From: Onchidella celtica
Taxonomy: Eukaryota > Mollusca > Gastropoda > Systellommatophora > Onchidiidae
Direction: 5' to 3'
Assembly: GCA_963931925.1 (NCBI GenBank)
Contig: OZ007570.1
Span: 57,428,321-57,492,320, forward strand
Length of the DNA stretch: 64,000 nucleotides
A program made the translations under genes and the position numbers. Positions 1 to 64,000 of this stretch are shown in pieces. A model generated the notes under the pieces. The model was not told where the DNA came from and did no database searches. It saw only the letters and a list, made by a program, of their open reading frames with translations. Numbering within the stretch: the first letter of the stretch is position 1; each line of letters begins with the position of its first letter.

Positions 1-1475
1 TTTCAAATAGGCTTTTGTTGAAGATTTAAAGCATTTTATGCCTTTCGCTGGTCCCAGGGCATTTTTTTTTCATTTTCATTCAGATTTTGTTTTTTTTTTG
101 TTGCTGTTTTAAAGGTTATATTTGCATGAGAATTATTTGAATGGTTTTAGATTGTCTTGCGTATTGTTGTTATTGTAACTGAATGCTACCCGATGCTGGA
201 TTCTAGTTCAAGATCATGAGGTCCTCTTCTCACCAAAACACAGACATGCAATTGAAGTGAATTCAAACAAATACTTAGCTGTATAGATTCAATTTTTAGT
301 TCCAAAGTTATCTCGTAATTTAGTCATTTTTGTGTGACTGCATCACCTGCAGTTTAAGGTCAAATTGGGTCAGTGAATAAAGTTTTGTTGGTTGTTTTTT
401 TTACCAAGTTGTACAGCCTGGACATTCTTTAACTTTGCAGGTGTTTTCCCATTCCTCTCCCTGTCCAGGCTTTTCCCTGTTGTGTGCACCGCATTGCATA
501 CCAGTGACCTTCATTCCCTCCTTATTGACCTTTTCCCCCTTTACATCAGTGTTGTTTTAAATTAACTAGGCCTATGATTTTTGCCCAATTTTGACTACGA
601 TGAAAGCACTTGTGCAAATTGGGAAATGAATCAATGCCTCGCTGCTCAGTATGTGTCATGAAATCAGACATCAATATTCATTTCATCTATAAAAAAAAAA
701 TTTAAAAGTGCAGGCGACATTTTTCTAAAACAATCCAGCAAGGGTACATAGCTAGGACTGTAGCCCTTAGTTGTTAGGCTAGAAAAAGTTTGCCTATATG
801 GACAGGAAAATGCCCCCATTCTCCCCACATTTTATGTTTTCAAAAATGATGGGTGTAGAGGGAGTGCAATTTCTCAAAGGCTTCTAAATCATGTCAGTTA
901 TTATTTATGTGAAAGGAAATACAATAAAACACTGAATACATTATTATAGTTCAGCTCATTAAATTTATTTTAATTTGATGATATTCTTCTTCTAATCCTT
1001 TTAAAGTTCTAAATTTGGCAAAGTGAATGAAATAAAATTATTATGTACTCATTTTCATGTAATGTTAACCACAAACTCTGTCGTATCACTATCAGTATCA
1101 TTCATTCCTTCGTTACATGTTGTGAGTGTTAACAATGTACAGCTGTATGATGGAGCTTGTCTATGTAATATGAGTCTTCATGCTGCAGAACATTTCATTG
1201 TAATACTAGGCCAGTAGTTATCGTAGCAAGGTGTACATATGTTGTTTTTTTTTTTTTTTTATGGTATTGTGCAACAGCATGGTAATGTACAGCTGTCGTC
1301 ATGGGTATTTTGAAAATATTTGCCATCTGAGAGGAGAGATTTAGATGACACAAGTACTGAACTTTACCTGAGATTTGGTTGCCCAGTTATCATTCCCAGG
1401 CATACAGAACAGGCTTTGGGGAGGAAATGATACTTAAAAAATCTTTTCTTTTTCTTTCGTTTACTCTCAAATATT

Positions 1476-1580
1476 GGGGGGGGAACACGTCAGCAGTTGT
1501 TATTATGCTGGATCATAGTCGGGGAGGGAAACACGTCAGCAGTTGTTATTATGCTGGATCATAGTCGGGGGGGGGGGGGT
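1476..1580 (+). repeat. Two-copy tandem duplication, about 44-bp unit
   Basis: A unit containing AACACGTCAGCAGTTGTTAT and ending in a G-run occurs twice in a row (about 1481-1524 and 1525-1580). The copies are nearly identical. The second ends in a 13-base G tract. This is a simple local duplication with no evident function. Confidence 0.85.
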
Positions 1581-1698
1581 AGCATATGACATACTGTGGC
1601 ACCGTTTACATTAGAAATATCCCTGGCACCTCCCAACACTGCATGAAAGAAGGCAGTTCACAGCTCCATCTCCTGATCACTGTTTATCAACCCCTGTT

Positions 1699-1848
1699 TA
1701 GGAGTGAAACAACCCGAGGCTGGTGTAGGCGCCAGACCGGTGGCCCACCATCCGTAAATTGTGCATCACATTAATACACTGCAGGTGAGTGTAAGCGCCA
1801 CCAGTCTGGTGCCTACACCAGCCTTAGTCTGACTGTTTCACCCCTTAC
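1699..1848. mobile_element. Foldback (MITE-like) element, family A copy 1
   Basis: The left arm begins near AGGAGTGAAACA and contains GGCTGGTGTAGGCGCCAGAC. The right arm is its imperfect reverse complement, ending with GTCTGGTGCCTACACCAGCC and TGTTTCACCCCTTA. The arms are roughly 50 bases and leave only a short centre. The same arms recur at 10521-10722, so this is a dispersed non-autonomous DNA-transposon-like family. No coding capacity is present. The superfamily and the exact target duplication could not be determined. Confidence 0.75.
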
Positions 1849-1882
1849 ATTGGGGACTCACTGAACTCACAAATGTTCATTT

Positions 1883-1978
1883 TCTCAGTTTCTCTCCGCG
1901 CCCATCTCTGTTGACACAAGCTCACCAATGTCTCAGTTTCTCTCAGTTCCCATCTGTGTTGACACAAACTCACCAATG
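1883..1978 (+). repeat. 48-bp unit duplicated in tandem
   Basis: Two adjacent 48-base copies (1883-1930 and 1931-1978) start TCTCAGTTTCTCTC and end CTCACCAATG. They differ at a handful of positions. No open frame of interest is formed. Confidence 0.85.
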
Positions 1979-4900
1979 TTATTTCTCATGAAAACTTGAT
2001 AGGCATACACTACATTGACCAATCCTTCATTATTTGTCCTAGTGTCCTTCATAGTTAAGAGTAAGACATTCAGGAGACGTTATTCTTTGTTTTGCGACAT
2101 TGCATATAAAGTGTTTGAGAAAAATAATATAAGCCATCGTGCATGAAGTCATAAAGTCAAAAATTCATAGCATGGATTGTCCATGTTTTCATGTTATCAG
2201 TTCTGGTATAGGACATAAGTTTACCTTTTGCTGACAGCTGCCACAGAACAAGCACGTGTATTATCATGCACAGGCTGCTGTCAGATATGATATCAAAATC
2301 AAACAGTAATTGGTCAGAGTTTGAATCCATCTTCATATAGTCACAAATAGCCTTGCCGCAATTGCATGAATAGTTGAGAAATTATTGAAAGAACCAATAT
2401 TCCTGGTGCTTTTTTTGACAGCTGTTCTAATATGGACAGTTCACCTAGGAAAAATAAAACCATTACCAACCATTTCAAAGGGAATTTGCCACATTGTTGT
2501 ATGCAAGATTTGCTGCAACAATGGGCAAAAACCTGATGATTTGGCTCTTGACTCAGCGGGCACAGATTCCGGGTAACTCCATGAATGAGCATTCTGCAAC
2601 TCGTCAGCTTTACGCTAAATCATTTCCAGTTTGAACCGAGTCAAACTCTTCCATTTCAGGAAAAGCATGCTCAAGTTTGAAATTATGTCTTAAGCTCAGT
2701 CTGCATGCTGTGTGCAGTTTTCCATGCATTTTCTTGACAGTCGGGGAGATCAAGAATGGTTGTGGTGGGATTTGTTTCTTGCAGCTTGTGTTGTAGTTTT
2801 TATCAATATCATTGATGTGAAAAGCATGGCAGTGGCATTTTGCTGAAAACTAGAGCTGTCTTTCCCTACTCCCAGGCATCCACAAGCATTTTTTCCCCAT
2901 CCAATGTGCATTCTCACCACCGTCCTCATGCCAATTTTTTTTTTTTTTTGAATTCGCTTGAATGTTATGTTTTCCTTCAAAATGAGCTGTACTGTAAATC
3001 CTTCAGATTATTGTGGTGAAAGAAGTGCTTTGAAATGATGGTCATCTTTACAGATTTCTTCATGTTTCTCTTTTCCATCCATCTTCAGCCCCCTACCCTT
3101 ATGCTCTTTCGTGAATGCATTTTCTCCACTGCTGTCTAATGACAGCGACCTTAAAAGCATGTGATTTGCACACATTTGATCTGCAGTATGTAAAAATGCA
3201 CTAGATTTATTGTATAAATTGTACTAGATTCTCCGACGCACATATTATCCATCTGTGACATCGTTAATTGGTGTTCCACAGTCACCTTCCAGGGAGAAAG
3301 ATCAATGCAGTAAATACTGTAATTCATTTCGGGGGGGGGGGGGGTATGATATTTATATGGTGGCTGATAAATCCTACTACCTATTGATCCTAGGACATTG
3401 CACCAATACTCATTTAATATCATATCCACATACCCATTGTTGAAGATCAGACAGTCCTGCAAATAATTTCCAATAGAAACATTGTGAACACAAACTGGTG
3501 TTTGTTTAGACCATGTACTCATTTGGAAAGCACTTTTTTTTTTCTTTTAGAAGGAGGGAGTCTAAGAAAAAATTTTAAAATGAGGAAGTAGAGATGCAGT
3601 GCAGTTTTGCCATGAGATTTGTTTTTGTTTTAAATACCAGACTTAAAACTGTTGCATTTTACATCATGGCAAAGAAAGGTGAAGAGAGAAATCATGCTTT
3701 TCATATGTGTACAGTTATAAAATTAAATCCTATTGCTTTATAGCTGTAATACTATATTAGTTAATGCAGGATTCAGTTTTGTTTTATATATCTATAGGCT
3801 GATGCATTTAGAAACTTTGAAATATATGAAATTTAATATCAACTGCCAGTGTGTGATTCGGGACGTTGCAGTCTCTTTGGAGATTTCCATTGTGGCACGT
3901 GAAAAGAAATAGAACACAGCAACTGTTCAAAATTAAATGACAAGGAGTAAAAGAAGAAGTCAAAACAGGTGTTTTGTGGGAATTCATGCTTATATCAGGG
4001 AGATAGAATTGATTGTCAGTGGTTGTGATATGGAGGTAACAACACTATTTAGATGGCCAGCAGCTTGCTACATAAAAATATCTCTGGCAGTTGGTGATAC
4101 TGGGGTTTACAGTAATTTTTCTTTACAGGTGACAAGTTTCTACATTTATATTAAGCTTCATTTCTCTTACCAGTTGGAAATGTATCCTATTTTCATTTTC
4201 ATTATATCTCATTATGGGAAGTATGTTCATATGGGAAATTCTGAGGTGTGGTGTTAAGTTTGCTCAAAAGGAAATCTTTAAGAGCAGGCAAAACTACTCT
4301 GGATAAACAAGAAATTTTACATGACTGACTAGTCGGTGTCAAAAACTGGATGATTTTACAATGTATGTCACTGGTAAATAGCGACAGCTATTAGGACTTT
4401 GCAGACAAGATCAATGATATTCCTACATTTGGTCGTTCAGTATCTTGCAGATAGCTTGGTAGATAACTGTGGGAAATATGATTGTTTAGTTGGCATGAAT
4501 ATTGAGTCTGCCTTTTTTTTTTTTTTTAGATTTTATTTCCATTTTTGGGGTCTCTTGCTGTTACTGGTTTTGAATTGTTCTTTTTGTGGGCAGGAATTTT
4601 TTGTTGTTTCCCTTTTTTATGTGCATTTGTTCATTTTCTTTTATACTGCAGCCAAGGTCAGGTACCCATTGCCTGGTATTTTATTTTCACTTCCACACAC
4701 TTGCGTGTTTTCACAACTGTGGGGGGAAATTGATCGAGGCAGACCAGAGATTCCACAATTGAAAGTTTTGACCAGACTACTATTATTTTAATGACCAACA
4801 ACAAAAGTTCTGTCATGGCTGCGGTCGACATCACAAATTTAAATAGTTTCTGCATTTTTGAAATCTGAGGAAGAAAAAAGGAAATCAAAACTATTTTTGG

Positions 4901-5132
4901 CTTACGGTTAAAAAGAAAAATTTGAAATTGTAGTATCATTTATGCGTCTGAATTACTTCACTGGAAATCTGAAGGTTTCTTTACTTTAAAACTTGGAAAC
5001 AGATTCGAGAAAAAGAAAATACTGGCTTTGAATGAAGTGCTTATTTCTTTTTATTTTAAAAGTTAGATATGGTCATCTCATTTTGTTTACCTGAGAATGT
5101 TATCTTCACATGTTATGCCAATTGTCTTTCAG

Positions 5133-5390
5133 GCACCTGAGGAAGAGCCAGAACCACTTCCAGCAGTTTCTGAGCCAGAACCAGAGCCCGCAATGCCGGA
5201 GCCAGAGCCAGCAGTGCCGGAGCCAGAGCCAGCAGACCATGACTCTGACCCTGAGCTGCCCCCGCCTGAAGAAACTGAGCGTCTACCAGACCCAGAACCT
5301 GTTGAGATAACAGCTGACCCTCCCTCAGATGCCGTTCACCAGCAGGATGATGATGAAAATTCATCAGCCCCCAATGGACCATCATCATAA
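5133..5390 (+). CDS. Terminal exon encoding an acidic Glu-Pro-rich C-terminal tail
   Basis: The acceptor ATTGTCTTTCAG precedes an open phase-0 stretch of 85 codons ending in TAA at 5388-5390. The encoded tail is rich in Glu, Asp and Pro. It contains tandem PEPEPA-type heptads built on a 21-bp DNA repeat (units VPEPEPA and MPEPEPA) and ends in a Ser/Asn/Asp-rich segment finishing NGPSS. Low T content, open frame and splice site together support a real last exon. Such tails are disordered and poorly conserved, so the parent protein cannot be named from this exon. Upstream exons were not found and probably lie partly outside the window. The gene is convergent with PFN4 to its right. Confidence 0.65.
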   Translation, partial: APEEEPEPLPAVSEPEPEPAMPEPEPAVPEPEPADHDSDPELPPPEETERLPDPEPVEITADPPSDAVHQQDDDENSSAPNGPSS

Positions 5391-5471
5391 TTGAATTCTT
5401 TTCTTGATATCTTTTAGTCTTTTTCAGTACGAAATTCAAGGGAGCTTTAAAGTATAGGAAGAAAAAAAAAT

Positions 5472-5502
<31 letters not shown>

Positions 5503-6009
5503 AGATGGGGAATTCAAAAATGTGATATTGGTAGATATATTAATTTTATCTAAATGTCCTAGCTAGGAAGTTTCCAGCGTGATCAATATTTGTCATGCGT
5601 TGTTATCAAAATCTCATGGCTATCACAATTAATATTAATTGTGTTTATTTCATAATTGATTACGCAATGAGTGGAAAAGGCCATATATTTAATGGAATCT
5701 TGTCTGTATGGTTGATATATCTTTTGGAGGAACAAGTGATGCCACAGTTTATACAGTTAAAAGCCATACATAAATCTGAAGTTGTATATGCATTAATTCA
5801 TTTATCATGTGCTACTTGTATATTTTGGCTGATTTTTTACTTACGGATGCCTATTTCATCTGGGTTTTTTTTTTTTTGTTGTTGTTGTTGTTTTTTTTAA
5901 TTCACTGACTTCTTCCCATCTATAAATAGGTAAAAGAATATGTAACTTCACTACTCAACCCAGACCTTGCCATCGTATGTTGATTTGGCATTTTTCTCTC
6001 GTTTTTTGT

Positions 6010-6041
<32 letters not shown>

Positions 6042-9000
6042 TTGTATCTGAAAAGGTAATAATACTCCAATAATATTATGTGAACTATGAACCGTCTAAT
6101 CTAATGACAGAGATGAAAGCTGGACATCTCGTAATGAGAGTAGTGTAGGTAAAAAGTTATTTATACCTATATTTACTCAGATGTCAAGTTTAAAAAATGA
6201 TTTTTGTCAGTTTAATAATCTGTATAGTTATTTTGTATATGCTAATCAGCCAATTTGTCTTCTCCATGTCTTAATCATCTTTCATTGGTTGTAGACCCAT
6301 AAATGGTTGTACACAAAAAGACTAGGGGTGGGAGAGGGGTTGTAATTTATTGAACATTCATTTGCAAGCATCAGTCTTCCTGTTAGAAAGAGAGTATTTA
6401 TTGGGCGGTGGGCATCTTGTCATCACCTAACAAGCTCTACATCAGTGATTAGCCTTTTTTAAGAGTCAGTTCATTGTTCTGTGTACCTTAAAATTACTGC
6501 AAGATTATCTTTTTTGATGCGGTAATAAATAGCTCAGGTGCTTTTGTTTTTGTCCTTAGGAAAGGAAGGACGGGAAATCCTTTCCTCTTATTATGAAATA
6601 TGTGTTGTTTTGCTTCGTTTTGTTATGGACTTATTGTGTTCCTTAGATACTGTTTGTGCCCAGAGTTTATCACAGGACTGTGTATTGTGTCATATGCTTT
6701 GCTGTCCAGAGCCAAAACATCATCAGCTAATTTGTTTACTGAATTTGAGGTCATCTTGCTAGAACAACTTCATAGTAACCTTTCTTGTGATGAAATGCCA
6801 GTGCTATATTTACTGTCAACTGTGAACGGGGGGAAATAAACACTTGAAAATTTGGGTGGGAATTGCCCTCCTTGGGGGCTGACCTGAGGTGTGTGGGGGG
6901 TTTTCATTCACTTCTGGTGTGTGCATATATATATTTATGGATTAAGCAGGTTTACAGCTAGGTTCAGGCCTGTCAAGAAGTTCAGTCCATTTAACAGCCC
7001 TATAATATGGAGATTTTCCAATACCCTTTTATGAAGTCATAAAAATGCGTTAATTTACTGCTGAGGCCAAAACCCTGAAGTAAATTATCTTGCAATAGGC
7101 TGAAGATAAAGTTGTTTTGGCTTGGGACATGTGTATTTTATGTCTGTGAAGCTTGTTTTGATAACTTTTGCTGGTACGTGGTAGGTAAGGCAGTAAATCT
7201 TTATGCCAATCAATTCTTCAGTAGGCTTAAATTATTAAAGAGTCGCAGTCTTTTTCAGTTACATCCATTTCTTTCATACTGCTTTTTGTATCAGACTTTC
7301 AAATTTCCATAGGTCTGGACATGGGGGAAATTTCAAATTGTTTCAGATTAGGACTGTCTTAAATTACTTTATTCAAAATAAAATTATTTCGTTTTTGTTT
7401 TTTGTTTTTTTTGTGTGTGTGCTTAGGGGGCAAAATTATATAGAAATTTAAAAATTGAAGCCGAAAACTACTTAATCGATTGGAGAGTGTAAAAAAAAAT
7501 TTCCAGTAATTTTTAATGGTTTGAAGATCAAAATGGAAATTTTTATATTCTTAAACATGTACAAGTGACCTACTGACATATTTTGGTGATTGCACTTTCA
7601 CAAACTGGCAATCTGCACTGTCTTTCAGATTGTATTTCTTTTTGCTTCTGACTTTTTTCCTGGTGTATACATGTACAACAAAGTTCTGGAGTTAATCTTG
7701 AAATTTGTGCCTCTCCTAATGAGATTGTCATTTCTCTTTCGCTTTGTCAAGATATTTGTCTGTATTGAAAGGGAAACAATTAGGTATTGTTTACCCAAAT
7801 TAGTTTTAGAAGATAATAAGAACTGCTGTAGAATGCACGTGTGATCAGGGCTGCACTGTCTATGTAAATTTCGTTTTTGTGAGTGTTTCCTTTTTACATG
7901 TTGTTGTAATTAGTTCATCAAACAAGATGCACTATTCATGTAGCCTATAGCAAGCCATAAGTCTGTGCATCAATGCTTATGATTCTATATGTGCACACTT
8001 TGCAAGAGGTATGCAGGATTGTAATGAGAGAGAAAGAGTATATGTGATGATCAAAAGTCAATAATACTTGTAAAATTTACACACATGTTGACAATATGTA
8101 TTCTCACATTTTGAATGATTTTGTATCTAGCATTATTTCTAGTAGTGTTGAGATATGATTTTCTTTTTCTTCATAAGCAACTGATAATAGCTACATATTC
8201 AATTTCAAATGTATCTTCGGGGTGGTTATTGTGCCAAAGTATGTATTTGTACAAAAGCCTGTTTTCTTTCACGTTATCTTTTGAGGTTGTGTCATAGCTT
8301 GAGCAAAAAGCAAACAAAAACAGCCATGATATCCTCTATATCATTTCTATTTCAGTTTTAAGAAAAATTCTGCCATCACAAAATTGCTGCCATTGCATCA
8401 GATATTTGTATCTGAAATGCACAGAATTTTGAAGTACAGTGTACTTTTCATAAAAACAGGTCATCTGAGACTTGAATACATGTTTTTTGGGGGGGATACC
8501 ACATGTAGGTCAGCCTCCATAAACTTTGTTTTGCAGTTTATTAAGCTCTGAGATATAAGATCAGTTGTTTTGACATTCTGTTTTTGTAGTTCTTTTTGCA
8601 AGGAATGATTAATTATGCGTCAGCAGGAGCTCTTTGAAAGCTTGTGATGCCCAAGTTGTTCACAATATTAATCTAAAATGTTTATATTCAAATATTATGC
8701 AATTACTCAATTTCAAATTTTTATCATGCCTTGACAACATCAAACATAGACCATATTGAAGGACCTGTCTTTTTCAGTACAATTCAACATACTTTTGACT
8801 TTTCAAGTAAACATTACTGTCATGCCATTTTATTGCTTGTAGAAGTTTGCAAGGATTAAAACAGCACCGTAGATAATGCAGAAAGGGTGATTGAATACTG
8901 TGGTTAAAGCTCTCTGCAAACTGGGCAGTCTCACCTTGGTGCAGTTTTGCAGTGCACTGAGGTGACCTACTGTCATCAATTTCATAATCTGATTTCCTTG

Positions 9001-10388
9001 TCTTCTTGTTCTTGTTGTTTCTTTCCTTTTTTCCTTTATATGTCAAATTTTTAAATCATAAATTTAGTACTGTTGTTTGAAAGAGGTTATCAAAGTGACA
9101 AATTTGTCAAAGCATATTACCAAAGCCTGCTTCCTTTAAAGAAGCTTTGGGTGAATGAGCTGTGGCCCGATTTTTAATTGGACCTTATGGATCAATGCTG
9201 TTTTATCCACTGTTCTTTGTTATTATGCCTTCATTTATGCCTCCAAGAAGTAGAGAAAAGAGAAAACAACAAAAGATAATAAACGGTTTAGCTATGACTC
9301 ACCCAACTATTGCATCAGCCCAGGTTTGTCATCTGTCACTTTATCTGTAAGGTTATTGCATTGTATGTATGCTTGGATGAGAGAAAGATGTTTATGGGTA
9401 AAGGGAGATAATTTGAGTCAATCTTGTCAACAAAACAACTATTAGGACATACATATTATCTACCTTGTATAACCACGGAGGCTTCATTATTAAACAAAAT
9501 AAATATACAAAACTTGTGTTCTGTGACTTTGAACTGAGATATGTGTTTTTATATCCTGCAATTGCCTGATATTGATAAAACTGGGCAAACTGTAGTAAGA
9601 GTGGAAAGGTGTGAATATCTGTACATTATACATGCAAATTAGTCAAAGAGAACAGATTTGTGACAGGACTACTAGAAGAGGTGTACAATTCAGAAAATGG
9701 CATTGCCAGGAAGGTAATCCAATATTTATTATGAAAAAGTGCCAGCAGAACTGGAGGTACTGGGATATACATCAGAAATTTTGTTCAACACAATTCTATT
9801 GCAATTCTATCTCTGAGAAAATATTGGCATTATATAATAACACATTTTTAACCGAGCCTGTCCAAGATTCACTGTTGTAATCATTGGTGGTGTGAAAACG
9901 GAGACACTGCATTGCAAAATACATGCAGCTCACACTCAAGTTCCTAGATAGACGTATGACTTGCACTGATATCATAACACAAACAACAGTTGAAATGATG
10001 TTTAATGACGGTGACCACATCACTTTTTCATGTCATAAAATGTTTATTAATAACACAGTAAACAGCAAGTAAACAAGTAAAAAATATACACCACATAGCT
10101 AGCCATCTCTTTTCGTGCTCTAACATTCCTCATTTTCTCTTTTTCTCTCTCTTTCTGCCTCTATCAAGTATCATTCACTCTCATAAAATTGTATCTGTCA
10201 CTTTCTCACTTCTTCTGTGCCCGTTTCTCATAAATGCTGCTGGTTCTTTTAGTACACCTCCAGTATCACAGAATGTTGGCCCAGTTGCAAAGGTTTACAG
10301 AATGTTAGTCCAGTTGCAAAGTTACGACCAAACATCATTTGTGGTCCATAATTCACAGTCGTAAGATTGTCTTGTTCTCTGATCAGTA
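5391..10388. other. Non-coding region between two convergent genes, probable 3' UTRs
   Basis: This follows the stop of the acidic-tail exon and precedes the PFN4 stop codon on the other strand. It is AT-rich with long T-runs (for example 5471-5496 and 6021-6043) and no exon I can support. Plus-strand AATAAA signals occur near 6524, 6834 and 9498-9503, any of which could end the plus-strand transcript. No repeat family was recognised. Confidence 0.5.
10043..10048 (-). terminator. Candidate PFN4 polyadenylation signal
   Basis: The minus strand reads AATAAA here (TTTATT on plus), about 340 bases beyond the PFN4 stop codon. It is the nearest canonical hexamer I noticed in the right orientation. 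Assignment is by position only. Confidence 0.45.
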
Positions 10389-13300
10389 TCATTTCCCTTT
10401 TTCTTTGAAGTAGTCAGCTGGAAATAAATCATATAGAACAAATTACATGCATTTGTTTAGTAAAATCACAACAAAAACAAATGAGAAACAAGAAGCCTGT
10501 AAAAACTGTCAAATTTTTCTCAGGGGTGAAACAGACCTTTGCTGGTGTAGGTACCAGGCCACTGGCTCACCGCCTTACATTTTGCTTAATACTAGCTCAA
10601 CAGGCACTGCCCACACAGAGGGATGCAGCGAGCAGTGCCTATTGCACTAGTGTGAAGCAGAATTTATGGGTGGTGAGCCACCAGTCTGGCACCTACACCA
10701 GCCTTGGTCCATTTCACCCCTATTGAAGTACAAGCATTTCATTTGTGTCTCAGGTTTATTAGCCCTGAACCTATGCATTATAGACTTTGTGGTGCCGTTT
10801 GTGTTAACTGGGATGGGAATCCTCCGGAAATTTCCTGATCTCCAGATACATGAATTTTTATTATTAGTCAATACTGTTTTGTGTGTTGTCCACCCACGTA
10901 GGCCTATGTGTGTGCTGCAGTTGGCAAAGTATTCTAAGTAGTCTGTTACATGTTTGCCAAAACTTCAAGCAATTCTTCTGTCAGGGATTCCCATCCCTGT
11001 GTTACGCAACCACATTTAAATGTGCATGAAACAAATCATTCTGGCTGATTTGGTTTATTTGGGAATGCATTACAAAAATTGTGTCAGGCCCGAAACATTC
11101 ACATTCCAGGATGTCTGCCAATTGCAGAAATATATCCAAAATAAACAAAATGCTTAGTGTTGGTCAATGGCATGTCTAAAAATAATACACACAACAAATC
11201 TGGATCTAATCCTGAACAAGGTGAAATGGACAGAATGGAATGCCAGACAAACATGAAAGAATGTTACTGTGTGTTGTTTCTTAATTATACTGTTGTTTTG
11301 CTTAGCATTCGGTAGATACAAAAAAGGGGAATTTTAATTTACATGTATTAAACTATCACACATTATTCTGCAAATGGTAGAAAGCATGCAACACTTTACT
11401 GTTTGACCACAGATATAAATGCATGCACAGTTACAATGGTCATATAAGTACCATATTCTTGTATGGAAATCTCCTTTGTGATATCCAAGATAGTAAATGC
11501 CACATGATGGTCCCTTCTTCACACCTCTAAAAAGCATGCACACAGTTTTCTAGCTGATTGGGGGTGGGGCTCAAGGTGCACTGCACGAAAAGAGTGCTTG
11601 GTTTAATGATAAATTAATAACATGGATTTGTTAAGGTGCTACCAAAGCTTAAGAAAAATGGCCACGAGTTTTCCTACAGCAACTGAAGTTATCATTAACA
11701 AGTAAACTACTTCAGCATTAACAAATACATGTACCTACTGTGATGGCTGACCGATGAACAAAATTCAGTATTCTCTCCACACTGGCTTTGTAAAATACAC
11801 CACTGTTCAGCGCGCTCACTGTATGGTGGCAGGGCAAAATCCATGCATGCAAAACAAGCCAGCTGTCCCATCTTATCATATCCAGTATTTTGGGCAATAA
11901 AGGCAATACATGTACTTACCCAATTTTTCTACAGCTTCCACACAAACACTGGGGAACATGCTCTCTGTATATGTTGCAATGATTAACAATGTCAGTGTTT
12001 TCACCAGCACAAGGCCTCTTTTATTCTGCAATGTAGTAAACAATACATCATCTATATGTCCTTCACAACAGAAACTGTTCAAAATGCAATATAAATATGA
12101 ATATCTTGAGGTACATGAGATAAAGAGATTTTACAAAAGGACCTTGTTTCATCCAAAAAACAGCTGCATAATTTTTTTATTAATTTAAATTTGGACGGGA
12201 ATTTCCCCTGAAGACCACATTAGACTTACTGTCATGTCAAGCGTTTCAATTTTTTTCTCACGATATCACACATATCAAGTTCTCTCTTTGTTCATGCTTG
12301 GTATTTGAAAAATCCTCATGAAATACTGCTATTTCTTCACTACGGAGGCATACCATTTATCTTTTTGCCCAGAATCCTGATTTCTGTATGTCCATAGATT
12401 AGAAACAAAACAAACAAAAACCCTGATTTCCCAGTAATTGAGGCAAATCAGACTCGATTCTGTTTGTACAACTGCAAAACCTGAGCTGTTTCAACACATC
12501 TACTAAAATGTCAAACTTAAACATTCTATTTTGCATAGATAGAAATGTTGATTTTTTGTTTGCCTGAGTTTGGATTTAGCAGGCCACTTTGCTCCTTTCA
12601 GGTTTTTTTTTGTTTGGGGGGGTGGGGGGGGGGGGGGGGGGTTTCATAGATTAAAATTTCACAAAAGGAAAAGGAGAAGTTCCACATAAAATCGTTTTAT
12701 TTGTAAATCCGATATGTCACTTGTAAGTGTACAGATCTAAAAAAGGAATTTTACAAGGACAGAAGTTTTTGGATTGTTTTTAACATACATAACTTATTAA
12801 AACATCATCACCTACACATTTTGCATAGATGGAAGTTTTGTCTGCTCTAACACATCTGTACTGTTTATCATCAAAGTAAAGCCCTTCCTCTCTGGTCTGG
12901 GGTGGATTTTTGAAGGCATCGAGGAGTAAAGACACTTGGTCAGGGTACAGCTGGAATCAAAAGAAAAAAATATAAATAAAATCCTGGGAAAATTGTTCAA
13001 GTCGTCTTTTTCCATACTCTTTATTGCAATAATTTATCTATCTAAAGCCGTCCACACAAGTAGGCCTATTTCCTTTTTCTTTTTTTTTTTTTTTGTCTCC
13101 TTTCATTTATCATTTTCCTTGTTGTTTTTTTGTTGTTTTTTTTAAACAAGCCTGACAACACTGATATCTAACTTAAACCGAATGACATGTCATCCTTAAC
13201 TCAAGTTAAACACAGAAATCAACTGTTCCCCTTTTCACTGTGATTGTGTGAACACTATAAATTATAATGTTAATCTTCAGATTTCGATTGAATATCAGTC

Positions 13301-15526
13301 TTAAAACTTGCGTTCTTCTAGGTCCAGAAATGAGGTGAAACTGAGTACATGTATTTACTTTTTACAGAAATTATCATGCTGAAATTACTGAAGTGACATC
13401 TCACATGTTAAAAATTTGACAAAACATTGCCTTCCCGATTCCAGAAGCCTTTTGTGAAATAAATGTTTTTATCTCTTCCCGGTATTTACAATAAAGAATT
13501 TACACAATGTATATGTATGCGCTGCTTAATACATGTATGTACAAATGTAGGAATAGTAAAAATTATATTAAACAAACACACAAATAAATAATGGTTACAT
13601 AAATAATAACATTTTAATAATAAGTATGATATGTATAGGTCTGTGTGTGAGAGAAAGAGAAAAAGGGAAAGATCCGGTTATCTATCCAGTCATTGTTCGT
13701 GAAATTCATACAAATCCATGCAAGCAAGAACGGCTTACATGTATATAGGCCTATCATCATTTAAAAAGATCTGCTGACATACATGTAGGCCTATTAGTAT
13801 TTATGGCAGCCCATCAATGTACAGGGTGTCCACAAAGTCAGCACACATAGATATAAAGCGTGAATGTGCTCAAATTAACGGTATAGGTAGTGTGGAGTTA
13901 TTGCATCGAGTTCACGTGATTCTTGCAAAGCGCGTCGATCTTTGCATCACAAATGGTGGAAATCAATGTACAAGGTGTCCCTAAAGTCTGCACACACAGC
14001 CATAAACAATGAATGTGCTCAAATTAACGGTAGTGTGGAGTTATTGCATCGAGTTCACGTGACTCTTGCAAAGCGTATCGATCTTTGCATCACAAATGGT
14101 GGAAATCATATTGAAGATGTTATTTGTTAATATTCCAATTGAACAAAATGTTGAAAATTTACTTATTTCTTGAAAATGTACATTTTGCCAATGTGTCTAG
14201 ACTTTAGGGATACCCAGTAGTTTCCATCCATATCACCCGAACAATCTGCCGTAATATGAGAAAAGACCGTACCCGGCCAGCACTCCTACGTTAACCCGGT
14301 GTAGATTTGTACATTATTATTTCCGTAAGGGCGGTTTTCCTTCACCAACCTATGTCAACACGATATCGTAACCAGTGGATCTGCGAAGTAGGCCTAACTA
14401 TGACTAGAAACAATAAGATGAGACACTGTCTTCTCCCCATCACCAAAAAAACATGCACACAATTTGCGCGCTGACCGGGGGCGGGGCCCATGGAGCATAG
14501 TGTGAAACGAATGCTTGATTGTAAATTTATGATGCAAAATTGTGACAGTGCTACTGCGACTAAAAAAAAAAAAGGCAAAATATAGCCAGAGTTTTCCCAC
14601 AGAGACTGAGGTTATAAGCTTAATTCCACAATCCCACAATAAGTGACGTCAATCAAGCCCTATAGCGATAGCTGAACAGTGAACAAAATTCAATATTTTC
14701 CCCTATTTGGCTTTGTAAAATGAGGAACTTTTCATGTCTTCCGCGCGTTTGCCGTTAGGTGGCGGTGCGAAATCTGTGCACGCTAAAAGTACTAGCTATC
14801 TTATCTTATCAACTGTACCATAGTATCTTTGCTCCTATGTGCAAACTTCAAACCTAGATGTCGGGTATCCGGAGATTTGCTGGTTGGGTATGCGCCAAAA
14901 ACAAAATATTTGGGGGGGGAGAGAATTAAACAAACTTTAATAGCCCATAGCGCCCTGCTTTATTCCTTGTTTCATTTCAGTTTACTTGTAAAGCCAGTGA
15001 AACTTCATCGTGCCAAAATTAGAAGCCAACGATAGAGCATGTTGTTTCATTCAATGGAGTTAAAACGCAACCTCGGTTTTTGTTTGTTCTACCTCTTTTT
15101 TATGAAAAACTGGAGGCCTTTTAGTACTGTGTGTAGAAAAGGTATAGCAAATGCACACTTTGACACGTGTTTAAAATGCCTTGTGGCACTTATCAAGCTG
15201 TTTCACAGTTCCGATTTATTTTAAAATTCCTTAAATCCCAATGGTCAAGCCGCGAACGTTTTACGTCGAATTTCTCTGCTGTGAAAAAGCGGGGTTGGAG
15301 CAAACACGACTAAAGTCGCTAAAAACTTAATTCAGGTTGTTAGGCTGGCATTATGGTTTTGTTTCCGGAATATGTTAGGAACAGATAGGTGACGTCGGCG
15401 ACCACTTACATTGAAGCCTACAGAACTGGCCCGGACATTGCCGTCTTTCCGTCTGATGATAGCACATTGTTGGACGTGATCTGTGGAGATCAGAGCATCC
15501 TGCAGCAGGTTGGATAACTGACTCAT
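10389..15526 (-). CDS. PFN4: Profilin-4, complete, four coding exons
   Basis: Coding exons in transcript order are 15410-15526, 12816-12950, 11920-12025 and 10389-10417. Phases agree at every junction (0, 0, 1) and all introns are GT-AG. The product is 128 aa, against 129 for human PFN4 as I recall. Exon 1 starts [12 protein letters not shown] and ends SSVGFN. Exon 2 carries [18 protein letters not shown]. Exon 3 carries [14 protein letters not shown]. The 29-nt last exon ends DYFKEKGK. These match the vertebrate PFN4 blocks in the same order. In this family PFN4 is a divergent, testis-enriched profilin with weak actin and polyproline binding, linked to spermatid shaping; that role is transferred, not seen. 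The ATG at 15524-15526 was chosen because it aligns with the family start. A splice acceptor (CTTTCGCAG) lies 12 bases upstream of it, so an untranslated 5' exon is expected. Introns 1 and 3 hold transposon remnants. FAM228 is the divergent neighbour. Confidence 0.93.
10521..10722. mobile_element. Foldback (MITE-like) element, family A copy 2, in PFN4 intron 3
   Basis: The left end, GGGGTGAAACAGACC followed by GCTGGTGTAGGTACCAGGCC, is mirrored at the right end by CCAGTCTGGCACCTACACCA and ATTTCACCCC. The arms match copy 1 at 1699-1848, but the centre is longer and unrelated. It lies in the intron between the last two PFN4 coding exons. It is non-coding. Confidence 0.8.
11516..11882. repeat. 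Dispersed repeat family B, CpG-poor copy, in PFN4 intron 3
   Basis: This roughly 370-base segment aligns end to end by eye with 14430-14815. Shared blocks include CATGCACACA, GGGGGTGGGGC against GGGGGCGGGGC, TGAACAAAATTCA, GGCTTTGTAAAAT and the ending CATCTTATCA against TATCTTATCA. This copy carries TG or CA where the other has CG, as expected of an older, deaminated copy. No open frame or inverted termini were found, so its class is unknown. Confidence 0.7.
12026..12815. other. PFN4 intron 2
   Basis: This is the intron between the second and third PFN4 coding exons. It contains a G-rich tract at 12616-12641 interrupted by one T, and no recognised element. Confidence 0.8.
13813..14220 (+). 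mobile_element. Tc1/mariner-like remnant with internal tandem duplication
   Basis: Copy A (13813-13961) and copy B (13962-14104) are about 145-base tandem units. Each starts with a terminal-repeat-like TACARGGTGTCC and ends in an open stretch. In copy B this stretch reads [17 protein letters not shown] then VIC and a stop, resembling the C-terminal tail of Tc1/mariner-type transposases. An inverted counterpart of the terminus, GACTTTAGGGATACCC, lies at 14201-14216. The segment looks like an internally deleted copy in which a left terminus was joined to the transposase 3' end and then duplicated. It lies in PFN4 intron 1 and has no catalytic domain. Confidence 0.6.
14430..14815. repeat. Dispersed repeat family B, CpG-rich copy, in PFN4 intron 1
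   Basis: This is the second member of the pair described at 11516-11882. It keeps CpG-rich blocks such as GCGCGCTGACCGGGGGCGGG and CCGCGCGTTTGCCGTTAG. The age difference is inferred from CpG content alone. A 12-base A-run interrupts the alignment at about 14561. Confidence 0.7.
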
Positions 15527-16925
15527 TTTCACTGAATCCTGCGAAAGAAAAATTGGCCAACGTAAAGAAAAAAAAAATGAAATGATGCATTTTTACTCAT
15601 GCCAGTGACGAGGAGGAACTAGTAATAGAAGAAGATCGGTTGTCTCATTTAGAAAAAATAATGATCTGTCAACGTCTTCGGAAAAAGAAGGGAACGATAG
15701 GGTGGGGTGTGAGTGGGCGGGGGGAGGAGAAAAGACGAATGAAAACCAGGAAGAAGATAATTATGAGGGACAGCATTTTTTAAATAAGACGTCGGCCATA
15801 GATGAAACTAAGTAGGCCTATAAAAAGTGTGTTACTTTGGCTTAACAAGTATTTCATTGTCCGAGTCGTAACAGGCACAAAATGATATAAATTGGAATAT
15901 ATTCATGCATTTTTTTCGTACACTTTCTGTGTGTGCATGTGTGTTTTTCATATTTTTGTTTGTTTGTCTATGGTTGCAAGTCAGACTATGAATGGCAAGG
16001 CTCGAGCTGTAACTCCGTGTGATACAAAAGCCCCATTCTTCACGTTTTTTGGTCTGCCAGTCCTCAAAATGAGCGTCTAACGACCGCCAATCACGTTACG
16101 AGTAGAAAAATTAACAACGAAACGGCCACCATTGTGCTGCCCTAGAAAACTAGGAAAATAAGGGGCAAAACTGACGGTTCTGGTGCTGTCACGAAATTAC
16201 TTGAGCTCTGAAGATCCTGGATGAAACATTTTAAAATTTGTGGGCACTTAGAACTTCCGGGATCCAAGCATCTGAATGGACGATCTTGATCAGATCTGAT
16301 ACTTTCAAATGGACCAGAAAAATGTGTGCACCAAAAAATGAAGAATCGTGCAATTTTCCGAGGATGCCAATAGTCCGAAAATCGTCTGCATTTTGTCCAT
16401 AGACGATGACATGCGTTACACAAACGCCAAGTAAAGAGGACGCATAATTAAAAATTTAATTGGCAATTAATGTACCACACATAACAGATCTTCAGTATGT
16501 CCAGGTAATAACATCAGGTCTTTAACGTCACAGTTCCTTTGTTGTTGATAAGTACTGGCTAAAACCTCAAGATAACATCCTCAGAAATGGATTATTGTTC
16601 CAAAGAGAAAAAAGCGACCAGGGAGGAAAGAAACAGGATCTACTCATGTACATTAAATATGTTCCACATTGACAAAACAGCCCAGAGACTGAAGCAAAAA
16701 AAAAAAAAATGAGGAAAAGCTGTGCCACTTGAAAACGTACCTCAAATTATTGAGGCGTTGCTCATTTGCTACCGCATTATTATCGCGCTTTTCGTCTGGC
16801 CATAAATAAAAGCCCACCGGCTACACAACATGCCCATGCACGCACTTAAATGAATGCTCATTCTTTAACCCTCTGCTGCACATATATATGTCACCTGTCA
16901 CCTGTCGGCTTCATCGTCATCGATG

Positions 16926-17618
16926 TTAGCTGCTACAGTGGATGTCACGACAAAATCTCCTCCACCCAATCCTGTCCTTAGCTTTCCTAGTTAGTTCACT
17001 TATTTCCAGCTGGCTGACTTTCTTGATGTTATCGTGATATGTAATGGGTGGTCTTCCTTGTTTTCTCTTTGTTTCTGTCTTTCCTTGAAGGATTGATATC
17101 ATAAGGGCCGTGCTTTTGTTTCGGGCCGCGTGGCCGATGTATGCAAGTCTTCTTTTATTTATTTCAGGTATAATTCTTCTGGTGGTGCCAAGCTGTTCTA
17201 AGATGCTTGTATTTGTTCTCCTTTCTGTCCAACTTATTCTGAGTAGCCTTCTGTAAAGCCACATTTCAGCTGCCTCCAATCTTGTTATGTCTGCCTTTTT
17301 GAGTGTCCAGGCTTCACAACCATATAGTAGGACTGGCCAGATCAAGCACTTAAGTATGTTCACTTTGAGGTCCGTTGGTGTGCCTCTATCCTTCCAAATG
17401 TTGTTTAGTTGAACCATTTTGTGTTTTGCCATTCCTATCCTTGTTTTTATGTCCTTTGAGCAGCTTCCATCTTGCGATTTATGTGATCCTAGGTATTTGA
17501 AATCAGTCACTTTTTCTAGTGCTGTTTTGTTTACTAGTATCTCCTGGTGTTCATGGTGCCCTGTTCCAGTATGCATATATATGTATTGCCATATATTCAA
17601 ACTTCTCAAAACATGCAA
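16926..17618 (-). pseudogene. 5'-truncated non-LTR retrotransposon, C-terminal part of the RT polyprotein
   Basis: An open frame of 230 codons on the minus strand. It holds the block after the RT active site seen in many LINE proteins: FKYLG, then LLYGCEAWTLKKADITRLEA, LYRRLLRISWTERRTN, RRLAYIGHAAR, and a basic C-terminus with KRKQGRPP and RIGWRRFCRDIH. Catalytic RT motifs and the endonuclease are absent, and the similarity begins only around codon 25. This is the usual result of 5' truncation on insertion. The frame itself is not interrupted, so the copy is not very old. The LINE clade cannot be fixed by eye. Confidence 0.8.
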
Positions 17619-19577
17619 AACTGATTTTAAACCCTATGGCCGCCAGGAGAGATTGGCCGCTCCTTCCGATTTTTTTGTTTTTGTTTTGTTTTATTTTAAC
17701 TGCAAGTGGTAACCGTATAAATTTGGCATCTGGTACATGTTCTCTCTGGGGCTCGCACTGACCTGGAAATCTCCAGAAAGATTACGTTTCCACACAGCCG
17801 TTTTCACTGGTTCTTGGAATACAGCATTTTAAAAAAATGGTTTAACTGACTAAAAGTAGTATTAGGGTTAAAACAGTCGTATATAATTATGTGAAAACAT
17901 AAATACGCTGTAAATACTTGTAACCTATTTTTTCGGGGTGGGAGTGGAGAGGCAGTATTCCAGAGTGTTAAAATTGGACATCAGGTGACGTAGGCCTACT
18001 TCACATATGGAACATTGGACACTTGAGGGTTGAGTTGTCTATCTGACTACACGGAACACAAATCTCACTTCACAAATTCACTATACTGTAATTTCATAAG
18101 TAAAGATCCAAAAATCACCCGTTATTATTTCTTTCAGTGGCTGACATGCCAAAACAATCGTGTATTTCTACCTCAAACATAATGTACAAAACAGACATCC
18201 TAGCCGGTATGTTATACTGCTGTCAAATTTTGATGTTCCTCTTACCACTTCATAAGATTTCCTTACGGAACTTTCCCATTTCTGAAAATCCATTATGTAC
18301 AATTCCACTGTGTATTTACACTTCACAAATGCGATGAAGAATTTCACATATCCCCACAGCAAACAGTTCTATCGACACCGAAATGGCACACTATGGATGA
18401 AAATTCGCCAAGATGTGCCCCCTGGAGAAACGATCGATCGATCACACGTGAAATATTCTTGCTGAAGGAGCCAATCAACAATAATCCACTGTGAGGAAAC
18501 GCCAGCTCGATAAAGCAATAAAAGACCTGCCTATCAGTCATTGAGTGAAATCCCTGCAAAGGTGTCCAATAAAAGTATTTTAGGGATTTCTCTTATTGTG
18601 TGCAATTCTCTAACTTGCGGCCACTCGCTTCGCTAGTCAACGCAAAATGAACAGAATTCCAGCAAAGTTGCCAGTAAACACAGTCGACGGCGGCTTTTTA
18701 TTCTCCAAGTGACAGCCCTGATAAGCCCATGAGCCGCCTATGGGTCCCCGATGTTGGTTCAAAGAATTAAAACTCCAAAGAGTTTCGCTCTGGACTAGTC
18801 CACTTAGCATTCACAGGACGCGACGAAAGGTAAGTCCAACAAATAATTCACCGTCCAACATAACTTTGTAGTAATTTTATCGCCTCTTTTCTTTTGGGCA
18901 CCATAGACGGGCGAGAACAACTATTCTGACGCTAAGGACTCTAAATGGCATCAGGTGAACTTAATTTTAACTGTTAGTAGCGCCAAGACATTAGATTGCC
19001 TTGTTCACAGGGGACCAAAATTGATTTCACCTTCGCCGTAAGTCACTAAAAGCTATGCATGGTGTATGCCGTGGTGTCTGATCAACATTACACTCCCGAA
19101 CAACAATTTATCAGGATAGCTCTTGAAAAGTATGGTGTCTGTCAGGTCTATTTTCTACGAGTAGGATACAACAATAAAATTTTCTTTAGGAGTGTGGTGT
19201 ATCTCAGAGCCCAGGACGTACAACTAAGGGTAAGTCAATAAAATCCTCTTTAGAAAGAATGACAATAAAACCTCTTTAAAAGTATGGTGTCTGTGAGTCA
19301 CCAGGACGTCCAAGCAGGAAAAGTAAAAATGCATGTGCGTTGGTGAGCACCCTCCTGCATACTTTAAAAACTTAAAACTATGGGGAAAATAGTTGATGAC
19401 GTCATTGAGGAATACCTAGAATTTCAAGAAAAGAAGTCCCAGAAATAAGATAATAACGAATGTATTCAATTGCTTCTGGGTCCATTAGACCCACGACGTA
19501 CGGTGAAGGTTAAAATTGTTAGAGGATAGCCAAAATGTTCACATTCATCGAGGAAAATTATCTATTGATAACTTAGA

Positions 19578-19745
19578 TCATTGTTTCTCAAACTTGTTTG
19601 TGCCATGCCCCACTTCAATTTTCCACAAAAACCTGCGCCCCACCATGGTCAGACAATGTCAGTGTACAGTCTATACAAAAGATTTTAAAAATATTCCATG
19701 CCCCACCAAAATATTGCGCGCGCCCGACCATGTGGAATACTGACT
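19578..19745 (+). mobile_element. hAT-like non-autonomous remnant
   Basis: The segment starts ATCATTGTTTCTCAAACTTG and continues with GCCATGCCCCACTTC and two further GCCCCACC blocks. This resembles the termini of hAT-derived non-autonomous elements, which often begin CAGTGGTTCTCAAAC. No coding sequence remains. The right end was not defined by a matching terminus. Confidence 0.45.
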
Positions 19746-20860
19746 CAGACAATGGGTCACGCATTAAACACCGGACACCTGATGAAGTGTTCCAAATATG
19801 AACTAGCCGACTTGGCAATGGGGGGGGGGGGGGGGTGGGGGGGGGGTGTAAAGATCGAATAGTGTAAATAATAAAAACCTCGACAATATTTTAATCTTGT
19901 TTTACAGCAATGCACGAGTCCTGTCGTGGATGAGTTTGAGTGGGTTAATACAACTTTTAACATCAGAACAAAAACTAAAACTGCGGCGTTTTTAATGAAA
20001 GATATTTTGTTGGTGTGAAATATATGGATATGAATGGTGGAATGAACTAAATATGTAGGCCTAATGTACATATGAAAAACAAGAACAAAAACTGCGAATG
20101 TTTCATTCAGGTAGTAAAAATTCTCCTAAATAAAAGATCCTTATTTGAACATTATTTCAAGCAATGAGAAAACAAGAGACCAAAGTGAAGCAAGAATTTA
20201 CAAGAGACCAATGGCGCTTTCTTTTCTTTTGTTATTTCCGACTTTCTCTATTGATTGTTGGGGACCTAGACAGTACAGTGCGGAAAAGGGGCTCAAATCT
20301 TATCGCTCGTCGTGCTGAGAGACTATTGACATTTCACTGTATAGAAAATGCTGACAAGTTTAATACGACATGTAAGCCTAACTTAGCTCCTCGCCAGCTA
20401 TTGTTCGCGGCTCAACATGAACAGCCGTAAATCACCGCTGTCTTTATTGAACGGATTGATTAAGGGGTTATGCCCCCTTGCTGAGACATATCTTACAGCT
20501 TCCATCACTCTCAAGAGTTCGATAGGGAACGCCAGATATATCCACTGTGTGTAAAGAGTTTGTCGAAGAAAATACAAGAATTAAGCAGTAGGACGGGCCT
20601 TGATCACCTGTAATTCAATAGGTGTGACATCACACCTCAAAACAACCGCATTTGCGGAAGCCAAGTGTCTATTTTCTGACATGCGAAAAGGAAAGACAAT
20701 TCTATTTTGTAATGAACACATTAAAAACACACACACACACACCTACATACACACCACGCACACACACACACCACTGTAGGCTCGCATTATTTCAGTAACA
20801 ATACAAATAAACTGAAACGTATTGTAATATAATGTAAAAATATAATATAAGATGATATGA

Positions 20861-21020
20861 TATAATATAATATAATATAATATAATATAATATAATATAA
20901 TATAATATAATATAATATAATATAATATAATATAATATAATATAATATAATATAATATAATATAATATAATATAATATAATATAATATAATATAATATAA
21001 TATAATATAATATAATATAA
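20861..21020 (+). repeat. Pentanucleotide microsatellite (TATAA)32
   Basis: 160 bases of uninterrupted TATAA repeat, flanked by imperfect copies on the left from about 20826. The open frames that cross it are artefacts of the repeat. Confidence 0.97.
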
Positions 21021-22195
21021 TTATACTGTACAAAACACAATTTTCATCTTTTCTTGTCTGCCAGATTTCGCCACCCACGTGTTGTAAAACCAATAACCAA
21101 CATTAAATGCCATGATATCCCTGACTTACCGGGACGCCCCGTACTTGGAACTGGGGGTTGGTTGTCAAATCCAGATCCCCCATGCCTTGCCACAGCACGT
21201 ATTTCAATGAATATAATTATTATTGTCCACAGAATCAACTGTTTCTAGTAGTTATTCCTAAATCATATTCAACGCAGACGATCGTCATGGACGGTCGCAT
21301 TAAATGACTGATAATTATGTCATGGGTTGGAAAAAGTAACCGTTTTTTCAAAATACAAAATTTCAGTTTCTATTTTTGATAATTATTATACCTATAATTG
21401 GATAATAAACGCACATATTAAATGTCTGCGTAAGACTGTCCCATCAGCAGCCTATAAATTCAAGTGAGTACTTTTGGAATTTCATTGCACCGATAGGATT
21501 TTATTATTTTTACAGTACAGCCATTGAAATAAATTTATCACGACACCAGTCCAAAGAAAATAATATGTCTTATTTAATTAACGACATAAAGGCAGGGTTG
21601 CGCGGTTTTGACTCTGGTCACCACCGAATCCCAAATTCAACACAGTTCAAAGTTATTGATTTATGTCCAAACTTTTTGGAATGCCGACTTCTTTATGGAA
21701 CTCTTGGTCCTTCATGGATTCCAATGCACTCTGATAATAATAATAGTTAATAATATTCATTTATTTATTTATTTCTTTTATTTATCTTCCCCCCCCCCCC
21801 CCCAAATCAAATAATCTCCTCCAAAAAGAAAACTTCAAGATCGGCAACTGAATCTCTCGACAAGCAATTTGTCTCATTAAAGATGTCAACTTTCGATCCC
21901 AAACGCTTTGTCGACCCCCGATTGACCCCCTGGATAGTAAAGCACTTTAGAGACCCCTGACTGAGGCAACAGTTTGCGCATTCTTAGGCCTGCGTTATAT
22001 AAAGTTACTGCACGATCTCTCATTATTCTAAAATCACAGAAAGTATCTAGTGAGATTCCAATACACCCGATTTTGCTGGCAAATTGAACTAGTTGTTGCC
22101 ATCGATTAGAACTCCCATTGACAAAAGATTTCAATTGCGTCCCATACTCAGGATAGTCGTAACAGAAAGCTGGTCCAGCGATAAAATGGCTTGTC

Positions 22196-22365
22196 TATGT
22201 ACGTATTCATTTATCTACTTACTCATTTACTGATCTATTCATTGATTTATTTACCTGTTAATTTACTTATTTATTTATTTATTTATTATTTACTTATTTA
22301 GCTATTCATTTATCTATCTATCTATTTATTTTTTTATTTTTTTATTAATCCATTTATTTATATTC
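22196..22365 (+). repeat. TTTA/ATCT-rich low-complexity tract
   Basis: Degenerate tetranucleotide repeats, mainly TTTA and ATCT, fill this stretch with scattered point changes. No other content is visible. Confidence 0.8.
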
Positions 22366-22998
22366 AACGTGCAAAATCACCGAGCCATGCACAAACGGTT
22401 ACAAAGTCGCATTTAAATCCTAGCCCGAACAAAATATTTTGTTTCTAAATTTAAAAAAAAAAAAAACTCCCATTGACAGCCGAGCGCCAGTGAGTTGTGC
22501 TGTGTATTGTTTTTCTAGAACGATCTGGTATGTTCTAGCCTATCTTTGAAGAAAGCAGAGTGACGGAGAGGTGGCAGATTGCCAAATTAATTTTTTCTTC
22601 AAGTCCAACGTCAAAGCGGTGGGGTAACTTTGTTATTCTCATTGCTCTATCAACGCTGCTTTTTCAGTGTAAATCCAAGTACCGGTAACGCCATTTCTAT
22701 TACATCATAACCATAATTCGGGTTGTCTTTAAAGTTATTGATGGAATTTCTTCAGATCTGCGCAATTTCAAAGCAATTAGGGACGATGGTACCAATCGGA
22801 GTGCTGTGGTGTGATCTTCTTTTGTGTTTTGTCGTTGGTTGAACAGATCGATCATTGTCTGAACTTCTCATTCCTAATGATTTGACATTTACTCGTGACG
22901 TTCAAAGACCGAACACTGAGGTGCGATCAAGAAGATTTGTTTTCATCACAGAAATTCCACGCGTAGGATTGACGTCAAATTTGTGCCACAAGAATGAC

Positions 22999-23145
22999 AA
23001 TCGTCCCCAGGGCCGTCTTACCATCATTATGGGTCCCTGGGCAAAGCAATAGGCCACGGCCCATCCGGTTTCAAAAACCAATGTACATTTTGCCTGCATG
23101 AGGCCCTCTACAGCCTTGGGGCTCCCGGGCGACTGCCCAGTGTAG
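22999..23145. mobile_element. Possible non-autonomous DNA element
   Basis: The left edge reads CCCAGGGCCGTCTTACCATC and the right part GCTCCCGGGCGACTGCCCAG. Between them is GGGTCCCTGGGCAAAGC. This 'gross GGCC / GGGCAA' pattern recurs in many invertebrate interspersed elements. There is only one copy in the window, so the call rests on pattern recognition alone. Confidence 0.35.
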
Positions 23146-25459
23146 ACATGCATGCGAAGCGACGGCTCTGGCCGTTCTTACGTAGATCCGCAGGCCACGA
23201 CATCACTTCGACGTCGGTCTGCTGTAAGGAACCAGCCCCTAAGTTAATCTGGCCGATCCTATGGAAAGCCCATACAATTCTACGTCAGACTGGCGTAGGG
23301 TGGGTAGTATTTCAGAATAATCGTTTACCCCATAGTTTTCATGACTAAAATTCCAAAGTACTGATCGGAATGTTCTACATGCACTAGCACAACAGAATGC
23401 TGGCATTTCTAGAACAATTGGTAAGCGCCTATATGCTCCACTGGCCTTGATAGAAACGATATGTAAAATCGATAAGAATAATGAACCAGAAATTTTGATT
23501 ATTCCTTATCAAATCAATATTCCACTGGGCAGATCAATAGACCAGCAGGTCAAACGAGGGTTCTGGATCCACTAATGGTGCTCGCGGTTCGATTGGCGTC
23601 AAAAGGGAGTTAACAACATAGTTGGCATTTAGTTCGATATTTGTACCTAGGTTGTCGGTCCTGTCTCAGGTTTAAACCAAGAGCGTATTTTAGGTTTTTA
23701 GACCATTTCGCTCTAAATATCATCGAAAAAACGATATTTTTTGGCAGCTATTAATTCTTGACCAATGAGATAATCTATTCGAAAGCCTGCTTACATTTGA
23801 TCAAACGTCACTTCAAATCTACATGCTCTGATCTTTCAGCATAACATTTAAGATAATATAACACTGATTTAGATTCTGAGCAATCTACTTAATCTATATT
23901 CACATGTTTAAATCGTAGCGGACAGGCTCTACACGATCATTTACCACATCTACACAGATTTAACAGAAAGAACTTCAACTCCAGTTTCGTATAGGAATAT
24001 TGTCAATTTTTTTTTTACTCATTTTCACGTCCAAATTTACCCATTTTTGTCCACATTAACGGACACTGTCCTTACAGTCACCGAACCATGCTCTTTAAAA
24101 GCAGCACCAGGCCCTATCGGGTAAAACCCTCTCTAGAAACAAACGAAGCAGTGTGCCCTGTTGTACTGTAATAATACAAAATACAAAAAATCGTTAATTG
24201 TGTCATCCGTTTGGGCATATCCCTCCTGAAGTGAGAACTAATAACCAAGCCGGCTTGTTTTAATAGAATTGGCACCCCAAATGAAACTCTTCGACCACCC
24301 TTTTGTTTAGGCCTATTTTTAAACAAATGTCTCGGGGCACTCAAGTTTCAATGATATAATAATATAGAACAAGAAGAATATGGCGATGAATACAAATTAT
24401 CTTAATCCTTGTTATCTTATAGTTTCGCGGCTTTATATGATAAGGTGTTAGTATTTTTGGTGTTTAAGTAAAGCGATCATGAATGGGTCTGTCTTAAAGA
24501 GCCTTCAAAAACAAGAACTGTATCTGCCGGTTCGAAAAGAATCGTGCGAGTATATTTATGGATAGTGTTAAATTAAGATTAAAAATTACAGTTAAAAGTG
24601 ATAGGCATTTACGGTCTTGGTTACATCAACGACAGTATCAAGCAGACCTACCTGTCGGCAAGAAGACATTACAACTGGACAAAATTACTATTACTGAATA
24701 CTGAGACAGCCCGCATTTTCGTTTAACTGTTTAACCGTTTGTATTTCAGTATTCTTAAATATTATCAACCTCTGCGCTTCTACTGAAAGAGTTTCTGAGT
24801 TTCTGATTCAACGGTATCATTAAGGTACATCGGATCGTCACTGTGCTCCTCGATTTTAGAACAAATGTGCCGACAGGGTTGAAAAAAAATGATATCGTTA
24901 AGTTATCGTAGTCATGCCCAAATTACCATTACTATTAATACTATATTAATATGGCTATTTTAATACTGTTACTGTTACAAGAGAAAGGGGTCTGGGGAAA
25001 TGGCTTAATATCTTTTTATACTGATAATGACACAGATCTATATTAGTTTCTTCTGTTTGCCTTTAATTTAATCCTTATACGTACTAACATCGGAATAATC
25101 AGACTTAAATTTCCATCGGGCACCACAATCACAGCAATCTAAAGTTAATACTACGATAGTTATCCAGAGGTGATACGGAGGTAGGCCTATATCACAAGTT
25201 AAAAAAAAAATCACCCTTTCAACAACATTACTAAATCACAGAGAACAGTCCTGGACTAAGTGCTGGCAACACCACTAACTGCAAATTGATTAGTCCGGCA
25301 CCACGCCACCTATAAAAACGGACACAGTCAAAGGCCTCGGGAATCACTGAGGTATGAACAAATAGTTTTATCGGGGAGACGACCGTCCTGTAAAACAATG
25401 CATAATATCTGACACGGCTCTAAAACACAGCGGAACTCGTAGGTTGTCATTTAATGTCT

Positions 25460-26310
25460 ATGTATAACATATTATGGTATCAGTGGGCGTGCACCTGTCG
25501 GTGCAAACGGCCAGGGCGGAGGAGGTTTCATCTAACCCAACGGCCACATGCTAGGGCACAATGTGACCCTCAGTACTTGAGTCCTTCATATTGGCCCCCG
25601 GTAGCGGTGTGGTCATAGGCTTGTTTGCCTAAATCACAGACGAAGAATTGAGCAAACTTCCCGGACGCAGCTTCGAAGCTGGCGGCAGCAGGCCAGTGGT
25701 TGATTGATAGGGCAGATGGCAATATACCGTCACTCTGGCCTGGATATCGTGACACAGAGCATCCACCAGTATTGGTGTTCTTTGGTTTGGGTCTTTCACC
25801 CTAGTCAGTTGGGACTGCGAGGCTGTGGAGTAGCCTACAGGCAGCCGGTCAGGCAATATGACTGTCCCTCTGGCATCCTCCTGCACCTGGATACATTTCC
25901 AGTCGTCTTGACCCTGTCTTGCCACTTGGATAAGTTGTGTCCAGGCGAGAGAGTGAGTCTGATGTTTGCGCAGCTCTTTCTCACTAAAAACAAATTCTTT
26001 GCGCCAGTCTTAACACTCACCTCGTCTTCTTTCATCTTTGTCTCGTCTTCTTTCCTCTCAAAATTCCAACGGCGATGGGCGAGTGCGGTGGCAGCAGGTT
26101 TGGATAGACTGGAAGCTGTTAGCACAGACCTACACGTTGGTGGCTGTGGGCTATGGTCGCTTCATCGTCGATTGAAGTGGAGGCGTGGGGAGGCAGCACC
26201 CACAGTAGCTGAGCAGCCTTATTTAAGGATAGCACTGCTCACCTCAACTGAGGAAGGGGCTAGAAAAGGTGCCCTAAAGAAAGCCCACTTCACATCACCC
26301 TGACTGGTAT
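25460..26310. other. GC-richer block of unknown origin, probably repeat-derived
   Basis: This segment is clearly richer in G+C than its surroundings and contains overlapping open frames on both strands, the longest 199 codons on plus (25704-26303). None has a recognisable domain, and opposite-strand frames are equally open, as expected from base composition. It ends directly at the LINE fragment that follows and may be part of the same insertion. Confidence 0.4.
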
Positions 26311-26315
26311 ACCTT

Positions 26316-26900
26316 TTTAAGGAATTGAGCATCTTCTGCCACCTGAAAAAAATTCAGCTACGTTGGGCAGGACATGTTGTCAGAATGCCCGACTCCAGAC
26401 TCCCTAAGCAAATCTTCTTCTCTGAGCTCTCCAATGGAACGAGGAATGTTGGGGCCCCAAAGAGACGTTACAAAGACACTCTCAAGCAATCACTGAAGGC
26501 CTTTGCCATTGATGTGAGTTAGTGGGAAAAGCTCTCACTTGATCGTGCAAATTGGAGGGCGGCCCTTACCAGAGGCAGCAAAGCATGGGAAGCTGACAGA
26601 GTCCAGCAGGCTATCAAAAAAAGAGAACGGCGCAAGAAAAGGCCCAGTGGTACTGAACCAACGGAGCACTCTTGTCATTTATGCGGAAGGGTCTGCAGGG
26701 CAAAAATAGGACTTATCAGTCACATGAGAAGCCATAAGTCATGAAAGAACAGTCTTTCCATTCTGTCCTCTGTGTCCTTTAGTTCTCTTTATTGTCCATG
26801 TGTTGAAATTCTCAACAATTTCTGTTCTTTATTCCTCTGGTGTTGTTAAGGTCATCATCATACCTGATGGACGAACTATTATTATTATTATTATTATTAT
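26316..26900 (+). mobile_element. 3' end of a non-LTR retrotransposon with (ATT)n tail
   Basis: A degraded LINE 3' part: C-terminal coding remnant (26325-26744), a short 3' UTR, then CTGATGGACGAACTATTATT running into an (ATT)n tail ending near 26900. The simple tail and missing 5' part fit target-primed reverse transcription with 5' truncation. The left boundary is uncertain and could lie within the GC-rich block before it. Confidence 0.75.
26325..26744 (+). pseudogene. LINE polyprotein C-terminus with one in-frame stop
   Basis: The frame reads IQLRWAGHVVRMPDSRLPKQ, a hallmark of LINE proteins after the RT domain. It continues to a TAG at 26520-26522, then in the same frame WEKLSLDRANWRAALTRG, and ends with a C2H2 finger: CHLC, 12 residues, then HMRSH. 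Such a terminal finger is typical of this LINE group. The terminal stop is at 26742-26744. A single stop and no frameshift indicate moderate age. RT and endonuclease parts are missing. Confidence 0.82.
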
Positions 26901-26987
26901 AACATAACTCTAGATTCCAGTGTCCTCGGTGAAAGAACACGTTGGCTGGAACGAAAACGGGCCATTTCCATACACAAATCTCCACTC

Positions 26988-27172
26988 GGTGGCGGATCAA
27001 CATTTTTGTGGCCCTGAGGCTTGAATTGTAATGGGGCCCCTTTGTAAATAGCAACAACAAAGCAATGTCAAAAATTTACTCTTAAAAAGGTTTCTTCGGG
27101 GTTCCTCCGGGATTACGGGCCCTGAAGCTCAAGCCTTAATAAGTTTCATATTAAGATCCGCCACTGTCTCCA
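26988..27172. mobile_element. Foldback-like element with GTGGCGGATC termini
   Basis: GGTGGCGGATCAACA at the left is mirrored by GATCCGCCACTG at the right. Inside, GGCCCTGAGGCTTGA and GGGCCCTGAAGCTCAAGCC form a second imperfect pairing. It is non-coding. The inverted ends suggest a MITE, but no second copy is present here. Confidence 0.5.
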
Positions 27173-30006
27173 CTGGCGTTGGATTGAACTTGCCATTATG
27201 AGCAACACCTTTCTCTCTTCGGCTGTTACAGTAAACCATATAAAAAGGGTGCACCTTTAAAGAAACCCGTGTAAAATCGAGTAAAAATTTCAAGTTTTAG
27301 TAAGAGGACAAAGAAAAAAAAAAAACGTGGCCGGCCCTGGTTGCACAGCGTGGTCTTCTTGTCCCGAGGAAATCGGTAGACCAGCTAGATTTCGTAGAAA
27401 GCGTTAATGAAGTGTTGTGGGGTAAATCAGCTACGCCCACAGTCACCAGGAGAGTGATGTGCTTTGACAACATTAAATATCGTACCGCGACAGTCAAAGT
27501 TGCCAAAATCAATTGACGCTCTGGAACTCATGATGAAACCGCAAATCCATGTTTTGTCATTGCCAGCTGAATATCATTATGGCGGCTGGTTTGGTGCTAA
27601 AATGCTAATAGGAAAGCTAGAAAACTATTACAAATCTTTTTTTTTTTTTTCTTCCCGCAATTCCAATCTAGCAATGTCTTCAAAAGAATACTGAGAAGGA
27701 AAAGAACTATTTCTAACGGTAAAAATGTGTTTGCCTAGCATTCGGTAAATCGAACCTTTGATACTTTGAAATATTTGTAAAGTGCTGGAGATTCCATACT
27801 GTCATGTGATTTGGTGGAGGGGGTGGTATACATTACGCTCTTTTTTACGCTCACCTGTCTCTCGGCCGAAGTTGGACAAGTATCGCCTCTCTCTGTTTAA
27901 AACATAACAAACGTCCTTGCAACTCATGGCCAGCAATAACAGATTCTCGTTCCAAAAATACTGCCAAACACAGACAACAATTCCCCTAGGGATAACTGTC
28001 TATAGAGATGCTTTGCACTGAACCACATGTTCCTCAGCATCTATTAAAATCTGCTGTTTACGGAGGGCGCTGTCAGACAATCATCTTCCGGAACTGGCTA
28101 ATCTTATGTGAGTTTTTGTTGTTGTTGTTGTTGTTTTAAACTTTTTAAGGCATGCTCTGCCGGGTGACTGATGGACTACATCAAAGGCAGCGTTAGAGCT
28201 GTAAGCCTAGGCTCATCTACTATGTTGTATTACACCCTGCCATCGTCCAAGATCAAGGGTTTGGTGCATCGTTCGGCGTTGAAAAACCACATACCAGCCT
28301 TCCACATTTCCACTCCACGACAATAAGTTCGTCACGATCAATTTAAAATGAAATTCTTTGTCCACTCTAACTTCTCGTGTCCAGGTTTTTGTGACATTGC
28401 GTGCCAATAATATTAAATTTATTTGTCGCTTCCGGGGCTTTAAAGCCCGCTGACACGCAATCATGAATCTGCGCACTTCGCGGCACTGCATTTATGAATA
28501 TATTACGGTAAAGCCCAGGTACAGCATTGGTAATTGAAGCATTAAACTTCACTAATAACCAAATACCAATGTGATCAAGCATTCAGATCCAGATTTTGAG
28601 GCTTATCCTATTCATAACAGTTGTATGGCAAAGCCTACATTATATAGGGCTTATATATAGATACGTGTAACTCGAACTGAAAAGGCTAATTATGCCCCGT
28701 GTGCCAGTGTAAAGGTATTAAACTGTTTTGCTTGGATTAGTGGGTGCAATAACGTAAAAGGCTGATAAATAAAATGCAAACATATATGGAAGGCAGGCAT
28801 TAAGGGGAGGGGGAATAACAATTTATTCAGGCAGGTCTAAAGAAAGGCAATATGCCGTGCCAAAGTAGGCCTACAAACAACTGCTGTGTTTAATATGTTT
28901 TACAAATCAAACTGATCTCGACCAAGGTCTATAATTGTAATCATAATTTTTTTTTTTTTTTGCATGATGTCATCATAAGTACCAATCTCTCAGAGTTTGG
29001 GTGACTAATAAATAACGGCTATCTTTATGGACTGCTGGTGTTTCCAAAAAAGGAAATCACAAAATTACAGGAAACAGCCTTTAAAAAACATATTATTATT
29101 ACAAGACCAACTGCATCAAGCTAGAATTACTTTTGGACGACAAAAGGAAACACACCTTCAGACTAAGACGTCCACACAACAGAAAGAAGTGTACATGTAC
29201 TCGAGTTTTAATCCTCTAGGGTCCAAAGACAAGATGCCCTATTTAAAACTTCTGAAACATTGGGGTTTTGTTTTTTCTGTATTTTATTTTTTTTTCAGAC
29301 ATGACATTTGGGGAGGGATGGGGATATTTTTTGGCTGAAATTATATTTGCATAGAATGTTATTTACTTGCTAGTATGAAATCCATTCATATGAATGAGGG
29401 ATAAATTATATATGAGTTATATATTTTATATATGACTAGTGAAGTTCATAAATTCAAAGCAGAGAAGAAGGCAAAAACAATAATTTGAATATTAACAGTT
29501 ACATAGCAAGATTTGGTGGGCACAAAGAACTTTGTTTACTGATTGTGGTGTCCTCTTCGTAACATGTAATCTCAACCCTTTCACGCCTATTTACACATTT
29601 TGCGGATTATTCCTCGGTTGCACTTAATTGTGTGCTTTTATATAGCCTGTGTGCCGATTTTTCTATTATTATATGATCCACAACCAGATTTCAATTCCTC
29701 GTGCCAAATTTCAGAAAGATCCATTTAGAGCCATTCAAGCCTGCTGGTTACAAAGAGGTTTACTTGTGTTTTTATATAATAAAATCTAAATGCATCACTT
29801 TGTCCAATTCACAAATGGAGGATTACTGGCAGACGCAACTGCAAAAAAAAAATGCATAATTCAGCACTTAGTTGACAGACACCCTGTAGAATGAGCAAGT
29901 GATCTGCCAATGATGGAAAACTTCACACAGATAGCACGAAATTAGCATGCTGCAGGATCCACAACTTTTTTTGAATTATCAAGAATGCAAAGTTAGTAGG
30001 CCTATA

Positions 30007-30163
30007 CCCAGCAAGCAACCCTACAGAATGACATTTTTCCAACATAGATCCACTGATTATGACATCGCACTGACGCCAGTTTGATGTAGGAACCCACGCC
30101 TACTGGTAATCCTACCAGTCCTTCGGAGATCTATGTTGGATTGACACAGGGTTGCTGGCTGGA
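30007..30163. mobile_element. Foldback MITE with about 40-base inverted arms
   Basis: The left arm CCAGCAAGCAACCCTACAGA to CCAACATAGATCC is mirrored by GGAGATCTATGTTGG to GGGTTGCTGGCTGG. The flanks read CTATA and ATAATTA, so a TA target duplication is possible. It is non-coding. The arms pair over most of their length, leaving a centre of about 70 bases. Confidence 0.75.
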
Positions 30164-32336
30164 TAATTAACTATTTCTGTCGAGCTGAAATTTCTTTAAA
30201 CAAATGTTCAAAATGCTGCGACTGACCTGTGACTATTTCCCTCTTTGATGTCAATGCAAAACTGGGACAGCTTATAGTTGATATAAATTGTCACCACCCT
30301 CCACTGGAGAGAATTGATCTCGGTTTTTCTTTTTTTGTACTGTGGCCTGGATACAGGTGATTGCCAATGCAATATCTCTCAGGTATAGGAAAAAGATATG
30401 ACAGTTGCCAAGTTAAAAAGCTACACCAGGGCTCATTCAGTTGTCTGGAATCAACTGCTAGATACCGGTGGGTTCCAGTTTATGAAAAGTACTTCACCTT
30501 GAATATTTCTGTTTTTCAGGTATAGCAATATTAATAATCCACAAGTTTACATTTGAGAGGTAATTTGTGAAGTAAACATGCTCGATTTTAGAAAATTCTT
30601 ACTCCTTCCCCCTCTTTCTACTCTTTTCATACATTGGGGTTCAACCTCCTCTTCCCCTTTCGCTCACTTATCATACATTTGGCTTCCTCCCCCCAACCCC
30701 CCCCCCTTTCCTTTGTATGAATGAGTTACACAAGTATGGTGAATATCCATGATAGGGCCTTGATGTCTTAAAACTTGAATTGGTAATATTTTGCACTGAC
30801 TGCTTGACTGTTTCCTCAGATGCATAGCCTAAATTCAACATTTTATACCCTAATTTGTGGGCAGAAAGTAAAAACAAAAAAAAAACTTTGCAAAAATTGA
30901 CAAGAGTACAAGTATATCAGCTCCCCAGAATACCTCCTCCCCAATCTGAGCTAAGTCACTTCACGGACAGCTCCTAATGATAATATCATAATTTGATATG
31001 GTCTAAGCTGTTAGCAAAGGTTTGGGGATCTGTTGAGAGCAAAAGATCTATGATAAAAAGCAAAAGACAAGGATCATTTACTCAACCATGACCATTCTTT
31101 GGTTAAGATTCATAATGGCAAATGAACCTGGACACATAAAAAAGAGAAAGAATATTATATGTTTAATAATATTTAATTTTTTACTTTTATGTGTGTTTTT
31201 TGCAATCTGATAACAATTCACATCATCTACTTTCACATTAACTCTAAGTGCATGATAGAATTCAACAATCACATATACATGACACTACAGAGAAGGAATG
31301 CAGTACATGTATTTAATTATCTAAAAATATTACAGAACAAACAAAATTGAAAAAAAAAACATGCAGGGTCCAAGATCCTTTTAATTCATTGCTTATAAAT
31401 CACATTACTTTGCATTTATAACTCAGCTATAATTCATTTGATATTATTGGGTGGGTAAAAAGATCACATGGAAAACGGTATAACATATGTGATTAAAGTC
31501 AATTACTAGTAAGCCTATGTGGAGAGCACAGCCAATATATTTGTTGAAACTGCCCCACACTTCCTTCCTTTCCCTAAATACACATTAAACGGAGTATGTG
31601 GATTTTCTTGTTTATGACTTTGCTTCATGACAATAATCATAAATTATTACAAATATGGATTCACCATCTCTCTCATGGAATAGATGTGGTGACTTCTTCC
31701 GGCTTCTTGGAGGCCTCACCCTAAGGCTATTGGTAAATAACTTGAGTATAAAGTAGAAAGAATGTCGAGATCTGATTTTTTTTCTTTCTTAGGACAGAAG
31801 GAATTGAATCCGAAATTTTCTTATAAGAACAAATCTGCAGATTTAGATTTGGTCAACGAAAGAAGAAGAATCCGAAATAATTAAGAGTGACGATCAGATC
31901 TGAAAATTGTGTATGTTCAATATTTCCCTTTAGGCCTGCATGTCATTACCAATGCTGTGGTTGGCATGACGATTGTGTAATCAATACAAATGACAACGAA
32001 TCTGCTCCGTTCATGCAGAAGACGGAAATTTCATACAAACTAGATCTACTTACATTAATTTTGATCACAATACTTGCATGGTTTGGTATTGCCAATGTAA
32101 ACAGGAAATAAGCTCGAGTTATGTCCCTTGAAGTCTCCAGGCAGCCCGCGCATAAAGTTGACTAATAAAATGAAATAAACAAAAGAACTCATCACATATT
32201 GATAGATAATTTACTGCTTGAGATTGAAATAAGTAGTCACTTGTATTACACCATTTATATTTTATTTATTTAACTTTACATGAAATATTATGCTCGGTAT
32301 TAGATTGTAACTATGTGACGTGCTTTAGCATCAAAA

Positions 32337-32360
32337 ATGGCGGATCAACATTATGGTTAA
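32337..32360 (+). promoter_or_regulatory. AAAATGGCGG motif: YY1-like site, short upstream ORF or true start exon
   Basis: TCAAAAATGGCGGATC matches the YY1 consensus, which commonly lies just downstream of transcription starts. Its ATG opens an 8-codon ORF ending TAA at 32358-32360. Alternatively the ATG is the real start: splicing at a GT at 32356-32357 to the acceptor at 32459-32460 would give MADQHY joined in frame to ETVAMTSM. The donor (GTTAAT) is weak. The sequence alone cannot decide. Confidence 0.45.
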
Positions 32361-32471
32361 TGAACGCCCATAATTTCTGTTAGTAAAAACTAGAGAAGAA
32401 CTTGCGAGGCAAGTCTAACTCCGGTCGCTATCCATTTTTTCTATCTTTACTCATTGGCAGAGACAGTAGCA

Positions 32472-35400
32472 ATGACTTCCATGATATATATCAAGCGGCT
32501 TGGAGGGACTGTGAAAATTCATGACAAAGACGTGGTTAGCAATGTTGTTACTGACAGCGAGAAAGAGAAGACTCAGCTGGAGTTGAAGGTAACAACAATA
32601 TCTTTTCATATTTCACGTGAACGTTCAAAATGTTTGTGTGATTGAGGGATTTTGTATTGTTGCAGATCGTTGTTTTCTTTTCACAGCAGATAAAGTGCCA
32701 TGGCATTTTAGGTTTTCTTGAATTATTTTACTTAATAGTTAAAATAACAGGCTACCAAATGCCCTATTCATTTACCTTGGAAGGACATAACCAGAGAAGA
32801 TATTATGTCTATGATATGTAATTACTAACATTTACTAAAACCCAGTGGTCATTTGATTCAAATTATAGGTGCTATTCTTATGTTGAAAGTCCAAATAGGC
32901 TATGTATCATATAGATGATAATCATTCTTACATTGTATTGTTAATTCTTCTCTGTTTTGTTTTGTTTTAAATATTTTTAACATATCTGTGAATGTTTACT
33001 GGTGTAGTTGCAGAAATCACGTAGACGTCCAAAGAAAAATGATGCAAGAGTTTCTTCAGCCCCTGATACTGCCTCTACTGCTAGCGTTGACTCTAAGAGT
33101 CTAATTAATCAAACTGTGAGAGTACAGGACTGGCTGAATGAAAAGGCAATAAAGGACTTACAGGTAAATCTATTTGAAAAGTAAAATTGAGATACAAATA
33201 TAGGTATTTGGCATAAAGATTATAGCTACAAAATTGATATTTCATCACTTTCCGTGAGACCTGGCAATAAAAAATTGTTAATGTATTAATTTAATGAGTT
33301 GAGGGGGGGGGGGTGAATAAAGTTCATTTTAGCCAAAAATGAAATCAGATTTGTGTCTTTATAACTAAGGGAAGGTATGCTGCAGATTGAACGTTGGTGT
33401 TATTTTACTGGTCTGCACACACTCCTTTTTGTTCACAGGACAGAGCAAATAAAGAGTGTCAAGCTACCAAAAGACTGTATTCCCCTCTCCTGGAAACAGA
33501 GAACACTTTTGTAAAGGTATGTTATAATTATTTTCATTTAATTACAGGGAAGACATACGATCAAGTTATGTAGAGTTTCCTAGTGCTTGAACTGTTGCAT
33601 TTCTATAACGTGTGTGTAACCATATAATGCACAATAAAGATATAAATAATTTCTTGAAGCAGAATTATTGAAATGAGGACTTCTAGGATAGGAATGCAGC
33701 CATTTTCACCAGTAATTTTGTTTTCAGGAACTTGGAGACTTCTTGGCACATAAAGAGCTTATTGATCTCCGCAAGAAAGAAGTTTTGCACAAGAGGTGGT
33801 CTGATCAAGTGTATGAGCCAATGAGGAAAAAGATCTTGGAGGCTGTTGATGGGTCAGATTGGCAGCACCTTGATCGACGTAAACGTGAGATGCATCGACA
33901 ATTCCTTGAACATGTGAACAGGAGGGTATGTATGATAAATGTACCTCTTCCAGTGTCTGAGTCATTAAATTTATGATTAAAAAAAAACATTGTACAAGGA
34001 GTAGCATATAGATCTCATTCAAACACAGCGAGATACATATAATTTTAATCAATTTAATTGTGGCACACTCTGCATTGATTATGAGATCTCTAAACTCATG
34101 CACATACTGATGTCTGAATAATGTTCTGTGTTATCCATCTTCAAGGTTTATGTGTTATTTGATGGCAATCTTTGAACAGTCTGGCCAACCTAACTATTAA
34201 TAATTAATCATGAACAGGGATTTGTGTTCTTGGAAGATGATGACACAGAGGAATACTATGCTCAGGCGCTGAATGGACATAGACCGGCACCAATAAAGGT
34301 AATCATGAAAAGCCAATGGTTCAATTGACAATGTTGGTGTAATAGATAAATTGTCGGTTGTGTTAGTGAGTAAAGATTTGTATTCACAAAATACAAAATT
34401 TTGTTTAGAGCAGTAGATTTATTGGGAAGATTTTATTGATCTTGAAATGTACAGGGTTTTCATCTTTATACCGCATTTGAATGTGTTCTCATAATTTTAG
34501 TTGTCGATCACCCATGTATGATTATGATTTTAAGAAAAGAAAGTAACTTCAAGTATTTAATTGCTATACTTAACACTCAAGTCTCTTAGAAAATTCAGGA
34601 CAATCAGAAACAGGGTCATCAAGCTGGTCAACATTGATAAGTGTTCAAATTGTAATTCTCATAGATGGTTATCTCATGTTCAATGTTAGCCAACATATAT
34701 AAGTCAGGAAAACACAAGTTGTAGGGAGGCAGCATTGCCTACTACATGTTATTTTGTTTAGGAATCACTAATATGACAGTAAAGAAAGCTAATGTACTAT
34801 TTCTTAATATCTCAGTGAATGCCAGTATTAAATAAAAGACAGTATTCATTAAACTATGTTAATGTTCAGAAATTAATTTATTTAGGCGATTTTTTACTCT
34901 TTCTAGCTTGAACAAAGATGTGTGCACTCTACCTCCTCCTCAAGGGCTGAAATATTCAGGATTGAAAATTTCATTTCATTTCAGGTTAAAACAGATGCCC
35001 TCAGTGATCCACTCCTCACGCAGAGTAGACAAAAATCTGAGGAAGATCGCACCATCATACATTGTGTGGCTGGCCATCGTTACTCTGACAATGATCTGGA
35101 ACAGGTGGCTTTCATACAATAGCATCTTTGGATTGCATAATCATTATATTTTTACTTGATTTTTACATACTGATCTGTAGCATTCTTATGCTCAGTTGGT
35201 TAGTGGGTTATCATTTTGCACCGCAACAGACACTGATTTATTTTTAAAAATTAATTCTTTGTTAGTTCTCCATTTAATGAGTGCTAGAAATAATGTGACT
35301 GCCATTCAAGAAAATAAGAGAAGTGTTGAAAATAGCTGATTTTGTTCAGAATGTGTATAAGAAGTGAATACATATCACACATCCATTCAGAGGAACAGAG

Positions 35401-38400
35401 CTGCAGATTATAACTTGAAAGGGAGAAAAAAAAAGCCTCTCTAAGAATGTACAGAATTTTTTGGTTTCCTATAAATGTTGTTGACTTTTAGTCTCCATTT
35501 TATTAATATCGTTACCAGGTGAGACTCCCACCACTTCCCCTGGTTCCTTTGGGTCGTCATGGGATCAACAGCTGCCGTTGGCTAGAGATGCCACTTAACA
35601 ATATAGAGAGCACACCAAGAGAAAGGAGCAGGTAAGAATTTTTTTATTTTATGCACTTTTAATGTGTGCAATGGATAATTTGTTGTCCTCTTCCTCTCTC
35701 CTTAGTGTGAGGTTGGTGTTTTAAGAAATCAGGTTTAGTGAATCTCCCATGATATTCAGCCTCGCTGCTTGTGGCCCTGCGAAATTATTGCAACAGTGAA
35801 ATAAGGACATGCATAGATAAAGAACACAGTAATTTTGGTTTGATATAGGGAAATAGATTATATGTTATGCTTGTTATGTGCCTGTGTGGAAAAAGGAGAT
35901 TAATGTTAGGAACTACCTTGTCAATATTGAATTTGACTGATGGTTTTAACAGTCATCCCTGGTGTATGGAGTTTTTAGAACTGTTGACAATTTCACAACC
36001 TCAGGGTGCTGTCTAATCTTTATGTTTTATCAAATTTATGTATGACAAACAGGATGTTAGTCTCCATTTTCATGTTTTAAATAGTTCAAGAGCCATACTT
36101 TTTTTGTTTTGGTTTTATTAGGTAAAGTCTGTCATTTAAAGAAGAGATATATCACTACGTCTTTCATCACATTGTCATACAATTTCTTATTATGAAATTA
36201 ATAGATTAAAATTTATCCATATCACCCCCCCCCCCCCCCCGCCCCCCACCAGCAACAACAAAATCATATATATATTGTTATTAATAAATATTCAAATATT
36301 ATTTGAGTTGTGTGTTGTGTGAACTGATGTGAGTTGTGAACTGCTGTGAGTTGTGAACTATTGCTAGTTGTGAACTGCGCCTAACAGGCTGCGTTACAAT
36401 TTGCTCTGAGATAGAGAGAGAGAATGAGCGAGACAGGGAGAGAGAAAGAAGCAGTGCAGTGTGTTGAGCGCTTCGCAGGCAGCTCCATTCTGCTCTGTGG
36501 TTGACATGTTGTTTCTGTAAAGCGCATAGAGCATTTTAAATGGATATGCGCTATATAAATGCTATACATTATTATTATTATTATTATTATTATTGACATG
36601 CTTTGTATCCAAAATATTTTTTTAAGACGAAAATGTTCTGCTAAGAATGAGGTAAAGCAAACCATTCACTCAGGTATCCTTATCACTCCAAATGTAACAT
36701 AAAACATGAGTATTTCTCTTCTTTTTCATACAGTGAAACCAAAATATTGTTCTTGTTCATTACATTCACTGGAGTGGTTACACTGTAGAAATAAGAGTGA
36801 TATTCAAGTTTTGTATGAACTCAGTGACACAGTTGAAACTACCTTTGGCATCTGTCCATAGTTTCTGTTTCCTTTATGTTGGAAGGTTATGGATTTGAGG
36901 GTGACTTTTTGTGATGAGAAGTTTAGCATCTGAGTGAAAAGATGGATGCCTAAACAATGAAATTTGAAGATCACTATTTGATATACGCTACAAACGTGAA
37001 AATGAAGACAAGGAAATATTTTTTTTTAATTTGAATACAGACTTTTGTAGAAAAGACTGCAGAAGCACAGCCTGCAAGGAACTAAATATGCCAGTTGAGT
37101 AACCCCACTTGATCTCGGCATATTAATATAAAAACTGTAACAACTAATCAGCATGCTTTCATTTCATCATAATGTAATTATTCTAGTTGTAGGACAATAT
37201 TGCTTGGAAAAAGCAAGTAGGGCTTCTCATCACAAATATGATTCTGAAAATTTGGTTAATTTTAGTTATCTACTACAATTGGTGTTGACCGAGGATATGG
37301 GCAAATGTCTGCAAATCGTTCCATTTGTTTGATCCTTAGTAATGGTAGGTTTAGGAGGTTGAAGGTTTTTCTCGTTTGGTTAGCTGTGATTTCTCTTTGG
37401 TGAGGAGATGAAATATTCTTATTGGATACTTTCATCATTCCCCCTTTCTTAGTACCCAACCTTTACAATGGCTGTCAGCTTCACCTGTTAAGAAATCCAG
37501 TCTATGACTTTTCAGATAACTTATCTGTGAGTGTCATTTGTAGGATTCTTATTGTGTTTTGCAAACTTACACTGCATTTCCCTGTCTTAAATAAGTAAAA
37601 GAAAGGACCTGTACAGAGCTCGCTTGAAACCACCTCGAGTGATGAAATTAAAGGTAAATGTGCAATGTAAGCACTTTCTTTGTCATATTTATATATTGTA
37701 GATGGCAGTCACATATAATGCATGAGTGTTTAGTAAGATCAGCTTTGAAGTAATTTGATTTTTTTATTTCGAGTTGCCTGAAATGTTCTGTATAAAGTTA
37801 CGCCTGAAATGGCAATGATCTTCATTTGACAAACATGCAAACCTATTAAATATATTTGATCAGTGAAAAAAAAGAGGGAACTTTCAGTACATGAGCTGAA
37901 GCTGCACTTCTATATTGTATACTTTAAATTTTAATTCAGAGGAAATTGTATCAGTGATAACACTTTGAATGAATAACATCACTCTGAAGGAACTGTCTGT
38001 CACAAGAGGGCACTGGTAGAACAGAACATGGCCTTCAGAGGCTTACAATGTCCCTCTTGTTTAAAACTGCTGTAATGAATAACAGAATCTAGTTGTAAAT
38101 GTATCTTTTGTGTTTTATTATTTTTGTTTGTTTCATCGTTTGTTTCTCATTCAGATCAAACATTGGAATTTTATATTTTGGTCCTTTTTGATTTCACTCA
38201 AAATAATTTAGTGAATTATAATTGATGGTTAATGTGAACAAGTGGAAAAATCATTGCCAAATAGATGGGCACTTATCTGTCCCTGTTTCTTGCCAAGGAT
38301 CCTTTAGCTGGGCAGTGCAAACTGGTGAAGTTCTTTTAAAGTAACCAACAGAACAAGAAGGCTGAAGGCTCATTTAAAGTAACTGACAGAGATTGTTGAT

Positions 38401-41400
38401 ACTAAAGGCTGTGGAAGCTGAAGTCTAACTATAACATGGAATCTCAAAACCAAAACACAGATTTTACCACCACAGTTTATGTTCGAAAACATCAATTGTA
38501 AAGTGATTGACTGGTGTAAAAGTGGTCAGTGTAAGGACTTCTGAATGCGTCTCATGCAAGATTGCACTTCTTAATGTACTCAGCAGTTAATTGCCAAGCC
38601 ATGCCTCAGCTAAACAAAACATCCCCTTAGACTTAAAGGACTACAGCAGGGGAGCCCAGTGATCCCCCTACACAGCCACTCCTAAAGTTGCATCTTTGTG
38701 GGGTCCTTGTACTCCAGCAGTTTGGGATATTTCATTACTGTAAGAAAATGTGGCCATGAGATGCATTTGGAAGTCCTCTATGGTCAGCAGCATGTTCTGG
38801 TACCTTATGACTATATCACAGTGAAAACTGGATTTGTAAGCCATTGAGGCGACACTCCATTGCATATAAGTTATTGTGAAATCAGTTCATGAATACACTC
38901 AAAGGGGTTAGTTGGGGTGAGGCACAGAATACCGAGACAAACCATTCCTTTTCCCATTATATTTCCGCAAATTGCACCCATGTAAATACGATGAGTTCTA
39001 CTCTTTCTCGGTCAATTATGAAGAGGTGTGGTTTGAATTGTTGCATGATACGCAAGCAAGTCAACGGATAGAATATGACGAATTGACTCGTCTCAATATC
39101 CTGTGTCTCAGGTTGGGGTCAACCAAAGAATATAAAACAAGTTACTGTACCAGCAGCTAGGTCTATTTATTATTATGTTGTTTTGCTTTTGTTTTTGTTT
39201 TGTCCAGATTTTTTTTTTTTTTTAATGTGTATACAAAGTGACCAATAGATCAGCGAATAATGAATCATGTCTGCCATCTGCTATAGAGGAATACGATCTT
39301 AGGTTTTCCATTTAAACTGTGGTAAGAATCGATGGATGTTAAATCTCAGTTGTCAGTCAGTTTAAAGACCACATAACATAGACAAGTAAAAACTAAATGA
39401 AATCACAAACGTTAACACATGTACAATTGGTTTAAGCACATTATCTTTTTGCTGTCTTTCTTTACAGGCATTAAGTCTGTCTGTTCTCACTTTTATTCTT
39501 CCTGGACTGCACATACATCTGTGCTCACTCTGTCATGCACACTTTCTGTTACTGCCACTTCACATCACATTATCATTTGCACCACTCTTCTGTAATCATT
39601 GTGTAATATGATCATTACAGAATTTAAGTTATAAATGCATAAATACTGAGTCACTAATTTGCACGTTCAATAAGTCAGATTATCCATATATTTGGTTGAA
39701 GTAAAATTATCTTGGCTACAAAATGTGCCTCAACTTTAGCCAGCTATATCTGCAGGAAATGTGTATTTGTACTGAACCATCCATTTATTTCACTGTCCCT
39801 GAATGCAGATTTAAAATTTAATTTGACGGTTTTAAACAAAAATGAGAGTCTAGAACTTGTGTGTGTGTATGTCTGTGTTTAGCGCTAATTTCATTTTACC
39901 AATTAATTGAGGTGTTTGGAGAGAAAAAGCATAATAGATGATGATGTGCATATGAGAGTGACAGAAGATCGTGGCTGCAATATTTTGTCCACCATCATCA
40001 TCACTGTTCCCCAAAACTGTAGTAATCTGTTTTGGCTATTTTTCAGGACAGGTAAAAAACAGTTTTATTTTAGTACAACTGGTGTAGCAATGATGAGTTT
40101 TTGAAAGTTTGGTATTTGATTATTTTTTATCTCAGGAGTCTATAACCAAGATCATTCAATGTGGCCTTGAATGTAGTTGAATACATGAAAATTGATTTTT
40201 CAAATTTTTGAATTACTGAAATCTTAGGAAATGGTGACAATATTTGCTACGTTTACCTGCGGAAAGAGTGGTGATTAAAGGTGGAAATTTTCATTACATC
40301 CCCAAGTTATTCTCCCATCTTAATTTCTAAACATACTCTGGACCACTGATTTCCTGTGTTATTTCAAAAGTCAGAGTGGTGGTGAAACACTATGTCTGAA
40401 ATCATATTCGTTACCTTGACTTTCTGTCACAGTCTCATTTGCTATACAGTTTAGTTTTTGGGGTGTGATCCATGGGAATAGAAACTAGTTTCTATATTTT
40501 GTTTATAAGCTGCGAGTAAGTGTGATGTATTATTTTAGTTGTTATCAAACATTATGAATATATCTGAAAACTTATTATTGTGTCATTACATTCTTCTATT
40601 GAATACTGAAGTGTAGAAGAGTGTAGTTTTGATTGGTACAGTGTGAGATAATATCACTGCCATTGTCCTATCAGTGTGACTATCAATGATGGTTTGATGT
40701 TGTGAAGTGTTTCAGAGATGGCATGGCTATTAGGTTAATGAAGATGTGTACGAGTTACTAAGCTTATAGAGGGAGATTTTTATAAAAGTGAAATTTTCAT
40801 TTTGAATGGATAGTTATTTGGATTACAGGATTAAATGGATACAAATGTTTCAGCTCTGATTTGCTGACATTTAAAACAATTTCAGTATTTTCAGGATGAA
40901 TAATAGAATTACAATCAAATTTAGAGTCTGACACATGAGAGGAAAAAATAAGTAAATTTCAATATTAAAAGGGCAATTTTTTATTCAAAAAGTTACAAAT
41001 TTTACTGTCTCAAAATTTAAATAGTTTTAAGATGTGTCCATTATACATGCATATTCCATGATTTGGCACATTAAATTTTTTTATTGGTAGGTGAATCTGG
41101 CAAGACAGGAGTCCCCTAGTTTTTTGATGCTCTCAAATCAAGACCTTCATGTGCATGGGGTTTTGCAATCCCATTGCTGTCATCGGATTGTCAGTCATTA
41201 AAAATGTTTTGTTTCATTTTTATTTTTGTGCAATTTTTGTTCTTAATGACTTTGTGATAAAATAATGATGAACCAACTACTTTTCACTTTATGAGGCAAC
41301 CATGGCAGTGGATCTCTTTTTTTTTTTTTAAATTTCAATAGCCCAACAATACAATGTGGCAATTTTACGCAGCAGTTAGACCATTTCAAGCAATAATGGG

Positions 41401-42556
41401 ATAAATAATTCATGCTTACTGACAGAATGGTTTAAATACTTTCAGGCATCGAATGTGGGGATGCAGCACAAAAACAGACATTGATTTCGGAGCATGGTCC
41501 CAAGCAAGCTACGACCCAAAGGTAGAAAACATTGTATGCTGGCATGACTGTAAATTTGTGTACTTTTAAAGAGAGTGGTAAAACTACCTTTATGTTAAAG
41601 AGAAAGTTGGTACACCGCTTGTATATATTGTGTGTGTGCTTTGTTTTTAACAGTAAGTGTAATTTTTAATAGCATTTCTTCGTACATGTTAGAATCATAC
41701 TTAAACTTACCATACAATTTTGAATAGTATTGTAATGAAATCGGGGGGGGGGGGGGGGGGGGGGGGGAGGGGTCTGTCATTTTAAATATCTCTAAGGTTA
41801 CCAGTGAGCAAATCACCTTGGTACAAAGTCCCTTGCAAAAAATAACGCATTTATTGGTTGTTTTTTTCAGTATGACCAGTAGACATTTAAGTAAACAGTC
41901 CATCAGTTATTGTTTTTACTGACTTCGCCTGAAATGCTAAACATCTATCATCATGTGACTGAAAATGTATTCTTATATTTGGTTAGTTTTGAAAGAGTCA
42001 GTCATAGCATTCAGCGGTGTCATTGAAGTGGGTAATTCATTCCATGTTTGACACAGACCGTGAGAAATTAAAATTTCATGTAGGCAGACTTAAAGTTTAC
42101 ATCCAACAGAGAAGCCAATATGAAAAGGTTTAGCATGTAGATGACTGTAAATAGTGACAGTAGAGATAGAAATCAGTACTGGACTGATAATGTCTCAAAA
42201 GTGAAATCAAGGGAGATGGAACACGTATTATATATTCTGGGATGATGATTTGTCTATTAAAAGCTTGTCATTCCTATTATGTTCAGGTCATTGAGAAGGA
42301 GCTCCAGATTCCCCGTAGGAAAGTCTTTGCAGAGCAGCCACCCTTCGGCCGACCCCCTGCCAAAATTCCCCAGATACCATTCATTGACCCGGAGGACTTC
42401 GCAGACAAGATCATCAACACAGACCCATTTACCCAACACATGGCAAACCTAAAGGCAGAAGCCGAAACTGTGAAAGCTTTCTACGAGTATCAGCAAGAAC
42501 AGCAGAAGCTGTTGGATGAACAGCAACAACTACAGCCTGTTCTGGTCCAGGCTTAG
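32472..42556 (+). CDS. FAM228: FAM228-family protein, at least ten coding exons
   Basis: Exons found: 32461-32588 (first in-frame ATG at 32472), 33014-33163, 33439-33516, 33728-33925, 34218-34298, 34985-35104, 35519-35631, 37596-37653, 41446-41521 and 42287-42556 (TAG). All have GT-AG borders and phases agree through exon 8. Exons 3-7 match the FAM228 core: KELGDFLAHKELIDLRKKEV, HKRWSDQVYEPMRKKILEAV, FLEHVNRRGFVFLEDDD, IIHCVAGHRYSDNDLEQ, then NSCRWLEMPLNNIEST. Exon 8 gives a basic RKDLYRARLKPPRVMKLK. Exons 9-10 add a tail ending in a Gln-rich helix-like stretch (EYQQEQQKLLDEQQQ). Exon 8 ends in phase 0 but exon 9 needs two carried bases, so an exon between 37654 and 41445 is missing from this model. 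Exon 8 could start 6 bases later. FAM228A/B have no known molecular function. The neighbour PFN4 is divergent. Confidence 0.88.
36225..36248 (+). repeat. C-tract in FAM228 intron 7
   Basis: A 16-base C-run followed by G and more C. Together with the minisatellite and the retroposon tail downstream, it shows that this intron accumulates repeats. Confidence 0.9.
36304..36380 (+). repeat. 17-bp minisatellite, about four copies
   Basis: Tandem units of GTGAGTTGTGAACTGCT with small changes. It lies in FAM228 intron 7, directly before a retroposon. Confidence 0.75.
36381..36594 (+). mobile_element. SINE-like retroposon ending in GCGCTATATAAATG and (ATT)n
   Basis: The 3' part reads GTAAAGCGCATAGAGCATTT, then ATGCGCTATATAAATGCTAT, then (ATT)n to about 36594. 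This conserved tail is shared by many SINEs and CR1-type LINEs in marine animals and serves as the recognition site for a partner LINE. The body upstream is a purine-rich stretch without recognisable A and B boxes, so the 5' limit is a guess. It lies in FAM228 intron 7. Confidence 0.55.
38923..39109 (+). other. Unassigned exon-like open stretch in FAM228 intron 8
   Basis: One frame is open over about 60 codons with convincing residue composition, reading YRDKPFLFPLYFRKLHPCKY and then NYEEVWFELLHDTQ and IEYDELTRLNILCLR. A GT after CTCAG at 39109 would leave exactly the phase (two bases) that FAM228 exon 9 requires. The left side lacks a good acceptor: AG after GCAC at 38922 gives the wrong phase and has no pyrimidine tract. 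It may be part of the missing exon, or a piece of an unrelated inserted gene. I do not recognise the protein. Confidence 0.35.
41743..41772 (+). repeat. Poly-G tract
   Basis: 25 consecutive G, one A, then four G, downstream of FAM228 exon 9. It is the longest of several G-tracts in the window. It could form a quadruplex on the RNA, as the tract lies in the sense strand of the intron. Confidence 0.95.
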
Positions 42557-45500
42557 AATAGACAGACTTTTGTTTCGAATGGCATCAAAAGAATCTCCTT
42601 CATCTAATCCAGTAATTCTAACCCGCAGTGTAATAAACAATAGCTTATGAGTTTTACATTTGTGACGCAGCTGTTTTGCGGATTTCATTTCTGAGAGACT
42701 TTTTTGTGGGGATCGGATAAGATAACGTCTGTTCAATATTTTAAGAAGACAGCACCTCCGTCTAAGTGTAATGGTTCAGATGCAAGGTGGGCTGGAATTC
42801 TGTAATTGTAAAATGAAAAATGATGTTTCAATAAGTCCACAGACTTGCATTTTCATAAAGTGATCTCATTTTCCACTAAAGTTTTTTGCATGTGTTTGAG
42901 GGTAACTGAATGACATTTATATCATATTAATGAAAATTGATAAGTCTTATTTGATAGGCTCAAAATGAAAGGATATTTGACCCAAAAAATTGAAATTTAC
43001 TTTGAGATGTTTTTCTTAATCATTCCAATAATACTCGTATTTGTATGGCATCAGATCGATGATAGGTCTCTCTTGAATTTATTCCAGCCATGAGTTAGTC
43101 TGTTGTTTTGGTGGCGGAATGTCACAATCTCCATTAGTCTCAGAACCTCACCACTGAACTTACCTTCAGTATTAATTTTATTGTTTTTTGTCATTTTTTT
43201 TTTGTGTCAGATTTTAGATGACCCTGCTGTGCTAACTAGTGTTTGTACATATATAGATACATGAGCTTGCAGTTAGTTCTTTTCATACATTCATGGTCAG
43301 CTTATAGGACACTGTGTATCATAAGATGTGCACAAAATTTGTTTTAAAAAAAACAACCATATAAGCAGAAGTCAGCATAATTGCTCATAGTTTTTTCTCA
43401 GCTCAGCAATTCCATTAAAATGAGTATCCTAAATTTTAACCTGATGAACCCTGTTCACTGGTATACTGGTGACTGGCTAAGTTGTCTATATCCCCATTCA
43501 CAGGTAGACCAGTGTGGAGTGCCATAACATTTGTTAATGTTACCTGAGCTAAGGAGGCCAGGGATATGGTATAGAGAAAATATGGAGGTCAGGGTTCAGC
43601 ATCTGGTTATTCACTTAGGAAAATAATGCACACAAAAAAGTATGTGCCTAATAATCCCTGATATTGTACAGTGACGGCTGCATAAACTAAATCTTTCTGT
43701 TGTTTCATAATCTTGAAACTTGCCCCCGTTTTTTTCACTGTCACGTGTCATACTTTACCAATAATTCAACCGATTAAGAAGCAGAGCTGTGATAACCCTA
43801 GTAAATGTGTTCTGTTTTTGTTTTTTCATTATTTGTACATGATCCCCTAAAAGGCAGAGAATATCAACTTGTCATTATGAAAAGCAATAAACATGAGAGA
43901 AAATCTTAATGTCATATTCTCAGTGTTTTTTGGTATCCTGTTTTATCATAAGCAAAAACTGCAAAATGAAAACAGGTATCAATTTAAAAACATTACAATT
44001 TTTGTCTAAGCACCAACAAATTATAAACTGAAGTTTTCTAAATTAATGGGAGAATATAACCTAATTCGAAATCTTAGCAAAATAATAAGATGTATATTTG
44101 TATTATTTGTGTGAGTATTCAATTATATCTCCTTATCTGGTGCCTGTAAAACCAAAATTACTACATATACTTCCTGTTGTTAATCCAAGTCGAATATCAA
44201 CTTTCCAGCTCTTCGTGCAGGATGATTTCATTTGTCAATCTGCTTAGACTTCTAGTACATGTAGACCAAACTCCCATCGGGTGGGCTACTGAAGAAATAT
44301 TTTGCTGGCCTGACCATGAAAGTGCACAAGTGCAAAGGAGTTCCTTATCAGTGTACAAAAAAATAACATAAAAAACTGTTTTACTTGAAATGACTTCTTT
44401 TTCATTATACATACTTGGTAATAGGGCTATTGCACTCCCTGCTAATCAATTGAAAAAATAAAGTCTTTCAAGGGGTTTGCACAAGGGGTTTGGCAATGAA
44501 CACCACCTGCAAATGAGCAAATACACTTGTATAGTTTCATGTTGAGGCCAGTAATTTCATCCCCTTAGAATGACAAGGTTTTAACTCCCTTCCATCAACT
44601 TTTGAGAAACTGATGATATGAAGTTTCATTCTTTTTTAATTTTTAGTAATACTTACAAATTACACATCGAACCCAGTCAATACTTTGACCCACAATGGAG
44701 AAGGCTTGTAGAAGTAGCACAGAGTGTGTAACTCAGTTCAGCCAAAAAGTGGAGATAGAACCTTGTCATTTTATGTTGACAATGACAGTCATAATTTTTG
44801 TTTGTTTTTCATTAACAAAGGTTTGCTCCATAACAACAGGGGGAAAAAGTGAAGAAAGAGAAATGGAAAATTGCGTATGATTTTATTCAAATTTTGAAAT
44901 CTATACAAATAATCGAAATAATAAGATGGTAATAAATCAGCTATAAGTGCCACAACATTGATGCTGACTGGAACATTGAAGATTTATAGCTAGCATCATG
45001 GACTTAAGATAGAAAAGGTACTCCCACACTACTCACTGCCCTTACAGAACAACAAAGCATACTCACATTCACTCACAACTGCTTACACATATACATGTGC
45101 TTGTGAAAGTAGATATAATTCTACTTCAAAATACATCCCAGGATTTGAAGAACTCCATAGAAATTTTTTAATTCATTACAAGGATAAAATCAAATGCAAT
45201 ATCAAAGTAATATGAAAAGCAAATCCTTCACAGCTTGTTGCTCTTGAAACAAAACTTTTTAAAAAAAAAAAATATTTACCTGCTTCATCCAGCCAACCAC
45301 ACCAATGTATTTTGATTAATACTATTTTAAGACATTAAGTAACCCAAACTGTCTCAAAAGCTAGTCTTCAAAAGATCTGAAATTTAACTTTTGACAAAAA
45401 TGTGTGTTTGCAGATTTCCTAATTGCCAGTCAATATAAAACGACAATGTCCTCAGGTGGTTCTCAATTTCTCCAAAACTTCAAAACAGTATACAGAAAAA

Positions 45501-48500
45501 TCAATCAGTATAAATAACATTCAAGTGTGTTGGGGATTTGGCATTACACTGATCAACGGCTCTTGCAATTCAAAGACCAAGACCTATGACAAAAATTTTT
45601 TTTAAAAAATGAAATCAAATTGTTGTCCTAACCAGTAACAACCACTTCCATCAGAGCCTATCATAAAGGAAAACTAATATGTTTTCACATCCCTTCATAA
45701 AAGTACCACAAATTCATTATGATATGCAATTATTGCTCTACTGATGTTGTGCATGACCACGTAAAGAAGAAAAAACTACCATCAAAGAGAAGTAGAGAAT
45801 GCAAATATACAAGTCCCAATCAATTCTCACTTCCAAATATTCATTCATTTATTCCAGACAACCATGCTTTTTCAATCTCTCATACATGCAGTCTTTTGTT
45901 TACACATCACATGTACTGCTAACAACAAGCTTGATAGTAATACTATCTAACGCATGACACATGAATGCACTACAGAACATATCTAGATCTATCCCATTAC
46001 GTTTCACATTGAAAAAAAAGCAGAAAACCAGAAAAATTTATCAAACATTTTTCTTTTTTTCTTTTTTTCTTCAGTTCAAAGTAATTGAAACATGATTTTT
46101 GCTATGTACTTGGAATAATAAAGAAAACATGCACAGTCCAATAAATAATGAGCAAATGTTGACACATTGCATCAATAAACCCAAGATCCAACTTGGCACA
46201 AACAATGAATTGAGTACTCTTTGATGTGAATATTGGGACATCTTTATGTAGATATCAGGCTAACTAACACACAGAAATCTGGGATACTGTAAATCATTTA
46301 ACATGTGATGGCTATTGGTTTGGTTACAGTGAACAGACGTCACACAGACAGGCACACAAGTTTATTGTATTTAGCTACAGTTATGGAACAATCAGTTTTT
46401 CATGACGCTCCAAGATTCAACAAGTAAAATTTTCATGCGAGATTCAGTAATATTTTTTCCATCAACTCAAAAGGTTTTGTCAAACCAAAATTACAATCTG
46501 GCACAGGATGACTGACCACTGATCAAGGCTCTAACCATGAACAAAGAGTTGCCAGTTCATACTGGCGACATATCTGCTAAATTGCAAAAAAAGTATATGG
46601 CATATCATCCAATTAATAATTATATCATTCTGTGCCAAACAAGTTACATCTTTTTCTTTATATTCTTCCTTCTTGTTATTGGTTCAGTAACCAGCAAGAA
46701 CAACGCCAAAAAGACTGTCTGTGCAGCAACACTGTAGCATATCAAACACATACCCTCGGGGATCATTTAGACAATGCTGACAAAATATGAAAAAACTATT
46801 AAAAACACTGAAATGACATTAAAAACTATGTATCACATCCACCTGGTAAGTAATGCCTGCTTAACTGCAAACTATTGGATAACAACTTTGGAGGAAAGGA
46901 TGATGTGCAGTGGGTGACAAATAACAATGAAATGTAAGATTTAACATATAACGCAGCCAGTAATGAATGACTGACTGTATTGCAGGTCCTGAAAGAAAAG
47001 AAACTACATTCTGTCAAATCAATTTGTAACATTTCAAATGGCAAAGTGACAAGATGTAATGATAACACTGGGACTAACATGCCAGTTTTTCTAAGTCGTC
47101 TAACAAGTAGACACAAAATAATTTCTGTCCTTCTATCATGAGTATTCATATATCTGTTCATTCAAATCAATGACTTCAAACATCTGCAAGAAGATGCTAC
47201 AGCCTGCTGGTATCAGAGAGCCTTCTCATCAAGGCATAGAACTTAAAATAAAAAGCAAATTATATCATTTATACAAAGTAGAATTTTCATTTGTACAGGT
47301 AAATATGGGAAAACTGCATGTAATGTGAACTGTATCAATCCTACCACAAAGGGTAGAAAAGTCCAAAACATACTTCTGGATAAAACAGATTCAGTTTTAT
47401 TGTGAAATTTCTCCAGCATTCCTTGACCCTTTCCAATATAAGAATTTCTCACTGCTCTCCCTAAAAGATTTTGTGACAAGTGGCATGCACTAATGCCTAC
47501 AGGACAAGAGTGAAAGAGCAGATTTTGAGTCACAGAAAAATCACTCTATTATGTATGTAGATCATGGGATGAGGCAATAATTTTATAACACTCATGAATA
47601 TCACAGAACACACTGAAATGCTCCTCTGATTTCAGCAAAGAATTGGCCATAAAACACTGGAGGAAGCAGATAAAGAAAACTAAGGAAGTGACTTGTTTGT
47701 CTGAGAGCTCCCATTTCCTTACATCAGTGTTTATGCTTATACCCCAGTTTTTTGTTTTCAATATAAGCTCAAACATTATATAAATATTAGGTAACAACTA
47801 CTGATGTATCACTGAATGCACATGACTTAAACTCAATGCTCTATAAGTAAGTGGTTGAGATGAAAACACTTGAAACCAACTAATATTAAAGTAACAGTAG
47901 TGAAAAATGTTTGGTTTCAGCTATTCATTCCGGAGGAAAAGTGTGTGAAAATGATGAGCTGACTTTGGTAAAATACCGAGAGCACTGTTTATCAATACTG
48001 AATTCTCATGTCTTGAATGACAGCTGGTTCGCTGCGGATAAATGCAGTTATGGTGGATTTGGGCATGGGATGGAAGTCTGAAAACTGTGGGTTGTCAACT
48101 TCAGAAGTTAAGGATCAAGACATGCAGATGGGAGAATCTAAATATGGAATTTAAATGGAGCATACAGACATGGTCGTGTATCAATGTTAAGATAAAGCTT
48201 TTGTGGGCAATGTTTAATAACAAGATTTTGTGGGTATGAATACTCTCGACTGGTATCCCCCATCCCATACCATCAACAAAATATTTCATTAAATTATATT
48301 TTGATTTTCAACAATCACTTCCATTTCATTTTTTTCTTTAAATATTCAACACTACTCCGATGACTGTTTCTCTTTCAATTATGTACTCACTGATTTGCCA
48401 CAAGCTAAAAGGGCTTTGCAAAAAGAAGTGTGCAAGATTGTTTTCCAATCATTTTTTCTTTTTAATTCTCCTCCTTCCCCCTTCCCCGAAGTTTTTTAAT

Positions 48501-51500
48501 TTAAAAGTCCGCTTCAGTTATATTTATATAACTTCTCAACATCATGTGGAATATTACTTCTATGCAATCATTTTGTTTGAGGTCAACTCATTCACCTGAG
48601 CTTAAGTCACTAAACCAGGTGGTACAATAAAATATATAACATGCAAGTTAAGACTTCAAAAAACAAAGAAAATAATGCCACTTGCAGTCAATGAGAAGGA
48701 AAAAAATAGATGCAACAAGCATGCTGAATTTATAGTACAGGAAATACACAAAGGACTCCACTGTCCACAAATGGTTGTGAAGAAAATATATCTGTGATTT
48801 TCTTGAAACAGTAATATAAAATGAAAAACAGTGACATGACATGATGTGACCATTTACTACAGTGCACTGAACCTTTCTGGAACACATTGAAACAATAACA
48901 CAACTCAAACACTCCAGGAAGTAAAAGTCGAATGTAAATCATCAATCGTATTAGACAAATCAAAATCATTTTTACAAGGGCTGCTGTGCCTTCTGTGAGG
49001 GGGCTCAGTACAATTGAATTCTCATCCATAAGTATGTCACAGCAATCATTTTGTCTGACTCACATAAATTAATGAACAGTACATTGTTGCCACAGCTTTT
49101 GAAACACACAACTTGATGGCCTCTTGTCTAGAATGTATTGTGACAGAAATGAACAAGGAGACATGCGATGGGACAAATAATGACATATAATCCAAGTGAA
49201 ATAAACCACAATTTAAAACTAAGAAAAAATATGAACAATTTATTGTTATCCTCAACATCACAACAAATGAATGTTATATTGTTAATGAATGACCAAATGA
49301 ACAAGTAAAGAAAAGAAAACAATTGCAATATATACAAAATTTCACAAGAACAGAAGAAAAAAAAATACGCTGCATGATCATGAGTTAGTACTGATCATGA
49401 CTACCTTTTAAAATAATACAATTTTATCCACGTATACAAAACATATAACAGTACATGTAACACATAATGCAGTTTCAACTAAAAGTCAAAGGAACAAAAG
49501 GGTTGTAAAGAAAAGAAATCACTTTACTAATTCAACAGTTCAGCCAAAAATTCCCAACACAAGCTATCTGATCCTCAGTGATACTTATCAATGTTGCCAG
49601 CACGTTTCATTTACAGGAAAGCATATCCATCTATTCCTATGTACACTCTCAAAGGCAACGCTGGGTGACAGACGAACAACATTTAAAATTAATCAGATAA
49701 CCAGACTTCCAGACTTTGCATTTATGGCTTTTCTATCCTAAACCAATGTCTCACTCCAGGATTATAACACCTCTAAACACAATGCTGCTTGTAAATCTAC
49801 TTGTGACTTATCAAGGAATTAAACAAATTCTACTTGACAAGAGATGGGAGCAAAAAAACACGCTCCCGATTCTTCACAACAAACTCGTTAACACATTAAC
49901 ATTGCACACAGAAATAGTAAATATCCCAAGAAACAACAGCAGTAGAAGTATGGCAGACAGCAACAACAAAAAAATGAAAAATCTTTTTGCTCCAGACTAG
50001 AATTCCACCACAGCCAAAACTATGTACGACACATGGTTGCTGATATCATCTTGTGACATAGAGTGACAAGTCTTCTGTCTAAGCAGGGTGCATTGCTAAC
50101 TACTGAAATTCTAGAAATAACTACTGAAATTCTACAACTACCTGTGTTGAAGAATACACAAATTAATGAACTGTCAAATGTCTCTTAATGTGAAAAGGAT
50201 GAGATCTCACTTTGCATCATGTGCAAAATACGTAAATCAGAACAGATAACCAAAAATATACACTGTTATCAGACCAGCTATCTCAATTTAACCTTTCCTT
50301 AACCAACCATTTTTTCCTTCCTCTGGCAAAGCTCATCTATCTAGATATGGGTAGTTTACCTAACAAATTCAAAATGCTTTCTTACTGACTGACGGACATG
50401 TGTAAACTCTAAACTTTATCCACACAGACGTTTAATTTTCAATAGTTAATCTATGACAATGATTCAATCTCTCACTTCCATACTCTTCCGGGTGATATGA
50501 CCTAACAATAACTCTGACAGAAAAGTCTGACAATCTATGAGAAATACTGAATTATCCACAAATAAATGCAATGCTCCTGTAAAACAAGAATGGCTGAACC
50601 GCTATTCCATCATGTACGCCTGGCAAAATGTGGACACAGCAAAACCTCTAACCACGTGAAAAAATGAAAATAAAAGTATAATGACTGTGGCCACTTTACA
50701 CAGTATCGGATTAAGGTTTTGCGACACTGGATTCTTGAGTCCCCTAACAATCATTTATGTCTCTTGGATAAAAGTTCACATCTGGAAACCATGTGATTAT
50801 TAACTCTCATCAGACAAAACAATGAACTGATGCCAACTAAATAATATTTTGAGGTTATGCAATATATGGTTTACATTACATCCGTTGATATATAAAGAAC
50901 CATTTCTAGAGTCCACCTCTGAACATTCAAGACCACAAAAATATCTTTTTGGTGTGAGAGAATTTCAGAGCTCAAAGCTGAGTAAACTGAACAATAACGA
51001 TACAGAGAGAGCCTATACACAGGGAATACAAAATTATTGAAATTTCCATCAACTGCGAGGAACTAACTACACATCATATTACACAGGCAAACAAAATTCG
51101 AGACCGGGGGAGGTAAATTACACAACTTAAATAAGGCTTGCCAAGTATCCTGAACAACAAATCTACACAATCTGAAGCTCAAGCCATAAGGCTGTACACT
51201 GGACTCATCAAGCCACAAATTTCAGGTTCTCATTTACTGCTAACAATCATTTCTTTTGATATGCATGGCAGCACACAAAACCAGGTGGGGTCGGATGAAT
51301 TTGTGCTGAATATTAAGATGACCAGAGAGGAAAAAATGTGATGAAAAAGCAATACTTTACACACATAAAAGACCACACACATACACCACATAACAATCAC
51401 TTATTGAGTTACTAAACTTATTTCCTACCACGGCTCTGGTTCATCATGTAATTTTATTAATGACAGGTTTTTCTCTCCAATTTAAAAAAAAAAAAAGTTT

Positions 51501-52850
51501 ATGGGACTGTCTTGGAAAGCATGCAATAGAGTGAACACACAATTCTTCCAGTCCAATTGTTTGAAGAAATGATAACACTGGGGCTGAGAAAATCAGGTTG
51601 CTCAATGAAGACTGAGTTTTAAGTTTTGGTCTTTTTTTCTTTCTATTTTTTTTTTAAAATATGAGCACAGATGTATGTCTGTCTCTCATACTTTCAACAA
51701 TATAATTATGATGAAGTTATATTTGTCTCAGAAAACAATGAGAATGAAAACTATTGAGAGACACCACCTTTCTATCCATGAAATGAGCACAACCTAACAT
51801 GCACAACATACTGCCCTGTTTTTTCTGTCTCCTGCCGATGGAATAACACAATGTAAGCTCACCCAAACAATATGCATGCTACCCGTAACAAAACCACACC
51901 ATTGGTAATGTAGAAACAGTCAGGTCAGGGGGGGGGGGGGGGGGAATCTTGCCAGACATTTCATGCCCAGTACTTAATGGTTTGGTCTGTTGTGTCTGCC
52001 ATACCACCTCCACTCTCTTGGCTTGGTTTGTCACTCATAATCTCAATTCTGTGGGGGGGGGGAAAAATCATCAATTATTCTTTTACCATGAGGTAACAAG
52101 TGATTCCCAATAGGAACCAAATTGAGGGGTATTTGCCATACTGTTGCACGCGACATTTTGCTGATTTTGAGGTTTTGTCGTGAAAGTGGCTCTCTTACTC
52201 CTAATTTCATTATGTGCAAGTGTCATTCCAATCAGTTAAAAACTTTTTGAGATACGTGTTTGTGACGTACTGTTTTAAGTGTTTTAGCCCTTTAGCTCTT
52301 CTGCTGACCAAACTTAAATCCTCATTCTCGAAAAGGCAAAATTGCACATACAACAATATGGCAAATATCTCAGAGATGCCAACCCATGAAAATTAAAATG
52401 AGTATTCTCACACTAAAAAGAGTATCCTAGGTTCACAATAAAGTTCACTCATCTTTACCTCTCGCGTTGAAGACCAAACAAAATAAGGTCTGACGTTCAT
52501 TTTTCGCCAAAAAGGGCATAGCATCGTGCTGTTCGTACTAGGCCTACATCGCATTTATATCCACTCGCTTCCGGCCTGGGCAGACAAAGACCGAACTTCC
52601 TTTGTCAAATTTGTACTTTACATCAAGATCTCATCGTGGATTTTGTAGTTTGCTGGCCCGACAATGAAATTTAAACGTATTTCCTCGTCAATAGTCGCAT
52701 TCGCGTATTTTCTGTGAAAAATTATACTAGTTGGCATCTCTGATATCTTTAAATACTCAAAACTATGATATTCTAACTTCAGCCTGTTTGTGCCTGCACT
52801 AAGTCAAAAACGCCAAACTGTTTCTGAAAGGCCGGCAACAAAAACAGGAG
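42557..52850. other. Non-coding region between convergent FAM228 and the PICALM-like gene
   Basis: FAM228 3' UTR signals AATAAA occur at 42632-42637, 43886-43891 and 44457-44462. Beyond that, no exon is supported on either strand. The sequence is rich in A/C on plus, that is T/G on minus. A minus-strand AATAAA lies at 44882-44887. A very long 3' UTR of the minus-strand PICALM-like gene could run through here, but nothing proves it. A G-tract lies at 51928-51944. No transposon was recognised. Confidence 0.5.
42632..42637 (+). terminator. Candidate FAM228 polyadenylation signal
   Basis: AATAAA 75 bases after the FAM228 stop codon. Alternatives lie at 43886 and 44457. Its closeness to the stop makes it the simplest choice. 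Confidence 0.5.
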
Positions 52851-52855
52851 GAAAC
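52851..52855 (+). repeat. Target-site duplication, left copy (GAAAC)
   Basis: GAAAC directly precedes the 5' LTR and is repeated at 61247-61251 directly after the 3' LTR. Five bases is a usual Ty3/gypsy duplication length. It proves that the two LTRs belong to one insertion event. Confidence 0.95.
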
Positions 52856-54035
52856 TGTCACGAGTGGAGTGAGCGATAGTTAATAATTACGGGGGGAGAG
52901 GAGAGTAAAATTAACGCACGGAGACAAGTGAGAAAGTCGTGCATGTCATGAGTGGGGGGTCTGAAGGAGGCGAAAGCGCTGGATTACTATCACTGCAAGT
53001 TAGAAGGTCCTAGGGAGCGGATCTGTGAATAATAGCCCATCGGGCAGAGATAAAGGGAAGCAGTCGAGAAGACTAGTGAGAGTCTTTCCAGTTATGACTG
53101 GTACGTAGAATGTTGATTGATTATTATGATTGATGTATTATATTATATTCGTCTATTACCATGATGTGAATAAGTATATGTGAGGAATGTGGAAGTCCGT
53201 GATATTGGATATAGCAATGTGCGCCATGAGCGATAGATGAAAGTGAGTTCATGGATTTGTAGCGCGAGTGAGTAGTGTGTACTCCGATGGAGGTGTGTTA
53301 CCGTAAGATGTGTGGTGAGTGAAAGGTGAACTAGGGTGTGTACGCTTCATGGATTGTAAGGAGAGGTGGAGTGAATAGAAATGGTAGGGTATTATACCAA
53401 TGTAATGTTATTCTTGTAGGTGTCGGGGACGGGCCGCAGAGCCACCTCGATGAGCACAGGGGATAGGCCAGCATAGGGCCGGAGGCCACACATAGGCCAG
53501 AAGTGAGGCTGTCAGTGCAGGACAGTAGAGGCACATAAAGTCGTGGCAGTCAGGCCACGGGCAGGGACGTAGATATGAGAGTGAATGAGATACTATGTTG
53601 TTGCCATGTTGATAGGCTAGTGAACTGATATTATGTTGTTGCCATGGTGATGGCTATGGAAATAATAACGTGTTATTGCCCTGCTGAGGTGCTAGGGGAG
53701 TGCTAAGGTGTATGACAATAGGAAGGTGATATTGAGAGACTGCGGTGCCAGTGAATCATTAATGTACTATTAAGACCCTGAGGGGAGAGGCTGAGGCCGA
53801 AGTGCCTTTAGGAGTAACTACCGGATTGTGGATCCGAGGGAGCGTGTGTGTGAGAATAAGGCCATTGTACGGCAGTCATTTCAATAATATAATATATGTA
53901 ATTGCGCTATTATATGTATAATTATGTTTAATAAATGTGTGAGTCTGATGGATTGTTCTGTTAAGTGTTAACTTGTTTGTTCGTGATTGTTGTCCTGTCA
54001 TAACTATTACATTTCCCAGTCTGGGATTTGTGACA
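52856..54035 (+). repeat. 5' LTR of the Gmr1-like retrotransposon
   Basis: 1180 bases starting TGTCAC and ending GTGACA (6-base inverted ends). Read base by base against the 3' LTR, I find one difference: G at 53055 against A at 60266. An AATAAA at 53930-53935 is the likely polyadenylation signal, placing the R/U5 border soon after. AT-rich TATA-like sequence lies just before it (53883-53923). Two GTTGCCATG motifs in a local duplication (53600-53613 and 53638-53651) resemble RFX X-box sites. Open frames crossing the LTR are not genes. Confidence 0.97.
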
Positions 54036-54087
54036 TTGGGGGCTCGTCCGTTGTGACATTGGGGGCTCGTCCATTGTGACTCGTCCA
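54028..54087 (+). promoter_or_regulatory. Primer-binding site, tandemly duplicated with the LTR end
   Basis: TGGGGGCTCGTCCG at 54037-54050, one base after the LTR, matches the 3' end complement of tRNA-Pro, the primer type known from gammaretroviruses. A 23-base unit joining the last 8 LTR bases to the site (54028-54050) is repeated at 54051-54073, so a second PBS of 13 bases lies at 54060-54072. A third partial copy (54074-54087) lacks the G-run. Only the first copy is correctly placed next to the LTR. Confidence 0.85.
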
Positions 54088-54985
54088 TTTTCGTAATATT
54101 TAGTTGTAGTTAGTTAGTAGGTAATTGTGCTGTCTTGTTCGTTGGATGAATGGACATTTCATGATATGATTTATGTATAATAATGAATGTATATTGATGC
54201 ATGTATTGCTATGAATAGGTATTAATTTGTATTTAAACTTTCCAGAGTGTGTGCGTGCAGCCTGAGGAGACGAGCGGCCAGAGCTCCGATTAAAGGGAGG
54301 AGTTAAACTCAAAATTCAAAGTTAAGTGAAGCTGAAATTTTGTGCCCTGGATTGTGGGCTGTCCCTTTGATCTGTCTTTTTCCCTGTTTTTGCTGTTTTT
54401 GTTGTCGTTATAGGTTATACGGGCGGTGGCGCGGGTTTGCTGTGTTGAACTTAGTTTATCCTTTTAAAAAGGTGTGGTAAACTTTGGAACTTCGTTCATC
54501 ACAGTGAACAGTTCTGTAGGGACCTGTATTTTTGTTTAGATTGTAGCGTTCTATCTTCCTCGTTGTTTTAGGAAGACGTTTCTCTTGTCCCTCTTCTACC
54601 TTTCTGTAGATACGTTCTTTTTTTTCAGACTCTGTTCTTGTTCGTACCTTGTAGTGTAATCGGCGTAGTAGGTTGCATTTTTTTTTCCATTATAGTTTTT
54701 TTTTGTAGAAGCTTTGTCCTAGTCTGGTTCGTTGTCCTTGACGTACTTGTGGTCCTTCTACTATATTTCTTCATTCTTGTGGTTTCTATTTTCTTTTATA
54801 ATTAATAGCGCTATACATTTTATAGATATAGAATTAGTTGTGCTGTAAAGGTAAATTTCTGAATTGTATTCTGAACCGGGTATTGTTATATCTGGTGTGA
54901 TCTCAGGTCTCTGGTCGTGTCGTTAGTGATCATACCGACAGGTTGGTCGTTCGCATAATAGATACCATAACCATAAATCTGTGAA
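54088..54985 (+). other. Untranslated leader of the retrotransposon
   Basis: About 0.9 kb between the primer-binding repeats and the gag start, with a T-rich second half. It has several upstream ATGs but no long frame. Packaging or dimerisation signals would be expected here, but none can be recognised by eye. Confidence 0.7.
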
Positions 54986-57900
54986 ATGGCGGAACTCCAA
55001 CAACTAATGAAGTTGGGTAAGGAACTTGGCCTGGAGGGAGAGGAGCTACGCGGCTGGATTAAAGAACAGCAGGCGGATTTGCGCGATGAGCGTGCTAAGG
55101 ATAGAGAGCGTCAACAAGAAAAAGAGGCTCAAGAGCGACAGAGAGAAGAGGAAAGGGAGTTTAAGCAACAGGAAAGAGAGGCTAAGGTTAAGCAACAGGA
55201 GTTAGAGGCTCAGCAACAGGAAAGGGAGTTTAAGTTAAAGGAGTTGCATCAGCAACAGGAGAAACAGGCTCAGGAGAGGGAGTTAAGGTTAAAGGAGATA
55301 GAGGCGCAAGTAAAGATTGCGGAGTTAGAACTCAAGAAGAATACGCCAGCGGAAACGGCTGAGCGGCAGGTACACAATAAAGGTGGCGTTAGGATTAAGC
55401 TCCCTACGTTCGACGACCGGAAGGACGACATAGACGCCTTCCTTTACAGGTTCGAACTGAACGCACAATTGCAATGGGGGGAAAATAAGGAATTATGGGC
55501 CACGTACCTGGCGTCGCTATTGCAGGGGCGAGCGTTAACCTACTTTAAAGAGCTACAGCGCGAAGACGTGCAAGATTACGATAAGCTGAAGGCTTTGCTG
55601 CTTCGCCGATTTGCGCGTACCGAGGAATATTTCCGGGAGCAGTTTAGGCGAGCACGTGCAGATACCAGGGAGGACTTTGCTGCCTTCGTCGCGAGACTGA
55701 CGGAGTATTTCGCGAACTGGGTAGACTTGGCGCATGTGGGCACGGATTTTGCTAAACTGAAAGACTTAATGATCCGTGACCAGCTGTACGCGTCGTGCCA
55801 CAAAGATCTGGTGGCTTTCCTGAAAGAGAACGGACCCGCGACGGTGCAGGAGGCGTCTAAGTTGGCGGAGGCATACCGTACGGCGCATCCGTCCAAACCA
55901 GTCGCCAGGGCGTACGTCCAAGATGCTGGGTACGTCGCCGTTGTCGAGGGGTCGCCGGCAGGACTTAGGGACAGGTCGCGTCAGCGTGGTGCCTATAGTG
56001 GGCAAGGCCAGGGGCAGCATAGGGGCTATCACCAATCACCGGCATATGGATCCGGTAAGTTTGACCGAGCAGGAGGGCTAGGTCGCGGTAATGGCCGGGG
56101 GCGAGTTGTGACCTTTGCCGATGACCGACGGCATAGGGACTCTAGTTCCGGTCGCGATGGGTCACGGGGACCCAGGCCTAGAGCAGCACAGGGAGCGGAG
56201 TGTTGGACTTGCGGACGCGTGGGTCACTTTTCGCGCGAGTGTAGGGCCGCGAAGTGTTGGAACTGCGGAAGAGCAGATCACATCAGCGTGAACTGCCCGG
56301 CAGGTAGGATAGCGGCGAACGTGGACAGTAGCTCCAGTCCATGCTCCCCAAATAAATTTCATCATGCGGCTGCGTGTGTTACATCGGACAACGGAGGCGG
56401 ACAGTATTCTAAGTGTCCCAGTTGTGAGAAGTTATTATCTTCCGGTGTTTTACCTTGTGGGAGAAAGATCCCCGTTATAAATTCATGTCATACAGGAGGT
56501 GGTCTTAGGGTTTATCCGGGGTTTGTTGGGGACGAACCGGTCTCGGTTTTACGAGATACAGGATCTACCGTTGTGGGAGTGCATAGGGACTGCATTCGGG
56601 ATTCACAGCTTACAGGTGAGACTGTCCCGTGCATCCAATTTTCGGGGGCCATTGAGAAATTACCCATGGCAAAAATAATGATAGATACACCTTTCCTTAG
56701 CGGGGAAGTCGAAGCAGTCGTTGGTTGTTTTCCAGGCGCCCAGCTCATCATTGGGAATGTATCACGGGTAGTTTCCCCTTCCGATGAGAACGTGCAAGCA
56801 TGGTCGCAATCAAAAGGTATTGACTTTTGCGCCGCGGTCGAAACACGCCGACGGTTAGCCGATAAAGACAAGATTAGACCTTTGGCTACGCCAGCGGTCA
56901 ACCTAGACATCACGCCGGAGCGCTTGGCGAGATTACAAAGGGAGGACCCATCATTAAACCCATGTTTTGGGGAAGCGCGAACCGAGAAAACGAGGAGATA
57001 TAAGAACGGGTCGTCCTCCTTTATTGTTCAGGCGGGCATTCTGTTCCGTAAATATGTAACGGTGTCCTCCATTTTAAAGCAGGTCGTGGTGCCAGCGTTG
57101 CTGATCGCAACAGTGTTGCATTTGGCACATGATGTCCCATTAGCGGGTCATATGGGGATAGCTAGAACCAAAGAAAGGGTTCTTAAAAATTTTTACTGGC
57201 CATCGATCCACAGAGATGTGCAGGTCTATTGTAAGATGTGCAGTGCGTGCCAAAAGACGACGCATAAGGGTCGTACACCCCAGGCCCCTCTTCAGAAGAT
57301 CCCCACGGTCTCGGGACCGTTTAAAAAGGTCTCGATAGACCTTGTTGGCCCCATTCACCCAGCGACCGATAGGGGGAATCGATTTTTCTTAACGGTCATA
57401 TGTAATGCTACGAGATGGCCAGAGGCGGTTCCTCTGCGGACCATAACGTCTGAGGCAGTCGCGGAAGCGTTGTTTGCAATTTTCGCTAGGGTAGGAATAC
57501 CAGAGCAAATTCTGTCTGATAGGGGCGCGCAATTTACGTCGCAGATGATGAAGGAATTGTTCCGCTTATTCAGTATACAACCCATCACTACCACCCCTTA
57601 TCATCCGCAGGCTAATGGCATGTGCGAGAGATTGAACTCGACGTTAAAGTCGATGCTGCGTAAGGTAGCTGCTGATCGCCCTAAAGATTGGGATAGATAT
57701 ATCCCTGCAGTGTTATTCGCGTACAGAGAGGTACGGCAGGAGTCAACGGGATTCTCGCCGTTCGAAATGATGTACGGTCGTAGTCCCAGGGGCCCAACTG
57801 ATGTTCTTCGGGACATGATGACGTCGCCATCATCGGGAGACGATGATCAGATTTCGGTGTTTCAGTACCTTGTTGATTTAAGAGAAAGACTATCTTCAGC

Positions 57901-59710
57901 GCGCACTATAGCAGAAGAAGCGTCTAATATCGCTTCGAAAAGAGCAAAAGACTATAAAGATAGAGGGTCCAAACTGAGAATTTTTAAGCCAGGAGACAAG
58001 GTTCTGCTGTTGTTACCTACGGACCATAATAAGTTATTGATGACATGGAAAGGCCCTTATGTTATTGAGCGAGTTGTTTCAAAGGTAGATTACGCTATCC
58101 ACATTGATGGAGCGAGTAAGGTTTTCCATGTTAATATGCTACAGAGATTTTATGAGAGACCACAGTATCTGTGTGCACAGACAAGACCAGAGGAGACTGT
58201 CTTCTCTACTGCTTGTACGGGGGTCGTAGACCAGTTGGACTGTGACGTAAGCGACACCGAGGCGCAGGAAGAGTTACAAATTCAATTGCCGGAGTTAACT
58301 GCGACACAAGGTTACAGGGACGTAAAAATTAACCCTGACCTTACGAGTTCAAGGAGTAGGGAACTTGAGACCCTGTTAGCGTCATTTCCGGATGTTGTTA
58401 CGGATTTGCCGGGTCGCACTACGGTGATCCAGCACCAAATAAAGTTGACTTCCGATAAGCCAGTATTTCTTAGACCGTATCCGTTGCCTTTTTCTTCGAG
58501 AGATAGAGTCATAAAGGAAGTTGAGTCAATGTTGAAGTTGGATGTGATAGAACCATCAACATCGCCGTATTCATCACCCATCGTCCTCGTGAAAAAACTT
58601 GATGGATCGGTGCGGTTCTGTATTGATTTTCGAAGATTGAACACTATTACGGTAGGCGATAGGGAGCCTATTCCGTTTCAGGAGGAATTAATAGCTTCAT
58701 TGGCCGGGTCCACGTGGTTTTCCAAGATAGATTTGACGAAAGGGTATTGGGAAATCCCGCTCACTGAGGAGTCTAAACAATACACGGCGTTCCAAACGCC
58801 CATTGGATTATTCCAGTTTAAGGTCATGCCATTTGGGTTGGTGAACGCGCCAGCGACGTTTGCACGATTAATGAGATTGGTGTTGAAGGACATACCTAAT
58901 GTCGTGTCATTCTTTGACGATATAGCATGCCATACGTCGACATGGTCTGATCATATTCAGACACTAACAGTAATTTTTCAACGATTACGTCATTTTGGGT
59001 TAACTGCTAAACCCGCAAAGATGGATTTGGCATGTCCAGAGATAGTATTCTTAGGACATATTGTGGGTAGAGGTGTTCAGAGACCTGAAGAAACAAAAAT
59101 TGACAAGTTAGTAGGGTTGCAAATCCCTAAAACAAAGAAACAAGTCAGAAGCTTAGTGGGAATTTTAAATTATTACAGAAAGTTCATTCCAAATTTTTCC
59201 TCCTTGTCATCTTCTCTTACTGACCTTACTAAGAAGGGACAACCCGATAAGGTCCAGTGGACGTCTGAATGTCAGACATCATTTGATAATTTGGTGACAG
59301 CATTATCATCGTCACCCATTCTGATATTACCCGATTTTCGATCTAATTTTATCCTCAGAACGGATGCGTCGGACTCTGGTGTCGGCGCTTGTCTTCTACA
59401 GGAGAAGAACGAATGTCTCCATCCTGTATGTTATGTCAGTAGGAAGCTATTGCAGAGAGAAAGAAAGTATTCTGTGATAGAGCGTGAGTGTCTTGCCATT
59501 GTCTGGTCCGTCCAGAAACTAGGACGTTATCTCATGGGACGAGAATTTTGTATCCAGACAGACCACAAGCCACTGACATTTTTGTCGAAGAATCGTTCGT
59601 CCAGCCCACGCTTGTCTAGATGGGCATTGGCTTTACAGCCGTACACCTTCGTTATTCAGCCAATTCCAGGAACCAGCAATCATATCGCCGACTACCTTAG
59701 TCGAGCCTAG
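54986..59710 (+). CDS. Gag-pol polyprotein, domain order gag-PR-IN-RT-RNH
   Basis: 1574 codons in one frame without stop or shift. The ATG (AAATGG context) begins a Gln/Glu-rich coiled coil (about residues 30-120). A gag core follows (135-300), then a Gly/Arg-rich stretch and two CCHC knuckles (C406-C419 and C424-C437). The protease has DTGS at 524-527. The integrase has an HHCC finger (H715, H722, C752, C755), a catalytic triad D785, D845, E881 with 35 residues between the last two, and a GPY/F module (WKGPY near 1021-1025). RT follows, with D1249 and FFDD at 1309-1312, a variant of the usual YxDD box. RNase H has D1460, E1501, D1526 and D1569. All catalytic residues are present. Gag and Pol share one frame, so the Gag:Pol ratio must be set by processing or another device. 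No chromodomain is visible after GPY/F. Confidence 0.97.
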   Translation: MAELQQLMKLGKELGLEGEELRGWIKEQQADLRDERAKDRERQQEKEAQERQREEEREFKQQEREAKVKQQELEAQQQEREFKLKELHQQQEKQAQERELRLKEIEAQVKIAELELKKNTPAETAERQVHNKGGVRIKLPTFDDRKDDIDAFLYRFELNAQLQWGENKELWATYLASLLQGRALTYFKELQREDVQDYDKLKALLLRRFARTEEYFREQFRRARADTREDFAAFVARLTEYFANWVDLAHVGTDFAKLKDLMIRDQLYASCHKDLVAFLKENGPATVQEASKLAEAYRTAHPSKPVARAYVQDAGYVAVVEGSPAGLRDRSRQRGAYSGQGQGQHRGYHQSPAYGSGKFDRAGGLGRGNGRGRVVTFADDRRHRDSSSGRDGSRGPRPRAAQGAECWTCGRVGHFSRECRAAKCWNCGRADHISVNCPAGRIAANVDSSSSPCSPNKFHHAAACVTSDNGGGQYSKCPSCEKLLSSGVLPCGRKIPVINSCHTGGGLRVYPGFVGDEPVSVLRDTGSTVVGVHRDCIRDSQLTGETVPCIQFSGAIEKLPMAKIMIDTPFLSGEVEAVVGCFPGAQLIIGNVSRVVSPSDENVQAWSQSKGIDFCAAVETRRRLADKDKIRPLATPAVNLDITPERLARLQREDPSLNPCFGEARTEKTRRYKNGSSSFIVQAGILFRKYVTVSSILKQVVVPALLIATVLHLAHDVPLAGHMGIARTKERVLKNFYWPSIHRDVQVYCKMCSACQKTTHKGRTPQAPLQKIPTVSGPFKKVSIDLVGPIHPATDRGNRFFLTVICNATRWPEAVPLRTITSEAVAEALFAIFARVGIPEQILSDRGAQFTSQMMKELFRLFSIQPITTTPYHPQANGMCERLNSTLKSMLRKVAADRPKDWDRYIPAVLFAYREVRQESTGFSPFEMMYGRSPRGPTDVLRDMMTSPSSGDDDQISVFQYLVDLRERLSSARTIAEEASNIASKRAKDYKDRGSKLRIFKPGDKVLLLLPTDHNKLLMTWKGPYVIERVVSKVDYAIHIDGASKVFHVNMLQRFYERPQYLCAQTRPEETVFSTACTGVVDQLDCDVSDTEAQEELQIQLPELTATQGYRDVKINPDLTSSRSRELETLLASFPDVVTDLPGRTTVIQHQIKLTSDKPVFLRPYPLPFSSRDRVIKEVESMLKLDVIEPSTSPYSSPIVLVKKLDGSVRFCIDFRRLNTITVGDREPIPFQEELIASLAGSTWFSKIDLTKGYWEIPLTEESKQYTAFQTPIGLFQFKVMPFGLVNAPATFARLMRLVLKDIPNVVSFFDDIACHTSTWSDHIQTLTVIFQRLRHFGLTAKPAKMDLACPEIVFLGHIVGRGVQRPEETKIDKLVGLQIPKTKKQVRSLVGILNYYRKFIPNFSSLSSSLTDLTKKGQPDKVQWTSECQTSFDNLVTALSSSPILILPDFRSNFILRTDASDSGVGACLLQEKNECLHPVCYVSRKLLQRERKYSVIERECLAIVWSVQKLGRYLMGREFCIQTDHKPLTFLSKNRSSSPRLSRWALALQPYTFVIQPIPGTSNHIADYLSRA

Positions 59711-60066
59711 GGCAAGATTTCAGGAGCTTATACATCGGAGGACAGGAACATTGACAGGATCTGTGTGAATGAGTCGACTTTAAAATATTGACATTATAAA
59801 ATATATGATATGAAGAATGGTTGATAGGTTGAATGGTTTTTGATTCTGTATTAGATATTGTGTTTAGTTAGCTATTGATGATGTGATACATATATGCATA
59901 ATGCATGGCATATTGATCCCCATATTTTCCCCTGATCCCAGTATTTTATGTGCTGGGGGCATTGGTAGATCATTTTTAATGTAGGTATTGCTCAGGCTCA
60001 CTCGTTGACAGTCATCTTGATGCGATTTGAAATTAATTGCATTAATTTTTTTGGGGTGGGGGATGA
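59711..60066 (+). other. 3' untranslated internal region with polypurine tract
   Basis: No frame of note, so there is no third gene. GGGGTGGGGGA at 60053-60063 is the likely polypurine tract priming plus-strand synthesis. It ends three bases (TGA) before the 3' LTR. A T-run precedes it, as often seen before such tracts. Confidence 0.8.
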
Positions 60067-61246
60067 TGTCACGAGTGGAGTGAGCGATAGTTAATAATTA
60101 CGGGGGGAGAGGAGAGTAAAATTAACGCACGGAGACAAGTGAGAAAGTCGTGCATGTCATGAGTGGGGGGTCTGAAGGAGGCGAAAGCGCTGGATTACTA
60201 TCACTGCAAGTTAGAAGGTCCTAGGGAGCGGATCTGTGAATAATAGCCCATCGGGCAGAGATAAAAGGAAGCAGTCGAGAAGACTAGTGAGAGTCTTTCC
60301 AGTTATGACTGGTACGTAGAATGTTGATTGATTATTATGATTGATGTATTATATTATATTCGTCTATTACCATGATGTGAATAAGTATATGTGAGGAATG
60401 TGGAAGTCCGTGATATTGGATATAGCAATGTGCGCCATGAGCGATAGATGAAAGTGAGTTCATGGATTTGTAGCGCGAGTGAGTAGTGTGTACTCCGATG
60501 GAGGTGTGTTACCGTAAGATGTGTGGTGAGTGAAAGGTGAACTAGGGTGTGTACGCTTCATGGATTGTAAGGAGAGGTGGAGTGAATAGAAATGGTAGGG
60601 TATTATACCAATGTAATGTTATTCTTGTAGGTGTCGGGGACGGGCCGCAGAGCCACCTCGATGAGCACAGGGGATAGGCCAGCATAGGGCCGGAGGCCAC
60701 ACATAGGCCAGAAGTGAGGCTGTCAGTGCAGGACAGTAGAGGCACATAAAGTCGTGGCAGTCAGGCCACGGGCAGGGACGTAGATATGAGAGTGAATGAG
60801 ATACTATGTTGTTGCCATGTTGATAGGCTAGTGAACTGATATTATGTTGTTGCCATGGTGATGGCTATGGAAATAATAACGTGTTATTGCCCTGCTGAGG
60901 TGCTAGGGGAGTGCTAAGGTGTATGACAATAGGAAGGTGATATTGAGAGACTGCGGTGCCAGTGAATCATTAATGTACTATTAAGACCCTGAGGGGAGAG
61001 GCTGAGGCCGAAGTGCCTTTAGGAGTAACTACCGGATTGTGGATCCGAGGGAGCGTGTGTGTGAGAATAAGGCCATTGTACGGCAGTCATTTCAATAATA
61101 TAATATATGTAATTGCGCTATTATATGTATAATTATGTTTAATAAATGTGTGAGTCTGATGGATTGTTCTGTTAAGTGTTAACTTGTTTGTTCGTGATTG
61201 TTGTCCTGTCATAACTATTACATTTCCCAGTCTGGGATTTGTGACA
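60067..61246 (+). repeat. 3' LTR of the Gmr1-like retrotransposon
   Basis: 1180 bases, with a constant offset of 7211 from the 5' LTR and a single substitution at 60266. The polyadenylation signal AATAAA lies at 61141-61146. The right flank GAAAC (61247-61251) completes the target duplication. Confidence 0.97.
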
Positions 61247-61304
61247 GAAACTATCTCTGCATGTAACAACATAGATTCTCCTACATTAAGAAATGTTCAA
61301 TGTT

Positions 61305-61395
61305 GTCATATTCAGTGTATACAAGAGTGTCGCGAAGTCCATGGCTGTCAATTTGAATGCGTGTTCACCTATGACTTTTTCGGACACCCTGCACA
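61305..61395 (-). mobile_element. Terminal fragment of a mariner-like element
   Basis: The minus strand reads GCAGGGTGTCCGAAAAAGTC from about 61400, close to the ACAGGGTGTCCACAAAGTC terminus at 13820. The following 60 bases (CATTCAAATTGACAGCCATG and onward) have no counterpart in the window. It lies between the retrotransposon and the stop codon of the PICALM-like gene, in its probable 3' UTR. Confidence 0.4.
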
Positions 61396-61576
61396 TATTT
61401 CCCAGAACCAAATTTACATCTTGGAAGCACACTGCTATTAGCTTTCTTCAGACTAACCTATGTTCACAAGTAAATAATATTCAGTTATATTCAGTTACAG
61501 GAAGGCTCTTCTGTTTCCAAATCAGATCATTTCAAGCAACTGAATAAATGAATATCTAGTGAGTACCTGTTGACTC

Positions 61577-63495
<1,919 letters not shown>

Positions 63496-64000
63496 CTGTA
63501 AAATATTACAGCTTCAATCAGTTCAAGTTTTAAAAGTATCCACTGGATTGGTACACATTCCTTCCACACTACTACATGAATCTTTGCCAGGTCTATCAAT
63601 GAACTACAAATAATACTTAAAGGCTACCCTTATACATTTAAAAAAAAAAAAAACTTTTTCTATTTTGGATTCCTCTTTCCTTAGCCCCTTATTATTATAC
63701 TGTATACTGTCGCCTAAGTTTCACCAATTAAAACTTTTCTTTACAAATAAACAGTAACAAACTCGGATGGTGAAGAAGAGATGCCAGTTTGTAGAAAAAT
63801 TATGCCTTTCATTAGGCAATCTCCTTTTTCGCAAAATACAGTCATGATAATTCTAACTCTTTAACAACTGGGTTCATAGCATCTATTTGTCGCAGAAGGG
63901 GGAGCTTCTCACTATAATAACATTCTTGCATAACAACAACCTACACAACAATACGTTTTCAATTTAAAAATCGGGCTTGAAGTAGGAAGATATTTAAAAC
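63496..64000. other. Intron of the PICALM-like gene, to the window edge
   Basis: AT-rich sequence upstream of the first located exon on the minus strand. No further exon was recognised. The next one is expected beyond the window. Confidence 0.5.

Follow-up and report, generated by a model that had tools for sequence, protein, structure and literature searches.

How a pol order with the integrase ahead of the reverse transcriptase (RT) is processed in a retrotransposon with gypsy-like domains, and how a single Gag-Pol frame can supply an excess of Gag, are the questions raised by this locus of Onchidella celtica. The window, by which we mean the whole 64,000-nucleotide stretch of DNA that was analysed, holds only one listed open reading frame (ORF) of at least 250 aa, at 54986-59710. 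The LTR retrotransposon around this ORF is complete and measures 8391 nt (52856-61246); its LTRs, target duplication, primer site and remaining parts go beyond the preliminary description of the locus (Table 1). We conclude that the element is almost certainly an intact, very recently inserted Ty3/gypsy LTR retrotransposon of the Gmr1 group in a heterobranch gastropod. It had been called intact and possibly active before; intactness holds and the near-identity of its LTRs makes the insertion very young, while activity is suggested by that age.

Table 1. Features of the element and their positions in the window
Feature	Position	Strand	Basis or remark
Target site duplication GAAAC, 5' copy	52851..52855	.	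Identical 5 nt at both element ends
5' LTR, 1180 nt, TGTCAC...GTGACA	52856..54035	+	1 mismatch against 3' LTR
Untranslated leader, 950 nt	54036..54985	+	10 ATGs upstream of the ORF
Primer binding site (PBS) TGGGGGCTCGTCCG, complementary to tRNA-Pro 3' end	54037..54050	+	One nt after 5' LTR
Second PBS-like copy, 23-nt tandem repeat (GTGACA + PBS)	54060..54073	+	Repeat at 54036-54080
Single Gag-PR-IN-RT-RNase H ORF, 1574 aa	54986..59710	+	ORF list, Pfam, alignment
SCAN-like capsid part of Gag, aa 214-301	55625..55888	+	Pfam PF02023, 29.3 bits, cut-off 27
Two CCHC zinc knuckles, aa 406-419, 424-437	56201..56296	+	Motif; Pfam zf-CCHC 406-420
Aspartic protease (PR), DTG at aa 524	56498..56785, outer limits approximate	+	Motif; D524, G526 invariant in alignment
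Integrase (IN) HHCC zinc domain, aa 702-759	57089..57262	+	Pfam PF17921 (Integrase_H2C2), 65.6 bits
Integrase catalytic core, D785 D845 E881	57314..57628	+	Pfam PF00665 (rve 777-874), 46.1 bits; invariant residues
528-nt in-frame stretch retained here, missing in a large class of copies	57339..57866, limits uncertain by 9-nt repeat	+	Copy comparison
GPY/F motif WKGPY, aa 1021-1025	58046..58060	+	Read in sequence, alignment
695-nt stretch missing in another large class, present here	58183..58877	+	Covers aa 1066-1298, the RT core including D1249 but not FFDD
Reverse transcriptase, aa 1202-1360	58589..59065	+	Pfam PF00078 (RVT_1), 103.6 bits
RNase H, aa 1450-1553	59333..59644	+	Pfam PF17917, 124.4 bits
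Polypurine tract GGGGTGGGGG, 4 nt before 3' LTR	60053..60062	+	Sequence; function inferred
3' LTR, 1180 nt	60067..61246	+	Sequence
Target site duplication GAAAC, 3' copy	61247..61251	.	Identical 5 nt at both element ends

The order of Pfam matches confirms that the integrase precedes RT and RNase H in one unbroken frame of 1574 codons, as the preliminary description had it, and the residues named there (D785, D845, E881, the HHCC finger, GPY/F and FFDD at 1309) are found in their places. Read directly, the integrase carries H715/H722/C752/C755 followed by the three catalytic residues, with 35 residues between D845 and E881; the RT carries D1249 and FFDD at 1309-1312, and the RNase H carries D1460, E1499/E1501, D1526 and D1569. 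In an alignment of 22 sequences, namely the window protein and 21 chosen from the 120 relatives listed, D785, D845, E881, D1311, D1312 and the HHCC residues are invariant. Both RT (268 bits) and integrase (105.5 bits) find their best PDB match in Ty3, in line with the earlier proposal of gypsy-type domains in a copia-like order, and a PDB search with Gag gave no sequence match at E 1. The eight Pfam families matched at E 0.001 include no chromodomain, and the element is not placed among the chromoviruses, which carry one after the integrase. The longest plus-strand open stretch between the ORF and the 3' LTR is 38 codons; there is no env ORF after pol of the kind that an envelope-bearing gypsy or a retrovirus has. 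Nineteen stretches in viral contigs searched for relatives fit a pattern, and none was confirmed. By analogy with known LTR-retrotransposon biology, the LTR would drive a genomic RNA that would be translated as one polyprotein and cut by its own protease, tRNA-Pro would prime reverse transcription, and the integrase would insert the DNA with a 5-bp duplication.

The placement of the element rests on its relatives. A second search with a short conserved RT stretch, aimed at other gypsies, provided integrase-last relatives, after which 133 of 151 proteins were integrase-first, 16 were integrase-last and 2 missed one domain. The trees comprise 65 rows, namely 47 integrase-first and 16 integrase-last of these proteins, the window and Ty3. 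In RT-RNase H, the 48 integrase-first rows including the window part from the 17 integrase-last rows including Ty3 by a single order change with support 100/100, and the AU test rejects a topology that groups the window with the integrase-last rows (p 0.0016). The integrase tree gives the same split at 96/97 with long branches meeting there, and the corresponding AU constraint is not rejected (p 0.31). Of the phylogenies proposed in the preliminary description, that of RT-RNase H sets the element apart from integrase-last gypsies, and that of the integrase is compatible with either placement. By domain order, by the RT tree, whose rows include neither the named Gmr1 (cod) nor Cigr-1 (Ciona), and by the SCAN-like Gag, the earlier assignment to a Gmr1-like group appears right. 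The integrase-first order is almost certainly inherited from the group's ancestor and does not result from local rearrangement.

That an ordinary integrase-last gypsy had its parts rearranged, either locally or by the assembly, would agree with the integrase tree taken alone. However, the same order and frame recur in 10 of 20 other genomic copies, which also disposes of the assembly error considered in the preliminary description, and integrase precedes RT in all 120 relatives listed from the 716 matches of a homology search, a listing that favours full-length matches. Together with the RT-RNase H clade and its AU test, these observations refute the rearrangement as it stands, and we give it virtually no chance. 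A Ty1/copia element, for which the integrase-first order alone speaks, is just as negligible and is already refuted by domain identity, since Ty3 is the best PDB match of both RT and integrase by wide margins (the 635-aa integrase chain 7z0h_W, which we take to be the Ty1 integrase, reaches 32.6 bits), 0 of the 60 shown among 205 RT PDB matches are named as copia-type, and the GPY/F motif, a PF17917/PF17919 RNase H and a SCAN-like Gag are present.

Goodwin and Poulter reportedly described Gmr1 in 2002, from deuterostomes according to their title, and a 2001 report by Butler and colleagues is cited for the group as well. Three later papers (PMC2774666, PMC6238403, PMC8220671) use the name Gmr1 for an integrase-first gypsy group and refer to Goodwin and Poulter 2002 for it. 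The pol order has been known since 2002, and what is new here is the state of the family. The restriction of such elements to deuterostomes in the preliminary description is too narrow: Gmr1-like elements were found in 2013 in crustaceans, where they were termed the first in protostomes (PMC3587641), they are reported from an annelid (PMC8220671), and the clade is said to occur in several phyla (PMC8556966), to which the present mollusc is added. Named hosts among our listed matches include sea star, sea urchins, feather star, sea cucumber, scallops, oysters, limpet, periwinkle and brachiopod. A SCAN match is expected of a Gmr1-like Gag, according to PMC4592553. The present element shares with the Gmr1 group the gypsy-type RT, RNase H and integrase, the integrase upstream of RT, the SCAN-like Gag and the single Gag-Pol frame of the sampled relatives, but differs in its heterobranch gastropod host and its very high recent copy number. 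The family also has abundant integrase-core and RT-core deletion classes, possibly a further difference from the group. Its Gag matches Pfam SCAN above the cut-off, like the SCAN domain of vertebrate zinc-finger proteins, reportedly the subject of Emerson and Thomas in 2011; here, however, the domain is the capsid of a mobile element and not part of a domesticated gene. Ty3 of yeast offers the closest solved RT and integrase but has its integrase last (polyprotein RT 584-1009, IN 1088-1448).

We searched the genome (1.14 Gb, 43 contigs) for further copies. A probe of 801 bp, taken from the integrase tail and RT, spanning aa 1005-1272 and lying mostly inside the stretch missing from RT-deleted copies, gave 1272 first-look candidates; all 40 scored places, which are the best matches and not a random sample, agree with it at 99% or better. 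With up to 3 mismatches, 2352 places match a 33-nt pattern from the left edge of the integrase core, and none match its reversed control. Twenty further copies were fetched whole, picked by probe similarity, which favours young copies and shuts out those without the RT core. In ten the frame is full-length (1536-1588 aa) and reaches the same C-terminus, another carries a 1-nt insertion and nine lack the integrase core. A full LTR pair is present in 17 copies and is without mismatch in 11 of them, L016 having one gap column and L009 and L010 sharing an LTR; the remaining six pairs have 1 mismatch (two copies), 2 (two copies), 3 with two gap columns (one copy) and 5 (one copy). Exact 5-bp target duplications flank 11 of the 20 whole copies, six of them core-deleted, and L024 also has an exact one, ATAAT, when one more primer-site unit is counted into its LTR. 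From these data, the family appears to be a recently bursting one of high copy number, with more than two thousand copies, and its age points to activity. At C3:18234931-18251187, L010 and L009 stand in an array of two units whose outer sides both carry AATAA. Head-to-tail copies at steps of ~7.1-7.3 kb occur there and at C1:1664065, 2371787, 5635833, 27969603 and 39708966, including two three-unit runs; they resemble LTR-sharing arrays, and sharing itself was observed for the C3 pair alone.

The deletion classes are the more interesting part of this family. The 528-nt deletion lies at the 9-nt repeat ACCTTGTTG and removes D845 and E881, leaving the D785 codon, while a 530-nt deletion at the 5-nt repeat GTTTC shifts the frame and removes all three catalytic residues. 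The 528 junction is found at 1184 places (up to 3 mismatches) and the 695 junction at 1294 (up to 2 mismatches), with controls at 0. Integrase-core deletions are present at 11 of the 40 probe places, that is in 9 of 20 whole copies, in 2 of 19 pieces of 900 nt and not in the window. Counting exact junctions only, an intact core edge occurs 97 times on C1 up to 75 Mb, in 6 cases together with the RT deletion. The 528 type is represented there by 40 copies, 20 with the 695 deletion and 20 without a listed one, and there are 40 RT deletions, 14 of which were matched to neither core state. The deletions occur singly and jointly in the copies read (L052, L056, L051). L056, the single copy read in which the core edge is present and the RT core absent, has a broken Gag frame. 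In L017, a copy of the 530 type, one further nucleotide is lost nearby, which brings Gag and RT back into one frame, and its RNase H has a stop. Canonical splicing does not account for the two integrase-core gaps, for which no placement runs GT...AG and whose junctions lie at the 5- and 9-nt repeats. The junction letters favour separate origins for the 528 and 530 deletions; the copy tree mixes the classes and recombination blurs the picture.

Some deleted copies have moved recently, presumably in trans, because their LTRs are identical and they have target duplications: LTR pairs are free of mismatches and gaps in L013, L021, L026 and L028, and the duplications are exact in L013, L017, L021, L022, L026 and L027. 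Copies that lack one or both of the integrase and RT cores presumably use the enzymes of intact copies. Tos17 is described as a non-autonomous LTR element without gag that is moved in trans (PMC3977881). In both cases incomplete elements amplify via enzymes or proteins from others, but here it is the integrase core or the RT core that is missing, and Gag and protease are kept.

The classes have also exchanged segments, because their divergence is mosaic, the copy tree mixes deletion classes and the deletions occur singly and jointly. Comparing intact copies with the 530 type gives a dS of 0.187 for the protease plus the integrase zinc domain, as against 0.026 for Gag and 0.023 for codons 964-1574. 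Divergence reaches 18.4% in codons 701-750 and is 0.2-3.3% in windows outside 651-800. A third version of the protease-zinc block is present in L009, an intact copy. The exchange would most likely proceed via template switching during reverse transcription of co-packaged RNAs. We consider it probable that the deletion classes are plain non-autonomous hitch-hikers, made by template switching at short repeats and kept circulating by recombination. The repeats at the 528 and 530 junctions, the clean LTR pairs and exact target duplications of deleted copies, the single and joint occurrence of the deletions and the mosaic divergence all agree with this explanation. It does not by itself explain the open Gag-PR frame in most sampled deleted copies, although their youth may.

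This open frame bears on the supply of Gag. There is no stop or shift between Gag and Pol. The same single frame, SCAN-PR-IN-RT-RNase H, is found in 119 of the 120 listed relatives, the remaining one lacking RNase H only. The arrangement is therefore usual among the relatives sampled, and the preliminary description went too far in regarding this copy as specially useful for the question of the Gag:Pol ratio. Post-translational adjustment is described for Tf1 of fission yeast, and a Tf1-like adjustment would be the default view here by analogy. Alternatively, the deletion classes may act as Gag suppliers in a two-part system, in which integrase- or RT-deleted copies keep Gag-PR, stop early and give extra Gag. 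We regard this alternative as unlikely, and the evidence on it is divided. Among eight copies of the 528 type, chosen by position from the listed exact matches on the plus strand of C1 and C2, six have an open Gag-PR frame. Five of the eight are also missing the RT core, and in 4 of these 5 the product ends at 856-899 aa; the products of the 530 type measure 791 aa in 5 of 6 copies and 761 aa in the sixth, L017 not being counted. In addition, omega is 0.17-0.33 in the blocks beside the deletions, and private changes in 18 deletion copies (the most divergent, L048, is left out) number 29 silent and 34 replacing in Gag-PR, which is fewer replacements than neutral (p 0.0007).

However, the same 18 copies have 51 silent and 43 replacing changes in codons 964-1574 (p 4e-9), so that the deficit is as strong or stronger downstream. 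Eight 530-type copies have no deficit in Gag-PR (codons 115-654; 2 silent, 5 replacing) and a strong one in the out-of-frame codons 964-1574 (8 silent, 0 replacing, p 2e-5); their zinc block has 6 silent and 9 replacing private changes. In five doubly deleted copies, Gag-PR (10 silent, 13 replacing, p 0.06) is no different from the RT remainder and RNase H, which are left untranslated (9 silent, 12 replacing, p 0.07), and omega is 0.30 in Gag versus 0.33 in that untranslated part. Import from intact copies explains constraint in both Gag-PR and untranslated parts. The intact copies themselves have 14 silent and 14 replacing changes in Gag-PR, which leaves the private-change test little power. 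Gag is not singled out by the selection tests, made in four ways; judged from these substitutions, Gag-PR of deleted copies seems somewhat constrained, no more than their untranslated sequence. We therefore hold the hitch-hiker explanation to be the better one. It is correspondingly doubtful that the family works as a modular consortium, in which intact copies would give integrase and RT, more than a thousand integrase-core and RT-core deleted copies, many of them with an open Gag-protease frame that stops early, would give the excess Gag, and template switching between co-packaged RNAs would reshuffle the modules. If true, the question of sufficient Gag from a single Gag-Pol frame would have an answer at the level of the element population. 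The family makes two matters testable with ordinary data, namely the source of Gag excess from a one-frame Gag-Pol, and the dependence of defective copies on intact ones together with their reshaping of them.

The primer site records steps of reverse transcription through its varying repeat number and through a tRNA sequence in L021. TGGGGGCTCGTCCG is identical to the first 14 nt of the primer site of 18 nt that PMC4635179 lists for tRNA-Pro in MLV and other retroviruses. L009 and L010 have four units of GTGACA plus primer site; the window, L014, L019 and L024 have two, and the 14 further copies in which a 5' LTR end is present have one. No count was obtained for L022. For the window insertion it was probably the first primer site that was used, given that its two LTRs stop at the same GTGACA. 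The LTRs of L024 both seem to reach one primer-site unit further out and so to include one extra unit, and there the second site was probably used. In L021, ~36 nt that read as tRNA-Pro stand immediately behind the LTR, and the match continues into TGGGGGCTCGTCCGGGATTTGAACCCGGGACCTCTC; beyond 18 nt they are presumably the complement of the 3' part of tRNA-Pro, and the stretch reads as a trace of copying into the primer.

Elsewhere in the window, exons of a FAM228B-like host gene lie at 33716-42556 on the plus strand, four of which have their best matches, among named ones, in Aplysia californica (58%) and Elysia chlorotica (60%), which places the host among the heterobranch gastropods. On the minus strand, 61577-61849 resembles the terminal exon of a host gene whose product ends in NDPFGAL, with no Pfam match; the element lies ~330 bp downstream of the stop of this gene, in opposite orientation. 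A 235-aa open stretch at 16926-17633 on the minus strand resembles by eye the C-terminal region of a LINE-type RT protein and has no Pfam match above the cut-off. Long microsatellites occupy 62141-62448 (TC, then AC, then AG units) and 20839-21020 (an AATAT-type pentamer array), and a tandem pair of a ~146-nt segment at 13813-14108 is possibly the terminal part of a DNA transposon.
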